Of a stretch of DNA of 64,000 bases, positions 1 through 64,000 are shown piece by piece. The translations under genes and the position numbers were made by a program. How positions within the stretch are numbered: position 1 is the stretch's first letter; the number at the start of each line of letters is the position of its first letter. The notes below the pieces were generated by a model that saw only the letters and a list, made by a program, of their open reading frames with translations, made no database searches and was not told where the DNA came from. Source of the DNA: Rhizobiaceae bacterium (lineage in GTDB: Bacteria; Pseudomonadota; Alphaproteobacteria; Rhizobiales; Rhizobiaceae); assembly GCA_019635775.1 (NCBI GenBank), contig JAHBYU010000001.1, positions 186,001-250,000 on the forward strand, in the 5' to 3' direction.

Positions 1-204
1 GTGGTGCTCGGCGGCGTCGTCCTCGGCGGCGGCAAGGGCGGGCTGCTTGGCCCGATCATCGCCGTGTTCGTCCTGCGGCTGGCGCGCACCATTCTCACGC
101 TGCTCGCCATCGATCCCAACGTCACGGCGATCGTCGAGGGGACCATCCTCGTCGCGGTCGTCATGTTCGGCGCCTTCATCGCCATGCGGAGCCGGTCACG
201 ATGA
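1..204 (+). CDS. Sugar ABC transporter permease, C-terminal end (partial)
   Basis: Only the last 67 codons are inside the window; the true start lies upstream. The sequence has the glycine-rich turn and final membrane segments typical of RbsC/BPD_transp_2 permeases (GGVVLGGGKGGLLGPIIA followed by a hydrophobic stretch near residues 20-62) that move ribose-like sugars through the inner membrane. Its stop overlaps the start of the next permease by 4 bases (ATGA), so the two are translationally coupled and probably form a heterodimeric channel. The substrate cannot be told from this fragment. The family call is fairly sure; the gene is incomplete only because of the window edge. Confidence 0.8.
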   Translation: MVLGGVVLGGGKGGLLGPIIAVFVLRLARTILTLLAIDPNVTAIVEGTILVAVVMFGAFIAMRSRSR

Positions 205-1184
205 GCATCACTTCGACAGCCGAACGGGCACCGCTCGGCCAGCGCATGAAGCGCTTCATGAGCGACTATCCGCTGGTGCCGCTGCTGATCCTTCTTGCGA
301 TCCTGATTCTGGTCCTGCAGATGCTGAGCCCCGGCATCGTCAACCAGCGCTGGATCGCCAATACGGTGAAGTTCGCCATCCCGCTGGCATTGCTGGCGGG
401 CTGCCAGACCATGACCATGCTGACCGGAGGCATCGATCTCTCGGTGGGAACGGCCGCGACGATGGCGGCCTTCATCGTCGCCACCCAGGCGGTCGACAAT
501 CCCGCTCCCGTGGCGATGATGATCGCGCTCATTCCGGCCGTTCTGATCGGCTTTGCCAACGGTATCGGGGTCGGCGTGTTCCGCGTCCATCCTCTGATCA
601 TGACGCTTGGAACGAGCCTCATCGGCGTCGGCTGCCTGCAGGTTTACCAGCGCACCGTGATCGCGTCCGGCGCGAAGGTGCCGGACTTCCTGATATGGCT
701 TGGCACGGGGGTGACGGGCGGCTTTCCGAACGCGCTGCTGCTCTTCATCCCGGTGGCCGCGCTGCTCCTGTTCATCCAGAAGCGCACGGGCTTCGGGCGG
801 CTGCTCTATGCGATTGGCGACAACGAGCGCGCGACGCGGCTGGCCGGCGTGAAATACTGGCAGGTGATCCTTGCGCTCTACATGTTCTCCAGCGTTCTGG
901 CCGGCATCATGGGCCTGCTCTACATGGGCCTGATCCGCGCGCCGTCGCTGTCGCTCGCCGAGCCGCTTGTGCTGCCTTCGGTGGCCGCCGCGGTCATTGG
1001 CGGCACGTCGATCTTCGGTGGAAGGGGCAGCTACACCGGCACCATCGTCGGTGCGCTCATCCTGACGGTGCTGACCACGCTGCTGACCATCCTGCAGATG
1101 CCCGAGGGCGCACGCCGCATCCTGTTCGGCGCGATCATCCTGCTGGTGACGGCGGCGTATCTGCGGATCATCGAAGACCGGTAG
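201..1184 (+). CDS. Ribose-type sugar ABC transporter permease
   Basis: A 327-residue polytopic inner-membrane protein of the BPD_transp_2 (RbsC/XylH-like) family. It has hydrophobic segments almost throughout, the family signature TMLTGGIDLSVGTAATMAAF near residue 75 and the loop GGTSIFGGRGSYTGTIVGA near residue 270. It pairs with the preceding permease (4-base overlap). The ATPase and binding protein would be upstream of the window. The minus-strand sugar/polyol dehydrogenase, SDR and RpiR regulator at 8491-11657 may have belonged to the same catabolic locus before the RiPP island came between them; that is inference. Substrate unknown. Confidence 0.9.
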   Translation: MSITSTAERAPLGQRMKRFMSDYPLVPLLILLAILILVLQMLSPGIVNQRWIANTVKFAIPLALLAGCQTMTMLTGGIDLSVGTAATMAAFIVATQAVDNPAPVAMMIALIPAVLIGFANGIGVGVFRVHPLIMTLGTSLIGVGCLQVYQRTVIASGAKVPDFLIWLGTGVTGGFPNALLLFIPVAALLLFIQKRTGFGRLLYAIGDNERATRLAGVKYWQVILALYMFSSVLAGIMGLLYMGLIRAPSLSLAEPLVLPSVAAAVIGGTSIFGGRGSYTGTIVGALILTVLTTLLTILQMPEGARRILFGAIILLVTAAYLRIIEDR

Positions 1185-1234
1185 TAAATCGGCTTGCGGG
1201 GCGTTGCCCCAGGTGCGGCGAGGGAACGGGACGG

Positions 1235-1266
1235 TGGTGCGGAAAGGCACCAATTCTTCTTGTTTC
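1235..1266 (+). terminator. Weak rho-independent terminator after the ABC permease genes
   Basis: A 6-bp stem TGGTGC/GCACCA (1235-1240 and 1247-1252) with a 6-base loop is followed by the T-rich run ATTCTTCTTGTTT. It lies 50 bases after the permease stop and before the RiPP genes. The stem is short and the T run is interrupted, so it may be leaky. Confidence 0.4.
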
Positions 1267-1286
1267 CGGCGCGTTTTGCCATTGTG

Positions 1287-1315
1287 TTGACTTGCCTAGC
1301 GGGTATTGGAAATGC
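1287..1315 (+). promoter_or_regulatory. Candidate promoter of the pqqD-like/B2/kinase operon
   Basis: TTGACT at 1287-1292 resembles a -35 box. A 17-base spacer leads to AAATGC, a poor -10. It is placed correctly, 39 bases before the start of the PqqD-like gene. Only the -35 is convincing. Confidence 0.3.
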
Positions 1316-1353
1316 AACCTGCCGGCCCTACAGAAGGGAAAGGAGACTTGCAG

Positions 1354-1638
1354 ATGAGCACGATCACGGAAAACACGGTGCTTGCATTCCGGCAAGTCGC
1401 CAGCATGCAACCCGTTGCCGATGGGGCGGTTATCCTGCTTGCCGACAGTGGCCAGCTCTATACGGGCAACGGAACGACCGAGGCGATCCTGCGACATGTC
1501 GACGGGAAACGCCGCATCAGCGATCTGGCGACCGCGCTCTGCTCGGAATTCGACATCGACCCGGAGGCGGCAACCGCCGATGTCATCGAGATTGCCGGAA
1601 CGCTGATCGATGAAGGCGTGCTTGATGTCGTCGGATAG
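1354..1638 (+). CDS. PqqD-like RiPP recognition element protein (lasso B1-like)
   Basis: A 94-residue PqqD-family winged-helix protein. This family (the B1 protein or RRE in lasso pathways) grips the leader peptide and presents the precursor to the processing enzymes. The short beta-rich N-terminus (VADGAVILLADSGQLYTGNG) and the helix-rich second half (ILRHVDGKRRISDLATAL, then a helix ending in EGVLDVVG) match the fold. I chose ATG 1354 rather than the upstream in-frame start because AAGGAG at 1339-1344 is well spaced from it. It precedes the B2 peptidase on the same strand; stand-alone B1 plus B2 is the split-B arrangement of many proteobacterial lasso clusters. Its likely clients are the ten precursor peptides at 3224-5102, whose leaders keep the Y-x-x-P-x-L motif known to be bound by such RREs. 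Confidence 0.85.
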   Translation: MSTITENTVLAFRQVASMQPVADGAVILLADSGQLYTGNGTTEAILRHVDGKRRISDLATALCSEFDIDPEAATADVIEIAGTLIDEGVLDVVG

Positions 1639-1746
1639 GCACGCAGCGACAAAGCGCTTCGGGCTCCTGTGGTGGGATGCGCGCCGTCCATGCGTTCACT
1701 GACGCATTCCGATCATGCGAAGGCCAACAAGGAGGACAGGCCCGCC

Positions 1747-2166
1747 GTGTTGACCCGCCTCCTGTTCCGTGCGGAAGTCTGGCTGCGCGCCAGGCTGCTG
1801 CCGCTCCAGATCAGGGGACGATCGCTGAGAGAGATGCTTGAACTCGCCGAACCGCCTTTGGGAGGGTCGCGTCGCGAAGGCGTATCCGCAGCCTTTGTCG
1901 TGCGGACGGTGCGACGCGTCACGAGGCACCCCTGGGTCATGCGTGACCGGCGCTGCCTGCGCGAGGGCCTCCTGGCTTATCGTCTGCTGGCGGAGACGGG
2001 CCTGCGGCCACGGCTACATTTCGGCGTGGAGCGCGGGGCCGTGACCAGCCCACGTGTGGCCGCCCATTGCTGGGTGACGCTGGACGGTAGAACGATGATC
2101 GGAGAATCGGACGTTCCCTACGTTGAGATCCTGGTGCATCCGGCTGCCGAAGCCTTGCGGGGATGA
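1747..2166 (+). CDS. Lasso-type B2 leader peptidase (transglutaminase-like fold)
   Basis: A protein of the lasso peptide biosynthesis B2 family (Transglut_core3), the cysteine protease that removes the leader from RiPP precursors. The family core is visible: Cys70 in RRCLREGLLAYRLL and His107 in AAHCWVTLDG, with Asp113 or Asp122 as the third catalytic residue. GTG 1747 is preferred because a strong AAGGAGG lies at 1729-1735, although the 11-base spacing is long; ATG 1690 and GTG 1669 are in-frame alternatives that add a poorly conserved, hydrophilic N-terminus. The stop overlaps the kinase start (ATGA), so the two are coupled. The presence of B1 and B2 without a lasso C cyclase is notable and argues against a standard lasso product. 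Confidence 0.85.
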   Translation: MLTRLLFRAEVWLRARLLPLQIRGRSLREMLELAEPPLGGSRREGVSAAFVVRTVRRVTRHPWVMRDRRCLREGLLAYRLLAETGLRPRLHFGVERGAVTSPRVAAHCWVTLDGRTMIGESDVPYVEILVHPAAEALRG

Positions 2167-3146
2167 CATCGGAGCAGCAAGGAAAAGTGGTCCGGCATTT
2201 CGATCTCGGCCCCACGCAACTGACCGTCGAGGCCGAGAACGACGGCCTGCTGGGCGGTTTCGAGCGATTCCTCGGTGAACGGGGCCAGCCGGGCGTCGCA
2301 GCGTCGACGTTCCTGGTATCGATACGGGTGAGCGAGCCCGAACCGGCGCCGGCCGACGCCGAACTGCTTTACAGCGGACCGCTGCCGAAAGAGGGTACTT
2401 GCGACTTCGCGCGCATCGGACAGACCTATTTCATGTCCTTTCCCGAAGAGGCGCGCATGGTCATCGATCCACAAGCCCGTCGGGCGGATATAGTTGTTGC
2501 GCGCGACCGCCCCCAGCGTGCGCGAGGAAGCGTTGTTCCGATCGCGGTCGAGTTCGCGCTGGACCTCGAGGATCAGCAGGTCGTTCACGCAGCAGGCCTG
2601 TCGCTTCCGGCAGAGGGCGGGATGGTGCTCGTTTCAGCCCCCAGCGGCACCGGCAAGACAACCACCGCGCTGGCACTGGCCCGTTCTGGTCTGTCTTTCG
2701 CAGCCGACGACATCATGGTGCTGCGGCGCGAGCCCGGCTCCATCGTCGCATGGGGATTGCCGCGGGCGCTCAATGTGCATCGCAACACCGCAGCGATGCA
2801 GCCCTGGCTGAACCTTCAACCGCAATGGAATGCCGAGGGTGAACAGGCGGTGCCACGGCGAAATCTTGCCTCCGGCGTTCAACTCGAGGACAGGGAACTG
2901 CCGGTGACCCGGCTGGTTCTGCTTCAACGGGGAGAGCGCACCAAGATGGAACCGCTTGCGCCCACGGATATGCTGGCGGCACTGGCGGCCGACAATGTGC
3001 GCAACTCCACATCCGGACTGACGCCGCTGCAGGGACGCCGCTTTGCCATGCTGGCGGATCTCGTCCGCGCGGTGCCTGCCTACAAGGTGACGATGGCTGC
3101 CGGCCTGTCGGACATCGAGGTCATCGCAAGCGAACTCGCCAAATAA
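2163..3146 (+). CDS. HPr kinase-related kinase, RiPP tailoring type
   Basis: A 327-residue protein with an HPrK/PckA-like P-loop domain: SAPSGTGKTT at residues 158-167 and an acidic SFAADDIMVL motif near 180-189. The N-terminal 140 residues are family-specific. Relatives in lasso clusters (ThcoK, PadeK) phosphorylate a serine of the precursor, so the expected reaction is ATP-dependent phosphorylation of Ser/Thr in the peptides encoded next door, whose cores are rich in Ser and Thr. It is the last gene of the pqqD-like/B2/kinase operon and is converged on by the precursor array, which ends 78 bases further on. The alternative is the HprK-related kinase A/B group linked to exosortase and capsule loci. 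The fold is sure; the substrate is inferred from context. Confidence 0.8.
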   Translation: MTSEQQGKVVRHFDLGPTQLTVEAENDGLLGGFERFLGERGQPGVAASTFLVSIRVSEPEPAPADAELLYSGPLPKEGTCDFARIGQTYFMSFPEEARMVIDPQARRADIVVARDRPQRARGSVVPIAVEFALDLEDQQVVHAAGLSLPAEGGMVLVSAPSGTGKTTTALALARSGLSFAADDIMVLRREPGSIVAWGLPRALNVHRNTAAMQPWLNLQPQWNAEGEQAVPRRNLASGVQLEDRELPVTRLVLLQRGERTKMEPLAPTDMLAALAADNVRNSTSGLTPLQGRRFAMLADLVRAVPAYKVTMAAGLSDIEVIASELAK

Positions 3147-3167
3147 CAGGCTGCCCGGGGCCGTCCT

Positions 3168-3199
3168 CAAAAACAAAAAAGGCGCCGTGGGGCGCCTCT
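3168..3199 (-). terminator. Rho-independent terminator ending the precursor array
   Basis: Read on the minus strand: AGGCGCC, loop CCAC, GGCGCCT, then TTTTTGTTTTT. This 7-bp GC-rich stem with a long T tract is placed 26 bases after the stop of the last precursor gene. It gives the array a defined 3' end and shields it from the converging kinase gene. Confidence 0.85.
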
Positions 3200-3223
3200 T
3201 AAATCGGTCGCCTACCGGCCCAA

Positions 3224-3316
3224 TCAGCGGTCCGGGGTCGGGCTACCGTTGGATGCTGTCACCAGAGACAGCTTCTCGCGCTTTCCAAGCGTGGGCTTGT
3301 TGTATGCCTTTTTCAT
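3224..3316 (-). CDS. RiPP precursor A (lasso-type leader)
   Basis: A 30-residue peptide. The leader carries KKAYNKPTLGKREKLSLVTA, with Tyr5, Pro8 and Leu10 forming the Y-x-x-P-x-L motif bound by PqqD-like proteins and Thr at the penultimate leader position, as in lasso precursors. The predicted core after V-T-A is SNGSPTPDR (9 residues), with Asp at core position 8. This is the promoter-distal member, 26 bases before the terminator. Too short to thread as a normal lasso. Confidence 0.85.
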   Translation of the reverse strand: MKKAYNKPTLGKREKLSLVTASNGSPTPDR

Positions 3317-3394
3317 GGCCGCTCTCTCAGCGATCAATCAAACCCTAATTCGCGCCACTGCAGAAAGCTGCCAGCGTGGACTGTGACCATCGCG

Positions 3395-3508
3395 TCACGT
3401 GCCAGATTGCTGCTGGCCATTTATCTCGGTAGTTCCGCTCGTCTGTGCGGTCACCACAGACAGTTTCTCGCGCTTCTCAAGCGTAGGCCTGCTGTATGTC
3501 TTTCTCAT
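3395..3508 (-). CDS. RiPP precursor B (lasso-type leader, longest core)
   Basis: A 37-residue peptide with leader RKTYSRPTLEKREKLSVVTA and predicted core QTSGTTEINGQQQSGT, the longest of the set at 16 residues. Glu is at core position 7. AGGAG lies 5 bases before the ATG. The gene sits 78 bases upstream of precursor A. It is the only core without a proline and the only one rich in glutamine, so it may make a different product from the others. Confidence 0.85.
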   Translation of the reverse strand: MRKTYSRPTLEKREKLSVVTAQTSGTTEINGQQQSGT

Positions 3509-3594
3509 AATAGCTCCTATTTCATAACCAGCAGCCAATCCGATCCAAATCCAACCTGCAGCGATGGCATGTACGGCGGATCAAAAAGAAGATT

Positions 3595-3684
3595 CTACCG
3601 GACCTCAGTTCCAACGTTGATTGCAGTTACCGCCGACAGTTTGTCGCGCTTCTCAAGCGTGGGCTTGCTGTATGTCTTCTTCAC
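3595..3684 (-). CDS. RiPP precursor C (GTG start, shortest core)
   Basis: A 29-residue peptide starting at GTG, with GGGGAG 9 bases upstream. The leader ends KRDKLSAVTA (Asp replaces the usual Glu). The predicted core is INVGTEVR, only 8 residues, with Glu at core position 6 and no Pro. The core departs from the Gly-rich pattern of the other members. Confidence 0.8.
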   Translation of the reverse strand: MKKTYSKPTLEKRDKLSAVTAINVGTEVR

Positions 3685-3762
3685 AGGTTCACACTCCCCT
3701 CAGATATCGCCCGTGCCGAAAAAAGCACAAAACCTGATCCCCGCCAATCGGAATATCGCGCA

Positions 3763-3870
3763 TCAGCCCGCCTTTGGCCCGTCACCCCCTGGCGCACTGC
3801 CACCACCTGCCGCAACCAGCGACAGCTTTTCGCGCCTGGCAAATGTTGGCTTGATGTACGTCTTCTTCAT
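3763..3870 (-). CDS. RiPP precursor D (Gly-rich core)
   Basis: A 35-residue peptide: leader KKTYIKPTFARREKLSLVAA, with Phe in place of Leu in the Y-x-x-P-x-L motif and Ala in place of the penultimate Thr. The predicted core GGGSAPGGDGPKAG has Asp at position 9 and the only mid-core Lys after it. GAGAG lies 5 bases before the ATG. Together with H and J it belongs to the V-A-A subgroup, which may be cut or recognised differently by the B2 peptidase. Confidence 0.82.
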   Translation of the reverse strand: MKKTYIKPTFARREKLSLVAAGGGSAPGGDGPKAG

Positions 3871-3929
3871 GTGCACTCTCAAAGATTACCTGGCACCGAA
3901 ACGTTGCCCATCCCAAAAAGGGACAAAGT

Positions 3930-4035
3930 GCATCCAGCTTTCACATCGCCATCCGATGGCGCACAAAAGCTATCTGCTATGAGCAGCGACAATTTCATGT
4001 TGTCCAATGATAATCCTGCTTTGGCCCTACTTCAA
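3930..4035 (-). pseudogene. Decayed precursor copy (relic)
   Basis: The 222-base gap between precursors D and E is about one repeat unit too long. Within it, AGCGACAATTTC (3985-3996) and CTACTTCAA (ending 4035) line up with the same landmarks of precursor E at almost the same distance (50 versus 52 bases). Read on the minus strand, the start codon has become TTG, codon 3 is TAG and the leader is scrambled. It is the remnant of an eleventh gene. The boundaries are approximate. Confidence 0.5.
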
Positions 4036-4092
4036 GCCAGCCGCGACCCACGTCAAAGACGGGAACATAGCGCCAAAGTGTCAGGAGGCGGG

Positions 4093-4197
4093 TTAACCGC
4101 CTGCCGAAATATCCGGCGCCGTCCCACCTGTTCCCGCCGTAACGAGCGACAACTTCTCACGCTTTTGCAGAATTGGCTTGCTGTATGTCTTCTTCAT
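4093..4197 (-). CDS. RiPP precursor E
   Basis: A 34-residue peptide with leader KKTYSKPILQKREKLSLVTA and predicted core GTGGTAPDISAGG, starting with Gly and carrying Asp at position 8 after Pro7. The Gly1/Asp8 spacing is that of an 8-member lasso macrolactam ring, but only five residues would follow the ring and no cyclase gene is present. It lies 85 bases downstream of precursor F. Confidence 0.85.
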   Translation of the reverse strand: MKKTYSKPILQKREKLSLVTAGTGGTAPDISAGG

Positions 4198-4282
4198 AGC
4201 CACTCAACTCAATCCAGTCTTCATCGATAGATCACGAAAGCCACTCAGCCTCAAAGCAAGCGGAGCCTCACGGCGATTGGAC

Positions 4283-4390
4283 CTAGAAAGGATTCTTCTG
4301 ACCGGTTTCCGGCGCAGATGCACCTCCAGTCGCAGTTACAAGCGACAGCTTCTCGCGTTTCTCAAGCTTGGGCTTGTTGTACTTCTTCAT
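4283..4390 (-). CDS. RiPP precursor F
   Basis: A 35-residue peptide. One leader residue is missing compared with its sisters (KKYNKPKLEKREKLSLVTA), yet Y-x-x-P-x-L is intact. The predicted core is TGGASAPETGQKNPF (15 residues), with Glu at position 8 after Pro7 and a C-terminal aromatic Phe, the only aromatic residue in any core. A bulky C-terminal residue is what a threaded tail would need, but the tail is only seven residues. Confidence 0.83.
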   Translation of the reverse strand: MKKYNKPKLEKREKLSLVTATGGASAPETGQKNPF

Positions 4391-4474
4391 TTCACGACCA
4401 CCCGAAATTCCATACGTGCAACTGATCGCACGAACCCACGCGCCTAAACCAGCGTTGCATCAAGGGTCACTGGA

Positions 4475-4576
4475 CTATTGAGGCCTTATGTCCGGCTCAG
4501 TCCCGCCCGGCCCTGCCGTTACCAAAGACAGTTTCTCACGCTTATCGAGCGTGGGCTTGTTGTAAGCCTTCTTCAT
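4475..4576 (-). CDS. RiPP precursor G
   Basis: A 33-residue peptide: leader KKAYNKPTLDKREKLSLVTA, predicted core GPGGTEPDIRPQ (12 residues) with acidic residues at positions 6 and 8. GGGAG sits 5 bases before the ATG, the best-spaced ribosome site of the array. This is one of the five members with Pro7 followed by an acid at position 8. Confidence 0.85.
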   Translation of the reverse strand: MKKAYNKPTLDKREKLSLVTAGPGGTEPDIRPQ

Positions 4577-4672
4577 GTTCACTCCCATAGGACAAAAACC
4601 TCACCTCGCGAAGCACGGTCTTCGGACACTAGTGGCCCGGCTTCCACGAGGATACTACGAAGGGATACCGTA

Positions 4673-4771
4673 TCAGGTCACAGTCGCAGGCGGCGGGCTG
4701 CCGTTCCCTGCCGCAACCGACGACAATTTCTCGCGCTTGTCGAGCGTTGGCTTGCTGTATGTCTTCTTCAT
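4673..4771 (-). CDS. RiPP precursor H (near-twin of J)
   Basis: A 32-residue peptide with leader KKTYSKPTLDKREKLSSVAA and predicted core GNGSPPPATVT, which has no acidic residue at all, so no side-chain macrolactam is possible. It differs from the core of precursor J only in its last residue. The gene begins ATG-ATG; the second ATG (4771) has the better spacing from GGGAG. The DNA identity to J extends past the stop codon, which shows a recent duplication. Confidence 0.85.
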   Translation of the reverse strand: MKKTYSKPTLDKREKLSSVAAGNGSPPPATVT

Positions 4772-4836
4772 CATCACTCCCAATGCAAAAAAATTAATCC
4801 CGTAACGAAAAGCCCGGATACGAAGCGCAAGACGCT

Positions 4837-4938
4837 TCAGCCCGGGTCGATTTCCGGCGGCGTTCCGTTGCCGTTCGCGGTCACAACCGAAAGTTTATCC
4901 CGCTTCTGAATGGTAGGCTTGATGTATGCCTTTTTCAC
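4837..4938 (-). CDS. RiPP precursor I (GTG start)
   Basis: A 33-residue peptide starting at GTG 4938, with GAGG 6 bases upstream; an in-frame ATG four codons further upstream (4950) overlaps that ribosome site and is less likely. Leader KKAYIKPTIQKRDKLSVVTA has Ile in place of the motif Leu. The predicted core NGNGTPPEIDPG is 12 residues, with Glu at position 8 after Pro7. It separates the near-identical copies H and J. Confidence 0.82.
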   Translation of the reverse strand: MKKAYIKPTIQKRDKLSVVTANGNGTPPEIDPG

Positions 4939-5003
4939 AGCGAACCTCATCAAATCATCTCAGATGGTGGCCGGCTTCGAAAGATACTACGCGGTATGCC
5001 GCG

Positions 5004-5102
5004 TCAGGGCACAGTCGCAGGCGGCGGGCTGCCGTTGCCTGCCGCAACCGACGACAATTTCTCACGCCTTTCGAGCGTGGGCTTGCTATATGCCTTCTTC
5101 AC
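5004..5102 (-). CDS. RiPP precursor J (promoter-proximal, near-twin of H)
   Basis: A 32-residue peptide starting at GTG 5102, with GCGAGG 6 bases upstream. Leader KKAYSKPTLERREKLSSVAA, predicted core GNGSPPPATVP with no acidic residue. It is the first gene of the array, read away from the divergent ligase operon. Apart from the last residue its core is the same as that of H. Confidence 0.85.
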   Translation of the reverse strand: MKKAYSKPTLERREKLSSVAAGNGSPPPATVP

Positions 5103-5137
5103 CGCCAACCTCGCCAATCCGATGATACAACCTCTTG

Positions 5138-5166
5138 CATCTTGCCCGTGTGGCCGTTTTGGTCAA
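5138..5166 (-). promoter_or_regulatory. Candidate promoter of the precursor array
   Basis: On the minus strand, TTGACC (5166-5161) is followed by a 17-base spacer and AAGATG (5143-5138), a weak -10. It lies 36 bases before the GTG of precursor J, in the 154-base divergent gap shared with the ligase operon. The rest of the gap shows no clear repeat or operator. Confidence 0.3.
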
Positions 5167-5256
5167 CCCTGACGCGGGCAGGCGTCACGGGCGGCAACTC
5201 TCTTGCCGCCAACCTGATTCTGGCGCTAGCAGCTGCGTTCAGTCCGAGGTCAATCA

Positions 5257-6663
5257 ATGCTTCTCTCTCTTCTTGATAGCCGGTCCAGACTCGTCGACGC
5301 GCGCAGTGGCGCAGAGCTGGATATGGACGCTTTCGCAGGCCGTGTGGCGATGCGTTCCGGAGAGTTGTCGGGGGCAGGAATCGGCCGGGGACAATGTGCG
5401 GTCATTGCCCAGCGCGCGCCGCTCGACTATCTGCGCGATCTCCTTGCGCTCTGGGAGGTTGGCGCCATGGCAATCGCGGTAAATCCGGCCATTACGCAGG
5501 AAGAACGCGACAATGTAATGAGGGCGACTCGCGCTGTGGCGCTGCTTGATGAGGCTCCGCTCGTTGCTCATGCCGGAGCGGTGCCCGAATCGGCCCGACT
5601 TGGACCGGATTCGCCCGCTTTGACGCTGATGACCTCGGGCACCACTGGCCGGCCGAAAGGCATCGTCCACACGCAGCGCAGCCTCGCTGCGCGGCTGGCG
5701 CTCAACGTCGGAGCGATCGGCAGAACAGATCTTGAGCGATCACTTTGTGTGTTGCCGTTGCATTTTGGTCACGGTCTGATCGGCAATATTCTTACGGTGC
5801 TGGCCGCCGGAGGCACCCTCTATCTGTGGCCGCAACCGTCGATCGACGAAATGCGCGGCTTCGGATCGCTGGTTGATTCGCAGCGCATTAGCTTCATGAG
5901 TTCGACGCCTGCGTTCTGGAACGTGGCCATGCGATTGTCGCAGCGCCCAACCCACGCCATGCAGAGGGTCCATATCGGTTCAGCCCCCCTTTCCATCGAA
6001 CACTGGCGGGCCGTTGCCGAGTGGACGGGGACGCGCCGTGTGTTCAACATGTACGGCATGACGGAGACGGCGAACTGGATCGGCGGCGCGTGCCTCGACG
6101 ACGACGGTGCGGCGGACGGCGCGGTCGGCTTTCCATGGGGCGGAACGGCAGCGCTTCTGGGTGACGATGGCAAACTCAAGCGGGAAGGTTCGGGCGAGGT
6201 GCTTATCTCGACGCCATCGATGATGACGGGTTATCTCGACATGGAGGCGGAAACCAAGGCAGCCTTCCACGGGGCATGGCTGCGCACCGGCGACATCGGC
6301 CGGCTCGACGCCGAAGGGCGGCTGACCCTTGTTGGTCGCATCAAGCACGAGATCAACCGCGGCGGGGTAAAGGTGCCGGCCGAGGAGATCGACATGCTGC
6401 TCGAGCGCCACCCCGCCATCAGCGAGGCATGCGCATTCGGGTTGCCTGACCCGGCCGCCGGCGAGGTCGTGGCCGCGGCAATCGTGCTGTCGGGCAAGGA
6501 GGCTGACATTCCGGCGATCCGCGCCTGGTGCCGCGAGCGGTGCCGGGCAGAAGCCGTTCCGTCCCGTCTTTTCGTGCTGGAGGCCATTCCACGCAACGAC
6601 CGCGGCAAGGTGGTGCGCGACCGCGTACGCGAGGCCGCGTTGGCCTCCGGGCCGGGAGCCTGA
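5257..6663 (+). CDS. Acyl-AMP ligase (ANL superfamily, AMP-binding)
   Basis: A 468-residue class I adenylate-forming enzyme. Visible motifs are the AMP-binding loop TLMTSGTTGRPKG (123-135), YGMTETAN near 267, the hinge/aspartate motif TGDIGRLDAEGRL near 344 and the C-terminal lysine in NDRGKVVRD near 450. It is expected to activate a carboxylic acid as acyl-AMP and, given the carrier protein two genes on, to load it on that phosphopantetheine arm. It heads a + strand operon (ligase, GNAT, ACP, nucleotidyltransferase) divergent from the precursor array. The acid is unknown. It lacks the length of a CoA-dependent acetate-type ligase and could also act on an amino acid or aryl acid. The family is sure and the link to the peptides is inferred. 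Confidence 0.85.
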   Translation: MLLSLLDSRSRLVDARSGAELDMDAFAGRVAMRSGELSGAGIGRGQCAVIAQRAPLDYLRDLLALWEVGAMAIAVNPAITQEERDNVMRATRAVALLDEAPLVAHAGAVPESARLGPDSPALTLMTSGTTGRPKGIVHTQRSLAARLALNVGAIGRTDLERSLCVLPLHFGHGLIGNILTVLAAGGTLYLWPQPSIDEMRGFGSLVDSQRISFMSSTPAFWNVAMRLSQRPTHAMQRVHIGSAPLSIEHWRAVAEWTGTRRVFNMYGMTETANWIGGACLDDDGAADGAVGFPWGGTAALLGDDGKLKREGSGEVLISTPSMMTGYLDMEAETKAAFHGAWLRTGDIGRLDAEGRLTLVGRIKHEINRGGVKVPAEEIDMLLERHPAISEACAFGLPDPAAGEVVAAAIVLSGKEADIPAIRAWCRERCRAEAVPSRLFVLEAIPRNDRGKVVRDRVREAALASGPGA

Positions 6664-6668
6664 CCCGC

Positions 6669-7235
6669 ATGGCAAAGTCCGGGTTGGGGGCGCCGATCGA
6701 AAGCGAACGTTTCCGTCTCGTTCCGCTCAGCCGCTGGGGGGCTTTCAAGCTGACCTACCGCTGGACGAAAGACAGCGCGTTCATGTCCAGCTATTGCGGC
6801 TCCGGCGAGCCGCGTTCGCCCTGGAAATGGTATCGCGAGATGATCCGACCGAACAATCGGACCAAGTTTGTCCACGCCATCGTGCCGCACGGACAGACCG
6901 AACCGATCGGGGTCCATACGGTAGCGATCAAGCCTTACAAATCGTGTCTGCTGGCCGTCGGCATTCACGACCGGAACTGGTGGGGCAAAGGTGTCGTCCA
7001 GGAGGTGCGGACGCGCGCCATCGAGCACGTGTTCGAGCATTCCGATGTTGAAAGGCTTTATGCGCAGGTGGTGGCGCGGAATTTCCCCTCGATCTTCAAC
7101 TACCGCAAGCTCGGCTTCGCCCATGTCGGAACACTCCATCGCTGCCGGATCGACAAGGCCAACGGGCAGGTACAGGACATGCTGATCTTCGAAATGTTTC
7201 GCGAGCAATGGATGGCGAGGGACGCCAATGCGTGA
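6669..7235 (+). CDS. GNAT family N-acyltransferase
   Basis: A 188-residue GNAT of the RimJ/RimL group. The CoA/pantetheine-binding turn is NWWGKGVVQEV near residues 103-113, and the C-terminal segment NFPSIFNYRKLGFAHVG is the usual GNAT beta5-alpha4 region. I chose ATG 6669, five bases after the ligase stop; the open frame continues upstream inside the ligase without a better start. It sits between an acyl-AMP ligase and an acyl carrier protein, and its 3' end overlaps the ACP gene by 8 bases. That suggests it takes an acyl group from the carrier (or from acyl-CoA) to an amine, possibly the core N-terminus or a Lys of the precursor peptides. RiPP-acylating GNATs are known (selidamide maturases). 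A plain N-acetyltransferase role remains possible. Confidence 0.8.
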   Translation: MAKSGLGAPIESERFRLVPLSRWGAFKLTYRWTKDSAFMSSYCGSGEPRSPWKWYREMIRPNNRTKFVHAIVPHGQTEPIGVHTVAIKPYKSCLLAVGIHDRNWWGKGVVQEVRTRAIEHVFEHSDVERLYAQVVARNFPSIFNYRKLGFAHVGTLHRCRIDKANGQVQDMLIFEMFREQWMARDANA

Positions 7236-7479
7236 GGACGAACTCGGCGCTGTCTTGGGTATCATCGCCAACGTGCTGGGCTGCCGGGTCGAGGAGGTGA
7301 CCGCTGATGTGCGCGTCGGCTCCCTGCCGCAATGGGACAGCATCAACCACATGTCCATTATCCTTGCCTTCGAGCAGCACCTGGCACGGCAACTGACCTC
7401 GGAGGAGATCGGCTCGCTTGAAACCGTCGCCAGCTTCGCAGCACTGCTCGCCAGGCAGCGCGACAAGGCCGAGACATGA
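7228..7479 (+). CDS. Acyl carrier protein
   Basis: An 83-residue acidic four-helix protein with the phosphopantetheine site WDSINHM (Ser38), where Ile replaces the common Leu. It overlaps the GNAT gene by 8 bases and the nucleotidyltransferase gene by 4 bases (ATGA), so the four genes are co-translated. A dedicated carrier beside an acyl-AMP ligase and an acyltransferase indicates a private acyl donor route separate from fatty acid synthesis. No phosphopantetheinyl transferase is present in the window; the housekeeping enzyme would have to serve. Confidence 0.88.
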   Translation: MREDELGAVLGIIANVLGCRVEEVTADVRVGSLPQWDSINHMSIILAFEQHLARQLTSEEIGSLETVASFAALLARQRDKAET

Positions 7480-8465
7480 CCACAGGCACGTGTTTGGCGA
7501 AGCGCCGGGGTGCGACACCGGTGACGCAGGGAGCGAGGTTGGCCAACCTGGCCGATCCGCAGGCACCGGCGCCCGCAACGCCGGTGGCGGATCGCGAAGC
7601 GCTTCTGGAGCTGGCTCGGCCGCATGGCGTGGAGAACATCCTCTGGCGGAAATTCGGGGCCGACATAGACGCGCCGGGCGGCGCGAGTACGCTGCATCGC
7701 ATCGGGCAGGCGATGCTGCTTGACGGGCTCCGGCGGGAACTTTCAGCCGCCCTCGCGGCGGAAGGTGTGGCCGCCCATGTCGTCAAGGGGCCTGTCTTTG
7801 CCGAGAAGCTCTATGCGGTGCGCGGCGACCGCCTGTTCAGCGACATCGACCTGCTTGTCGATGTCGGGGCCATCGAAGACGCAATCCGGGTGATAGAGGG
7901 ACTTGGCTATGTTCGCCCGAGCAAGAGCTGGGACAATTCCCAGCGTGACATGGAATACAAGTTCGGTCATCCGCGTCATCCGACGGCGCTGATCGAGCTT
8001 CACGGCAACCTGGTCCACTATCCGCAGTTGCGAAGACGCGCGACCTTCGGCCTGCCCGAATTGCTGGCTGCCGGGGATGGCGACGGCGAGGCCCCGACGG
8101 CGCTGCTCGCCACGGCCATCGTGCACGGCACGCTTGGGCACAAGCTCGACCGGCTGGTGATGCTGGTCGATGTACTTCAGGCCGTGCGCAATCTCCCTCG
8201 CGAGGATTTCGACCGCGCCGTCACAGCCCTGACGGCGTTGCGGCTGGATCTCGAATGCGCGGTCTGCCTTTCGGTCGTGGCACGGCTTTTCCGCGATGAT
8301 GCAGTGGCGGAACTCGCGGAGCGGTTTCCTGCGGGGCCTTCCGTCCGGCTGGGCAAAATGCTCGTTTCGCCCGAAGCGGTCGTATATGCGCAGGCAGAGG
8401 GTGCAGGGAGGGGATCGTGGGCCCGACGAAAGACATTCCGCCTCTTGCAGTGCCTGCCGCAGTAG
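7476..8465 (+). CDS. Nucleotidyltransferase family protein (NTP_transf_5)
   Basis: A 329-residue member of the PF14907-type nucleotidyltransferases. The catalytic features are HVVKGPVFAEKLY near 101-113 and SDIDLLVD at 122-129, the D-x-D pair that binds metal, followed by LIELHGNLVHYP. Homologues occur in lasso clusters that also carry HPrK-like kinases (the paeninodin type), where they are thought to act on the phosphorylated peptide. It is the last gene of the divergent operon, overlapping the ACP gene by 4 bases. The first 35 residues look unstructured, so the true start could be later. The family is sure; the substrate is not known. Confidence 0.82.
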   Translation: MTTGTCLAKRRGATPVTQGARLANLADPQAPAPATPVADREALLELARPHGVENILWRKFGADIDAPGGASTLHRIGQAMLLDGLRRELSAALAAEGVAAHVVKGPVFAEKLYAVRGDRLFSDIDLLVDVGAIEDAIRVIEGLGYVRPSKSWDNSQRDMEYKFGHPRHPTALIELHGNLVHYPQLRRRATFGLPELLAAGDGDGEAPTALLATAIVHGTLGHKLDRLVMLVDVLQAVRNLPREDFDRAVTALTALRLDLECAVCLSVVARLFRDDAVAELAERFPAGPSVRLGKMLVSPEAVVYAQAEGAGRGSWARRKTFRLLQCLPQ

Positions 8466-8490
8466 CCCACCCCGGCTGTGCCGCCGCGCG

Positions 8491-9375
8491 TCAGTGTGCC
8501 GGCGCAGTCTCGGGATTTCGGTAGCCGAGGCACATCACCAGCGTCTGACAAAGCACCATCGCAGGCACCTGGCTGCGGAAGTGGCCGAGCCGGCCTTCCT
8601 TGACATAGAGCGCATGGCTGGCGAGCGGCGCGACAGGGCTGAGTTCATTGTCGGTAATGGCGAGAACGGTGCGGCCGGAAGCATGTGCCTTGCGGGCGAG
8701 GTCGACCGTCTCGGGCGTGTAGTCGTCGAAGGTGATGACGAGCAGGACGTCATCCTGATCCATTGCCGCGAGCTGCTCGGCGCGCATGGCGCCGAGATTG
8801 TCGACAAGGAAGGCGCGCTTGCCGATCCTCGACAGGCCGTAATAGGTGTAGCTGCCGACGCCGAAGGCGCCGCGCGCGGCCGCGATATGAACCGCCTTGG
8901 CGCTCTGGAGGGCATCCACGAACGGGACAAGGTCGGCCTTGGCGACGTCTTCCCTCAGGCGCAGCAGCGCATCGAAAGCGGCCTGGATGAAGGTGTCGGC
9001 GACCTGATGGGGGTCGTTCGGTCGGCTTCCTTTCGCTGGGGGCGACAGTTCGCGGTTCACCGCCTGAATCCGGTCGGCATAGGACATGCGCGGCCCGAGC
9101 AGGCGTTGCTTGAACATGGCCTGAAGAGCAGCGAAGCCGTCGAAGCCGAGTTCCTTGGCGAAGCGCGTGATCGCGGAAGGAGGCACGCCGGCGCGCCTGG
9201 CGATCTCGATGATGGTGAAGATCGCGGCGTCTTCCGGATTGTTGAGCAGGTATTGGGCGACCTGCTGCAGCCGTCGACTGAGCGACGACTGGCGCGTCAG
9301 GAGCGTCTCGACGAACTCGCCATAGTCACGCGTGCTGTCCGTCTCGTCGCTCAAGCCGCTCCCCCTCGCTTTCAT
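8491..9375 (-). CDS. MurR/RpiR family transcriptional regulator
   Basis: A 294-residue regulator with an N-terminal RpiR helix-turn-helix (IIEIARRAGVPPSAITRFAKEL near 55-76) and a C-terminal SIS sugar-phosphate-binding domain (roughly 130-270). Such proteins control sugar catabolic genes in response to a phosphosugar. It is the last gene of a minus-strand operon. Its ATG follows directly on the stop of the dehydrogenase gene with no gap, so translation is probably coupled and the operon is probably self-regulated. It converges on the RiPP nucleotidyltransferase with 25 bases between. Confidence 0.9.
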   Translation of the reverse strand: MKARGSGLSDETDSTRDYGEFVETLLTRQSSLSRRLQQVAQYLLNNPEDAAIFTIIEIARRAGVPPSAITRFAKELGFDGFAALQAMFKQRLLGPRMSYADRIQAVNRELSPPAKGSRPNDPHQVADTFIQAAFDALLRLREDVAKADLVPFVDALQSAKAVHIAAARGAFGVGSYTYYGLSRIGKRAFLVDNLGAMRAEQLAAMDQDDVLLVITFDDYTPETVDLARKAHASGRTVLAITDNELSPVAPLASHALYVKEGRLGHFRSQVPAMVLCQTLVMCLGYRNPETAPAH

Positions 9376-10875
9376 TCATACCATAACGCCGGGCGCCGTT
9401 TCGTCCATCGCCGCGCCAAGCGCCTTCCTCACGTCGTCGGCGGCCATGGCGCGCGCGGCCGTGACGATGCGGGCCGCAAACCGCGGATCGTCCGCCAGCG
9501 TGTCGCCGAAGATCGCGCGGTTGCCGACGAAGAGACGAACGAACGCGTCGAGATCGCCGGACGCACGGCGCGCGGTTTCGACCACGAATGGCATGATCTG
9601 GTCGTGCGCCTGCCACGCAGCGCCGAAGGCGGGTTGCGACTTTGCCAGATAGGCGACCCATCCGCCGATTGCAGCTTCAAGAAGCGGCGAGGCAAGGCCC
9701 TTCGCCATACGCTCGCGCAGAGGCTGGAGAATGCGCTGGTTGATCTTCTGGGAGCCGTCCGTCGCGATCTGGTGGTTGGTGTGACGGATCGCCGGATTGG
9801 CGAGCCTCTGGAGCGTCAGCTTCAGGTACGGGGCGACCTGCATGTCCGACACGTCGGGCAATACGGCGGCCGATTCAGACAGGATCATGCGCTCGACGAA
9901 ACCACGCAGCAGCGGATCGCTGACGTCGTCATAGGTCGTGCCAAGCCCCGCCAGCGCTCCGAGATAGGAAAGCGCAGACTGGCAGGCGTTCAACACGCGC
10001 ATCTTGATGAATTCATAGGGCTCGACGTCGCCCACGAATTCAGCGCCGGCAAAATCCCAGCGCGGCGGCGGACGATTGAAATCGTCCTCGACCACCCATT
10101 GGCGGAATGTTTCGCCGACGACCACGCCTTCGTCTCGCAACCCGGTCAATTCCTCTGCGCGCTTGAGGTCTTCGGGCCGGGTTGCCGGCACGATGCGGTC
10201 GACCATCGTGGATGGAAAGCGCACATTGTCCGCCACCCAGGCGTGGAGCGCCCGATCGTCCGCCTCGACGAAGTCGGAAACGACCGTCTTCAGGATGTGG
10301 CCGTTGCCGGGGATGTTGTCGCAGGAGACGAGCGTGACTGGTGCGTTGGACGCCATCCTTCGCGCCAGCACTTCGGCCAGAAAGCCGGGCAGGGACAGGC
10401 GGCCTGCAGAACGCCGCACATCTTCCTCGATTTCCGGACGCTGCCAATCCAGCGCGCCAGTCGAGGGAATGTGACAGTAGCCCTTTTCGGTCACGGTCAT
10501 GGTCACGACATCGATGCCGGGGTCGGCAAGGGCCGTTACCGCAGCAGCGTGGTCGCGTTCGGCATCGAGCACGTTGCGGATCGAACCGATGACGCGCGCC
10601 TCTGTCTCTTCGCCCTCCACCAGCAGGCGCGTGTAGAGCCCGTCTTGCGGTGTAAGCTGGTTCTCGATTGAGGGTGGCCTCAGATTGACGCCGATCTCCG
10701 TGCGGTCGTCCGCGCCGGCCTCCAGCGCGTCCTCGTTGTATTCCGCCTGATGGCAGCGGTGGAATGCGCCGACGCCGATATGGGCAAAGCCGATGCGTGT
10801 CGCAGCACGATCGTAGGCAGGTGTCTTGGTGAAGGCGCGAACCGACGACAGCGTGTCTCTGCCCAGGCGCTTCAT
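9376..10875 (-). CDS. Mannitol dehydrogenase family (polyol/hexuronate) oxidoreductase
   Basis: A 499-residue long-chain dehydrogenase related to mannitol 2-dehydrogenase and fructuronate reductase. The NAD(P)-binding start is IGFAHIGVGAFHRCHQAEY and TVTEKGYCH follows in the Rossmann domain. The family catalytic pattern is K-x4-N-x2-H; here it reads KMRVLNACQSAL, so Lys and Asn are kept but the His is Gln. The enzyme may therefore have altered chemistry or a different proton relay. The start overlaps the SDR stop by 4 bases. It probably oxidises or reduces a sugar alcohol or uronate taken up by the nearby ABC system. Confidence 0.85.
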   Translation of the reverse strand: MKRLGRDTLSSVRAFTKTPAYDRAATRIGFAHIGVGAFHRCHQAEYNEDALEAGADDRTEIGVNLRPPSIENQLTPQDGLYTRLLVEGEETEARVIGSIRNVLDAERDHAAAVTALADPGIDVVTMTVTEKGYCHIPSTGALDWQRPEIEEDVRRSAGRLSLPGFLAEVLARRMASNAPVTLVSCDNIPGNGHILKTVVSDFVEADDRALHAWVADNVRFPSTMVDRIVPATRPEDLKRAEELTGLRDEGVVVGETFRQWVVEDDFNRPPPRWDFAGAEFVGDVEPYEFIKMRVLNACQSALSYLGALAGLGTTYDDVSDPLLRGFVERMILSESAAVLPDVSDMQVAPYLKLTLQRLANPAIRHTNHQIATDGSQKINQRILQPLRERMAKGLASPLLEAAIGGWVAYLAKSQPAFGAAWQAHDQIMPFVVETARRASGDLDAFVRLFVGNRAIFGDTLADDPRFAARIVTAARAMAADDVRKALGAAMDETAPGVMV

Positions 10876-11657
10876 GCGTCGCGCGGCCCGACGGCCGCCT
10901 GCTCCTGGTCGATCAGCGCGCCGGTCATCGGCTCGGAGGCGGGCGACAGCAGGAAGTGGGCGAGCCTCGCGACATCCTCGGCGACAAGCAGCCTGCCAAA
11001 GGGCTGCTGCGCGGCCTGCTCCGGCAGCCAGTCCGGCCCCTTGCCGAGCGTCTCGGCGTGCATCACCCGTTCGGCCGGGGTGTCGGCCCAGCCCATGTTG
11101 ATGCCGTTTATGCGGATGCGGTCGAAGCGATGGGCATGCGCGGCGTTTTTGGTGACCAGGGCCAGTGCTGCCTTGCTGGCCGAATAGACCGTTAGATCGG
11201 TCGCACCACCATGCACGTTGATAGACAGTATGTTGACGATCGCCCCCGGCTTCTTCCGTTCGCGCATGTCGGCGATCGCGCGCTGCATCAGGAAGAAGGG
11301 CGTCCTCGCATTGACCGCATGCATCCGGTCCCAAAGCTCCGGCGTTCCAGAAATCATCGAACCGCGGTCGGTCATGCCGGCGGCATTGACCAACGCGTCT
11401 ATGCGGCCGAACTTTTCAAGCGCAGCGTCCGCAATGAGGTCGGAGGCGTTGGCGGCGGCCAGATCGGCCGACACAAAGTGCGCCTGCGCGCCAAGCGCCT
11501 CTATCTCGGCGACGACGGCTGCACCGCGCGCGGCATTCCTGCCGGTGATGAGGATTGAGCCCACACCATTGCGCGCCGCTTCAAGGGCTACCGCTCTACC
11601 GACGCCTTGCGTCGAGCCTGTGACGATGAGAGTGGCGCCTGAAAGGGACAGGTTCAT
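10872..11657 (-). CDS. Short-chain dehydrogenase/reductase (SDR)
   Basis: A 261-residue classical SDR: TGSTQGVGRAVALEAA is the glycine-rich nucleotide motif at the N-terminus, NAAGMTDRG follows near residue 90 and YSASKAALALVTKNAA contains the catalytic Tyr-x-x-x-Lys. ATG 11657 is the natural start (MNLSLSGATLIVTG); the longer upstream frame would add an unrelated tail. First gene of the minus-strand sugar operon with the long-chain dehydrogenase and RpiR regulator. Substrate unknown, probably a sugar or polyol. Confidence 0.9.
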   Translation of the reverse strand: MNLSLSGATLIVTGSTQGVGRAVALEAARNGVGSILITGRNAARGAAVVAEIEALGAQAHFVSADLAAANASDLIADAALEKFGRIDALVNAAGMTDRGSMISGTPELWDRMHAVNARTPFFLMQRAIADMRERKKPGAIVNILSINVHGGATDLTVYSASKAALALVTKNAAHAHRFDRIRINGINMGWADTPAERVMHAETLGKGPDWLPEQAAQQPFGRLLVAEDVARLAHFLLSPASEPMTGALIDQEQAAVGPRDA

Positions 11658-11786
11658 GATCGTGCAACTCGATTTCCAAATGATTGAAAAATAGAAAAAT
11701 TGTTCCGATCGGTCAAGTCGGGCAGCGGCGGATTGACAGGTTTGCCTCGACTGCCGATCAATGTGCGAGGGGGAGGCGGCTTTCGA

Positions 11787-14024
11787 ATGCGGTTGTTTCA
11801 ATCGGCAGGATCGATCGGCGTTGCGTTGGCCCGTCTTGCTGGGCTCGCGCTTCTCCTTCTGCTGCTTGGCCTGCGTATCGCCGATCCGCTGCTTGTCTCT
11901 TCAATTCGGAACCAGGGTTTCGATATCCTGCAGCGGCTCCATCCCAGGCCGGAAGTCAAGCAGCCCATCGTTATCGTCGACATCGACGAAAAGAGCCTCG
12001 AACAGGTCGGGCAATGGCCGTGGCCTCGCTCCGAGGTCGGCCGCCTGGTCGACAGCCTGACACGCATGGGGGCGGTGGTCGTCGGCTTCGACATCGTGTT
12101 TGCGGAGCCGGATCGCCTCTCGCCCGATCGGATCGCGGAGGACAATCCCGATCTGCCTGAACAGGCGAGGGCCGATCTGCTCAACCTTCCCTCCAACGAG
12201 GTGGTCCTGGCCGACGCGATCCGCCGTTCGCGCGTGGTGGTTGGCGAGACAAGCATACGCGTCGACGACGAGACGCTGGCGGGCGGCGACCAGCCCATTG
12301 TCGACGTACCTCACGCCATACTCGGGCGAGACCCGGCGCCCTTCCTGCTGAAATTCCCCAGGCTGGTGCAGAACCTGCCGGTTCTCTCGGAAGCGGCGGC
12401 GGGCCACGGCCTGTTCACGGTCGAGCCCGACCCGGACGGGATTTTCCGCCGCGTGCCGCTCGTCATGATGGTGCAGGACCACCTGCGCCTCGGCCTTTCG
12501 GCGGAAATGCTGCGTATCGCAACCGGCGGACAGGCGGTCGCCATACGCAGCAACGAGGCGGGGATCGAGGGGATCGTGGTTGGCGGCGTCTTTGTGCCGA
12601 CGGATGGCAGCGGCCGCGTATGGCCCTGGTTCAACGGCTCGTCGCGCGAGCGCTACGTGTCGGCCGCCAGCGTGATGTCCGGCGAGGCGGCTCCCGAAAA
12701 GATCGCCGGCCATCTCGTGGTCGTCGGCACGTCGGCTGTCGGGCTCGAGGATTTTCGCGCAACGCCTGTCGCCAACTTCATGCCGGGCGTGGAGATCCAC
12801 GCGCAGATCGTGGAGAACATTCTCACGCAGCAATTCCTCCACAGACCGGCCTATGCCATCGGGATGGAACTGGTGCTGACGCTCGTTGTCGGGCTTTTCG
12901 TGATCTGGCTGGTGCCGAAGGTTGGCGCCTTCTACTCCTTCTTCGCGGCGGTGTCGGTGCTGGGGCTCGTCGCCACAGGCGTGGTCTGGGCGTTCTACTC
13001 GCAGCGCATGCTGATGGATGCGACCTTCCCAGGCGGCGCGCTTGCGGCCGTGTTCATGCTGATGGCAACCTCGAACTACATGCGCGAGGAGCGGCAGAAG
13101 CGGCAAATCCGGAGCGCGTTCGGGCAATATCTTTCACCGGCTCTCGTCGACAGGCTGGCCGACCATCCCGAGCAGCTCGTGCTGGGCGGCGAAACGCGCG
13201 AACTTACGCTACTGTTCACCGACGTTCGCGGCTTCACCACCATTTCGGAAAGCTTCAAGTCCAATCCGCAGGGACTGACGCGGCTGATGAACCAGTTCCT
13301 CACCGCGCTGTCAAAGGCGATTCTCGACCGGGACGGAACGATAGACAAATATATGGGCGACGCGATCATGGCGTTCTGGAACGCGCCGGTCGATCTGCCG
13401 GACCATGCGATGCGCGCCTGTCGCGCGGCGCTCGACATGGTGAAGCAGGCCGAGGCCGTCAACGCCGCGCGGCGAGCGGATGTCGCCTCAAATCCAGGCG
13501 AGGCCATGCACGAGATCAAGATCGGCGTCGGCATCAATACGGGTCAGTGCGTGGTCGGCAACATGGGCAGCGACATGCGCTTCGACTACACCGCGCTTGG
13601 CGACACGGTGAACCTAGCGTCCCGGCTGGAAGGCCAGTCGAAAGCCTACGGCCTGACGATCATCCTCGGCGACAATACCGCAGCGACGGTTGCCGATACG
13701 CTTGCCGTGCTCGAGATCGACCTGATCAGGGTCAAGGGCAAGAACGAGCCGGAACGCATCCACACATTGCTGGGCGTCGAGGAGCTTGCCGGCAGCGAAG
13801 CGTTCAAGGCGCTCCAATCAGCCAACCGCACCATGCTGGAAGACTACAGGGCACAGCGATGGGACAAGGCAGCCGAGGGTGTCGGCCGGATGCGCGGTCT
13901 GGCAGAACGTTGCGGCCTGAGTCTTGAAGGCTATCTGGCGCTCTATGAGGGCCGTTTGGATTTCTTCCGGGACAATCCGCCGGAAGAAGGCTGGGACGGC
14001 GTCTACGTGGCCGTTTCAAAGTAG
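11787..14024 (+). CDS. CHASE2-domain adenylate/guanylate cyclase (class III)
   Basis: A 745-residue membrane enzyme. It has an N-terminal transmembrane segment (about 10-30), an extracytoplasmic CHASE2 sensor (about 40-350), a cluster of membrane segments (about 360-430) and a C-terminal class III cyclase domain. The cyclase domain keeps the metal-binding FTDVRGFT and GDAIMAFWNAP motifs and the turnover motif region GDTVNLASRLEG. It makes cAMP (or cGMP) in response to an external signal. I chose ATG 11787, after GGGGGAGG, rather than the TTG at 11700. It precedes the TolC/T1SS/adhesin genes on the same strand by 129 bases and may set their expression. A second CHASE2 cyclase lies at 55863-57776. 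Confidence 0.92.
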   Translation: MRLFQSAGSIGVALARLAGLALLLLLLGLRIADPLLVSSIRNQGFDILQRLHPRPEVKQPIVIVDIDEKSLEQVGQWPWPRSEVGRLVDSLTRMGAVVVGFDIVFAEPDRLSPDRIAEDNPDLPEQARADLLNLPSNEVVLADAIRRSRVVVGETSIRVDDETLAGGDQPIVDVPHAILGRDPAPFLLKFPRLVQNLPVLSEAAAGHGLFTVEPDPDGIFRRVPLVMMVQDHLRLGLSAEMLRIATGGQAVAIRSNEAGIEGIVVGGVFVPTDGSGRVWPWFNGSSRERYVSAASVMSGEAAPEKIAGHLVVVGTSAVGLEDFRATPVANFMPGVEIHAQIVENILTQQFLHRPAYAIGMELVLTLVVGLFVIWLVPKVGAFYSFFAAVSVLGLVATGVVWAFYSQRMLMDATFPGGALAAVFMLMATSNYMREERQKRQIRSAFGQYLSPALVDRLADHPEQLVLGGETRELTLLFTDVRGFTTISESFKSNPQGLTRLMNQFLTALSKAILDRDGTIDKYMGDAIMAFWNAPVDLPDHAMRACRAALDMVKQAEAVNAARRADVASNPGEAMHEIKIGVGINTGQCVVGNMGSDMRFDYTALGDTVNLASRLEGQSKAYGLTIILGDNTAATVADTLAVLEIDLIRVKGKNEPERIHTLLGVEELAGSEAFKALQSANRTMLEDYRAQRWDKAAEGVGRMRGLAERCGLSLEGYLALYEGRLDFFRDNPPEEGWDGVYVAVSK

Positions 14025-14153
14025 CTTGCAGCGCTGCGCAAAACCATTCTGTGAAAAGGTGGAAAACGGCGGTTTTTTGCAGAGCAGCATGGATACTGTC
14101 CTTGTCGTGCAAAAAGGTATATATTGCTCCTCCTGTGTAGGGGACGCGTGCGT

Positions 14154-15542
14154 ATGGTGGGGTTGCGCATCGGAGTGATTTCGGCTGCCATTCTATTGGC
14201 CGGAACGACGATTCAGGCGCAAGCCACGTCCCTTAAGGAGGCCGTACAGCAGGCCGTCCTGACCAATCCCAGGATCGATGCCGCCCAAGCCAACCGCCGC
14301 GCCACCGAATACACGTTCAAGCAGGCGAAGGGCCGGTTCCTGCCCGAGGTCGAGGTCAATGCGGACGCAGGCCAGCAGCGGATCGATCGGCCGCAGGGCA
14401 TAGCGCCAGACAACAATGACCAGTGGATGGACCGGCGGCAGGCGACTGTCAGCATCAGGCAGGTGCTGTTCGACGGCTGGGACCGCGCCAACGACATCTA
14501 CCGCACACAGGCCGGCATTTCGGCGGCGTCCTTTCGCGTTCTGGTCCGTTCCGAGGCGGTGGGCCTGAACAGCATCGAAGCCTATATCGATGTCGTCCGG
14601 CACAACGAGTTGCTGGGGTTGGCCCAGGAAAACCTGAGGCGTCACCAGACGCTTCTGCGCATCGTGCAGGAACGATATGACGGTGGACGCTCCCCGATAG
14701 GCGATCTCCAGCAGACGATCGAGCGCGTCGAGGCGGCGAAGGCCCTGGTTGCGCAGATCACCGTCGCTCGCGAGACGGCAAATGCGAAGTACAAGAACGC
14801 CGTCGGCGTGCCGCCGATCAAGTTGCAGCCGGTCAAATATGCTGTCGGAATTCCCAAGGCGATAGGGGAAGTCACGGATCGCGCCGTGCGCAACAATCCA
14901 CGCGTCAAGGAAGCGCTCGCCGAGACCCAGGTGTCCTACTACGACAAGCAACAGTTCCGCTCGACGCTCTATCCGCAGGTTTATCTGGAGGGGAATGCCA
15001 CGCGCGGCGAGGACCTCGACGGTACGCCCGGACGCAACGATGAAGTCGGCGGACGCGTGGTCCTGCGCTGGAAGCTGTTCGACGGCGGCGTGCGGCGTAA
15101 CCGTGAAGCCGAGCTTGGAGAACGCTACTCCGAAAAGGTCGCCGAGCAGATGATCCTGATCCGCCAGATCACCGAGGAGTCGGAGGTGGCGTGGGCACGT
15201 CTGGTGGACGGTCGCGCGCAGGTTGACGCCGTCAGGACCGAGGTTGCCCAGAACAAGAAGGTGGTGGCGTCCTACAAGGACGAGTACGACGCCAATCGCC
15301 GCAGCCTGCTGGACCTGCTCGACGCCGAGAATTCGCTTTTCGCCAGCCAGTTCGAGCTGTCCAACGTCATCGCGCTGCACAAGTTCTCCAGCTATGAACT
15401 GCTCGCGCTGATGGGCATTCTGCTCAAGACGCTCGGCGTCGACGGACAGCATGTTCCCGACGTTCCCGCCAATCCGCTTCCGACGCTCATGCGCGGCCCG
15501 GCGCAGAAACCCTTCGAAATTCCTTCGCTGACAAGCGAGTGA
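14154..15542 (+). CDS. TolC family outer-membrane protein of a type I secretion system
   Basis: A 462-residue TolC-like protein with a signal peptide (MVGLRIGVISAAILLAGTT, cleaved near AQA) and two outer-membrane efflux-protein repeats of long coiled helices. It forms the trimeric outer-membrane duct. ATG 14154 follows AGGGGA with good spacing; the upstream TTG at 14124 is less likely. It is followed after 50 bases by the ABC component and then the HlyD adaptor, making a complete type I machine for the adhesin at 19238. Confidence 0.92.
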   Translation: MVGLRIGVISAAILLAGTTIQAQATSLKEAVQQAVLTNPRIDAAQANRRATEYTFKQAKGRFLPEVEVNADAGQQRIDRPQGIAPDNNDQWMDRRQATVSIRQVLFDGWDRANDIYRTQAGISAASFRVLVRSEAVGLNSIEAYIDVVRHNELLGLAQENLRRHQTLLRIVQERYDGGRSPIGDLQQTIERVEAAKALVAQITVARETANAKYKNAVGVPPIKLQPVKYAVGIPKAIGEVTDRAVRNNPRVKEALAETQVSYYDKQQFRSTLYPQVYLEGNATRGEDLDGTPGRNDEVGGRVVLRWKLFDGGVRRNREAELGERYSEKVAEQMILIRQITEESEVAWARLVDGRAQVDAVRTEVAQNKKVVASYKDEYDANRRSLLDLLDAENSLFASQFELSNVIALHKFSSYELLALMGILLKTLGVDGQHVPDVPANPLPTLMRGPAQKPFEIPSLTSE

Positions 15543-15592
15543 AGCGGTTTTGTGATATCCCTCTGTGCCGCGCGCATGCGACAGGATGACGA

Positions 15593-17785
15593 GTGGAACA
15601 GAGGCACGCATCATTCAGCGAAAGCATCGGCCCCGAGGCGGATCTCCATGCGGCGCATGATCCGCTGATCGGCGCGCTCGAATATCTGGCTATCCATCAT
15701 GGAAAACCCTTTTCGCGATCCGCCGTGCTGCAAGGCTTGCCGCTGACCGGCAGGAGCCTGACGCTCGACCTTTTCGGACGGGCCGCCGAACGGCTGGGCT
15801 TCGAGAGCAGGATACTGAACCGCCGCCCGTCTGACGTGTCAGGTCTCGTGTGCCCCTTCGTGGTGCCGCTCAAGAGCGGCGACGTGGCGATTGTCCTTGA
15901 AAAACGCCACCGGGGACGCAAGGCCCTGGTCGTCGTTCCGGGTGGCGATCCCAAACGGATGCGCCTGTCCGATCTCGACCGCGAAGCACTCGATACGGTG
16001 ATCTATGTCGCCGACCGCAAGCAACAGGATGCCGTCGCCTCAAGCTCTGCGATGACGCGGCGCATGAGAGGGCACTGGCTGTGGTCGGTCGTGTTCCGGC
16101 TCTGGCCGACCTGGCTTTACGTCATCCTCGCCGCGCTTGTGATCAACCTGCTCGGCCTGGCGCTTCCGCTGTTCGTCATGAACGTCTACGACCGGGTGAT
16201 CCCGAACAACTCCGTGCCGACGCTTTGGGCGCTGGCGTCCGGTGTCGTGATCGCGCTTGGCGCGGACTTCCTGCTGCGCATGCTGCGGGCCGGCGTCATC
16301 GAAAGCTCGGGCAGGCGAGTGGACATGCGGGTCTCGTCGGTGCTGTTCGAGCAGGCGCTCGACGCATCGATGGCCAGCCGGTCGACGCGCGCGGGCGAAT
16401 TCGCCAATCACATCCGCGAGTTCGAAGGGGTGCGCGACTTCTTCACGTCGTCGAGCATCGTCTCTGTGATCGACCTGCTTTTTATCGGCGTGTTTCTGGG
16501 CCTTCTCTACGTTATCGTTGGCGAGCTCGCGCTGGTGCCGCTGTTCGCAGTGCCACTGGTCCTCGTCGTCACGCTGCTTATTCAGATTCCTCTGGCGCGA
16601 TCGGTAAACGCCGCCCAGCTCACCAAGACCAACCGGCACACGATTCTCGTGGAGTCTATGGTCGGCGTCGAAACCATCAAGGCGGTTACCGGCGAAGGCG
16701 TCATGCAGAAGAAGTGGGAGGATGCGGTCGCAGGCTCCGTGCGCGCCAGTTCGTCGCTGCGCTTCTGGTCTTCGCTCGCCATGTATTTCAGCCTGCTGGT
16801 GCAGCAGGGCGTGAGCGTCATCCTCATCGTCTGGGGCGTCTATCTGGTCGCGGCGGGAAATATCACGATCGGCGCGCTGATCGCCTCCAACATACTGGCT
16901 GGACGCGTGCTCGCGCCGCTGAGCGGCATCGCCATGACACTGGCGCGTGCGCAGACCTCCTTTTCGGCGCTGAGGCAGCTCAACCTGATGATGAAGCTCG
17001 ACCGCGACCACAAGATGCCGCCGGCTGGAGGCGGGCGGATCGACCAGGGGAGGCTGGAACTGCGCGATGTCGACTTCTCCTATCCGGGTCAGCCAAGGAA
17101 GGCCCTCGACGGCCTGTCGTTGCGGATTTCGCCTGGCGAGCGGGTCGGTGTCATCGGGCGCGTGGCGTCTGGCAAGTCCACTCTCGGCAAATTGCTTTGC
17201 GGGCTTTACGAGCCTGCCGCCGGCGCGGTCATCGTCGACGGCACCGACATCCGCCATTGCTGGATGGCCGATCTGCGCAGGGCTGTCGCCTATGTGGGAC
17301 AGGAGCCCGAGTTGTTCGCCGGCACGCTGAAGGAAAACATCCTGTTTGGCTGGCGCGAGGACGAGAGGGCGTTCGAGGAAGCCGCGCGCGCGTCAGGCAT
17401 AGCTGTATTGGCGCAGTCACAGCCGCTTGGCTACGCGCTGCCGGTCGGCGAGCGGGGCCGCGCCATTTCCGGCGGGCAGAGGCAGGCCGCCGTCATCGCG
17501 CGCGCCATTCTGGCCAATCCGCGCGTCCTCTTTCTGGATGAACCGACCAGCGCGATGGACAACCTGACCGAGGCCGCCTTCATCCGGGGGTTTCGCGCAT
17601 GGCTGAAACCGGACACAACGCTCGTGCTCGCGACACATCGGGTGTCGATGCTCGAGCTGGTGGATCGCCTGATCGTCCTCGAGAACGGCCGCGTGGTGGC
17701 GGACGGACCGAAGGACAGGGTCCTGGCGTCGCTCCAGAAGCGCAGCGTGCTGGCATCCGAAGAACAGGATGGCGGCGATGGCTGA
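15593..17785 (+). CDS. Type I secretion system permease/ATPase
   Basis: A 730-residue ABC exporter of the HlyB/LapB kind. Residues about 25-130 form a C39-peptidase-like domain without the catalytic Cys, so it is a binding module rather than a protease. The membrane domain spans about 150-430, and the ATPase has Walker A GRVASGKST (near 522), signature ISGGQRQAAVIARA (near 626) and Walker B RVLFLDEPTSAMD. The start is GTG 15593; nearby ATGs are out of frame. Its end overlaps the HlyD gene by 17 bases. Its expected cargo is the RTX adhesin downstream. A degenerate C39 domain is the rule in RTX exporters and argues against a role in RiPP leader removal. Confidence 0.93.
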   Translation: MEQRHASFSESIGPEADLHAAHDPLIGALEYLAIHHGKPFSRSAVLQGLPLTGRSLTLDLFGRAAERLGFESRILNRRPSDVSGLVCPFVVPLKSGDVAIVLEKRHRGRKALVVVPGGDPKRMRLSDLDREALDTVIYVADRKQQDAVASSSAMTRRMRGHWLWSVVFRLWPTWLYVILAALVINLLGLALPLFVMNVYDRVIPNNSVPTLWALASGVVIALGADFLLRMLRAGVIESSGRRVDMRVSSVLFEQALDASMASRSTRAGEFANHIREFEGVRDFFTSSSIVSVIDLLFIGVFLGLLYVIVGELALVPLFAVPLVLVVTLLIQIPLARSVNAAQLTKTNRHTILVESMVGVETIKAVTGEGVMQKKWEDAVAGSVRASSSLRFWSSLAMYFSLLVQQGVSVILIVWGVYLVAAGNITIGALIASNILAGRVLAPLSGIAMTLARAQTSFSALRQLNLMMKLDRDHKMPPAGGGRIDQGRLELRDVDFSYPGQPRKALDGLSLRISPGERVGVIGRVASGKSTLGKLLCGLYEPAAGAVIVDGTDIRHCWMADLRRAVAYVGQEPELFAGTLKENILFGWREDERAFEEAARASGIAVLAQSQPLGYALPVGERGRAISGGQRQAAVIARAILANPRVLFLDEPTSAMDNLTEAAFIRGFRAWLKPDTTLVLATHRVSMLELVDRLIVLENGRVVADGPKDRVLASLQKRSVLASEEQDGGDG

Positions 17786-19091
17786 CGTCGACCTGAATTT
17801 CGCCAACGATCCGCGCGCCGTCATCGAATCCTCGGTGACGCCAGGAGCGTGGCGGCTTCTGATCGTCATCGCCTCGACGTTCGGACTCCTTGTCCTCTGG
17901 GCATCGTTCGCCCATGTGGACCAGATGGCCTCCGGTATTGGCCGCGTGATCCCTTCGAGCCAGGTGCAGGTGGTGCAAAGTCTGGAGCCCGGCATCGTTG
18001 CCGAAATTCTCGTGCGGGCAGGCGATCGCGTCGAGGCTGGCCAGAACCTCATCCGCATCGACGATACGGGCGTTGCTTCGCGCCTCGGCGAACTGCGCCA
18101 GCAACAGCTTGCGCTCGCCGCCGAACTCGACCGGCTGAACGCGCAGGCGAGCGGAGCGGATGCCTACGAGCCGCCGCCGAGCGTCGATGCGGATGCCGAA
18201 CCATTCTATCGCGACCAGCAGGCGATCTTCCTTGCCGATCGCCGCAAGCTTGATGAAGCCGTGCTGATCCGCCAGCAGCAACTGGTGCAACGGCGGCAAG
18301 CGCTTCGGGAAGCCGAGGCCACGGCAGCCAAGCAGGCGGCGGCGCTGGAACTGGCCGAACGCGAACTGGAACTTACGCGGGCGCTTTTCGAACGCAAGGC
18401 GATACCGGAACTGGAGTTTCTGCGCATCCAGCGCGAGGTCGCCGACCTGCGTGGAGACCTGACCATATGGGAGGCGCAGAAGCTTCGTCTCGAGGCCGAG
18501 GTTTCGGAGGCCGAGGCGCAGGTGGACACAGAAAAATCGGCGTTTCTGGCGGAGGTCCAGGCGCGGATTTCCAAGGTGAACGCCGAGATGTCGGTGGTTC
18601 AGGAAAGCCTGCGCGGGGCGGACGACCGCGTCCGCCGGGCCATGCTGAAATCGCCGGTTTCGGGCGTGGTCAACGCGGTGAACGTGGCCACGATCGGCGA
18701 GGTGATCGCTGCCGGCGCAAACGTCGTCGAGATCGTTCCCGTCGGCGACCGTCTGCTTGTGGAAACACGAATCCGTCCGCAGGATGTCGCCTTCATCCGT
18801 TCCGGCGCGGAGGCCACCATCCGGCTCAGTGCCTACGACTACACCAAATACGGAACGCTGAAGGGGACGGTGGAACGGATCAGCGCCGACACAATCGCGG
18901 ATGAAAACGGTGACACCTTCTATCAGGTGATCGTCAGTACCGATGCCGCCGACAACATTCGCGACGACATACACGTAATACCCGGCATGGTGGCCACAGT
19001 GGACATATCGAACGGTGAAAGAACCGTTCTTGAATACCTGCTCAAGCCGGTCTTGAAGATACGCGACCAGGCCCTGCGGGAAGCACGGTAA
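17769..19091 (+). CDS. HlyD family type I secretion membrane-fusion protein
   Basis: A 440-residue periplasmic adaptor linking the ABC exporter to TolC. It has one transmembrane helix near residues 28-50 (LLIVIASTFGLLVLWASF), a lipoyl half-motif (GIVAEILVRAGDRVEAGQNL), long coiled-coil helices (about 105-290) and a beta-barrel with the second lipoyl half (KSPVSGVVNAVNVATIGEVI). ATG 17769 or ATG 17778 may be the start; both lie inside the exporter gene. Confidence 0.93.
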   Translation: MAAMADVDLNFANDPRAVIESSVTPGAWRLLIVIASTFGLLVLWASFAHVDQMASGIGRVIPSSQVQVVQSLEPGIVAEILVRAGDRVEAGQNLIRIDDTGVASRLGELRQQQLALAAELDRLNAQASGADAYEPPPSVDADAEPFYRDQQAIFLADRRKLDEAVLIRQQQLVQRRQALREAEATAAKQAAALELAERELELTRALFERKAIPELEFLRIQREVADLRGDLTIWEAQKLRLEAEVSEAEAQVDTEKSAFLAEVQARISKVNAEMSVVQESLRGADDRVRRAMLKSPVSGVVNAVNVATIGEVIAAGANVVEIVPVGDRLLVETRIRPQDVAFIRSGAEATIRLSAYDYTKYGTLKGTVERISADTIADENGDTFYQVIVSTDAADNIRDDIHVIPGMVATVDISNGERTVLEYLLKPVLKIRDQALREAR

Positions 19092-19237
19092 TATCTCGCT
19101 GACGGTCAGAAAACGGCAATCTCCAAGGCGAGATCAAGCAAATTTTACCTTGCGGCAACCTTGTGGACTTCATGAACTGAAGGCGATATGCTGCAGGTGC
19201 GAATGGGCTGACGCTTTGACGTCAGGGGAACGCATGC

Positions 19238-22200
19238 ATGGCAGCGCAGGGAGCATTCGGCGACGGGCCGTCCGTCGCTCCGGTCGTTCTATTTGAGGGC
19301 CGTGACGGAACCGTGCAGGTCGCGGATCCCGCAGTGCTGTTCCTCGGCGACTACTCCCGACAGGGCCACGATCTTCTCATAGAACATGACGGATCATCGG
19401 TCCTCGTCCACGACTATTTCGTCGGGGGCACGGCCAATCTCGCCGGACCGAACGGCGCGTTCCTGACGCCGTCGGTGGTGGAGGCTCTCGCAGGCCCCGT
19501 CGCGCCGGGACAATATGCCCAGGCTGCCGGAGAGCCGGAAGCGACGGGACTTGTCCAGATCGGCAAGGTCATCTCGATCGAGGGATCGGCAAGCGCCACC
19601 CACAGCGACGGGGTGAAGGTCGATCTCGCCGATGGCGATCCGGTCTACCAGGGCGATGTCGTGCAGACCGGCGATAGCGCCAAGCTCGGCATATCCTTCA
19701 TCGACGATTCCGTTTTCTCCATGTCGGCCAACGCCCGCATGGTGCTGAACGAACTGATCTTCGATCCGGCAAAGGCCGCCGACAGCTCGATGGTCGTCAA
19801 TCTCGTCCAGGGTTCCTTCGTTTTCGTGACCGGGCAGGTCGCGCCCGCCGGCGACATGAAGGTCGAGACGCCCGTCGCCACGATGGGCATCCGCGGGACC
19901 ACACCCAAGGTGCTGATCAACAGCGACATGGGGGTCACAGAATTCTCCATCCTGCCCGATCCGGACAGCGGCAAGATCGGCAGCTACATCCTGCTCGACA
20001 AGACCACCGGCGAAATCATGGGTACGGTGGAATCGGTTGGCGACAAGTGGGTTATCACCTCGCTTTCCGGCGAAGCGGTGAAGGTCGCGAAGTCCGGCAT
20101 CGACCTGCTCGAGGACGAAGCCGCGATGTCCGACATCCGGGCTGCGGTGTCGCGCGCGCTCGGGGACCGTGGCGATATCGGCAACAACAGCTACCGGCAG
20201 GTTGCGTTCGATTCCTCCGCTTCGACAGGCGGGAACGACACGCAGAACGGCGATGGCTACAACAATGGCAGGCCGGGCGGCGACAGTGGTGGCGGCGTTG
20301 TTGATCCCAGACCCGACGTGGATGACGCGCCGATCGTGCGAAATGATGCGTTTTCCACCCATGAGGAAAACGACGGGCCGAGCGCACTTACCGGAAACGT
20401 GTTTGCCAACAATGGCTCTGGGATCGACTATGATCCTGACGGGTTCACTATCAGGGTAATTCAGGTCAACGACGGCAATCTGTCTTTTAACAGTGCAGGC
20501 ACCTATACGGGACTGCTCCCTTCAGGTGCGCTGCTGGCCATCAACCAGAATGGCGGCATCACCTATAGCCCTAATGATGCCTATGAGTTTCTTGGTCGCA
20601 ACGACACCGATATCGACAGATTTTCATACACTGTGCGTGATCCCGGCGGCTTCACCGGGACCGCTATAGTTTCGGTGACCGTTGAGGGCAGAAACGACCG
20701 TCCGGACATCACCACTGTTGCAAATGTTACCAAACTGGCGGATGACTTTACCGAACTCGCCGGTACCGGCAACGCGGGCATCCGCTCCGCGTCGGGCGTC
20801 GTCACCTTCCAGGATATTGATGCGTCCGATACGCATGTCACGTCGACGGTTGCTCCCGCGGTGAACTGGACGACAGGGACGGGCGGCGCGATTTCCATTC
20901 CCGTCCCGGCTGGCGCGATAGGCGAAATCCAGCTTACGCTGACCGAGGCACAGGCAACTGCAAACCCGGTGCTTCAATGGAGCGGCGGTAGCGTTCAATC
21001 CGTGCCGCAGCCTGTCGTCGGATCGGTCGCGTGGACCTACTCCATTGCTGATAACAAGATCGACTTCCTCGCGGCCGGCGAGAAACTCGAAATCACCTAT
21101 ACGATCACCATTCAGGACGACAGCGGCGTCGGCGACCTCGGCGATGGCATCGACGGCCAAGGCAACGAGTCCGACAGCATCACGCAGACTATTAAGATCA
21201 CGATCACCGGGACAAACGACGTTCCTGTCATCACCTTTGCTGACGCGACCGGCACCATTCTCGACATCGCGGAGGATGCCGAGGATCACGGAGGTTCAGA
21301 CTTTGACGAACTCACCGCAGAGGGTTCGATCGGATTCGCTGACGTCGACCTCACGGACAGACCGACTGCGGAAATCACGTCACGATCGGCAGAGTGGACC
21401 AAACAGAATGGTGCCGGGGGCCTGGATATTCCGGAAGCCGAATTGGAGGCGATGCTCACGGCGTTCACCATCAAGGCGCATGGCAGCGACACCGCCGGTA
21501 CAAGTGACGACAACACGAACAACGGCGTGATCGACTGGACGTACAAGATAGAAGAACGCTTCGTGGATTTCCTCGCTGCCGGCGAGGAGGTCGAAGCTGA
21601 ATTCGAGGTCACCATCTCCGACGGCAAAGGGGGCGTTGCCACACAGATCGTAAAGATCACTCTCAAGGGCGCCAGCGACGGCGGCCCCAATGACGTTCCT
21701 GTCATCCAGGCCGTGACGAATCCGGCGTCGATCCCGGAAATCGTTGGGGACAGCTCCAATCAGAACATTGCGCCCGTAAACGGAACGATCACGGTTTACG
21801 ACTCTGACTACACCGATACGCTGACGCTGAGCGTCACGGGCGATGCGGTTGCCGAATACAATGGCGGCACTGTTCCGACGGAGGATTCCATCAATGTCGC
21901 CGCACTGATCGCGTCGGGCGCAATCAGCTTTGCTCCGATCGGCCTCTCGAACGGCGAGGATCAAACCGTTAACTGGACTTACGACCCCGCTGCTGCCGAT
22001 CTTGACTGGCTTCGCGCGGGCGACACGCTGACGCTGACCTACACTGCGCAGGTGAGCGACGGCCAGGGCGGGACGCACACCCATCCGCTGGTGATCACGA
22101 TCACAGGGACGAACGACGCGCCTGTGATCGAGGCGGTGACGAACCCGGCTGGCTTGACCGAGGTGGTCGGCGACAGTTCGGCACAGGACATCGCGGTGGT

Positions 22201-25200
22201 GACCGGGACGATCACGGTGTCGGATCAGGATGTCGGCGATACGCTGACGCTGAGCGTGACGGGCGATGCGACAGCGAGCTACACGCCCTACGGTGCGACC
22301 GAGGCCGGCGCGTTGCCTGCCGGCGCGAGTAGCATCGCGGCGCTGGTCGCGAGCACGGCGATCGGCTTTGATGCGTTCACCTCGAACGGCGAGAGCCAGA
22401 CGGTCGACTGGACCTACGACCCCGCTGCTGTCAACCTCGACTGGCTGGGCGCAGGCGACACGCTGACGCTGATCTATGCGGCGCAGGTGACCGATGGCCA
22501 CGGCAATGTCGGTTCGCAGCCGCTGGTAATCACCATCACCGGGACGAACGACGCGCCTGAGATCACCTCAGGGCCGGTAACGATCGCGATCAGCGAATCG
22601 CCGCAGGCCGCCGGAAATGTCGGGACGAATGCGTTTACGGAAACGATTGGCGGCGCCGCGCCGGTGCTGTCGGGAACGCTTGCGTTCCATGACGTCGATA
22701 TTTCCGATGCTTCGCACGTGCTGTCTGTCTCGGTGGTCGAGACGCCATCCCCAGGAACGCCGACGCATCCCGGTCTCGACAACGACGGCCTGCAGGCGTT
22801 GCTTACCCTTACCGGCTCCACATTACCAACGGCTGCGACCACTGAAGGCACGATCGCCTGGGCCTTCGATGGCACCGAGGACCAGTTCGACTACCTTGCC
22901 GCCGATCAGAGCGTGGCTCTGGTCTACACGATCACGGTGGCCGACCGGGCAACGGACGGGCTGACCGATACGCAGACGGTGACCGTCACGATCACAGGGA
23001 CGAACGATGCGCCAGAGATCACTGGTGCTGCAGAAGAGATCACCGAGGACAACTCGGCGCTTCTCGCGACGGTCACCATCGATGTCAGCGATCCTGATCT
23101 GACGGATACGCACTCGGTGAGCGTGATCGAGGTTTGGGCCGATGGGCCCACCGGCGCACATGACGCCAACTTCCTGATCGGCCTTCTCGACGAACCTTCC
23201 GACGTCTTGGCTGGACAGGCAACGATCGAATTCTCGGCGCTGAAGAGTGACTTCGGCTATCTAGCCGAGGGCGAAACGCTAACCCTGATTTATACTGTCC
23301 AGATAGCGGACGGGCAGGGCGGTAGCGCCTTGCAGAACTTTGCCGTGACGATCTCCGGGACTGAAGGGGATTCTGAGGTTTCTGACGTCATCATTCTCAA
23401 CAACGCTGCTGCGATTTTGGGCACCGCGGGTGACGACACCTATGCAAACGGCAGCGTGATCGCGGGAACCGCCGGCGCCGATCTCATCCTGGGCCTTGCC
23501 GGCAACGATGATATGGAAGGCAGGAATGGGGACGACTGGCTGTTCGGTGGCGATGGCGACGACTATCTGCTCGGCGGCGCGGGCAAGGACACCTATTTCG
23601 GTGGTGCCGGCTGGGACATGGCCAGCTTCCGTGACGAGAACGCCGGGGTTACCGTAAACCTTTCGGCCGGGACTGCGACGCTGGCCGGCGGTGTGGTTGA
23701 GACACTGGACAGCATCGAGGACATTGAGGGCTCAGCGCATGACGACACGCTGATCGGAAACGCCGGAGACAACTTCCTGCTCGGCGGGGACGGAACCGAC
23801 AGCTATGACGGCGGCGCCGGCGGCTGGGACCAGGTTTCGTTTCACAACGAGACAGGTGGGCAAGGCGCGGTCGTCGATCTCTCGCTTGGAACCGGCACCG
23901 ACACCTACGGGAACAGCGGCGAAGCCTTCGCCAACATCGAGGTTCTGCGCGGGTCGCAATGGGCCGACAACTTCAAGGGCGACAGCGGCGATAACGTTTT
24001 CTTCGGCCTGGAGGGCAACGATACCCTGAACGGCGGTGCCGACGGTCTCGACCTCGTCCGTTACGATAGGGATTACCGGTTCGGCGGCACGAACGGAGTT
24101 ACCGTCAATCTGGCTGCCGGGACGGCGACAGACGGGTTTGAAGATACCGACACGCTGATCAACATCGACGGCGCTGTCGGCACGCAACTGAACGACACGC
24201 TGATCGGCAACGCGGGCGAAAACGAGTTTGTCGGGCTGGGTGGTAACGACACCATCGACGGCGCGGGCGGCTGGGACTGGGCAGGCTATTGGTACGCCGG
24301 ATCAGGCATCGTCGTGGACATGGCGCTCCCTTCCGGCCAGGTCACCAATGACGGCATGGGAGGCACCGATACCCTGATCGACATTGAGGAGATCTTCGGC
24401 TCGCAACATGCCGATACGATCTCCGGCGACGGGCAGGACAGGGATTACAATGGCGATGCCGGCGCCGACACCCTGACCGGGGGCGCTGGCAACGAGGTGT
24501 TTTCTGGCGGTGAGGGCGATGATCAGATAAATGGCGGGGGTGGCTGGGACATCGCGCGCTACGATCGCGACATACGGGGTGGCGGCGACAGCGGTGTTAC
24601 CGTCGATCTTTCGGACGGCACCGCGACAGATGGATTTGGCGACAGCGACACGCTCTCCAACATCGAAGGCGTTTGGGGCTCCGAATTTGACGACCTTCTG
24701 ATCGGCGACGATACCGACAATGAACTCGTCGGGAATGAAGGCGATGATGAGCTCAGAAGCGGTGGCCAGCAATATTCCGATCAAAGCTTCGACTATCTCG
24801 AAGGCGGCGATGGCAATGACCTGCTGATCGCGCAGGGCGGTTTCGTCAATATGGTCGGCGGACAGGGCAATGACGAGCTTCGCGCGACGCCAGCAAGCGA
24901 ATGGTGGGACCATGCCCGCGCGGACTACCGAAATTCGCCGCAGAATGTGGGCATCGTCGCGAACCTCAGCGCAGTTACCTACATGAGCGTCGCCTCGATG
25001 CAGATCGCTGACGGCTACGGGACGACCGATACGGTCGAAGGCATACACGCCATTGCCGACAGCGCGGGCAATGACTTCATCAGGCTCGACGGCGACTATA
25101 GCAACGCCAATGGCGGCGAGTATTTCGAGGTTAGGCTGACCGGCGGAGACGACACGGTCGATTTCACGGGCGCCGGCCTACAGGCACGTGTCACCTATCG

Positions 25201-26077
25201 TGATGCGGCCGATGGCGTCATCGTGGACCTGGTGGCCGGGACGGCGGTCGACGCCGACACTAATACCGACCCCCTGCATCCTGCGGGAGATGATATCGGG
25301 ACCGACACACTCATCAATGTGAACCATGTGAGCGGCTCGGAGTTCGACGACACGCTGACGGGGAACGACGGAGACAACCGTTTCAGGGGCAACGCTGGCG
25401 ATGACTTGATTAATGGAGCCGGTGGGCAGGACATCGCCGACTACAACAACTCCCCGAACGGGATCCAGGTCGATCTGAGCCTGACCACGGGGCAGGTGAC
25501 CGATGACGGATTTGGGGACACGGATACGCTGACAGATATCGAGGTCGTCTCTGGTTCGCAGCACGGCGACAGCATGATCGGAAACGAGTTCGAGAACGAG
25601 TTCTGGGGAAATGAAGGCGACGACACGCTGGACGGCGGCGAAGGGCACGATGTTCTTGATGGCGGTGAGGGTACCGACACGCTTCTAGGTGGAATTGGTG
25701 ACGACTGGCTGTTCGGTGGAGACGGCGCTGATCAGCTTTTTGGCGGCGACGGTGCTGACCAACTGCTGGGCGGCAATGGCAGCGACCAATTGACTGGCGG
25801 CGCAGGCGAAGATGAGTTCATCCTGTACGCTGGTGATACTGGTATCGACCAGATTCTCGATTTCGGTGCGGACAACAACGCAATCTTCCTGCGTGGTTAT
25901 GACGCCGGTGATGTGTTCCATTTAGCTGAGACGGCGCCCGGGAGTGGTGACAGCAACCTGATGTTGGATACGCAGGTCATCGCATTTCTTTCTGGGGTTG
26001 AGTTCGATTCTTCCTTCGTTTCGTTTGAATACGATGCAGTCGAACAACAGCATGTAGTGGCAATGACCTACGTATGA
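19238..26077 (+). CDS. Giant FecR / VCBS-cadherin / RTX adhesin secreted by type I system
   Basis: A 2279-residue secreted or surface-held protein. It has an N-terminal FecR-like domain (about 105-240, with VYQGDVVQTGDSAKLGISF and MGIRGTTPKVL), then a cadherin-like segment (about 365-490), about six VCBS/cadherin-like repeats each ending in a variant of ITGTNDAP (to about 1375), and a long Ca-binding RTX region (about 1395-2200). The RTX region holds many GGxGxDxL nonapeptides and repeated blocks of the type VDLSDGTATDGF...DTLxNIE. The last 80 residues lack repeats and fit an uncleaved C-terminal secretion signal. There is no Sec signal peptide. ATG 19238 follows AGGGGAA. It is 146 bases after the HlyD gene. 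It probably mediates attachment or biofilm; no LapD/LapG pair is in the window. Confidence 0.93.
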   Translation: MAAQGAFGDGPSVAPVVLFEGRDGTVQVADPAVLFLGDYSRQGHDLLIEHDGSSVLVHDYFVGGTANLAGPNGAFLTPSVVEALAGPVAPGQYAQAAGEPEATGLVQIGKVISIEGSASATHSDGVKVDLADGDPVYQGDVVQTGDSAKLGISFIDDSVFSMSANARMVLNELIFDPAKAADSSMVVNLVQGSFVFVTGQVAPAGDMKVETPVATMGIRGTTPKVLINSDMGVTEFSILPDPDSGKIGSYILLDKTTGEIMGTVESVGDKWVITSLSGEAVKVAKSGIDLLEDEAAMSDIRAAVSRALGDRGDIGNNSYRQVAFDSSASTGGNDTQNGDGYNNGRPGGDSGGGVVDPRPDVDDAPIVRNDAFSTHEENDGPSALTGNVFANNGSGIDYDPDGFTIRVIQVNDGNLSFNSAGTYTGLLPSGALLAINQNGGITYSPNDAYEFLGRNDTDIDRFSYTVRDPGGFTGTAIVSVTVEGRNDRPDITTVANVTKLADDFTELAGTGNAGIRSASGVVTFQDIDASDTHVTSTVAPAVNWTTGTGGAISIPVPAGAIGEIQLTLTEAQATANPVLQWSGGSVQSVPQPVVGSVAWTYSIADNKIDFLAAGEKLEITYTITIQDDSGVGDLGDGIDGQGNESDSITQTIKITITGTNDVPVITFADATGTILDIAEDAEDHGGSDFDELTAEGSIGFADVDLTDRPTAEITSRSAEWTKQNGAGGLDIPEAELEAMLTAFTIKAHGSDTAGTSDDNTNNGVIDWTYKIEERFVDFLAAGEEVEAEFEVTISDGKGGVATQIVKITLKGASDGGPNDVPVIQAVTNPASIPEIVGDSSNQNIAPVNGTITVYDSDYTDTLTLSVTGDAVAEYNGGTVPTEDSINVAALIASGAISFAPIGLSNGEDQTVNWTYDPAAADLDWLRAGDTLTLTYTAQVSDGQGGTHTHPLVITITGTNDAPVIEAVTNPAGLTEVVGDSSAQDIAVVTGTITVSDQDVGDTLTLSVTGDATASYTPYGATEAGALPAGASSIAALVASTAIGFDAFTSNGESQTVDWTYDPAAVNLDWLGAGDTLTLIYAAQVTDGHGNVGSQPLVITITGTNDAPEITSGPVTIAISESPQAAGNVGTNAFTETIGGAAPVLSGTLAFHDVDISDASHVLSVSVVETPSPGTPTHPGLDNDGLQALLTLTGSTLPTAATTEGTIAWAFDGTEDQFDYLAADQSVALVYTITVADRATDGLTDTQTVTVTITGTNDAPEITGAAEEITEDNSALLATVTIDVSDPDLTDTHSVSVIEVWADGPTGAHDANFLIGLLDEPSDVLAGQATIEFSALKSDFGYLAEGETLTLIYTVQIADGQGGSALQNFAVTISGTEGDSEVSDVIILNNAAAILGTAGDDTYANGSVIAGTAGADLILGLAGNDDMEGRNGDDWLFGGDGDDYLLGGAGKDTYFGGAGWDMASFRDENAGVTVNLSAGTATLAGGVVETLDSIEDIEGSAHDDTLIGNAGDNFLLGGDGTDSYDGGAGGWDQVSFHNETGGQGAVVDLSLGTGTDTYGNSGEAFANIEVLRGSQWADNFKGDSGDNVFFGLEGNDTLNGGADGLDLVRYDRDYRFGGTNGVTVNLAAGTATDGFEDTDTLINIDGAVGTQLNDTLIGNAGENEFVGLGGNDTIDGAGGWDWAGYWYAGSGIVVDMALPSGQVTNDGMGGTDTLIDIEEIFGSQHADTISGDGQDRDYNGDAGADTLTGGAGNEVFSGGEGDDQINGGGGWDIARYDRDIRGGGDSGVTVDLSDGTATDGFGDSDTLSNIEGVWGSEFDDLLIGDDTDNELVGNEGDDELRSGGQQYSDQSFDYLEGGDGNDLLIAQGGFVNMVGGQGNDELRATPASEWWDHARADYRNSPQNVGIVANLSAVTYMSVASMQIADGYGTTDTVEGIHAIADSAGNDFIRLDGDYSNANGGEYFEVRLTGGDDTVDFTGAGLQARVTYRDAADGVIVDLVAGTAVDADTNTDPLHPAGDDIGTDTLINVNHVSGSEFDDTLTGNDGDNRFRGNAGDDLINGAGGQDIADYNNSPNGIQVDLSLTTGQVTDDGFGDTDTLTDIEVVSGSQHGDSMIGNEFENEFWGNEGDDTLDGGEGHDVLDGGEGTDTLLGGIGDDWLFGGDGADQLFGGDGADQLLGGNGSDQLTGGAGEDEFILYAGDTGIDQILDFGADNNAIFLRGYDAGDVFHLAETAPGSGDSNLMLDTQVIAFLSGVEFDSSFVSFEYDAVEQQHVVAMTYV
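20690..23390 (+). repeat. VCBS/cadherin-like repeat region inside the adhesin
   Basis: Six or so units of about 420-540 bases, each closing with a conserved block encoding ITGTNDAP or a variant (for instance at 21190, 22085, 22530 and 22990). Two adjacent units starting at 21689 and 22112 (423 and 435 bases apart from the next) share long stretches of near-identical DNA, for example around the block encoding GDTLTLSVTGDA, and look recently duplicated. Unit number may vary between strains. Confidence 0.8.
23440..25830 (+). repeat. RTX calcium-binding repeat region of the adhesin
   Basis: Many GGxGxDxL-type nonapeptides (for example GGDGDDYLLGGAGKD near 23545 and GGDGADQLFGGDGADQLLGG near 25720) alternate with about six larger blocks containing VNLSAGTA or VDLSDGTATDGF and a DTLxNIE turn. 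These fold into calcium-loaded beta-rolls after export. Confidence 0.85.
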
Positions 26078-26096
26078 GCTTTCGGGCTGGCAGCCG

Positions 26097-27485
26097 ATGA
26101 TGCGACACAACGGCATGGTGCGAAAGCTGACAGGTTTGTTGCTTGCTGTGCTTCTGTCGCTCGTCGTCGTGGGTCCAATCCACGCCGTCGAGGACAACGC
26201 CATCGTCGCGGAATCGCTGCGTGCCATTTTTGCAGCCGGGCAGGCGGATACGGGCTCCGCCGAGGCGAATGAGGATCTCCAGGCAATCCGCGACATCTAT
26301 GTCGTGCGCGACTTCAAGCCGATCTGGGTGCGTGACAGCGGCCCCAAGACCAAGGCGAAGGCGCTGCTTGCCGAGTTGAAGATATCCGGCGTCCATGGCC
26401 TTTCGCCATCCTTCTACCATGTAGCAGACATCGAGGCGCTGATGGGCGCGGACGACCCCGACGAACTGGCGCGGCTCGACATGCTGCTGTCCGGCGCCGT
26501 CGTCGAGTATGGCGGCGATCTTGCCAATGGACGCGTAGGGCGTTCGATTGCGCCTGCCGAAAACGCCGTCGAGCCCGTCATGATGACGCCTGCCCGGTTC
26601 GTCGCCGGGGCCGAGGCGGCCGAGAACCTGCGAGACTTCGCCGGCGCGCTGCTCAATGAGGACTATCGCTATGTCCGCCTGATCGCCAAGCTTGGCGAAT
26701 TCACCCGCATCGAGGAATCCGGACGCTGGCCGGCGATAGACGCGAACGGTCCCGGGATCGCCCCGGGCAAGCGCGATCCGCGCATCGGGAATATCCGCAC
26801 ACTGCTGATGCTCTCGGGCGACCTGCCGATCACCGACCTTGGTGGCGAAACACTCGACGAAAGCATGCAGGACGCAGTGCGGTCCTTCCAGACACGCCAC
26901 GGACTGGAACCGACCGGCGCGATCGACAGCCCGACGCTCGGCGAGATGGCCGTCCCGGTTTCGGAGCGCATCCGGCAGATCAAGGTCAACCTGGAACGGA
27001 GGCGCTGGCAGAACCGCGACCTTGGCCCGGACAACGTCTACATCAATCTGGCCGCCGGCGAGGTCAAGGTGGTCCGCGACGGCCGTTCGGAGCAGTTCCT
27101 CCATGTGATCGGGTCACCCGACTTGCCGACATTCTTCGGCGAGATTTCGGGACTGGAAGTCGACCCGGCGGGCTCTTCGAAAGTGGCGCTGACGGTTGCC
27201 TCGCCATTTGTTGACCGGCTGGCCGGAGAGGAGGGTGATCGCACGATAGCCGTGTCAGAAATTGACAGTCTGGCGGGCGATATCGCAGTCGGCCACATGC
27301 CGGAGGGGATAACGCTGGATGCCCTTCTTGCCGCGGGGGAGCCAGCGAGCGTCAGCTTTGAAAAGCCCGTGCCGCTCTTTGTCACCTTTGTCACCGCATG
27401 GGCGAACCGCGACGGGACGGTGCATTTCCGGCGAGACACGCAAGGGCGCGACGCGACCATCGCGAGACTGCTTCAGCTCGACTGA
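26097..27485 (+). CDS. L,D-transpeptidase (YcbB)-like protein lacking the catalytic cysteine
   Basis: A 462-residue exported protein (signal peptide in the first 35 residues, LLLAVLLSLVVVGPIHA). It has the layout of YcbB/LdtD: an N-terminal scaffold, a peptidoglycan-binding domain (SMQDAVRSFQTRHGLEPTGA near 260-280) and the start and end of a YkuD fold, including the closing block PVPLFVTFVTAWANRDGTVHF. The catalytic HGC/S-x-G-C segment is absent and no cysteine occurs anywhere in the protein, so it cannot form the acyl-enzyme. It follows the adhesin by 19 bases and may be cotranscribed; a structural role anchoring to peptidoglycan is possible. Its 3' end overlaps the converging kinase gene by 13 bases. 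Confidence 0.75.
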   Translation: MMRHNGMVRKLTGLLLAVLLSLVVVGPIHAVEDNAIVAESLRAIFAAGQADTGSAEANEDLQAIRDIYVVRDFKPIWVRDSGPKTKAKALLAELKISGVHGLSPSFYHVADIEALMGADDPDELARLDMLLSGAVVEYGGDLANGRVGRSIAPAENAVEPVMMTPARFVAGAEAAENLRDFAGALLNEDYRYVRLIAKLGEFTRIEESGRWPAIDANGPGIAPGKRDPRIGNIRTLLMLSGDLPITDLGGETLDESMQDAVRSFQTRHGLEPTGAIDSPTLGEMAVPVSERIRQIKVNLERRRWQNRDLGPDNVYINLAAGEVKVVRDGRSEQFLHVIGSPDLPTFFGEISGLEVDPAGSSKVALTVASPFVDRLAGEEGDRTIAVSEIDSLAGDIAVGHMPEGITLDALLAAGEPASVSFEKPVPLFVTFVTAWANRDGTVHFRRDTQGRDATIARLLQLD

Positions 27486-30400
27486 GTCGCGACCTGTTCG
27501 GTTTCGGCTCCCGCTGACTCCGGAGCGGGCTCCATCTGCTCTTCATCCTTCGTGAGCAGGGCCGCCTGGCGCGGCAGCACGATGCGGAACTCCGTGAACG
27601 CGCCAGCCTCCGTCTCAACCTCGATCGTTCCGGCATGCTGCTTGACGATGATGTCGCGACTGAGGGAGAGCCCGAGCCCGGTTCCCTGTCCGGCAGGCTT
27701 GGTGGTGAAGAATGGGTCGAATATCCTGTCGCGGAACTCGGGCGAAATGCCTGTCCCGTTGTCGCGGATCCTGATCTCCACCGCATCGCCGAGATTTCTT
27801 GTCGAGGCCGCCAACACCGGCTCATATCCGCTGCCGTTGGTGGCGGCGGTGCGCTCCGCCGTGGCGTCGAAGCCGTTGGTGAACAGGTTCAGCAGCACAC
27901 GCGTGATATCTTGCGGGTAGAGGTCGACCGCGCCGGCCTTTGGGTCGAACGCCTTCTCCAGCGTCACGTCGAAGCCCCGCCGCTCGGCGCGGGCGCCGTG
28001 ATACGCGAGCCCCAGGCTTTCTTCCACCATCGTGTTGATGTCGACAATGCGATGCTCGCCAATACCCTCGCGGGCATGCGCCAGCATGTTGCGGATAATG
28101 GAGTCGGCGCGCCGGGCAGACTCGGCACCTTCCTTGATGTTGTCGGCAAGCGTGTCGGCAAGCGCCTCCACTTCCTCGCGCGTGTCCATATCGATGACGG
28201 CAGCCTCAAGGACGCGGCGTATGTCGTCGATCATCTCCTGCGAACGGGCGGTGAATTCCTTCACGAAGTTAAGAGGCGCCCGCATCTCGTGCATGACGCC
28301 GGCGGTGAACTCGCCGAGCGCTGCCAGCCGTTCAGTCTCGGAAAGCCGCTTGCGCGCCGAGTTCAGTTCCTCCAGCAGAATAGCTGCTTCATCGGATTTG
28401 CGGCGCGTTTCGTCGAACAGGCGGGTGTTCTCGATCGCGATGACGGCCTGGTCGGCGAAGGTGGTCACCAGTTCCACCTGAGACGGGCGGAAGGGCGCGG
28501 TTTCGGCGCGCGCCAGAGCGATAACGCCGATCGTCTCGTGCTGACGAAGCAACGGCATGCACAGTACACTGCCAACCGGCCCAAAGCGTTCGGCCTCCCG
28601 ATCCTGGTCCAACGGAATGTCGGAGTGATGGATCATTGCGCCGTCGTGCGCGGCCTGTCCGATCCATGTTCCATCACCGGCAACCGGTGGGTTGGCCTGC
28701 TCGAAAGCGCGCTGGTCCGGCGGAAGGCCCGTCGCTGCCGCCAGCGGGAACCCTTCTTCGTCCTTCAGATAGACGCGTGCGGTCGTCGCGCCGCAGAGCT
28801 GCATGGCGGAAGAGGCAAGCGCCTGGAGCAGACTGTTGAGATCGTAAGCGAGGCCACTGGTCGTGCGCGCGATGTCAGCGGTCGCGTCCCGATAAAGCCG
28901 GGAAGCCGAAAGCTCGATACCAAGGTCGTGGACCGTGGCGACAAGCCGCGTGTTGTCGATGGCGACCGCAGCCTGATCGGCGAAGGTCCTGACGAGTTCC
29001 ACCTGCCGTTCGCCGAATTCACCGGGCGTTGCGCGTTCGAGCAGGAACACGCCGAGCGCTTCACCAGCTCGCTTCAGCGGAACAGCAAGAGAAACTCCTG
29101 TCTGCCCTGTCAGTTTTTCCGCCCCGGATTCGTCGCCGGACTCGGGCAGCCGAACGATGTCCTTCTGCAAGGCCGCACGGCCAACGATCGTGTCCTGCGA
29201 GGCGGGATAGACATTCCCGCTTTCCTCGGAGCGGCGTTCCGGCGACAACCCGTCCGAGGCGGCAAGTGTGTAGCCCTCTTCGCCGCGCAGATAGATCGCG
29301 GCGGAATCGCCGCCGCCCAATCTCCTTGCGGAGGCAGCCATCGCCTGAAGCAGGCCTGCAAGGTCGAAATCCGGCCGGATGCCGGACTCGTTTGCCGCTT
29401 CCGCAATCTCGCAGGTCGCCGCCTGGCGTTCGATCGCGTCGGACAGCTCCTGGGTGCGGTTTGAAAGTGCACTGTGCAGCATCGCTCCTTCGATGACGAC
29501 CTGCGCCTGACCTGCGAGCATGCGGGCGAGTTCAACCTGACGTTCACCGAAAAGGCCGGTCGTCCACCGCAGCAGCAGGAGAACGCCGACAGTGAGCCCT
29601 TCGTGCATCAGCGGCACGCCAAGCGCCGCGCCTGCTGGCGTGTGCCTGTCGAGTCCTGAAAAATCCGGCTCTGCGGCAAGCTCGGCAACGTGGAGCAGTT
29701 GACCGGTTTCCGAAATACGCCTGACGACCGGATCGAACAGCGCGGGATCGGTATCACCCCGGGCCGATAACCGGCGGGCGACGCCGTCGTCGATCCGCAG
29801 CAACACGACGGCATCGGCATCGCACTCACGCGCCGCAGCGGCAACAACAGCGTCGAAGACGGGCTGCGGCAAGGCCGCCGAACCGCCCACCAGGGCTATG
29901 ACGTCGCTGGTTGCCTGGTTGTGCGACAAAGCTTCTTCGAGCTTGCCGGCCTTGTCCGCCAGCCGGTCTTCGAGGTCGGTCTTTCCGATTGCAATCGCAG
30001 CCTCGTCGGCAAGACTTTCGGCAAGCTCGATTTCGCCGCTGCTGAAGGTGTGATCGTCTTCACGCAGCAGCAGGAAGGCACCAGTACGGAGCCCGTCGTA
30101 GAGCATGGGAACCGCAAGCACAGGTCCGGCAGGCGCGCTCCCGTCCGGGCCCGAAAACATTGCAGGATCGTCCAGCAGGACGGTTCCGGCCTTTGCCTCC
30201 ATGTGACGAGTTATCGCGGTGGCGAGACCACCGATACGTTCGTTCCATTCGTCGTCCGATACCCCGTAGGCGGCCATCGGATCGAGACCGTCATCCGACG
30301 ACCTGAGGACCAGAACCTTTGCTGCGTGACAGGTGTGGGCAGCTGTCGACGCAATGGCCTGGACGGTGCGCTGCAGGTCGAACGGCGTGCGCGCCACGAT

Positions 30401-33400
30401 CTTCAGCATCCCGGCAGATGCGGATTTCTGTTCCAGCGCGGCTTCGATCTCGCGCCGACGCGCTTCGGCCTGCTCAAGCAGGATCGTCTTTTCAATCGCA
30501 ATCGCGGCAATCTCGACATGCGCCGAGGCTGTCGCAATGTCTCGATCCGAGTATGGATCGGCCTGCGGTCGGGAAAGCGCAAGCACGCCGACCAACTGAC
30601 CGCCTGCTACAAGCGGAAGCCCGAGCAGAGAGGCCTGGTTGTCACCGTCTTCATGCTTTTGCTGGAGCACATCCGCAGATGCGCCGCTTTCGACCACGCG
30701 CGCCACGAGGTTTTCCAGCGCCGGGGAAACTTCTTCGCCGGTGATCGGGATGAACGTCTCGCCTGACTGCCGGAAGATCCGGACATCCGCACGACACCAG
30801 GAGGCGATGTCCTGGCAAAGCGCCGCGGCCAACCCGTCGGCATCGAGCGACGGCGCGACAATATTGCGGACAAGTCCGGCTGCGAAATCGCGCCTTTCCA
30901 GGGCATGGGCGAGTTCGGCTGTCCGGGTGTCGAGGTCGGCCCACAGACGCGTCGTCTCCATTGCTGCAACCGCCTCGTCGGCAAGCGCGCTGACAAGCTC
31001 CAGGTGGCGTTCCGGCAGTTGCATGCCTGGCGCCCGCTCGACGACAAGAACGCCTACCGACGAACCGTTCCTTGCCAGCGGAACGGCTATAGTGGCTCCG
31101 GATTCGACAGGTTCGCCGGACGTGAAAGCCAATGCGTCGATATCGCCAGAATCGGGCGTGACAATCGCCATGCGCTCCGCCGCTTCGTCGGTCAGCCCCT
31201 CGTGCGCTTGCAAGAGCAGGGCTTCCCCGTCGAAGATGTTGAGATGAGCGCGGGATCCGCCGAGGGATTTCAGCGCCGCGCCCACAACCGCATTGAAGAC
31301 AGGCTGTGCGTTGGCCGGGGATTGCGCGGCCGCCCGGACGACATCTGCAACCGCGGTCTGCTCGGCGCGCATGTCCGATATCGTGAGATCGCGTTGTTCG
31401 ACATCTCCCGCAAGGCGCATGTTTTCGATCGCGATCAGCGCCTGGTCGCCAAGCGCTTTCAGCAGCGCGGCGTGACGCTCGGCGAATGCCCGGGTTTCCT
31501 GCCGCTCGACACCGATCACGCCGAGCGCAACGCCGTCCTTGACCAGCGGAACGGCAAGCGCGCTTTTCGTCGCCTGCGACGATTCTGCTTCGATGCCATC
31601 CCCCGCAGCCGAAATCTCGACTGGCTGCCTGTCGGCCATCGCCTGCGTCGCGATTGCGAGGGAGGACGGGGAAAGCGACACGTCGGCCTCGGAAGAACCG
31701 GCCCCCAATCCGCGATGCGCCTGCACCTTCAGTTCGTCGCCCTCGAGCAGGCAAAGGTAGGAAACAGAGCCTGTGCTGCTTGCCGCAGCTTCCACGAGCG
31801 CCTCGAACACGGCTGCCGCGTTCGCGGGTGAAACCGACGCGATGCGAACCGTTTCGGCGACTGCGGCCTGTTCCGCGCGCATGTCCGAGATCCTGCGATC
31901 CCGCTGGGCGACATTGTCTGCCAGCCTGAGATTTTCCAATGCGACGACAACCTGATCGCCAAGCGCCTGCAGCAACGCTTCGTGGCGCTCCGGCAGGGAG
32001 CCGGTCTGGCTGCGCTCCACGGCGATGACGCCGACAGCAGTGCCGTCCTTGACGATCGGCAGGGCGATTGCGCTTTTGGCGTTGGGGAGGGCGCTCACCC
32101 CTGAGCCCTCGGCGATCTCCTTCATTTCGATGCGCTCGGAGGCGGCGAAGGCGCGGGCCGGGATCATTTCGGAGTCGGCTGCCAGCGTGGCCAGCTTGTC
32201 GGTTGTTTCGGCAGGCAGCCCATTGTGTGCCCGCAGCCTGAGCATGCCGTCCTCGAACAGACAGAGGTAGGCCGCGCCTCCGGTGGCTTTCGCGGCCGCT
32301 TCCGCTATCGCGGCGAAGATGGCCGAGTCGTCGGACGGCGCCGCAGACGCCACGCGTACGGCTTCGGCGATCGCGGCCTGTTCGGCGCGCATGTCCCTGA
32401 TCTTCTGGTCCCGCTCGTCGACGTTTTCGGAAAGCCGTGCATTCTCGATTGCGATCAGCCCCTGGTCGGCAAATCCCTGGATAAGACCGGCCTGGCGGTC
32501 GGAGAACGGCGACAGTTCCTGATGAGAAAGCCAGATGACGCCTTCCACAAGGTTGTCGCGCTGCAGAGGAACAGCCAGCCCGGCCCGGTCGCCGGCATAT
32601 CCAGGAGGAGCATCGACGGAGAAGCGCTGGTCGCCGGGCATGTCTTCCACGGTGATCGGCTGTCCCAGATAGGCTGCGAGTCCCTGTGGCGTATCGGCGT
32701 CGATTACGACATCGAGAGTCGCTGACTTCGCGACGGCCACCCATTCGTCCGTGTATCCGGCATGGGCGGCAAGCCTGAGCTTTCCGTCACGCATAAGCCA
32801 GATCGAGCCGTGCGCCGCCTCGCACAACTCAATGGCCGAGGAGACAAGCGTCTCCAGCACCGTGTCCAGATCCTCGCCCGAACGACCGATCGCCTTCAGG
32901 ACACCCGCCGTCAGCGTCTGCTGCTGCAGCGCCACGTCGAGGCCGTGTGCGCGTTCGTCGACTTTTGCTTCCAGTCCTCGCTGGCTCTGCTGGAGCCGGC
33001 TTGCCATCATGTTGAATTTCTCGGCAAGAGCGCCGATTTCGTCACGTCTGTAGATTTTGACGCGCTGGGTCAGGTCTCCCTCACCAAGCCGCTCGGTGCT
33101 TGCCCGGATTGTATCGATGGGGCTGGCAACCCTTCGCGCCAGCCAGAAGCCGACGATGGCGGCAATCAGCATTCCCGCGCCGAGCAGTGCGAGCGTTTGC
33201 CAGAGCAGCAGGTTGAATGGCGCGAGCGCCTCAGCCTCAGGTTTCTGGGCAAAGGCGATCCAGCCCAGGCGAGGCAGTTGCGTGTAGGCTGCGAAAACCG
33301 GCCGTCCCTTCTCGTCGACAGCATCCGTAACGGTGCCGTTTCCGCCTACCGCCAGTGCGGTCGCCACCTGGCGCAAGCCTGAAAAGTCGTTGTCGCCCGT

Positions 33401-34066
33401 GACCGGATGGAGCTCCGGGTGAGCCACCAGGCGTCCCTTGTCGTCGACGACAAAGACCTGGCCGCCTTCAGTTCCCGTCTTCACGAGATCGGTGAGGAAG
33501 GAGAGGTCAAGTTCCGCGACCGTTACCCCGCCATCGGTGTGCGCCACGCCGACTGTTCCCGACAGGTCCGCGCCGTTGCGCACGTAGACCGGACCGAACC
33601 ACGTGCCTGCCTCCACGGTTTCCCTGAAGCGCTGCTCGTTGGCGCGGCTGGTCTGGCTGGAGATGGAGTCGGGCGCCAGCCTCGAAATCTTCAGCTGCTC
33701 GAGACCCTTGCTGTCTATGTAGAAGAGCTCCGTGACCGCAGGAAACTGGCGCAGCATGCGGGTGAAGTCGGCGCGTTGCTGAGCGATGCCGGCGCTCTTC
33801 CAGTCCGGCTGCGCCGTCCAGGCGAGCTGGCTTTCCAGGTTCGCCATCATGGCGCTTATTTCGCCGGCGACAGCAGCAGCCTTCTGCTGTTCGACCGCAA
33901 GGGCCGACTTTTCCGCTTCAGCATAGCTGCGCCAGAGGCTGAGCGCGCCGCCAGCGACAAGCAGAAGCCCGACCAGGGCGACGATCACCGTGGCGAACCT
34001 GACGGAGAGCGGAATTCTCAGCCGCCCTCCGGACCGTGTCGCTTTATCTTTTGCCCCCCTGGCCAT
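27473..34066 (-). CDS. Giant sensor histidine kinase with about nine GAF domains
   Basis: A 2197-residue membrane kinase. It has a transmembrane helix at about 23-45, a periplasmic Cache-type sensor (about 46-280), a second helix (about 285-310), a HAMP domain (RRVASPIDTIRASTERLGEG onward) and then about nine consecutive GAF domains (about 380-1860) joined by short helical linkers. The end holds a HisKA-like helix with the phospho-accepting His in AGVMHEMRAPLNFVKEF and an HATPase domain (IRDNGTGISPEFRDRIF, GQGTGLGLSLS). GAF units 2-4 share the linker DMRAEQ-A-VA and look like recent duplicates. No receiver domain or partner regulator is adjacent. It ends in an overlap with the L,D-transpeptidase-like gene. 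The ligands are unknown. Confidence 0.88.
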   Translation of the reverse strand: MARGAKDKATRSGGRLRIPLSVRFATVIVALVGLLLVAGGALSLWRSYAEAEKSALAVEQQKAAAVAGEISAMMANLESQLAWTAQPDWKSAGIAQQRADFTRMLRQFPAVTELFYIDSKGLEQLKISRLAPDSISSQTSRANEQRFRETVEAGTWFGPVYVRNGADLSGTVGVAHTDGGVTVAELDLSFLTDLVKTGTEGGQVFVVDDKGRLVAHPELHPVTGDNDFSGLRQVATALAVGGNGTVTDAVDEKGRPVFAAYTQLPRLGWIAFAQKPEAEALAPFNLLLWQTLALLGAGMLIAAIVGFWLARRVASPIDTIRASTERLGEGDLTQRVKIYRRDEIGALAEKFNMMASRLQQSQRGLEAKVDERAHGLDVALQQQTLTAGVLKAIGRSGEDLDTVLETLVSSAIELCEAAHGSIWLMRDGKLRLAAHAGYTDEWVAVAKSATLDVVIDADTPQGLAAYLGQPITVEDMPGDQRFSVDAPPGYAGDRAGLAVPLQRDNLVEGVIWLSHQELSPFSDRQAGLIQGFADQGLIAIENARLSENVDERDQKIRDMRAEQAAIAEAVRVASAAPSDDSAIFAAIAEAAAKATGGAAYLCLFEDGMLRLRAHNGLPAETTDKLATLAADSEMIPARAFAASERIEMKEIAEGSGVSALPNAKSAIALPIVKDGTAVGVIAVERSQTGSLPERHEALLQALGDQVVVALENLRLADNVAQRDRRISDMRAEQAAVAETVRIASVSPANAAAVFEALVEAAASSTGSVSYLCLLEGDELKVQAHRGLGAGSSEADVSLSPSSLAIATQAMADRQPVEISAAGDGIEAESSQATKSALAVPLVKDGVALGVIGVERQETRAFAERHAALLKALGDQALIAIENMRLAGDVEQRDLTISDMRAEQTAVADVVRAAAQSPANAQPVFNAVVGAALKSLGGSRAHLNIFDGEALLLQAHEGLTDEAAERMAIVTPDSGDIDALAFTSGEPVESGATIAVPLARNGSSVGVLVVERAPGMQLPERHLELVSALADEAVAAMETTRLWADLDTRTAELAHALERRDFAAGLVRNIVAPSLDADGLAAALCQDIASWCRADVRIFRQSGETFIPITGEEVSPALENLVARVVESGASADVLQQKHEDGDNQASLLGLPLVAGGQLVGVLALSRPQADPYSDRDIATASAHVEIAAIAIEKTILLEQAEARRREIEAALEQKSASAGMLKIVARTPFDLQRTVQAIASTAAHTCHAAKVLVLRSSDDGLDPMAAYGVSDDEWNERIGGLATAITRHMEAKAGTVLLDDPAMFSGPDGSAPAGPVLAVPMLYDGLRTGAFLLLREDDHTFSSGEIELAESLADEAAIAIGKTDLEDRLADKAGKLEEALSHNQATSDVIALVGGSAALPQPVFDAVVAAAARECDADAVVLLRIDDGVARRLSARGDTDPALFDPVVRRISETGQLLHVAELAAEPDFSGLDRHTPAGAALGVPLMHEGLTVGVLLLLRWTTGLFGERQVELARMLAGQAQVVIEGAMLHSALSNRTQELSDAIERQAATCEIAEAANESGIRPDFDLAGLLQAMAASARRLGGGDSAAIYLRGEEGYTLAASDGLSPERRSEESGNVYPASQDTIVGRAALQKDIVRLPESGDESGAEKLTGQTGVSLAVPLKRAGEALGVFLLERATPGEFGERQVELVRTFADQAAVAIDNTRLVATVHDLGIELSASRLYRDATADIARTTSGLAYDLNSLLQALASSAMQLCGATTARVYLKDEEGFPLAAATGLPPDQRAFEQANPPVAGDGTWIGQAAHDGAMIHHSDIPLDQDREAERFGPVGSVLCMPLLRQHETIGVIALARAETAPFRPSQVELVTTFADQAVIAIENTRLFDETRRKSDEAAILLEELNSARKRLSETERLAALGEFTAGVMHEMRAPLNFVKEFTARSQEMIDDIRRVLEAAVIDMDTREEVEALADTLADNIKEGAESARRADSIIRNMLAHAREGIGEHRIVDINTMVEESLGLAYHGARAERRGFDVTLEKAFDPKAGAVDLYPQDITRVLLNLFTNGFDATAERTAATNGSGYEPVLAASTRNLGDAVEIRIRDNGTGISPEFRDRIFDPFFTTKPAGQGTGLGLSLSRDIIVKQHAGTIEVETEAGAFTEFRIVLPRQAALLTKDEEQMEPAPESAGAETEQVATQSS

Positions 34067-34316
34067 CGCTCAGTCCCGCCGGATATCGGCGCAGCAGCGC
34101 GCAAACCCGCAAAAAACCGCGATTTCGATACTGCTCACCATACGCATTCTTTGGCTGTCGGCTGAAAGACGGGCAACCTAAGCATGTTTCGAAATCTTGT
34201 CCACGAAAGCAGGGTGGAAAAGCCCTGTTTTCCGGGGAAAGAGATGATGGCCGCCTTCGGGGTCGCCCCGTTTAACGGCCTGCGAATGCACGTTGGAAAC
34301 GAAGCGACCGGCCTAG

Positions 34317-34805
34317 TCACCCGCCATGAGCCGAATGATCGCCACCGCCGGCCTTGTCGACGGCGAACTCAACCTCGACTGTGCCAGCCTTTTCGAAGGT
34401 CAGCGTGCCCTTGAATTTCTGGCCTTCGACAGCAGGCTCCTTGAGGCCCATGAACATGATGTGGAAGGAACCTGGCACGAGCTTGACCTCGCCACCAGCA
34501 GGGATTTCCAGACCGCCCGCCAGCGGGCGCATTGTCATCACGCCGTCGTTCACCGCCATCTCGTGGATTTCGGTCTTCTCCGCGATCGCGCCGGTGACCG
34601 CTACAAGGCGATCTGCTTCCGCCCCGTTGTTCTTCACCGTCAGATAGCCGGCTGCAACCTTTGCCCCGGGCAGGGTTGCCCTCGACCACGGGTGGTCGAT
34701 TTCGAGCGTGCCGAGGGTGAATTCATGTGCCACTGCGCCGCCCGCGAAAGCGAGCCCGAGCGCCATGGCCAGCGCGGCGCGCCGCGTATATGCTGAAAAA
34801 AACAT
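34317..34805 (-). CDS. Periplasmic copper chaperone PCu(A)C
   Basis: A 162-residue exported protein with a signal peptide ([18 protein letters not shown]) and the PCu(A)C copper-binding pattern: His and Met in [18 protein letters not shown] and in GSFHIMFMG, plus a His-rich tail DHSAHGG. It delivers Cu(I) to the CuA site of cytochrome oxidase in the periplasm. The gene next upstream (34893-35255) encodes a DUF2946 protein, often found with copper genes, so the pair probably forms a small copper operon. Confidence 0.92.
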
Positions 34806-34892
34806 CGTTTACTCCTGTGATCGCCTTCGTGTCGCATCGCGCGCCACGAAATCCTGTCGTTCCAGCGTGCCGGTGGTGAGGCGCGCCGTGCG

Positions 34893-35255
34893 TCAGGCTG
34901 CGAGCGGGGGAGCGCGAGGATTTGCCGGCGTTCGCCGATGGTGACGAGCGAGCGTCTTCTGCGGAGGAAAGACCAGGGGCTGTGGCAAGGCCTCGAACGC
35001 TGCGATGAAGATGGCCGCAGGCGGCCCGGCCGCGACGGACGGCGACATGCTGCAGGATAGAAGACAGCAATCCTGCTCATGCTTGCTCTGGCCGGAGGGC
35101 ATCTGCGCGCTTCCCTGAGCGCAGATGACATTGCCGAAGATGTCACGCTCGACGGGAGGCGCGGCCATGACCAGCGTGGATTGCAGGACGAGCACCAACG
35201 CCGCGAGGAAAGTCGCGAGGCGAAAGATCCCGATCCTGTCCGCTTTCCGTGCCAT
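34893..35255 (-). CDS. DUF2946 family protein, cysteine-rich, exported
   Basis: About 120 residues from ATG 35255 (MARKADRIGIF); an in-frame start 63 bases further upstream is less likely. One hydrophobic segment (LATFLAALVLVLQSTLVMAA) acts as a signal or anchor, followed by a Cys/His motif (VICAQG and HEQDCCLLSCSM). DUF2946 proteins are small and of unknown function, commonly beside copper genes, as here with PCu(A)C 87 bases downstream. Metal binding is inferred from the Cys cluster. Confidence 0.75.
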   Translation of the reverse strand: MARKADRIGIFRLATFLAALVLVLQSTLVMAAPPVERDIFGNVICAQGSAQMPSGQSKHEQDCCLLSCSMSPSVAAGPPAAIFIAAFEALPQPLVFPPQKTLARHHRRTPANPRAPPLAA

Positions 35256-35327
35256 CACGGCAGGACAGCTAGCACGCGCCGTGCTCAAGGCATACCGCCC
35301 GTCCGGGCCATGCGGCAAGATGACGTC

Positions 35328-36206
35328 CTATCCCACGGGAATGACATCGACGGCCTGCTCACCTGTCTGGCTGCCCGTGGTCTTCAGGACGCCTACGATT
35401 GGAGCTATATCCGAATAGTCGCGTCCATAGCCAACGGTTATGTGATCGTTGGAGGCGCGCATTCCGTTGGTGGGGTCGAATTCCTGCCAACCCGCCTCAC
35501 GGCCGCACCAGACCTTGACCCAGGCATGCATGGCGTCGGCACCCTCCAGCCTCTCCTTGCCGGGCGGCGGTATGGTGCGCAGGAACCCGCTCACATAGCC
35601 CGCCGGGATTCCGAGACTCCTGAGACCGGCAATCATGACATGCGAGAAATCCTGGCAAACGCCTCGTTTCATGGCGAAAGCGTCGGCAGCCTTTGTCGCA
35701 ACCGTCGTTGCGTCGCCGTCATAGATGAACTCGGCATGGATGCGATTGCAAAGATCGTATGCGATGCCGGTGACCGAAGCTGCCGCAGAAAGGTTTTCCC
35801 TCGCATAAGCGCCGATCGCGGGATCCAGATCGACGAAGTCACTCGCGGCAAGGAAATGGTGCGGGGCCTGCGGATCGAGCGAGCGCACGGAGGCGACCTC
35901 TTCGGCGAGGTCGACAAGGGCCGGCGACACGTCGAGGCGGATTTCGGGCCGCGACACCGAGACGCGCGCGCTCATCCGGATATCCAGTTCGTCATAGATC
36001 TCCCGGAAAGCGACCGATGTGACCGCGTTGCCGAAAAAATCGACGAAATCGGAACGTTCCGACGGCGACGGCGAGAAGGCAAGCGATGACGCTATGACGC
36101 GCTGTATGCCGGGAATGGTCTGCGGCACGACATGCACATGATGCCTGCTGCCGCCTGCCGCGCGGTTGTAGTCGTAATGCAGATTGAGCCTGATGTCGTA
36201 AAGCAT
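35328..36206 (-). CDS. Transglutaminase-like cysteine peptidase family protein
   Basis: A 292-residue protein with an N-terminal transglutaminase_N beta domain (residues 1-100) and the Transglut_core domain. The catalytic triad is visible as Cys in KRGVCQDFSHVMIAGLRSLG, His in DAMHAWVKVW and Asp in EFDPTNG. It is the third gene of a minus-strand operon with the ATP-grasp/alpha-E gene (4-base gap) and the large transglutaminase/DUF2126 gene. The same three-gene set is widespread in bacteria and is predicted to make or process peptide-like amide links. The substrate is not known. Confidence 0.9.
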   Translation of the reverse strand: MLYDIRLNLHYDYNRAAGGSRHHVHVVPQTIPGIQRVIASSLAFSPSPSERSDFVDFFGNAVTSVAFREIYDELDIRMSARVSVSRPEIRLDVSPALVDLAEEVASVRSLDPQAPHHFLAASDFVDLDPAIGAYARENLSAAASVTGIAYDLCNRIHAEFIYDGDATTVATKAADAFAMKRGVCQDFSHVMIAGLRSLGIPAGYVSGFLRTIPPPGKERLEGADAMHAWVKVWCGREAGWQEFDPTNGMRASNDHITVGYGRDYSDIAPIVGVLKTTGSQTGEQAVDVIPVG

Positions 36207-36209
36207 GGA

Positions 36210-38651
36210 TCAGCCGAAATACGACCGGGCAAGGCTGCTGTAGAGCCCGGCCATGTCATCGCCGAGCATGTTCAGGGCATCCGGCGTCAGGTCTCCGGGC
36301 TCCTCCGTCGCCAATGCGGTGTGGATGCGCAGCACATCCTTTGCTGCAGGCGAAAGGTGGCCCCTTTCCCCGGTTTCCGGCAAATGCGCTACCTCGTGCT
36401 TCAGGCGGTCCAACTGGAAGATCACCGAGCGGGGGTTCAGCGGATCAAGCGCGAGCAGGTCGACCAGGCTGCTCTGGCTAGCGCGTGCATATTGCCGGCG
36501 ATGGGTCATGACGCTGTCGCCGATCTCCAGCATCATGTCGAGCGCGCCATCCGGCGCATCTTCTCGCGTCAGCCACGCCAGCGAACGCGCCATCTGGATG
36601 CCGCGTTCGATGCGGCGACCGATTTCAAGGAAACGCCAGCCCGTGAAGCGGTACATGTTCTCGCCAAGCAGTCCGGAGAAGCCAGCGATCTTGCGCAGGA
36701 TCACGGTCATGGCACGCGTGGCGTCGTCGCCTTCCTTGACCTGCCTCGAAAAGCGATGAACCGTCTTCGAAAGGTCGCGCAGCGCCAGCCATCCGTCCGG
36801 AGAGAAGCGGTCGCGTATCTGGCTCGCGCTGTATATCGCGCTGTCCACCGAGCCGATCAGTGCGGCCGGAATCGCCGTTTCGGCATCGATGCCATAAGGC
36901 TCAAGGTAACGTCTTGTGTCCGCGAGCAGCGGCATGTCCGGGTCCGAAGTTTCGGCCAAGCGGACGTGATAGGCGCGCAGGATTCTTGTGGTGTCCTCCG
37001 AGCGCTCGATATAGCGGCCCAGCCACATCAGGTTTTCGGCAGCCCGGCTTGGCAGCGTTCCAGGCAGGTTTCGCTTGAAGCCGTCCCGATCGTCGGGAAG
37101 CAAGGTCTCGTGCCTGACCGGGGACTGGCTGACGACCCAGACGTCCGCCGCCTGTCCGCCTCGCTGCATGGCGATCGCAGTGTTGTCGTGCGAGGAGCCG
37201 ATGCGGGCGAAACCGCCGGGCATGATAACCCATCCGTCAGGCGTGCGCGCCAGATAGACGCGCAGGCTGGCTGGCCGGGGTTCAAGGAAGCCGCCAATGA
37301 AAACGGGCGCCGTCGACAGCGTTACGGCTTCCTGTCCGACAAAGGCCGCGCCGTCTGCCTTGACACTTGCGACCAGCTTTGCGCGCGCTTCGGCGTCCAG
37401 GCTCGATCCAAGGACGGTCTTCCCGTCATCCTCGAAAGGCAGTCGCGTCGACAGAGAGGGACCGATCATCATGCGGTCGAAATTCTCGAGCACCTGTCGG
37501 CGGTCTGCCTCGTTGCCGCACCACCATGTGGCAACGGAAGGAAGATCCAGCGGCTTGCCGACAAGGGCCTGCGCGATGCCGGGAAGGAAGGCAGCAAGCG
37601 CACGTGTTTCCAATATTCCGGAGCCAAGCGCATTGACCGCCGTGACGGTGCCGGCGCGGATGGCCTCGGAAAGGCCCGGCGTTCCGATGCGCGATTCCGC
37701 GCGCATTTCAAGCGGGTCTGCAAAGGCAGCGTCGAGCCTTCGCCAAAGGACCGTCACCGGTTTCAGACCCGAGACCGTACGCACCATCAGCCGGCCGTTG
37801 GTTACCGTCAGATCCTCGCCTTCCAGCAGCATGATGCCGAGGTAGCGGGCGATATAGGCGTGTTCGTAATAGGTCTCGTTGAGCGGGCCGGGCGTGAGGA
37901 TCGCGGCGCGTCCGGCCGGCTCACCTGCCATCCCTGTGAGAGCATCACGGAAGCGGCGGAAGAAGCCCGCCAGCCTGTGAACATGCATGTCGCCATAGAT
38001 GTCGGAGAGGGCACGTGTCGTCGCGACACGGTTTTCCAGCGCGAAGCCAGCGCCTGAAGGCGCCTGCATGCGATCGCCCAGCACCCACCAGCGGCCATCG
38101 GGGCCGCGGCCCAGATCGAATGCGCAGAAGTGCAGGAAGTGCCCGCCCGCCGGCTTCACGCCGGCGAAGGGCCGCAGATATTCCGGACTGGATGCGATGA
38201 GGCCCGGCGGCAGCAGTCCGTCGCCAATCAGCCGGTTTTCCCCGTAGATGTCGGCGCAGATTGCCTCGAACAGGTTTGCGCGCTCCGTCAAACCGGCGCT
38301 GATTTCTGTCCATTCTGCGTCCTCAACCAGAAGGGGGACATGCGCCAGAGGCCATTCGCGCTCGTTGGCGCCATCGCGATCGTAGACGCGATAGTAGACA
38401 CCGGAGTCGCGCAGATACTGATCCGCGCGGGCAAAACGCGCCTGCAGCTCTTCGGCACCGAGTTCCTCGATTGCCGCGATGAACTGCCGCCACGCCGGAC
38501 GCGGCTCGCCATGCGCATCGACCATCTCGTCCAGAACGCCCTCGATCGGACGATAGGAGTCGAGCAGCAATTTCGCTGGCGGTTTTCGGCGTGAGGCCTT
38601 CATCGCAAGGCAGGCCCCGGGGGTTTGAATCGCAATGTCATGGCCGATCAC
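36210..38651 (-). CDS. Circularly permuted ATP-grasp fused to alpha-E domain
   Basis: An 813-residue fusion: a circularly permuted type 2 ATP-grasp domain (about 80-480, with [18 protein letters not shown] and [20 protein letters not shown]) followed by an all-helical alpha-E domain (about 495-810, [20 protein letters not shown]). In many genomes these are two genes. ATP-grasp enzymes join a carboxylate to an amine through an acyl-phosphate; here a peptide or peptide-tag ligase is predicted. The longest frame starts at GTG 38651, overlapping the preceding stop (GTGA), which fits coupling; ATG 38603 ([11 protein letters not shown]) is the alternative. Confidence 0.88.
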
Positions 38652-41600
38652 AAGCCCGCCGGTCTTCTGAGGTCAAGCGTCAGCGGGAATTCTCCCGATG
38701 CTTGTTCCGCCCGCAACTCGTAGCTGCCCGGCGTGTAGCCGTCAGGCAGGAAACGGGCAAGTCTGCGCGCCTCGGCCTCGTTGGCGTTGACCGGGAAGGT
38801 GTCGTAGTTGCGGCCGCCGGGATGCGCGACGTGATAGACGCAGCCGCCAACCGCGCGGCCCGACCATCGGTCATAGATGTCGAAAACCAGGGGCGTGTTG
38901 ACGGGCAGGGCGGGGTGGAGGCCAGAGGATGGCTGCCATGCCTTGTAGCGCACCCCGGCCACCGCGACCTCGCGGTCGTCGGTCTGCCGAAGCGGCACGG
39001 GCCGACCGTTGCAGGCTACGGTGTGGCGCTCGAGGTTAAAGCCTTCCGCCTTCACCTGAAGGCGTTCGACGGAAGAATCCACAAATCTTACCGTTCCGCC
39101 GATCGCGCCCTGCTCGCCCATAACGTGCCAGGGTTCGAGTGCCTGCCGGATCTCCATCTTCATGCCTTGCGTGCGCACCTCGCCGCAGAAGGGGAAGCGG
39201 AATTCGAGTTGCGCGTCGAACCATTCGGGCCGGAAAGCGAAGCCGTTCTGCCGAAGGTCTTCCAGTACGTCCATGAAATCGGACCAGACGTAATGCGGCA
39301 GCATGAAGCGGTCGTGCAGGGTCGTGCCCCAGCGCACAAAACGCCCGTCGATGGGTGCGTTCCAAAGCCGCGCGATGATCGCGCGGACCAGCAACTGCTG
39401 CGCAAGGCTCATGCGAGCGTTGGGCGGCATCTCGAAACCGCGGAATTCGACCAGGCCGAGCCTGCCCGTAGGACCTTCGGGCGAAAACAGCTTGTCGATG
39501 CAGATTTCGGAGCGATGGGTGTTGCCGGTCACATCCACCAGCAGGTTGCGGAACAGCCGGTCTACCAGCCAGGGCAGGGGGGCGTTGCCCTGTCCGGGCA
39601 TGGGCACCTGCGCCAGCGCGATTTCCAGTTCATAAAGGCCGTCGTGGCGGGCCTCGTCGATGCGCGGGGCCTGGCTTGTCGGGCCGATGAACAGGCCGGA
39701 GAACAGGTAGGAGAGCGAGGGATGACGCTGCCAGTAGAGTACGAGGCTCTTGAGAAGATCCGGCCGCCGGAGGAACGGGCTGTCAGCGGGGGTTGCCCCA
39801 CCCACCACGACATGGTTGCCGCCACCCGTGCCCGTATGCCGGCCGTCGATCATGAACTTGTCGGCGCCGAGGCGCGACAGGCGGGCTTCCTCGTAGATGG
39901 CTTCGGTTGTCGCGATGCAATCCTTCCAGCTTGAGGCCGGATGGATGTTCACCTCGATCACGCCGGGGTCCGGCGCGACGCGAATAACGTTGAGGCGGGG
40001 ATCATGCGGGGGCGCATACCCTTCGATATGGACGGGAAGTCCGGTCTTTCTCGCCGCGTTTTCCGCTGCCGCGATCAGTTCGAGATAGTCTTCCAGCGCC
40101 TCGACCGGCGGCATGAAGACGCAAAGCCGCCCTTCGCGAGGCTCGACCGAAAGCGCGGTGCGGATCGCGCCGCCGATCTCGGTCAGTTCCTGCTCCACCC
40201 TTTCCTGGCCAGCGGTCGCCGCCGTGAACGATGCGGTTGCCTGCCTGTGAGCCATGTCCTCCGCAGTTTCCGACGTTTGCGCCGCCGGGCCTGCTAGGAT
40301 TTCCGCTCTTGGCGGCAGGTTGCCGCGCGGCACGGAGGGGTCGAGCGGTACGACATAGGGATAGCGGGCAGGCGGGACGTAGGGCAGGGAGCCCAGCGGA
40401 AGACGATATCCGACTGGCGAATCGCCCGGCACGAGAAACAATCTGCCGCGCCGCGTCGTCCATTTCTCGGAACGCCAGCGATGCCCGCCTGCGCGGCTTT
40501 GCCAGCGCTGAACAGGCAGGACATAGCCTGATGGCTTGGTCAGGCCCCGCTCGAACACATGGGCCATGCGGCTGCGTTCCTCCGGGTCTTCCAGCCGGGA
40601 GTTGGACGGGTCGACATTGTCGGGCAGCTTGCCTTCCTTGAGCAGCCATTCGGCCGGATCTTCATATGCCTCGGCGACCATCTCCGTTTCGATGCCGAGT
40701 TCCTCCGCCATCGAAGTCAGCAGAGTGCTGGCGTCTGCTGCGGTTACCTTGCGGTCGGAGTTTTCCCGGGCGATCAGGTCGGGATCTGACCAGACCGGCT
40801 CGCCATCCATGCGCCAGTAGAGCGAGAACGTCCATCGCGGCAGGCTTTCGCCGGGATACCATTTGCCCTGCCCGTAGTGGAGGAACCCATCCGGCGCGAA
40901 GCGTTCGCGCAGTTTGCGGATCAGCGTGTCAGCCTTTTCGCGCTTGGTCGGGCCGACCGCAGCGGTGTTCCACTCCTCGCTCTCGAAATCGTCGATCGAC
41001 ACGAAAGTCGGCTCACCGCCCATCGTGAGCCGGATATCCCCGGCCTTCAACCTGGCATCGACTTCTTCGCCAAGTTGGTCGAGAGCCTGCCAACTCTCGT
41101 CGGAGAACGGCTTGGTGATGCGCGGATGCTCGGCGACGCGGTCCACCCGCATATCGAACTCGAAGTCGGTGCGCGTGTCAGGCGAACCGCTATAGCCGCC
41201 GCTGATCGGCGCAGCGTTGCGGTAATGCGGTGTCGCGGCAAGCGGGACATGGCTTTCGCCGGTGAGCAAACCGGAGGTGGGGTCGAGTCCGATCCAGCCG
41301 GCGCCGGGAATGTAGACCTCGCACCATGCGTGCAGGTCCGTAAAGTCGTGGTCGGTGCCGGGCGGGCCGTCGAGCGACACAAGGTCAGGCTTCAACTGGA
41401 TCAGATAGCCGGAAACGAAGCGCGCGGCGAAGCCGAGGTTGCGCAGCGTCTGTACCAGAAGCCAGCTCGAATCACGGCAGGAGCCCCTGGCCAAGGACAG
41501 CGTCTCCTCTGGCGTCTGAACACCGGTTTCCATTCTTACGATGTAGCCCACTGTCCGCTGGATAGTGGCGTTCAGATCGACGAGAAAGTTGACCGTGTTT

Positions 41601-42016
41601 CTGGGCTTGCGGTCGATGGTGGCAAGAAATGCCTGCAGTTCCGGCCCGACAGGTTCCGGATCACGATAGATACGGAGATCATCGCGCAGTTCCTCCGGGT
41701 AGTCGAAAGGCCATGTCTCCGCGCTTTCCTCGACGAAGAAGTCGAAGGGGTTGTAGACCGTCATATCGGCGATCATGTCGACTTCGACACGCAGTTCGGT
41801 CACCGGCTCCGGGAAGACGAAACGGGCGAGGAAGTTTCCGTAGGGGTCCTGCTGCACGTTCACGAAATGGTTTGCAGGCCCGACTTTCAGCGAATGGCTG
41901 AGTACTTTCGTTCGCGAATGCGGCGCCGGCTGAAGCCGGATCACCTGCGGACCGAGGACGACGGGCCGATCGTATTTGTAGTGCGTCAGGTGACGGACTG
42001 CTGCAAGAATTGCCAT
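38648..42016 (-). CDS. Transglutaminase/DUF2126 large protein
   Basis: An 1122-residue protein. The N-terminal 290 residues are a transglutaminase (Cys in [20 protein letters not shown], His in [15 protein letters not shown], Asp in GLDPTSG). The rest is the DUF2126 region, with segments such as [17 protein letters not shown] that resemble an amidoligase or GCS-like active site. First gene of the operon with the ATP-grasp/alpha-E protein and a second transglutaminase. Length and order match the conserved set. It is cytoplasmic (no signal peptide). A peptide-amide ligase/hydrolase pair is the published prediction; I cannot name the substrate. Confidence 0.9.
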
Positions 42017-42123
42017 CTAGGCTCCGGATGTTTGATGCCCGGCAGTTTTTCACGATTTTCCGGCATTCTCAAAGCGTTTATTGCAGTGCGGAATCCGGAG
42101 GGCGAAAGGCTTCTGCCCCGGGT

Positions 42124-42855
42124 CTAGACGTTCTGCGGCGCAAATTTCGCGACGAGAGAGTGGGTGTCACCCGGATAGGTGAGCGTTACATGCGTAACGG
42201 GAACGTCGCCGCTCCATGTTCGTCGGAGGATGACGAGACACGCGCTGTTGCGGGGCACGGCAAGCATCCTCGCATGCTGCTCGCTCGCCGAAACAGCACG
42301 GATCTTATGTTCGGCCGCGTTCCACGGTACGTGCCCGACCAGCCACGCCCCTGGCGCGGTCGTCTCGAAATCCTGCCCGACCGCATCGGGCACTGCCGCC
42401 AGGCTGATCGTCCGCTCCTCGAGGCAAAATGGCGCCGCACCGGCGTGGTGCCGGCACACCAGATCAACGAGACCACTGCCTTCCGCGAAACCGGTATCCT
42501 TTTCGTCCTGCCGTGTGGCTGTGCGCTCGCGCCGCGACAGGAGTTCGTAGCGGTAGGGCAGGCCCATGGCCTCGATTTCGGTCCGGATATCATGGATTTC
42601 GAGAATCGCCGCCTGACTTTGCGGCCGGCTGACGAAACTGCCCGAATGGCGGCGTCGCTCGATGAGACCCGCACGGGCCAGCTCCGACATCGCCTTGTTC
42701 ACGGTCATTCGCGAGCATGCGTATTGCGCCGAAAGCTCATGCTCGAAGGGAATGCGATATCCGGGAGGCCATTCTCCCGAAACTATGTGGTCGCGGATGT
42801 CCGACAGGATGCGTTGATAGAGGGCGGCCTTGCCCTCGTCCTTTCGCTTGTCCAT
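42124..42855 (-). CDS. hutC: GntR/HutC family repressor of histidine utilisation
   Basis: A 243-residue regulator with an N-terminal GntR winged helix (FEHELSAQYACSRMTVNKAMSELARAGLI, quoted in part: recognition helix CSRMTVNKAMSEL) and a C-terminal UTRA ligand domain. HutC binds urocanate, the first pathway intermediate, and then releases hut promoters. Start ATG 42855 (MDKRKDEG) fits the family; a much longer upstream frame runs into hutF. It lies 7 bases downstream of hutF on the same strand. The likely operator is the palindrome at 52825-52840 in front of hutI. Confidence 0.9.
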   Translation of the reverse strand: MDKRKDEGKAALYQRILSDIRDHIVSGEWPPGYRIPFEHELSAQYACSRMTVNKAMSELARAGLIERRRHSGSFVSRPQSQAAILEIHDIRTEIEAMGLPYRYELLSRRERTATRQDEKDTGFAEGSGLVDLVCRHHAGAAPFCLEERTISLAAVPDAVGQDFETTAPGAWLVGHVPWNAAEHKIRAVSASEQHARMLAVPRNSACLVILRRTWSGDVPVTHVTLTYPGDTHSLVAKFAPQNV

Positions 42856-42862
42856 TGCCTTC

Positions 42863-44215
42863 CTATGCTGACAGTTCCACCATGACCTTTCTGAATCGTC
42901 GGGCAATTTCGTCCCGGTTTTTGTGCCGGCCTCCCTCCACCACTTTGCTCCCGCGTACCCATACTCCATCCGGACGGCTGCCGTTTGCGAAGATCCAGGA
43001 GTCGAGCACCGCATCGCCACGTTTGCCCGCGAGCGAGGGGTGCGTGGCGTCAAGCGAAACGAAGTCCGCCGGGCCGCCTGCCTGGATGCCCGTCGATGCG
43101 GCCCCAAGCGCAAAGCCGCCCCCGCTGAACGCAGCGTCGAAAAGCGCACGACCGTTTGACTGGCCAGGCGCAACCATCACGTTGCGTGCCTGCCGGTGTA
43201 GGCGCTGGGAATATTCGAGCTGGCGCAATTCGTCTGCAACGCCGATCAAAACGTTGGAATCGGAACCCACGCCGAAGCGTCCGCCACCGGCCAGGAACAG
43301 CGGGGCGGGGAAGGTGCCGTCACCAAGATTGGCTTCCGTGATCGGGCACAACCCAGCGACTGCCCCTGTACTTGCCATGCCAGCGGTTTCGTCCTCGGTC
43401 ATATGGGTGGCATGGATCAGGCACCAGCGCCCGTCCACATTTGCGTGACGCATTAGCCATTCAACCGGCCTCGCGCCCGACCATGCAATGCAATCCTCAA
43501 CCTCGCGCATCTGCTCGGCGACATGGATGTGGATCGGGCCATCCGGGACCAGCGCAGTCACGGCTTTCAGTTCGTCCGGCATCACGGCGCGCAGGCTGTG
43601 GGGCGCTACGCCCAGAACAGATTCTGGAACAGGTGCGATTGCCTTTCGGGTCGACTCGATGAGCTTTGTAAATCCGTCGAGATCGTTGATAAAGCGGCGC
43701 TGCCCCTCGGTTGGCTTCTGCCCTCCGAAACCCGAATGGGCGTAAAAGACCGGCAGCAGGGTCAGGCCTATGCCGGTCTGAATCGCCGCAGCGGCGATCC
43801 TTGCCGCCATTTCAGCGATGTCGGCATAGGGACGTCCGTCCGTATCGTGATGCAGATAATGGAATTCGCCGACGCGGGTGAACCCCGCTTCCAGCATCTC
43901 GACATAGAGTTGAGAGGCGACGGCTTCGACATGATCCGGCGTCATGGAAAGGGCGAAGCGGTACATGACCTCGCGCCACGACCAGAAGCTGTCATGTCCC
44001 GGGCCTCGCGTTTCGGCAAGGCCGGCCATGCCCCGCTGGAATGCGTGGCTGTGCAGGTTGGGCATGCCGGGAAGTACGATCGCGGCTCGTACGTCATCCG
44101 CGCCGGGTTTGGTGCCAGCTTGCACGAAGGCGATCCGGCCGTCGGCTGTTTCGATGCGCACGTCGCTCGCCCACCCTGTCGGCAGCAGCGCCGTTTCCGC
44201 GAATAAGGTCGTCAT
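42863..44215 (-). CDS. hutF: Formimidoylglutamate deiminase
   Basis: A 450-residue amidohydrolase that converts N-formimino-glutamate to N-formyl-glutamate and ammonia. The metal-site motifs are NLHSHAFQRGMAG near the N-terminus, HIHVAEQMREVEDC, LIHATHM and GSDSNVLIG. Together with HutG (49245-50054) it forms the five-step histidine pathway ending in glutamate plus formate. It sits 25 bases downstream of the HAD hydrolase gene and 7 bases upstream of hutC, so these three genes are probably one transcript. Confidence 0.93.
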   Translation of the reverse strand: MTTLFAETALLPTGWASDVRIETADGRIAFVQAGTKPGADDVRAAIVLPGMPNLHSHAFQRGMAGLAETRGPGHDSFWSWREVMYRFALSMTPDHVEAVASQLYVEMLEAGFTRVGEFHYLHHDTDGRPYADIAEMAARIAAAAIQTGIGLTLLPVFYAHSGFGGQKPTEGQRRFINDLDGFTKLIESTRKAIAPVPESVLGVAPHSLRAVMPDELKAVTALVPDGPIHIHVAEQMREVEDCIAWSGARPVEWLMRHANVDGRWCLIHATHMTEDETAGMASTGAVAGLCPITEANLGDGTFPAPLFLAGGGRFGVGSDSNVLIGVADELRQLEYSQRLHRQARNVMVAPGQSNGRALFDAAFSGGGFALGAASTGIQAGGPADFVSLDATHPSLAGKRGDAVLDSWIFANGSRPDGVWVRGSKVVEGGRHKNRDEIARRFRKVMVELSA

Positions 44216-44240
44216 TGTCCGTCTCCTGACCGCCGGCGCA

Positions 44241-44921
44241 TCAGGGCGCTGCGATCATCTTGCCTATATCCATGTCGAGCAGGTCGCCGATCCTGTCGAC
44301 CGTGACGTCCGGCGTCCGGTACTTTCCGATATTGGCAGGATCGTTGGCATAGTGTCCCTGGCGCGGAAACACCGTGACAAGCCGGTCTTCCCAGATGCGT
44401 TTCATGGCGTCGAGAATGCGAACCTTGTCGTCGATCATGACGTAGCGCTTCGCCGGGTATTCGCGTTCGACCGTCGCCAGCATCTGCTCCTTGTGGATGA
44501 AGATGAGCACGCGTCCCTCGACGGCTTCCCATATACCCGAGCGGCTGACCTTGCGCGGCTGGAACACCACGTCGCCGTCCGACAGGATCACTGTTGGACC
44601 AAACCCGCCCAGCATGCCGATGACATCGACTGCTCCGGGATAAACTCTTTCAGCGAATGGGTAATCGACGAGAAAGCCTGACACCGACAGCAGGCGGTGG
44701 GCGGCTTCGCCGTCATTCTCCAGGTCTGCCCGGTAGCGCTGCAAAGCGCCAAGATAGTCCGCGTAGCCAAGTTCCCGGCGGATATCCTCGAAATGGGACC
44801 AGTAGCGTTCGCCGGCTGAGCCGAATTGCTGGTTGAGGTGAGCGCGCAGATCGTCCGCGATCGAGTCGTTGTCCAACAGGGTGTTGTCGACATCCAGCAG
44901 AAAGACGACGTCATGCGTCAT
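44241..44921 (-). CDS. HAD family hydrolase
   Basis: A 226-residue haloacid dehalogenase-like phosphatase. Motif I is FLLDVDNTLLDNDS with both aspartates, motif II is VILSDGD, the conserved Lys sits in FIHKEQML and motif III/IV is VMIDDKVRIL. Start ATG 44921 (MTHDVVFLLDVD); the longer upstream frame lacks support. It precedes hutF with a 25-base gap and may be cotranscribed, but no phosphorylated intermediate is known in histidine breakdown, so its substrate is open. Confidence 0.85.
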   Translation of the reverse strand: MTHDVVFLLDVDNTLLDNDSIADDLRAHLNQQFGSAGERYWSHFEDIRRELGYADYLGALQRYRADLENDGEAAHRLLSVSGFLVDYPFAERVYPGAVDVIGMLGGFGPTVILSDGDVVFQPRKVSRSGIWEAVEGRVLIFIHKEQMLATVEREYPAKRYVMIDDKVRILDAMKRIWEDRLVTVFPRQGHYANDPANIGKYRTPDVTVDRIGDLLDMDIGKMIAAP

Positions 44922-45084
44922 TGGCGGCCCCGCTCGCGTTTCGCCGACCCTAGAACAATATCCCGAAAAGTGGAAACCGGTTTCGGAAAAAGCACGCCCA
45001 AACAAACGGATAGCGCATCAGGACGGGCCAGCGGAGCGTAAACCTTTTTCCAGCGCCAAATATCGCTGCCGGAAAGCTGGAACG

Positions 45085-46188
45085 TCATTGCAGGGGAAGG
45101 CCTCGACGCATCCTCTCGCTTTGCGAAAGCCGGTCGCCGACGCTGAAGGCAAACGAGACGACACGCATGGCATCCTTGTCCACCTCGCAGCGAAAATTCA
45201 GTTCGTACCATTCGCCCGCCTGACGGAATGCCGCTCCCGAACCATCGAGAACAGTGCCGCTCTTGAGGCGCTCCGTAGGAAGGAGGTCGGGCGCATAGGG
45301 CGGCCAGGCATTGAGCAACTGCTCACGCAGTTCGGTCACACACAAGCGGCCTGCGCGGATATCGCGCGGCATGTTGCGCATGGCCGTCATGGCGGCCGGA
45401 TTGCGGGTCACAGCGCGAGAATAGAGTGTCGTTGCCTTTTGCAGCTTCGTGGCCTTCCCCGGCGCTTGCTTTTCGGCCTTCGGCTTGGGTTTTTCGGGCG
45501 GCTCTGGTTTCTCGGATGGCTTCTCTGCCGGCTTGGCCGGTTCCTCGACCAGGCTCGCCTGATCGTTGGAGCGGGATGCGGAGAGAATGGACTGCGCTTC
45601 GGCGCTCTTTTCCTCCGATTCCCTGTCTGCTTCCGACTGGGCTGCTTCCGAACTGGCCTGCTCTACGGTTTCTGGCGCATCGTCGGCCCGCTGTTCGGTT
45701 GCCGTTTCCTGTTCCTCCTGAGCGGTGTTTTCGGTTTCCGCCGGCTGTTCGGTCGGCTCGGCGGTCTCGCTTCCTTCCTCCGCAGCATTGCCATCCAGCG
45801 ATTCCCTTGGCCCGCTGTCTTCCTCTCCGAACTGGAAGACGGGATTGATGATGGGGTCGGACGGCGTCTGTTGTGGCGTTTCGGTGCCTTGCGGTGGTGC
45901 GCTCTGCGCTTCAGTTTGCTTCGGCTTTTCGGGTGGTTCGGCAGGGGGAGGTGGGGGCGGGGGCGGTTCGGCCTGGGCCTTTTGCTCCTGGGCGGGCGGA
46001 GGAACGAGGCTCACGTCGATTGCCTGCTGCTCCTCGGTCTGCAGGAGGTCTACCGGCAAGCCGAAAATAACCAGAATCAGGGCGAACAGATGCACGACCA
46101 CGGAGGCGGGCAGGCCCCACCCCGCCATGAAGCGGCTGTTCTTCGTTGCATCCATCCAGACTGATGTGGAACGAAATAGGGGCGGCAT
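45085..46188 (-). CDS. DUF930 domain protein with TonB-like proline-rich linker
   Basis: About 367 residues from ATG 46188; ATG 46155 (MDATKNSRF) is also possible. One N-terminal transmembrane helix (LPASVVVHLFALILVIFGLP) is followed by a long Pro/Glu/Ala-rich low-complexity stretch (about 60-240) and a C-terminal DUF930 domain (about 250-365) with conserved Cys and Trp (GRLCVTELREQLLNAWPPY, YELNFRCEVDKDAM). The layout resembles TonB, but the C-terminal domain is different. Function unknown; found across rhizobia. No evident operon partner. Confidence 0.8.
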   Translation of the reverse strand: MPPLFRSTSVWMDATKNSRFMAGWGLPASVVVHLFALILVIFGLPVDLLQTEEQQAIDVSLVPPPAQEQKAQAEPPPPPPPPAEPPEKPKQTEAQSAPPQGTETPQQTPSDPIINPVFQFGEEDSGPRESLDGNAAEEGSETAEPTEQPAETENTAQEEQETATEQRADDAPETVEQASSEAAQSEADRESEEKSAEAQSILSASRSNDQASLVEEPAKPAEKPSEKPEPPEKPKPKAEKQAPGKATKLQKATTLYSRAVTRNPAAMTAMRNMPRDIRAGRLCVTELREQLLNAWPPYAPDLLPTERLKSGTVLDGSGAAFRQAGEWYELNFRCEVDKDAMRVVSFAFSVGDRLSQSERMRRGLPLQ

Positions 46189-46354
46189 CAAGCAGCCGTT
46201 GTACCTGTGGTGTCCTTTCTGTGCCCGTTTCGGCCGGGCCAAGCGCTGAGGGGCGTGGCCTGAGGGCATACGGCACAGATGAACAACGACTGCTGTTGCT
46301 ATCGAAGACCGATGCTATGTGTCGTTGGTTCGACGCATTCCGGGAGATGCAAGC

Positions 46355-46618
46355 ATGGATGACCTTGGCGAAATTCTCGATCCGGTCCGCAAACAGGTAA
46401 TCGACCTCAAGGACGCACTGGCGCATGCGCGCTACCGATATGACGGGCTCGACCTGATCCTCGAGCAGGTTTCCGATGACAAGGTACGCGGCGCGTCACA
46501 GGAGATTTTCACGCTCGCAGCGGAGAAGATGAACGCCGTGGACGACATGCTGGACGGACTCTACCGAGAGCTTTCCGATCTCGACCGCAAGCTGGAAGCG
46601 TTGGAACGCAGGGGCTAG
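46355..46618 (+). CDS. Small helical hypothetical protein
   Basis: An 87-residue acidic, cytoplasmic protein, almost wholly helical with a likely coiled coil at its end (DDMLDGLYRELSDLDRKLEA). ATG 46355 follows GGGAG with 8 bases between; the frame opens 12 codons earlier without a good site. I do not recognise a family. It is monocistronic, between the DUF930 gene and an exported unknown protein. Confidence 0.6.
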   Translation: MDDLGEILDPVRKQVIDLKDALAHARYRYDGLDLILEQVSDDKVRGASQEIFTLAAEKMNAVDDMLDGLYRELSDLDRKLEALERRG

Positions 46619-46699
46619 TTGGCAGGGCTTCGCAAGGCTGCCCGCAAATCTTGCCACAATCGCGGATAATCGTCGCGTCGGGCATGGGAGAATATCTTG

Positions 46700-47569
46700 A
46701 TGGGCAAGCTGAGCAGGATCGTCCTGCTTGCGGGCGCGGTGACCGCTCCTTTCTCGGTGGCGCGTGCCGAGATGCCGTCAGCGAGGGCGACGATCGGAGA
46801 CATCACCTTCAACTACAGTCCCGAGGCATGGCGTATCGAAAGCAGCGGGGATGGGCTGATCGCAACCTGCGTTCAGGAGGATTGCCGCGGTGCGGTAGTG
46901 GACATCAGCCGTCGGGACAGGGAGTCCGGCTGCACGAAGGAGGCGATGGGCGCCGAAGCGGCGCGCCTTTTCCCGGTTGAAGACCGTTTCTATGAGAACG
47001 CGATACCGTTGGGCCGCTTTGCCCTGGCGCTGGCGATTCGTCATGCCGGTCCCGACCTCTCATCACCGGAATACGCCTATGGATGCCTTGCGTGGCAGGG
47101 CGACGAATACCGTTTCGCCATGCGACCGGAAACGGTCGGGAACCAGTCCTCGATCGGCGGCGCGCTTATATATCTCGTCAGCCGCGCGACTGCGCCGGAG
47201 GCGCCCGTGCCGCAGCTTCGCGTCGGCGAGGTCACCTTCAAGGAACCGGGTCTCAAAGCCGTGCTTTCAGTCCATCCAGCTGACACACCCTGTCCATCCG
47301 CGCCGATAGGCAGCGAGAATGACGATGGCGGGGCGCCGAAACTCGGAACGATCCAGAAGGAGAGGCCCGACGGCCTCGATTTCATCACCGCGGAGTTCTG
47401 GCTTGGCTGCCGAAATTACGTGCCGCCGCGCTTTGCGGCCTGCACGGTTCACAACGGCCGTTCATATCACCTTTCGACATCTGGCGCTTCCAGTTGCCGA
47501 AGTTCCACATCGAACGTGTCCCAAGATGTCCTGGTCGACCTCTTGAAAAGCGCGCGGGTGGCGGAGTAG
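46700..47569 (+). CDS. Exported hypothetical protein, cysteine-rich
   Basis: A 289-residue protein with a signal peptide (MGKLSRIVLLAGAVTAPFSV, cleavage near ARA-EM) and at least eight cysteines spread through the mature part, suggesting disulfides in the periplasm. ATG 46700 is preferred over the overlapping TTG 46697. No motif I can assign. It converges on hutU with an 8-base gap. Codon use looks like that of its neighbours. Confidence 0.7.
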   Translation: MGKLSRIVLLAGAVTAPFSVARAEMPSARATIGDITFNYSPEAWRIESSGDGLIATCVQEDCRGAVVDISRRDRESGCTKEAMGAEAARLFPVEDRFYENAIPLGRFALALAIRHAGPDLSSPEYAYGCLAWQGDEYRFAMRPETVGNQSSIGGALIYLVSRATAPEAPVPQLRVGEVTFKEPGLKAVLSVHPADTPCPSAPIGSENDDGGAPKLGTIQKERPDGLDFITAEFWLGCRNYVPPRFAACTVHNGRSYHLSTSGASSCRSSTSNVSQDVLVDLLKSARVAE

Positions 47570-47577
47570 GCGGGATT

Positions 47578-49244
<1,667 letters not shown>

Positions 49245-49248
<4 letters not shown>

Positions 49249-50054
49249 TTGTTTGCTCCGACGAGTTCGAGGGCGGTGCGTTCCACGGCGGCCAGAACGC
49301 CGGCGAGTATTTTCGAGAGACGGCGCGATTTGGCCTGGTCCAGTTCAAAGGGCGCTTCTTCGCTTTGCAGGTGGCTGATTTGCGCCAACTCCATCTGGAT
49401 GGCATGGACGCCGGTTTCGGGACGCCCATAGTGGCGCGTCGTCCATCCGCCGCGAAAGCGACCGTTCAAAACGGAACTGTAGCCTTGCGCGTTCGAGCAG
49501 ATGTCGACAACGGCGCGCTGGATTTCAGGTGCGCAGGTCCGGCCGTTGTCGGTGCCAATGTTGAAGTCGGGCAGCACGCCGTCGAACAGGAACGGGCAGC
49601 GCGAGCGGATCGAATGGCAGTCATAGACCACGGCAATGCCATGCAATGCCTTTACCCGGGCGATCTCAGCCTCCAGCGCGGCATGGTAGGGTCGGTGGTA
49701 GAAGGCGATGCGTTCGCTAGTCTCCGCTTCGGTTGGCTGCCGTCCGTCCTTCCATATCGGCTGGTTGTCGAAATCGGTCAGCGGCACCAGCGAGGTGGTG
49801 TTCTGCCCCGGATAGAGGCTCGCTCCGGTCGGGTCCCGATTTGCGTCGATGCAATAGCGATGGAAGGTCGCGCGTACGGTTGTCGCGTTTGGCAGCAGGC
49901 CGCCGTAGAGCAGGTGGATGTGCCAGTCGGTGTCACGAAGCTTCTTGCCCTCGCCGTTCAACCGATCCGCGATGTCGTCCGGAACCAGCGTTCCCGTGTG
50001 CGGGAAAGCGAGGATGACAGGCGAGGTACCGGGGCTGAACTCGACGAAACTCAT
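49245..50054 (-). CDS. hutG: N-formylglutamate deformylase
   Basis: A 269-residue N-formylglutamate amidohydrolase. Conserved metal-site segments are [23 protein letters not shown] and [18 protein letters not shown]. It releases formate and glutamate in the last step of the pathway that begins with HutH. Start ATG 50054 overlaps the hutH stop by 4 bases, and its own stop overlaps the hutU start. The pairing with HutF shows that this organism uses the HutF/HutG route rather than formiminoglutamase. Confidence 0.94.
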
Positions 50055-51592
50055 GTCCCTGTCTCCAGTTCGGGAAGCAGGCCTGCGGAGATGCTGGCGT
50101 TCAGTTCGCCGGACAGCACAAGGTCTGCACCCGCCTTGAGATCGTTGGCCATGAAGCGGTCGGTCTCGAGATCGGGAACTGCAGCGCGGATGGCACTGTG
50201 TGCCTTGAGCAGTTCCTGTCCGGTTTTCAGCGGTGCGCGGAAATCCACGCCCTGAGCCGCGGTGATGGCCTCTATGCCAATGATTCCGCTCAGGTTCTCG
50301 GTCATCTGGAGAAGACGGCGCGCGCCGTGGCAAGCCATCGAAACATGATCTTCCTGGTTTGCGGAGGTGGGCGTGGAGTCGACCGAGGCCGGATGCGCCA
50401 TCTGCTTGTTCTCGCTCATGAGCGCGGCGCTTGTGACCTCGGCGATCATCAGGCCAGAGTTCAGGCCGGGTTTCCTTGCGAGGAAGGCGGGCAAGCCAAA
50501 CGATAGCGCCGGATCGACCAGAAGCGCTATGCGGCGCTGCGCGATCGCGCCGATCTCGCAGACAGCCAGTGCGATCTGGTCTGCTGCGAAGGCGACCGGC
50601 TCGGCGTGGAAATTGCCGCCTGACACCACCGAGCCATCGGAGAAGACGAGCGGATTGTCGGTGACGGCGTTTGCCTCGGTCTCCAGCGTGCGCGCCGCCA
50701 TGCGCAGAAGATCGAGGCATGCCCCGTCCACCTGGGGCTGGCAGCGGATGCAGTAAGGGTCCTGTACGCGCTCGTCGCCTTCCAGATGGCTGTCGCGGAT
50801 TTCGGAGCCTTTCAGAAGAGCACGCAGCGCGGCCGCCGTGTCGATCTGGCCCCTGTGCCCGCGCAGCGTGTGGATTTCTTCCTGAAATGGGGCTGACGAG
50901 CCCATCGCGGCGTCGGTCGACAGCGCGCCTGTGATCAGCGCCGCGTTTGCCGCGCGGTGCGCGCGAAACAGTCCTGCCAGCGCAAGCGCGGTCGAGACCT
51001 GCGTTCCGTTGATCAGCGCCAGTCCTTCCTTTGCCGCCAAAATGATTGGCTTCAGCCCCGCTTTTTCAAGGCCCTGCGCTGCGTCCATCCTTTCGCCGCG
51101 ATAAAAGACCTCGCCAACGCCCAGCATCGCCGCCGTCATATGCGCGAGCGGCGCGAGGTCTCCGGATGCGCCGACAGAGCCTTTCTCGGGGATCAGCGGA
51201 AGAACGTCGTTCGCCAGCATCGCCTCGATCATGCGTACCGTCGACGGCTGGCAACCCGATGCGCCGCGGCCAAGAGAAATCAGCTTCAGCGCCATGACCA
51301 GCCGGACGATTTCCGCCGGCAGCGGCTGCCCCACGCCGCAGCAATGCGACAGGATGAGATTGCGCTGCAGGGTCTCGACATCCCCGGCGTCGATGCGCAC
51401 GCTGGCAAGCTTTCCGAAGCCGGTGTTGATGCCATAGACCGGCTCGCCCTTGTCGACGATCGTCCTGATGACGGCGGCCGCTCTCTCGATTCCGGTGCGA
51501 CAACCTTCGTCCAGGGAGGGAAGGGCACCTTCGTATATGCCTCGCAGTTCGGCGAGACTGACCTGTCCGGGCTTCAACACGAGCTTTTTCAT
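50051..51592 (-). CDS. hutH: Histidine ammonia-lyase
   Basis: A 513-residue lyase that removes ammonia from L-histidine to make urocanate, the inducer of HutC-controlled genes. The self-forming MIO cofactor triad Ala-Ser-Gly is at residues 142-144 in [15 protein letters not shown], the standard position. It overlaps hutI and hutG by 4 bases on either side, so the whole operon is translationally coupled. Confidence 0.96.
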
Positions 51593-52797
51593 TTGCCTCT
51601 CCAGACGCGGCTATGAAGCGGATTGAACCCGATGCGGTAGACGAGTTCGGCGGGGCTTTCGACATTCCAGATGGCGAGGTCGGCCCACTTGCCCGTTTCG
51701 ACGGTGCCGGTGTCGGCCAGCAGGCCAAGCGCGCGCGCAGCCTCCCGCGTCACGCCGGCGAGGCATTCGTCCACGGTCATGTGGAACAGGGTCGCGCCCA
51801 TGTTCATCGTCAGCAGCAGGGAGGTCAGGGGCGACGTGCCGGGATTGCAGTCGGTCGCCAGCGCCATCTTCACGCCGTGCTTGCGGAAAAACGCCACCGG
51901 CGGCTTCTTCGTCTCGCGGATGAAGTAGAAGGCACCCGGCAGGATGACCGCGACCGTGCCCGCTTCCGCCATAGCGGCGGCGCCTTCCTTATCGGTATGT
52001 TCGAGGTGATCCGCCGAAAGCGCGCCGTAGCGCGCGGCAAGGGCTGCGCCATGCAGGTTTGACAACTGGTCGGCATGCAGCTTGACCGGCAGGCCGAGCG
52101 CCTTCGCCTTGTCGAAGACGCGAGCGATCTGTTCGGGAGAAAAGGCGATCCCCTCGCAAAACCCGTCGACGGCATCGGCAAGGCCGCGCCGGGCAACTTC
52201 CGGCAGCATCTCCACCACCTTTTCGATGTAGGCGTTCTTGTCGCCGTTCGCCTCGGACGGCAGCGCATGGGCCCCGAGGAAAGTCGTGCGTACGGTAACG
52301 TCCCGTTCGGCCGCGAGCCTCCGCGCCGCGACGAGGGATTTGGTTTCATTCTGAAGATCGAGCCCGTAGCCAGACTTGATCTCGACCGTCGTGACGCCTT
52401 CTGACAGCAGCGCGTCGAGACGCGGCAGCGACTGCCTCACGAGATGGTCCTCAGTTGCTGCGCGCAGCGCCCGAACGGACGATACGATCCCGCCGCCAGC
52501 CCTTGCGACTTCCTCATAGGTCGCGCCGCCAAGCCGCATCTCGAATTCGTTGGCGCGATTTCCGGCGTGGACAAGGTGCGTGTGACAGTCGATCAGGCCC
52601 GGCGTGACAAGCCGCCCCTCGCAGTCGACCGTTTCGGCGCCCGGCGTTGTGGGAAGATCGGCCTCCACACCCGCGAACACGATACGGCCATGCTCGGCTA
52701 CGATCGCGCCCCGTTCGAAGGTGATCTTCGAATTATCCGCCATCGCCACGATCCGCGCGTTTCGCCAGACGCGTGCATGCCGGGAGGATGGGGACAA
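51589..52797 (-). CDS. hutI: Imidazolonepropionase
   Basis: A 402-residue metal-dependent amidohydrolase that opens imidazolone propionate to formiminoglutamate. Metal ligands are in [25 protein letters not shown] and [11 protein letters not shown]. The start is most likely TTG 52797, since the family's conserved RVWRNARIV strand lies upstream of the first ATG (52743); GAGG is about 10 bases before this TTG. It heads the hut operon, 27 bases from the palindromic operator candidate. Confidence 0.93.
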
Positions 52798-52824
52798 AGC
52801 TCGTTACCTCACTAAGTGGTTTTC

Positions 52825-52840
52825 ATATGTATATACATAT
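52825..52840. promoter_or_regulatory. Probable HutC operator (perfect 16-bp palindrome)
   Basis: ATATGTATATACATAT is a perfect inverted repeat whose centre TGTATATACA matches known HutC sites. It lies between hutI (27 bases away, minus strand) and the divergent fusion gene (103 bases to ATG 52944, plus strand). In a GC-rich genome such an AT-only-centred palindrome is unlikely by chance. It should make both genes respond to urocanate. Confidence 0.75.
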
Positions 52841-52943
52841 TGCGTGATTGACGCAACGGTGTATTCCTCTTGGTCGGACCGATGCTGCTGTTGCCTTTGA
52901 TTGGACATTCTCTACAGTCCGCGCGTCGGCTGGGGGCCCGAGC

Positions 52944-55331
52944 ATGGCTGCGCATGAAGCTGTTCGTTGCGTCTACACCGTCCTGTTCGGTCGGTATGAG
53001 GGCCTCAACGAGCAGCCGGTCGCGGCCCATTCCGATATACCCTTCATCTGCTTTACCGACGACCCGGAACTCAGAAGCAAGACCTGGGAGATCCGGCTCG
53101 TCGAGCCGCGCTTTGCCGAAGATGCGGTTCGCAGCCAGCGGCTGTTGAAAATCCTGCCACACAGCGTGCTGCCTGACTTCGATACGTCCCTCTATGTGGA
53201 CAATACTGTCATCCTGAAGATTGTACCCGAAAAGCTGCTGGAAACCTATCCTGGCGCCTCTTCGATCGCATTGTTCTCGCACTCATTTCGCACGTCGTTG
53301 GCTCACGAGTTCATGGCCGTGCAAAGCTCCGGCCGCGACGACGTGGCAAGAGTGCAGGAGCAGTTGGAACACTACTCTCGGGCCCATCCTAACATGATGG
53401 CGCAGCGTCCCTACTGGACAGGAATGCTGTTCCGCCGCCACAACGACCCCGATCTGTTGCGAATGGCGCGGTTGTGGCGCGATCACATGCTGCGGTATTC
53501 CCGGCGGGACCAGTTGTCGTTGAACCTCGCGTTTCTGCAGTCAGGGCTCTGCCCCCAAGTTATCGAAGCGGATAATCACGCGAGCTGGTTTCATTCCTGG
53601 CCCCATGCCACCGAAAGGAAAGATGTCGCCAAGCCTTCTCAGGAAGGGTCATGGCGGACACTGGCTGGTCGAGATAACGTCGCCGCCGGCTACCTGCGGG
53701 CAAGGCTGGAGGCGGCTGAGGCGGAGGTGCATGCGTTGCGGTCTTCGACGAGTTGGCGCATTACCGCGCCATTGCGTGCATTGGTTTTCAAAGCACGCAA
53801 TCTGGGCATGAAGCCGCTGGCGGAAAACGAGGCTGTCCCCGTGCCGACCGCGTATCGACATCGGCAGGTAGGCAGCCTTCCTCCGCTGGCAGATGTAAAG
53901 GCGGACGATTTCAACCGCGAAGGATATCTTGGTCCTCAACGGCTTTTCACGCCGGAACAGTGCGATCTGATCTTGCGGCATCACAGGTCGAGCCCGATAC
54001 GAGGTTCGCGCGAATGGCCGAAAGACCTTGCTATAAAGGATCCATTCCATCACGATCTGGCGACCCGACCCTCCATTCTCGGGACTTTGCGAGCCCTTCT
54101 GGGTGACGAGGTTGTCCTATGGGGTGCAAGCGTCGTGGAGCGGCGTCCGGGACAAGTTCACCGCGTTCACACGGACATCGAGAGTTCCTCGCCGGATGGC
54201 GGTTTTGTTTCCGTCTGGGTGGGGCTTGAGGGAACGTCACAGCATTCGGCGCTGAATGTATTCAGCCGGTCCCATAGAACAGGGCGATCTGTTCAGCAGG
54301 AGTTCCATGAACGAGGGGTATCGCGTGACGATGCCACCAACGAGACGATACTGGGCTGGGTCAAGGAACATGAACCGGCCGCGTCGTTCATTTCACCGGA
54401 TATGACCGATGGTGATGCGCTCTTCTTCGACGGCCGGTTGTGGCACGGCTCCGCCAATACAGGAAACGAAAGCCGCGCGGCCCTGCTTCTCCAGTATGCG
54501 CGCACCGGGGTCACAGTGCCCATCCAGGAATTCGGGGCGTCGGGATGGCCGTTCCGCATGACAGGAAAGCATGCCCCGGTGCTGCCTGTCATTGCGGAGG
54601 GCAAGGCCCTGAACCTGCAAGCCCAGCTACCATTGCCTTCAATATCCCGCGATGGGGCGGGCTACGTTCCAGGTCCAAAGGGCTTCGTTCCCTATCACCT
54701 GCTGCGTGGAGCGACCCCAAATGTACCGGACATGGAATCGCATGTGTCGGTCCTTGATCCAGGCCAATCGCCTCATCCTCCGCACGCACATGTCGAGGAA
54801 GAACTCCTGATCGTGCTGGATGGGGAAGCGGAAATCGTGATTCCCGATCCTGCCGATCAGCCTCAGCCGCGGACCGAACGGCTGACCGCCGGCGGGGTGG
54901 TCTACTATCCGGCCTACCAGTTCCATACGATCCGCAACGTTTCGCAACGCCCGGCTACCTATCTGATGTACAAGTGGCGGGCCGCTCCCAAAGAGACGTC
55001 AGGGCAACTTGGAACCACCATCTTTCACATCGAAGACGCGAAATCCGCCCCGTCGGGAGCGGCGCAGTCGCTGGCGGTTCTTCTGGAATCCCCGACCGGA
55101 TACCTGTCGCGGCTCCATGCGCATGTGACACGTATGAAACCCGGCGGCGGCTATCCGGCGCACTCTGACGGCCACGATGTCGCAATCATCGTTTTCGAGG
55201 GGCAGGTCGAAACGCTGGGCACAAAGCTAGGGCCAAAGGGCACGGCCTTCAGCCCGGCCGGAGAGCCGCACGGGCTGCGGAATGCAGACGGTGTCGAAGC
55301 CCGCTACCTCGTTTTCGAGTTCGAGGGGTAG
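52944..55331 (+). CDS. Glycosyltransferase-like / PhyH dioxygenase / double cupin fusion
   Basis: A 795-residue protein from ATG 52944. Residues about 8-240 resemble the TOD1/MUCI70 (DUF616) glycosyltransferase-like domain (YTVLFGRYEGLNE, ICFTDDPEL, SLYVDNTVILK). A linker at about 265-300 contains STSWRITAPLR, a motif common in bacterial glycosyltransferases. A phytanoyl-CoA dioxygenase-like domain (about 345-540) keeps the iron ligands His-x-Asp in HRVHTDIE and the distal His in RLWHGSANTG. Two cupins follow (about 590-685 with PHPPHAHVEEELLIVLDGE, and 690-795 with PAHSDGHDVAIIVFEG). It is divergent from hutI across the HutC operator and is followed by hutD after 26 bases. The reaction is unknown; the enzyme probably acts on a sugar or glycan. 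Confidence 0.75.
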   Translation: MAAHEAVRCVYTVLFGRYEGLNEQPVAAHSDIPFICFTDDPELRSKTWEIRLVEPRFAEDAVRSQRLLKILPHSVLPDFDTSLYVDNTVILKIVPEKLLETYPGASSIALFSHSFRTSLAHEFMAVQSSGRDDVARVQEQLEHYSRAHPNMMAQRPYWTGMLFRRHNDPDLLRMARLWRDHMLRYSRRDQLSLNLAFLQSGLCPQVIEADNHASWFHSWPHATERKDVAKPSQEGSWRTLAGRDNVAAGYLRARLEAAEAEVHALRSSTSWRITAPLRALVFKARNLGMKPLAENEAVPVPTAYRHRQVGSLPPLADVKADDFNREGYLGPQRLFTPEQCDLILRHHRSSPIRGSREWPKDLAIKDPFHHDLATRPSILGTLRALLGDEVVLWGASVVERRPGQVHRVHTDIESSSPDGGFVSVWVGLEGTSQHSALNVFSRSHRTGRSVQQEFHERGVSRDDATNETILGWVKEHEPAASFISPDMTDGDALFFDGRLWHGSANTGNESRAALLLQYARTGVTVPIQEFGASGWPFRMTGKHAPVLPVIAEGKALNLQAQLPLPSISRDGAGYVPGPKGFVPYHLLRGATPNVPDMESHVSVLDPGQSPHPPHAHVEEELLIVLDGEAEIVIPDPADQPQPRTERLTAGGVVYYPAYQFHTIRNVSQRPATYLMYKWRAAPKETSGQLGTTIFHIEDAKSAPSGAAQSLAVLLESPTGYLSRLHAHVTRMKPGGGYPAHSDGHDVAIIVFEGQVETLGTKLGPKGTAFSPAGEPHGLRNADGVEARYLVFEFEG

Positions 55332-55357
55332 GGTGCCCGGGGAGTGGTGGGGAGGAA

Positions 55358-55921
55358 ATGAGGGTTCTGAGGGCGGGTGAATACCGACGCATGCCGTGGA
55401 AAAACGGTGGCGGCGAAACGGCCGAAATTGCCGCCTTCCCGCCGGGTGCAACCGTTGACGATTTCGACTGGCGCGTCTCGATGGCGACAGTTGCATCCGA
55501 CGGGCCCTTTTCCTCATTCCCCGGTGTCGATCGAACGCTGACTGTGCTTGAGGGCGAAGGTCTAGCGCTTGCTGTCGACGAGCAGGGGCCGGTGACATTG
55601 ACGCCGCTCTCTCCACCTCTGGCCTTCCCGGCGGACGTTTCAGCAAGTGCAACGCTCGTTGGTGGCCCGGTCACGGACTTCAACGTGATGACGCGCCGGG
55701 GCCGGTTCAGCCATCAGGTCCGGCGCTTCGAGGTCGACGGGACCCTGCAACTAGACATGACGCACGGCGTCGTCTTCGCGTTGGCGGGACAACTGTCGCT
55801 TTGGAAGGGCGGGGACCTTGGCCTTCACGACAGCGTGCTGGTCGATGATTTCGACAGCTTCATCAGGGTGGAAGGACGGGGGAGGGTACTTGCGGTATGG
55901 CTGGATCAGGAGGGTGATTGA
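55358..55921 (+). CDS. hutD: HutD family protein
   Basis: A 187-residue bicupin-like HutD protein (RMPWKNGGGETAEIAAFPPG at the N-terminus; LDWRVS-type strand DDFDWRVSMATVASDGPFSS follows). HutD is thought to bind N-formylglutamate or a similar compound and limit overactivity of the hut operon. It lies 26 bases after the fusion gene on the same strand, the two probably transcribed together under HutC. The 3' end overlaps the converging cyclase gene by 59 bases. Confidence 0.9.
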   Translation: MRVLRAGEYRRMPWKNGGGETAEIAAFPPGATVDDFDWRVSMATVASDGPFSSFPGVDRTLTVLEGEGLALAVDEQGPVTLTPLSPPLAFPADVSASATLVGGPVTDFNVMTRRGRFSHQVRRFEVDGTLQLDMTHGVVFALAGQLSLWKGGDLGLHDSVLVDDFDSFIRVEGRGRVLAVWLDQEGD

Positions 55922-57776
55922 CGCGGCGAGCAAGCCGCCACAACCACACCGCAATGGTGCCCGTGCGGCCGCGCACCGTGGACTCGATCGGGCCCTCCAG
56001 CTTTCCACCATCCGGCAAGGATTCCACGGCCGCGCGATAGAGATCCCCGCTGATCGCGAGTTCCGCGCCGTTTTGCGCGGCGATGTCCATCAGTCGGCTG
56101 GCGACATTGACCGCATCGCCCGTCGCCGTGATGGTCTGCTGGCTGCCGCCACCAAGCCGGGAAGCGATGATGGAGCCGCAATGCGCGCCAAGCTTGATTC
56201 CCGTGCGCCGCTCGCGTGTGATTGGCTGTTCGTTGAGCCAGCCGCGTGAGATGGATGCAAGGCTCGTCGCGCACGATAGCGCATTGGCCGGATCCTGCGG
56301 TGTCGCCTCGGGCAAGCCGAACAGGATCATGGCTCCGTCGCCCATGAAGCTCGTTATCACGCCGCCGCGCGATGACGTCTCCTGCTCGACCAGACGGTAG
56401 AAGTCATCGAGCAACGCGCGCATCGTCGCGGCGCTCGTCGTCTCGCTGAGACCGGTAAATCCCGAAAGGTCGATGAAGACGATGGACGCCTCCTGCCTGA
56501 CGGGACTGGCAAGAAAATCGGGATCGCGGGCCAGCCATTCGCGCAGAACCGGCGATTGCAGGCGCTGCAGGGAATCGTTGAGCCGAGCAAGTCCTTTAGC
56601 GTTTCGGCGGTCGACCCACATCTGCGTGGCTCCGAACAGGACAGCCGGAGGCAGCACGGCGGCGAGCGGTAGCGCGGCGCTAAGCCAAATGCCCCTGGAG
56701 AACAGCACCGCGTTTGCGACTAGATAGCCCAGCAGCATGGCTGCGCCTGCGATGATCCCCAGCAGGCTGGCGCGCCATGCCAGCAGCGCAACGACGGCGA
56801 TCGGGAGCAACACGGCGATTCCGGTGTCCACCCGTCGCGTCTGCCGGTCGCGCACCAAGCCGTCTGCGCCAACCATGTTGGAGATGACGGTGGAAACGAC
56901 CTCGACACCGGGCAGGACCGGATCGAAGGGTGTGGGAAAAACGTCTCCGCTGCCTATTACCGTGGCTCCAATTATCACAATGCGGCCCCTGACCTGCGCT
57001 TCTGTCAGCTTGCCGGACAGGGCTGAGGCCGCGCTGACGGTTTCGATCGTTCCGCGTGGGCCATAGTAGCTGATCGGCAGGCGCTGGCCGATGTCGGTGA
57101 CGATCCGTTTGTCCGCCAACGCGACCTCACCTTGCGTGAAAGCCGGGGCTGCCCCAAGCGCCAGCGAGGTCGCCTGCAGGGGAAAGGAAATCTCGATGCG
57201 GTCGCTCGTCCGGAAGATCAGCGGCGCGAAGCGCGGTGTGCCGCCATTGTCGGTCGCCAGGTTGACGATGCCGGTTGCTGCCGCCTGCGAAAAGGTTTCG
57301 CGCGGCAGAACGAAGGTTGTCGCCACGGGTATGTCGCTGAACGCCGGATCGGCAAGGCTTGGCGCTCCGCTTTTTCCCGCTCCGAACACGGCGGCGCCGG
57401 CAATGACCGCATTGTTGCGCGCCAGCGCGGCGGCCAGGGCCCGGTCGTCCGCGTCGTTGCCTGCGTCAAGAAGCAGAATATCCAGCCCGATCACGGCAGG
57501 CCCGAGAGCGGAAATTTCGTCCACCAGACGCGCGAGCGTTGAGCGGCTTACAGGGAACCTCCCCTCCTGCATGACCGTCTCGTCGTCTATGGCGACGATC
57601 AGCACGGCGGCCGGCGGCTGGCGCTCACCCCGGATGAGCGTGCGAAGGTCGACCAGTACCGTCTCGACACGCTCCAGGAACCATACGTCGCCCCTGGTCT
57701 GGAGCAGACCCAGAAACGACCCCCAAAGACCCGCCAGAAGGACGGCGACGATGATATGCAGCCGCCGACCCTTCAT
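55863..57776 (-). CDS. CHASE2-domain adenylate/guanylate cyclase (second copy)
   Basis: A 637-residue membrane cyclase: an N-terminal helix (LHIIVAVLLAGLWGSFLGLL), a CHASE2 sensor (about 25-300), membrane segments (about 310-390) and a class III catalytic domain with FIDLSGFTGLSE and GDGAMILFGLPEA keeping the metal aspartates. It is shorter than the first copy (11787-14024) and only distantly similar in the catalytic part. It lies 6 bases downstream of a FecR protein gene with which it forms a pair. The last codons run past the family's usual end into the hutD gene on the other strand. Confidence 0.9.
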   Translation of the reverse strand: MKGRRLHIIVAVLLAGLWGSFLGLLQTRGDVWFLERVETVLVDLRTLIRGERQPPAAVLIVAIDDETVMQEGRFPVSRSTLARLVDEISALGPAVIGLDILLLDAGNDADDRALAAALARNNAVIAGAAVFGAGKSGAPSLADPAFSDIPVATTFVLPRETFSQAAATGIVNLATDNGGTPRFAPLIFRTSDRIEISFPLQATSLALGAAPAFTQGEVALADKRIVTDIGQRLPISYYGPRGTIETVSAASALSGKLTEAQVRGRIVIIGATVIGSGDVFPTPFDPVLPGVEVVSTVISNMVGADGLVRDRQTRRVDTGIAVLLPIAVVALLAWRASLLGIIAGAAMLLGYLVANAVLFSRGIWLSAALPLAAVLPPAVLFGATQMWVDRRNAKGLARLNDSLQRLQSPVLREWLARDPDFLASPVRQEASIVFIDLSGFTGLSETTSAATMRALLDDFYRLVEQETSSRGGVITSFMGDGAMILFGLPEATPQDPANALSCATSLASISRGWLNEQPITRERRTGIKLGAHCGSIIASRLGGGSQQTITATGDAVNVASRLMDIAAQNGAELAISGDLYRAAVESLPDGGKLEGPIESTVRGRTGTIAVWLWRLARRVNHPPDPAIPQVPSPVLPP

Positions 57777-57782
57777 GCCGGA

Positions 57783-58304
57783 TTATTCCCCGAAACGGGC
57801 AAGCATGGCGTCCTTGCGTTCCTCGCTCCAGCGGCGGGCAGATAAAGCGGAACGGGCACCTTCTTCCACATCGACACCCTCGCCGGGGCCGAGCATGATC
57901 GCGGGGTCGTCAGTCGCCCGCTTCACGGCCACCTGTCCTTCCATAACCAACACTGACGTGCTGCCTCCATTGACATCGACGACCCACCTTGTGCCGCGCA
58001 CTGCTGCGATCGCCTGAGGCGTGTTGACCTCGAAGCCTGCGCCACCCGGTTGCACTTCGACCATCACGGCCTGGCCGTCGAGGTGGATCGCTTCCGGTCC
58101 GGGCGCGGATGGATCGCGATCCTCGAGGCTGAAGGTGGTGCCGTCCTCGGCGACGATCGTGACGCCGTTCGGACACGTCAGCTGAGTACGAGGAGGATTT
58201 TCGAGCGCAGTTGCCTGGCATCCGCCGTTGGATTGGGCGGATGAAACCCCCGCGATGGGCGTGGCAGCAACCAGAACAATGAATGCAGTCAGAAGGCGAT
58301 CCAT
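57783..58304 (-). CDS. Exported FecR domain protein
   Basis: A 173-residue protein with a signal peptide (LLTAFIVLVAATPIAGVSSA) and one FecR domain (VEVQPGGAGFEVNTPQAIAA followed by VRGTRWVVDV). FecR domains outside iron signalling often sit beside CHASE2 cyclases and may deliver the periplasmic signal sensed by CHASE2. The gene is 6 bases upstream of the second cyclase, so they form an operon. Mature protein has two Cys that may form one disulfide. Confidence 0.85.
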   Translation of the reverse strand: MDRLLTAFIVLVAATPIAGVSSAQSNGGCQATALENPPRTQLTCPNGVTIVAEDGTTFSLEDRDPSAPGPEAIHLDGQAVMVEVQPGGAGFEVNTPQAIAAVRGTRWVVDVNGGSTSVLVMEGQVAVKRATDDPAIMLGPGEGVDVEEGARSALSARRWSEERKDAMLARFGE

Positions 58305-58586
58305 GGCCGATCTTTCCGTGTAGCTTCCCTTGCATGTCCTATATCAGATGCATCGTAGCTTCAATTTGACGGGGAGGCGGCGCCGTGGCCGCGAAAATGC
58401 CTTAATCCCTTCATTGTCAGCTTTCCCGCGCTTTTTCAGCGACGGTGTGCTAACTGGTCCCGAGAACTGTCTTTGCCCTTTCCGATCAGGGCAGAAGCGA
58501 ACAATGCTGCATTGCAACCAAATGTCTCTAAAACGGTTTAGTCTCGGGGCTGCCGATATGCGGTCCAGGGTTTTATTGGTTTTTGC
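58305..58586. other. Divergent intergenic region between the FecR operon and ndvB
   Basis: 282 bases that should hold promoters for both the FecR/cyclase pair (minus) and ndvB (plus). I see no clear -35/-10 pair, operator palindrome or terminator. There is no convincing Shine-Dalgarno in front of the ndvB ATG. Confidence 0.6.
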
Positions 58587-61500
58587 ATGAATATTCAGAA
58601 TGATGCCGAGCGGTTCAAATCAACCGCACTTCAATTTCCGGCTCCTGCCGAAGAGGCCATAAGGAGCCAGTTCCTACACGAGGACCACTTGCGCGTCCTC
58701 GGCGAGAGCCTTGCGCGCAACGAGATCGGCTCGCTGTCCGGTATGGAGCCGTTCGAGTTCCAGAGGCGCATTCGCGAAGATGCCGCCAAGATACTCGACG
58801 TGTACCGCTCCACCAATGTCGCTCAGGCACGAGGAGAGATGGTGACGCCGGCGGCGCAATGGCTGCTGGACAACAACTATCTGGTCGAGGAGACCATCTA
58901 CCAGATCAAGCGGGACCTACCGCGGCGCTTCTATCGCGAATTGCCGACGATGAAGCTGCCCGACGGCACGAAGATTCCGCGCGCGCTCGCGCTTGCGTGG
59001 GTCTATGTCGCGCACAGCGACAGCCAGGTCTCGGCCCATACGTTCAAGGCCGTCGTTGACGGCTTCCAGTCCGTCGAGCCGATGAAGATCGGCGAGTTGT
59101 GGGCGCTGCCTTCGCTGTTGCGTTTCGTGCTGGTGGAGAACCTTCGGCGCATTGCGGTTCGGGTGGAGCGTGCCCGGCGCATGCGCCAGATCGCCAATGA
59201 CGTTGCCGACAGGGTGCTGGCGACACCGGACAACGATGAAGACCTGAAGATTCTCGCGCCTTACGCGGCGCATGCGCGCGACACGACATTCGCCACGCAG
59301 CTTCTCTACCGGCTCCGTGACGGGTCCCAGAATTCCAGCAAGGCGCTGAACTGGCTGGAGCGGGAGCTCGAGGCTTCCGGTTCTGACGCAGAAGAGATCA
59401 TCATCCGGGAGCACCAGACGCTCTCGGCAGGCAACGTGACGACCGGCAACATCGTGCGCGGCCTGCGCCTCATCAATGACGTCGAATGGACGGGCTGGTT
59501 CGAAGAGGTCAGCCGTATCGATGCGCTGCTGCGCGAGCGAACCGACGTGGCCGCGCTGGATTTCGCATCCCGGGATCAGTATCGGCAGGCAATCGAGGAA
59601 CTGGCGCGACGGTCTGATCGCAGCGAATACGAGGTCGCCGAGAAGGCAACCGAGATGGCAGGCCACGGCGCTGGCGACATTGCCGATCCTGCGGAAACCA
59701 ATATCGGGTTTTTTCTCGTCGGGTCACGACGTGAGGAACTTGAGCGCGAGATTGGATACAGGCCGCCTTTTGGGACGCGGCTTTTAAGGGCTTTCCGCTC
59801 CACCGGCTGGGCAGGCATAGTCGTGCCGGTCTTCCTGCTGACCTTGCTTCTCATGACGATGACGGGCATGGCGCTGGCAACGATCGGGCTGCCGGACTGG
59901 GCGATAGCGCTTCTGCTCGTGCTGTTTGCGGTTCCGGCCAGTGAAGGCGCTCTCGGCTTCTTCAACACGGTGGTCCTGCAATTCCTGCAGCCGACGCGCC
60001 TTGTCGGCTACGAGTTCAAGGAGGGTGTGCCTGCCGAGGCCCGCACCCTGGTGGTCGTGCCGACCCTTATCGGCTCGCGTGACGATGTCGAGGATGCCGT
60101 CAGGAAACTGGAGGTGCATCACCTCGCCAACATGACGGGCGAAGTCCATTTCGCCCTGCTGTCTGACTGGCTGGACAGCAAGGTCGAGCAGGACACCGCC
60201 GATGACGAAATCCTCGCTTTCGCGCAGAGCGAGATCGACAAGCTGAACGAGCGCTATCCCGTTGGGGGAAGCGCCGCGCCGCGCTTCTACCTCCTGCACC
60301 GGCGCCGGCTCTACAATCCCTCGCAGAAAGCCTGGATGGGCTGGGAGCGCAAACGCGGCAAGTTGCACGAGTTGAACCTCCTGCTGCGCGGCGATCCGGA
60401 CACGACCTTCCTGCCGACCACGAAACCGCTTCCCGACGACATCGTCTATGTGATGACGCTAGACGCCGACACGCGCACCATGCGCGACGCCGTCGACCGC
60501 CTCGTCGGAAAGCTTTGTCATCCACTCAACCGCCCGGTCACCGACCCGGCAACCGGGAAGGTTACGGCTGGCTACTCCATCCTGCAGCCGCGCGTGACGC
60601 CTTCGCTGACGACAGGCAACGAGGCGTCGTTCCTGCAGCGCGTCTTTTCATCCAATCGCGGCATAGACCCTTATGTTTTCGCCGTGTCCGACCTCTACCA
60701 GGATGTGTTCGGCGAGGGCACGTTCACAGGCAAGGGCCTCTACCATGTCGACGCGATGGAGGCGGCGCTGGAAGGGCGCATCGCCGAGAACGCGGTGCTG
60801 AGCCATGACCTCCTGGAAGGCGCGCTCGCCCGCTCGGCGCTTGTCACCGATGTCGAGGTTGTTGAGGACTATCCGACCCGATACTCGGTCGATGCCTCGC
60901 GCCAGCACCGCTGGGCGCGTGGCGACTGGCAACTGCTCGGCTACATCTTTGATCCGAAGTCCGGGATTCCGGGCCTTTCGCGATGGAAGATGATCGACAA
61001 CCTACGCCGTTCGCTGACGCCGATCTTCTGGGTCATGGCCGCGATCGCCGGCTGGACGCTCCTGCCCTTCACCCAGGCCGCGCAATGGCAGGCGTTGCTC
61101 ATCCTTGCGCTGTTCATGGCGCCGACCTTCGATATCGTGGACTCCATCCTGCCCAAGAGCACGGAAGCCACGGCGCGCGGTCATTTCACGGCGCTCGCCC
61201 GCGACGTTGCCTTCGGGACCGCACTGGTCGCCTTGCGCGTGGTGCTGATGGCGCACAGCGCCTGGATGATGGGCGACGCGATCGTGCGAACGCTTTATCG
61301 CATGTTCGTGAGCCACCAGAACCTGCTGGAGTGGCGCACCGCCTCCCAGGCAGCCAGATATGGCGACAACAGCATCGGGTTCTACTACCGGCTGATGTAT
61401 GGTGCCGTCGTTATCGCTGTCGTCGGGCTTGTCATTCCGATCATCGCCGATTCAACCGGCACGTTTGTCGGGTTCTTCTTCTTTCTGTTCTGGGCTGGCT

Positions 61501-64000
61501 CGCCCGCCTTTGCCTGGCTGATCAGCCGCTCGGCCGAAACCGAGGACCGGTTGATCATATCGGCCTCGGACAAGGCCACGCTGCGCACGGTTGCGAGGCG
61601 TACATGGGCCTATTTCGAAACGTTCGTGACGGCGGAGCACAATCACCTGCCTCCGGACAATTTCCAGGAGCGTCCACAGCCGGTCGTTGCCCCACGCACA
61701 TCTCCGACGAATATCGGCGTCTATCTGCTGTCCATCGTGTCGGCGCGCGACTTTGGCTGGATCAGCCTGACAGACGCCGCCAGGCGCATCGAGGCGACGA
61801 TGAACACCGTGGAGAAGATGGAGCGCCACCGTGGCCATCTTTTCAACTGGTACGATACCACGACGCTACGCCCGCTTTACCCGCTCTACGTCTCCAGCGT
61901 GGACAGCGGAAACCTTGCCGGTCATCTTGTCGCGGTCGCTGCGGCTTGCTCGCAATGGGCGGAAGCGCCTTCGGTGCACCTTCAGGGCGACTTCGACGGC
62001 ATACTGGATTGCGTGACGATCCTGGAAGAAAGCCTTGCCGAACTGCCGGATGACCGCAGGCAGCTCAGGCCGCTGCGCCAAAGGCTTCTTGACCGGATCG
62101 TCGGCATGCGCCGCGCGGTGGGCACGATCAAGACGCAGCCCGAGATCGCATCGATACGCACGATCAACCTGACCGTGCAGGCGAGCGAGATCCGCAAGCT
62201 TGCAGTGGCGATCGATACAGAGGCGAAATCGGCGCGCAGCGCAGTGCTCTCGGACTGGGCAGCCCGGCTCGAGGCAACCTGCGAAGCCCATGTCCAGGAC
62301 GCCCATGGTGACGACCGCGCGGTCGCCGCCCTGCGCAAATCGCTTCTCGCGCTCAGCCAGCGGTGCCGGCAATATGCGTTCGAGATGGACTTCTCCTTCC
62401 TTATGCGGATGGAGCGCAAGCTTCTTTCCATCGGCTATCGTGTGGAAGCACATCAGCTCGACGAGAGCTGTTACGACCTTCTCGCATCAGAAGCGCGTCT
62501 GACCAGCCTGTTCGGCATTGCAAAGGGTGACTTGCCGACCGAACACTGGTTCCGGCTCGGGCGTCCCCTTGTCGAGATCGGTTTCCGAGGCGCGCTGATG
62601 TCGTGGTCGGGCTCGATGTTCGAGTACCTGATGCCGCCCCTGGTCATGAAGGAACCGCAAGGCGGCATCCTCAACCAGACCAGCCATCTCATCATAAAGC
62701 GGCAGATCCAGTACGGTAGGCAGAAGGATATTCCGTGGGGCATATCTGAGGCTGCCTACAACGCTCGCGACCGCGAGCTCACCTACCAGTACACGAACTT
62801 CGGCGTGCCCGGCCTTGGCTTGAAGCGGGGGCTCGGCCTGAATACGGTGATCGCACCATATGCCACCGTGCTGGCAGCGCAGTTCATGCCGCGTGAGGCC
62901 GTCGCAAACCTCGATTGGCTCCGCGATGTCGGCGCGCTCGGCCGATACGGCTATCACGACGCCGTTGACTACACACCCGAGCGGGTTCCGGAAGGAACGG
63001 ACCATCAGGTTGTCTACAATTACATGGCGCACCATTCCGGCATGACGATCGTGGCGGTTGCAAACGCTGTGTTCGAGGGCCGGATGCGTGACCGGTTCCA
63101 TAGCGACCCGGTGATCGAGGCCGCGGAACTCCTGTTGCAGGAAAAGGCGCCGCGCGACATCCCGGTTGCGCCGGTGCGTACAGAGGCGAATGAGCGGGTC
63201 AAGGGTCCGGTCGTCGAAGAGAGCCCAGACACGCGCATTATCCTTGACCCCGCGCTGGCATTGCGTTCGACCAGCCTCATGTCGAACGGCCGCTATTCGG
63301 TCATGGTCACCGCGACCGGGTCCGGCTACAGCCGTTGGGGCGAGCAGGCCGTGACGCGTTGGCAGGCCGACCCTACCGAGGACAGGCTCGGAACCTATGT
63401 CTTCCTGCGCGACATCGCGACCAATGACTGGTGGTCGGCCACGACGGAACCGAAGAGCGTGCCGTCCGAAATCTGCCAGACCCATTTCAGCGACGACAAG
63501 GCCACCTTCATAAAGTCTGTCGGTACGTTGCGCAGCGAGGTTGAGTGCATTGTCGTCTCGGAAGGCAACGGGGAGGCGCGCCGCGTCACAATATTCAATG
63601 ACGGCCCGAGCGACCGCATGATCGAGGTGACCTCGTTCGCAGAGCTGGTGCTTGCGCCAGAGGCAAGCGACAACGCCCATCCGGCCTTCTCCAAGATGTT
63701 CGTCGAGACGGAGATCGGGCCCGAGCGGAACATCATCTTCGCCGAGCGCCGCAAGCGCGCCCCAGGTGATGCCGACGTTGCCGCCGCACATTTCGTAACC
63801 GACCCGACCGGGGTGCGCGAGGCGGAGGCGGAAACCGATCGCCGGGCCTTCATCGGCCGGGGGCGCACGATCGCCGACCCGGCTGCCTTCGATCCGGAAG
63901 CGCGGCTGGCTGGCAATCACGGTTTTACACTCGATCCCGTCATGGCGCTCAGGCGCCGCGTAAGGGTGCGGGCCAACAAGAAGGTGTCTCTGACCTTCTG
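58587..64000 (+). CDS. ndvB: Cyclic beta-1,2-glucan synthase NdvB/ChvB (3' end outside window)
   Basis: The open frame runs from ATG 58587 to the window edge (1804 codons) without a break; the family is about 2800 residues, so roughly one third is missing. The N-terminal third holds the region preceding the glycosyltransferase-84 domain, whose catalytic part reads VYVMTLDADTRTMRDAVDRL with flanking membrane segments. Further on come GLGLKRGLGLNTVIAPYATV and DHQVVYNYMAHHSGMTIVAV, typical of the glycoamylase-like and GH94-like phosphorylase regions that control chain length. It makes periplasmic cyclic glucan from UDP-glucose at the inner membrane, needed for osmoadaptation and for symbiosis or virulence in rhizobia, agrobacteria and brucellae. 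Confidence 0.93.
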   Translation, partial: MNIQNDAERFKSTALQFPAPAEEAIRSQFLHEDHLRVLGESLARNEIGSLSGMEPFEFQRRIREDAAKILDVYRSTNVAQARGEMVTPAAQWLLDNNYLVEETIYQIKRDLPRRFYRELPTMKLPDGTKIPRALALAWVYVAHSDSQVSAHTFKAVVDGFQSVEPMKIGELWALPSLLRFVLVENLRRIAVRVERARRMRQIANDVADRVLATPDNDEDLKILAPYAAHARDTTFATQLLYRLRDGSQNSSKALNWLERELEASGSDAEEIIIREHQTLSAGNVTTGNIVRGLRLINDVEWTGWFEEVSRIDALLRERTDVAALDFASRDQYRQAIEELARRSDRSEYEVAEKATEMAGHGAGDIADPAETNIGFFLVGSRREELEREIGYRPPFGTRLLRAFRSTGWAGIVVPVFLLTLLLMTMTGMALATIGLPDWAIALLLVLFAVPASEGALGFFNTVVLQFLQPTRLVGYEFKEGVPAEARTLVVVPTLIGSRDDVEDAVRKLEVHHLANMTGEVHFALLSDWLDSKVEQDTADDEILAFAQSEIDKLNERYPVGGSAAPRFYLLHRRRLYNPSQKAWMGWERKRGKLHELNLLLRGDPDTTFLPTTKPLPDDIVYVMTLDADTRTMRDAVDRLVGKLCHPLNRPVTDPATGKVTAGYSILQPRVTPSLTTGNEASFLQRVFSSNRGIDPYVFAVSDLYQDVFGEGTFTGKGLYHVDAMEAALEGRIAENAVLSHDLLEGALARSALVTDVEVVEDYPTRYSVDASRQHRWARGDWQLLGYIFDPKSGIPGLSRWKMIDNLRRSLTPIFWVMAAIAGWTLLPFTQAAQWQALLILALFMAPTFDIVDSILPKSTEATARGHFTALARDVAFGTALVALRVVLMAHSAWMMGDAIVRTLYRMFVSHQNLLEWRTASQAARYGDNSIGFYYRLMYGAVVIAVVGLVIPIIADSTGTFVGFFFFLFWAGSPAFAWLISRSAETEDRLIISASDKATLRTVARRTWAYFETFVTAEHNHLPPDNFQERPQPVVAPRTSPTNIGVYLLSIVSARDFGWISLTDAARRIEATMNTVEKMERHRGHLFNWYDTTTLRPLYPLYVSSVDSGNLAGHLVAVAAACSQWAEAPSVHLQGDFDGILDCVTILEESLAELPDDRRQLRPLRQRLLDRIVGMRRAVGTIKTQPEIASIRTINLTVQASEIRKLAVAIDTEAKSARSAVLSDWAARLEATCEAHVQDAHGDDRAVAALRKSLLALSQRCRQYAFEMDFSFLMRMERKLLSIGYRVEAHQLDESCYDLLASEARLTSLFGIAKGDLPTEHWFRLGRPLVEIGFRGALMSWSGSMFEYLMPPLVMKEPQGGILNQTSHLIIKRQIQYGRQKDIPWGISEAAYNARDRELTYQYTNFGVPGLGLKRGLGLNTVIAPYATVLAAQFMPREAVANLDWLRDVGALGRYGYHDAVDYTPERVPEGTDHQVVYNYMAHHSGMTIVAVANAVFEGRMRDRFHSDPVIEAAELLLQEKAPRDIPVAPVRTEANERVKGPVVEESPDTRIILDPALALRSTSLMSNGRYSVMVTATGSGYSRWGEQAVTRWQADPTEDRLGTYVFLRDIATNDWWSATTEPKSVPSEICQTHFSDDKATFIKSVGTLRSEVECIVVSEGNGEARRVTIFNDGPSDRMIEVTSFAELVLAPEASDNAHPAFSKMFVETEIGPERNIIFAERRKRAPGDADVAAAHFVTDPTGVREAEAETDRRAFIGRGRTIADPAAFDPEARLAGNHGFTLDPVMALRRRVRVRANKKVSLTF

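Follow-up and report, generated by a model that had tools for sequence, protein, structure and literature searches.

A tandem array of ten short precursor genes in a Rhizobiaceae bacterium, probably a peptide library for a cyclase-free, kinase-centred RiPP pathway

Ten very short genes with lasso-type leaders lie in a row in a Rhizobiaceae genome, within the 64,000-nucleotide stretch of DNA analyzed here (the window). What such an array is made for, and which enzymes would process its products, is the question addressed in this study. Our analysis suggests that its genes probably encode a precursor library for a RiPP pathway that is centred on a kinase and lacks a cyclase.

The initial annotation had placed ten tandem minus-strand genes of 29-37 codons at 3224..5102, and this was confirmed. 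All ten are intact open reading frames arranged head to tail, each with its own stop codon, and they encode 32, 33, 32, 33, 35, 34, 35, 29, 37 and 30 aa from precursor 1 to precursor 10. Seven start with ATG and three with GTG, and the cores after VTA or VAA measure 8-16 aa. Precursor 1 (5004..5102, GTG start) has the core GNGSPPPATVP, and its near-copy, precursor 3 (4673..4771), has GNGSPPPATVT. Precursor 2 (4837..4938, GTG start; core NGNGTPPEIDPG) is located between them. The others are precursor 4 (4475..4576; GPGGTEPDIRPQ), precursor 5 (4283..4390; TGGASAPETGQKNPF), precursor 6 (4093..4197; GTGGTAPDISAGG), precursor 7 (3763..3870; GGGSAPGGDGPKAG), precursor 8 (3595..3684, GTG start; INVGTEVR), precursor 9 (3395..3508; QTSGTTEINGQQQSGT) and precursor 10 (3224..3316; SNGSPTPDR). 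The largest intergenic gap (222 nt) holds a probable decayed eleventh copy on the same strand (about 3975..4022; KAGLSLDNMKLSLLIA), which was judged by eye from its likeness and lacks the upstream leader part. The count of ten thus stands for the intact copies, to which this remnant and four more precursor relatives elsewhere in the genome, detected by profile search, have to be added. An intrinsic-terminator-like hairpin was identified 3' of the last precursor by consensus match (3177..3200, minus strand; 10 pairs, loop of 4, T-rich tail), in a region with nine terminator-like sites against 2.4 expected.

At the DNA level, eight copies of a 90 nt repeat displayed 60-74% identity to the reference copy. 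Pairwise differences over 17 leader codons numbered 108, 111 and 350 at codon positions 1, 2 and 3, respectively, and the ten leaders gave a pS of 0.59 and a pN of 0.14. The repeats are therefore coding and not a product of chance, since the leader differences are mainly synonymous. The synonymous-biased change that had been named as a check on the reading frames is thus present among the ten window copies. The profile scores of these ten ORFs follow from construction and give no independent proof.

The leader consensus is YSKPTLxKREKLSLVTA. In alignment A1, Y5 and P8 were invariant and position 10 was Leu in most sequences. The Y-x-x-P-x-L motif of the lasso type, which is known to bind the RiPP recognition element (RRE), is thus present as annotated, and its binding is predicted. 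The leaders were described as near-constant; a common leader does exist, but its KREKLSxVTA end is not universal, as seven of the ten end in VTA and three in VAA. Cleavage was assumed at this end, and the lasso criterion is a Thr (or Ile/Val) at -2.

The cores had been called hypervariable. They are indeed divergent and short, but one feature is kept: a Ser or Thr at core position 4 or 5 was found in all ten window cores, compared with a shuffled mean of 3.5. The same was observed in 63 of 82 family cores (shuffled mean 32.3) and in 45 of 60 non-redundant cores (shuffled mean 23.7), and in each of the three sets none of 5000 shuffles reached the observed count. These statistics exclude precursor matches below 14 bits, a further set of matches and three divergent precursors. 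Five of the ten window cores carry Thr, not Ser, at position 5. Among the 82 family cores, which have a median length of 10 aa, 19 lack Ser/Thr at positions 4-5 and a single one lacks it at positions 2-6.

The PqqD-like protein, B2 peptidase and kinase annotated next door were borne out by family matches and invariant catalytic residues. A PqqD-like, B1-like RRE is encoded at 1354..1638 on the plus strand (PF05402, 44.9 bits, cut-off 23.4); lasso PqqD models stayed below cut-off, and PqqD and TfuB1 were among its weak solved relatives. The B2-like leader peptidase follows at 1669..2166 (plus strand; NF033537, 58.4 bits, cut-off 33; PF13471, 50.8 bits), and its Cys96 and His133 were invariant in 12 sequences including the window protein (alignment A4). 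The third gene, at 2163..3146 on the plus strand, encodes an HprK/PEPCK-fold kinase whose HprK matches did not reach the curated thresholds of either Pfam or NCBIfam. Its His142, Lys165, Asp182 and Asp183 were invariant in 12 sequences, again with the window protein included (alignment A3). The kinase profile matched HPr kinases in the PDB at E ~0.002, and the structure model displayed a PEPCK fold (pLDDT 91); the best 50 fold matches listed were all PEPCK (TM ~0.5) and none was HprK.

On the other side of the array, four plus-strand genes were identified. These encode an AMP-forming acyl/aminoacyl ligase, possibly an accessory tailoring enzyme (5257..6663; PF00501, PF13193), a possibly accessory GNAT-family transferase (6669..7235; PF13302), a small ACP-like carrier protein, also a possible accessory (7228..7479; PF00550, 22.2 bits, cut-off 20.8), and an NTP_transf_5 nucleotidyltransferase-fold enzyme (7476..8465; PF14907, 69.8 bits, cut-off 31.2; alignment A6 and a model). 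Ligase homologues occur in the same position in genome G043 (70% identity) and in G160 (54%), GNAT homologues in both (71% and 34%, respectively), and a homologue of the ACP-like protein in G043 (55%). By its context the NTP_transf_5 enzyme is a putative PsmN/LppN-like protein; the PDB matches of its model all fell short of E<=0.001 (1.4e-3 for the best, 0.045 for FKRP). Pfam and NCBIfam models recognised no exporter among the seven neighbouring proteins, nor was a signal peptidase found among the seven scanned. At a distance of about 7 kb, with other ORFs intervening, there is an ORF that was judged by eye to resemble an ABC-type protein.

The distribution of the system was analyzed in 397 sampled genomes of the order, where a precursor was defined as a match to profile A2 at E<=1e-3, up to 20 candidates were scored per genome and cyclases were listed at E 1e-10 or stronger. 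Of the 19 genomes that encode a B2 without a neighbouring cyclase, 16 contained precursors, compared with none of the 378 others, which comprise 0/7 genomes whose only B2 is cyclase-adjacent and 0/371 without a B2 above cut-off (Fisher p 7e-26, with mutually related genomes treated as independent). Some of the sequences behind profile A2 came from 12 of these 16 genomes. Matches above E 1e-3, including four B2-less genomes at E 0.004-0.0095, lie outside these 16 genomes and the 110 precursors scored. The profile search with the leaders that had been proposed did find relatives, as A1, which was built from the window alone, also gave 16 positive genomes, 14 of them with B2.

This co-occurrence of precursors and enzymes spans several families of the order. 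The RRE, B2, kinase and nucleotidyltransferase were found together at 17 of the 22 B2 places examined that have no adjacent cyclase, and the kinase at 18. Genome G397 encodes a B2 and two precursors, but its 15 kb yielded neither an RRE nor a kinase or nucleotidyltransferase; the nucleotidyltransferase was also missing from the 15 kb of G398, and G336, from the same genus as the window, has neither precursors nor B2. In total, 82 of the 110 precursors are located away from the enzymes; therefore, the enzymes probably act in trans on dispersed precursors.

In a named genome collection, a single-sequence kinase scan gave no match. The kinase profile detected 11 loci there, nine with all four genes (Mesorhizobium, Kaistia or unclassified Rhizobiales/Hyphomicrobiales) and two with unrelated weak kinase matches. 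The nine were left out of the 22 B2 places because they had been picked by their kinase. A class survey of 385 genomes with the kinase profile returned the window's own genome and one weak match, and it says little on the order because few of its genomes were drawn from it. Neither the kinase nor the ligase had a match in searches of plasmids. Adenine deaminase, GST, a LacI-type regulator, patatin and DNA ligase were considered as partners common to the stand-alone arrays and rejected, as they look like chance or same-genus synteny.

By analogy with lasso and LPP (linear polyphosphorylated peptide) work, the PqqD-like RRE would bind the common Y-x-K-P-T-L leader. The HprK-like kinase, aided by the RRE, would then place at least one phosphate on the Ser/Thr at core position 4-5. 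The NTP_transf_5 enzyme might conceivably put a sugar or nucleotide on that phosphate, as PsmN reportedly does with hexose, and the ligase-ACP-GNAT trio (found here and in G043, with ligase and GNAT in G160) could perhaps add an acyl group. Finally, the B2 Cys protease would cut after VTA/VAA and release a linear peptide of 8-16 residues; we infer both phosphorylation and linearity of the products. One enzyme set would serve all precursors, the dispersed ones included, and the annotated idea of one set for a peptide library gains support from its co-occurrence with both the array and the dispersed precursors.

The locus had been annotated as a lasso-type RiPP. Its precursors, YxxPxL-type leader, discrete lasso-type RRE and B2 leader peptidase agree with this, and Asp/Glu is present at position 7-9 in seven of the ten window cores, four of which also carry a small residue at position 1. 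These four thus show part of a lasso core, which combines both features with a threadable tail. It is nevertheless quite improbable that these cores become threaded lassos, whether through a cyclase from another locus or through a non-canonical enzyme. A PF00733 search of the genome found no lasso cyclase, whether beside the array or further away; the one full PF00733 protein is an N-acetylglutaminylglutamine amidotransferase (1002 bits) and other matches were weak. Family-wide, Asp/Glu at 7-9 occurs in 17 of 82 cores and both features in seven, at the short median length given above. Five Mesorhizobium-genus genomes hold a second B2 beside a cyclase, and the four cyclase-side precursors read are very different, with a long core, an Asp near position 9 and a C-terminal Ser. 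The B2s likewise fall into two groups, and the window B2 branched apart from the cyclase-adjacent ones (support 100/99). A lasso product was therefore rejected as the main reading, because no cyclase was found and few relatives have lasso-like cores.

In another reading, the main modification after precursor cleavage is acylation, formylation or glycosylation, the kinase acts on a different target, and the end products are lipopeptides or glycopeptides free of phosphate. The AMP ligase, ACP and GNAT of the window and G043, the ligase and GNAT of G160, a more distant AMP-binding enzyme beside the array in locus L048 and a formyltransferase-like gene adjoining the system at five loci would fit this. 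We regard it as unlikely: the kinase is present at 18 of the 22 places, compared with GNAT matches at two other loci and ACP at one; a kinase would require just such a conserved Ser/Thr; and Lys occurs in 15 of 80 stand-alone cores. It is least probable of all that the array is inactive and consists of decaying or selfish duplications with no role for maturation. The probable decayed copy and the lack of precursors and B2 in G336 point that way; however, the ten frames are intact with synonymous-biased change, the core Ser/Thr is conserved, and co-occurrence with the enzymes extends over several families.

With the cyclase-free, kinase-centred pathway as the preferred reading, we tentatively consider, at somewhat less than even chances, a separate RiPP class of Rhizobiales/Hyphomicrobiales. 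Here one RRE-B2-kinase-nucleotidyltransferase set would serve up to 15 precursors in trans genome-wide, with the Ser/Thr in a fast-changing core of 6-21 residues; in some precursors, a self-cleaving Peptidase_S74 chaperone domain at the C terminus would allow the core to be released by cuts on both sides. The products of such a class would be linear phospho- or phosphoglycopeptides of lineage-specific sequences. A search of openly licensed PMC literature by title and abstract returned nothing on this system in Rhizobiales. RiPPs that are modified by a kinase in the absence of a cyclase, with this set of enzymes, were described from Bacillota in 2026 (PMC13381572). If our reading holds, the principle extends beyond that phylum and works with another leader peptidase, and a library served in trans takes the place of one to three peptides per cluster. 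The array would show in a natural setting how much core variation a single RRE, kinase and protease can tolerate while one target residue is kept. Mesorhizobium, with a coexisting cyclase-bearing cluster, would likewise show how cross-talk between two RRE pathways is prevented. Because the leader is easy to search for, numerous short genes of these bacteria can be predicted.

According to Popov et al. (2026, PMC13381572), LPPs are restricted to Bacillota. Each LPP cluster has one to three precursors (35-200 aa), a number that the initial annotation had given for lasso-type leaders, and an MsbA-like exporter belongs to the core genes; the leader has the motif YxxPxVLxHQxIxFETxxS and is removed by an archaeal-type signal peptidase I. 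LppK phosphorylates core Ser3 and does not accept Thr, and LppN showed no activity in that study (PMC13381572), while BsfK phosphorylates core Ser3 and accepts Thr (PMC10368454). The present system resembles LPP clusters, by homology, in its discrete RRE, HprK-like kinase, NTP transferase and missing macrolactam cyclase, as well as in the Y-x-x-P leader, in variable cores that have a Ser close to the beginning, and in the fact that some genomes with the system also harbour lasso clusters. It differs in having B2 instead of the signal peptidase, in a leader that does not fit the LPP motif, and in its single array of ten precursors (29-37 aa) with many dispersed relatives.

Phosphorylated lasso peptides (paeninodin, pseudomycoidin, PMC9266682; Bsf, PMC10368454) share the RRE, B2 and HprK-like kinase with His-Lys-Asp-Asp, and the pseudomycoidin and Bsf clusters also have a nucleotidyltransferase; PsmK/PsmN yield phosphate and hexose (PMC9266682). 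However, these are cyclase-made lassos, and paeninodin-type kinases use a C-terminal Ser (PMC9266682, PMC10368454). The cyclase-bearing Mesorhizobium-genus clusters (G136, G209, G069, G229 and G105; loci L082 and L163-L166) share the RRE, B2 and distant homologues of the kinase and NTP_transf_5 enzyme, with a YETPSL leader in the four precursors read, but have an adjacent cyclase and long cores. Their four-protein profile scores were 17-39 bits, compared with 98-365 at cyclase-free loci outside profile building. The array is best read as a proteobacterial counterpart of the LPPs of Bacillota, with B2 and a larger precursor library.

Ten head-to-tail ORFs of 29-37 aa were found by translation of the window, running from 5102 to 3224 on the minus strand. 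Seven start with ATG and three with GTG, and the bases 5' of the starts were purine-rich by eye. The spacing is 65-96 nt, except for one gap of 222 nt that contains a remnant like a leader end. A hairpin with a T-rich tail is located 3' of the last gene, and promoter-like sites were at chance level (2 vs 1.2 expected). In the alignment of the ten precursors, columns M1, K3, Y5, P8, R13, K15, L16, S17, V19 and A21 are invariant and K7 is nearly so. Pairwise comparison of 17 leader codons gave 108, 111 and 350 differences at codon positions 1, 2 and 3, respectively. Since third positions differed most and pS (0.59) was far above pN (0.14), the frames have been kept by protein-level selection. 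One refuting condition set in the initial annotation, a lack of conserved reading frames, is thereby answered, on paralogues rather than orthologues. The GC content of the array (3224-5105) is 54.5%, compared with 64.5% for the kinase gene, 65.0% for the ligase gene and 62.7% for the window.

The genes upstream of the array, on the plus strand, encode a PqqD-like protein (RRE), a B2 leader peptidase and a kinase, while an AMP-forming ligase, a GNAT, a carrier protein and an NTP_transf_5 nucleotidyltransferase are encoded downstream. The B2 scored 58.4 bits (cut-off 33), and its Cys96 and His133 were invariant in 12 sequences. The kinase was recognized weakly (Pfam 18.9 bits, cut-off 33.3). Its His142, Gly164, Lys165, Asp182 and Asp183 are kept in 12 sequences including that of the window, and the His, Lys and two Asp agree with the His-Lys-Asp-Asp set that PMC9266682 describes for lasso kinases. 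In the PDB, a profile of the 12 kinases picked up HPr kinases (E about 0.002). The predicted kinase model (pLDDT 91) matched PEP carboxykinases (PEPCK; E down to 2.4e-9, TM about 0.5), which made up all of the best 50 structural matches listed, HprK being absent among them. HprK and PEPCK have a common fold.

No lasso macrolactam cyclase was detected by a family search of the window's own genome (GCA_019635775.1). The Asn-synthetase-family proteins of this genome were one full match, an N-acetylglutaminylglutamine amidotransferase (1002 bits), and three weak ones. At 11700-17785 of the window, adenylate-cyclase-like, outer-membrane-efflux-like and ABC-type proteins were noted in a row by eye from translations; they are possibly a type I secretion set, and no connection with the array was noted.

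A profile of the ten precursors (A1) identified relatives in 16 of 397 sampled genomes of the order Rhizobiales at E<=0.01. B2 was present in 14 of these; the remaining two had matched only weakly (E 0.004 and 0.0085). With a broader profile built from 49 sequences (A2; at most 20 candidates scored per genome), matches were obtained in 20/397 genomes at E 0.01 and in 16/397 at 1e-3, the profile sequences having been drawn from 12 of the 16 genomes. B2 was above cut-off in 26 genomes. Every B2 was cyclase-adjacent in seven of them, none of which had precursors; in the other 19, at least one B2 had no cyclase next to it, and precursors were present in 16 of these 19 (A2, E<=1e-3). The 371 genomes with no B2 above cut-off yielded no precursors at 1e-3. 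Fisher's p for precursors vs cyclase-free B2 was 7e-26, and 2e-4 within B2-positive genomes, both values ignoring kinship. Among the three of these 19 genomes that had no A2 precursors, G077 encodes RRE, B2, kinase and nucleotidyltransferase together with three divergent tandem precursors; its second B2 and those of G230 and G335 are distant. This G077 locus (L155:2452-3692) is a divergent sister version, with precursors (MKKPYVPPMVTPTVRL...) that were missed by the profile and cores containing VPVSG or IPVSG. Precursors occurred in five of eight listed genomes of genus g3, apparently Mesorhizobium, all five having two B2s, one cyclase-adjacent and one not. Of the four genomes from the window's own genus, one lacks both precursors and B2, and the other three have both.

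The RRE, B2, kinase and nucleotidyltransferase genes were all present at 17 of the 22 B2 places read without adjacent cyclase. In G398 the nucleotidyltransferase was missing from the 15 kb, and G397 had B2 alone; the remaining exceptions were the three distant B2s. The B2 of G397 (L133, C46:78256) belongs to the cyclase-free group; RRE, kinase and nucleotidyltransferase were unmatched within 15 kb, and the genome has two precursor matches, one S74-fused. A tree of 33 B2s separated 18 cyclase-free from 12 cyclase-adjacent sequences (support 100/99), with the three distant B2s on the cyclase-adjacent side and a program warning of long branches. The whole window cluster was found in the same order in G043, from another family (53-71% identity), where the kinase and ligase genes flank an oppositely oriented precursor-like ORF with a weak score (16.5 bits). 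G160 displayed five tandem precursors with homologues of the ligase, GNAT and nucleotidyltransferase.

A cyclase-free B2 is located within 6 kb of 28 of 110 precursors and farther from the other 82 (16 genomes, E<=1e-3). Precursors adjoin their enzymes for the window's ten and for all those counted in G132, G160, G282 and G334. G383, from the genus of the Kaistia record, has 15 precursors in 10 places and one B2, and the window's own genome has four additional precursors outside the array. The enzymes probably act in trans on precursors elsewhere in the genome. In the own genome, precursors with the Pro/Ser-rich cores GSIGSGPPSPPSAPPSPQAPG and QSIGSAPPSPPSPPSVP were noted outside the array at L034:8282-8407 and 8653-8766 (C11).

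A C-terminal Peptidase_S74 (endosialidase chaperone) domain carrying the SDIRLK motif follows the lasso-like leader and short core of four precursors, one each in G000 and G397 and two in G161: L033:7893-8213 (own genome C9:45129), L140:4797-5129, L081:5360-5704 and L149 (G161 C167:1862-2086). A search of 12 genomes gave five S74 matches, of which these fusions are four. S74 domains self-cleave just before the SDIRLK motif. The stretch from leader to SDIRLK is 7-14 aa with Ser at 4-6, within the range of stand-alone cores (6-21 aa, median 10). Formyltransferase-like genes were located next to precursor arrays or within the enzyme cluster in five of 82 sequences compared (PF00551 at L044:8422-9372, L052:6443-7453, L132:8341-9351 and L136:7775-8710; a 36% homologue at L116:9989-10945), with none in the window. 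N-formylation of peptide or sugar is possible.

With numbering from the residue that follows VTA/VAA/IAA, Ser/Thr occupied core position 4 or 5 in all ten window cores (shuffled mean 3.5) and in 63 of the full set of 82 (32.3). Among non-redundant cores, the counts were 45 of 60 overall (23.7) and 38 of 53 when the window was left out (21.6); none of 5000 shuffles matched the observed count in any set. Only one of the 82 cores has no Ser/Thr at positions 2-6. In the window cores the residue is Ser in five and Thr in five. Nine cores have Gly before it and the tenth has Ala, and Pro follows within two residues in eight. Core Ser3 is reported as the phosphorylation target of LppK and BsfK, and Thr as an acceptor for BsfK and not LppK (PMC13381572 for LppK, PMC10368454 for BsfK). 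By analogy, the conserved Ser/Thr could be a site for the HprK-like kinase. In several cores from L039, L043, L046, L050 and L051, Cys flanks the Ser on both sides (for example IACPISQCGD, GCVGSDCK and APCPVSGPCGPQ), which suggests that a disulfide encloses the target residue in a loop; the window cores have no Cys.

Gene content, selection on the frames, co-occurrence, the conserved Ser/Thr and the failure to find a cyclase are established here. In the proposed pathway, the RRE would bind the leader, the kinase would phosphorylate the core Ser/Thr and B2 would cut after VTA/VAA, with phosphorylation, site and step order all putative, and the product would stay linear. Judged from its resemblance to PsmN (PMC9266682), the NTP_transf_5 protein might transfer a nucleotide or a sugar; LppN is reported to have been without activity (PMC13381572). 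The ligase, carrier protein and GNAT might acylate the peptide.

No account of this Rhizobiales system was found among the listings from openly licensed PMC literature. It was not classed with the lasso peptides, since the cyclase and core tests both failed. The system resembles the linear polyphosphorylated peptides (LPP) in having the same enzymes without cyclase and in the coexistence of cyclase-bearing clusters in some genomes. It was not assigned to LPP, since it has another leader peptidase and another leader motif and since LPP are confined to Bacillota in PMC13381572.
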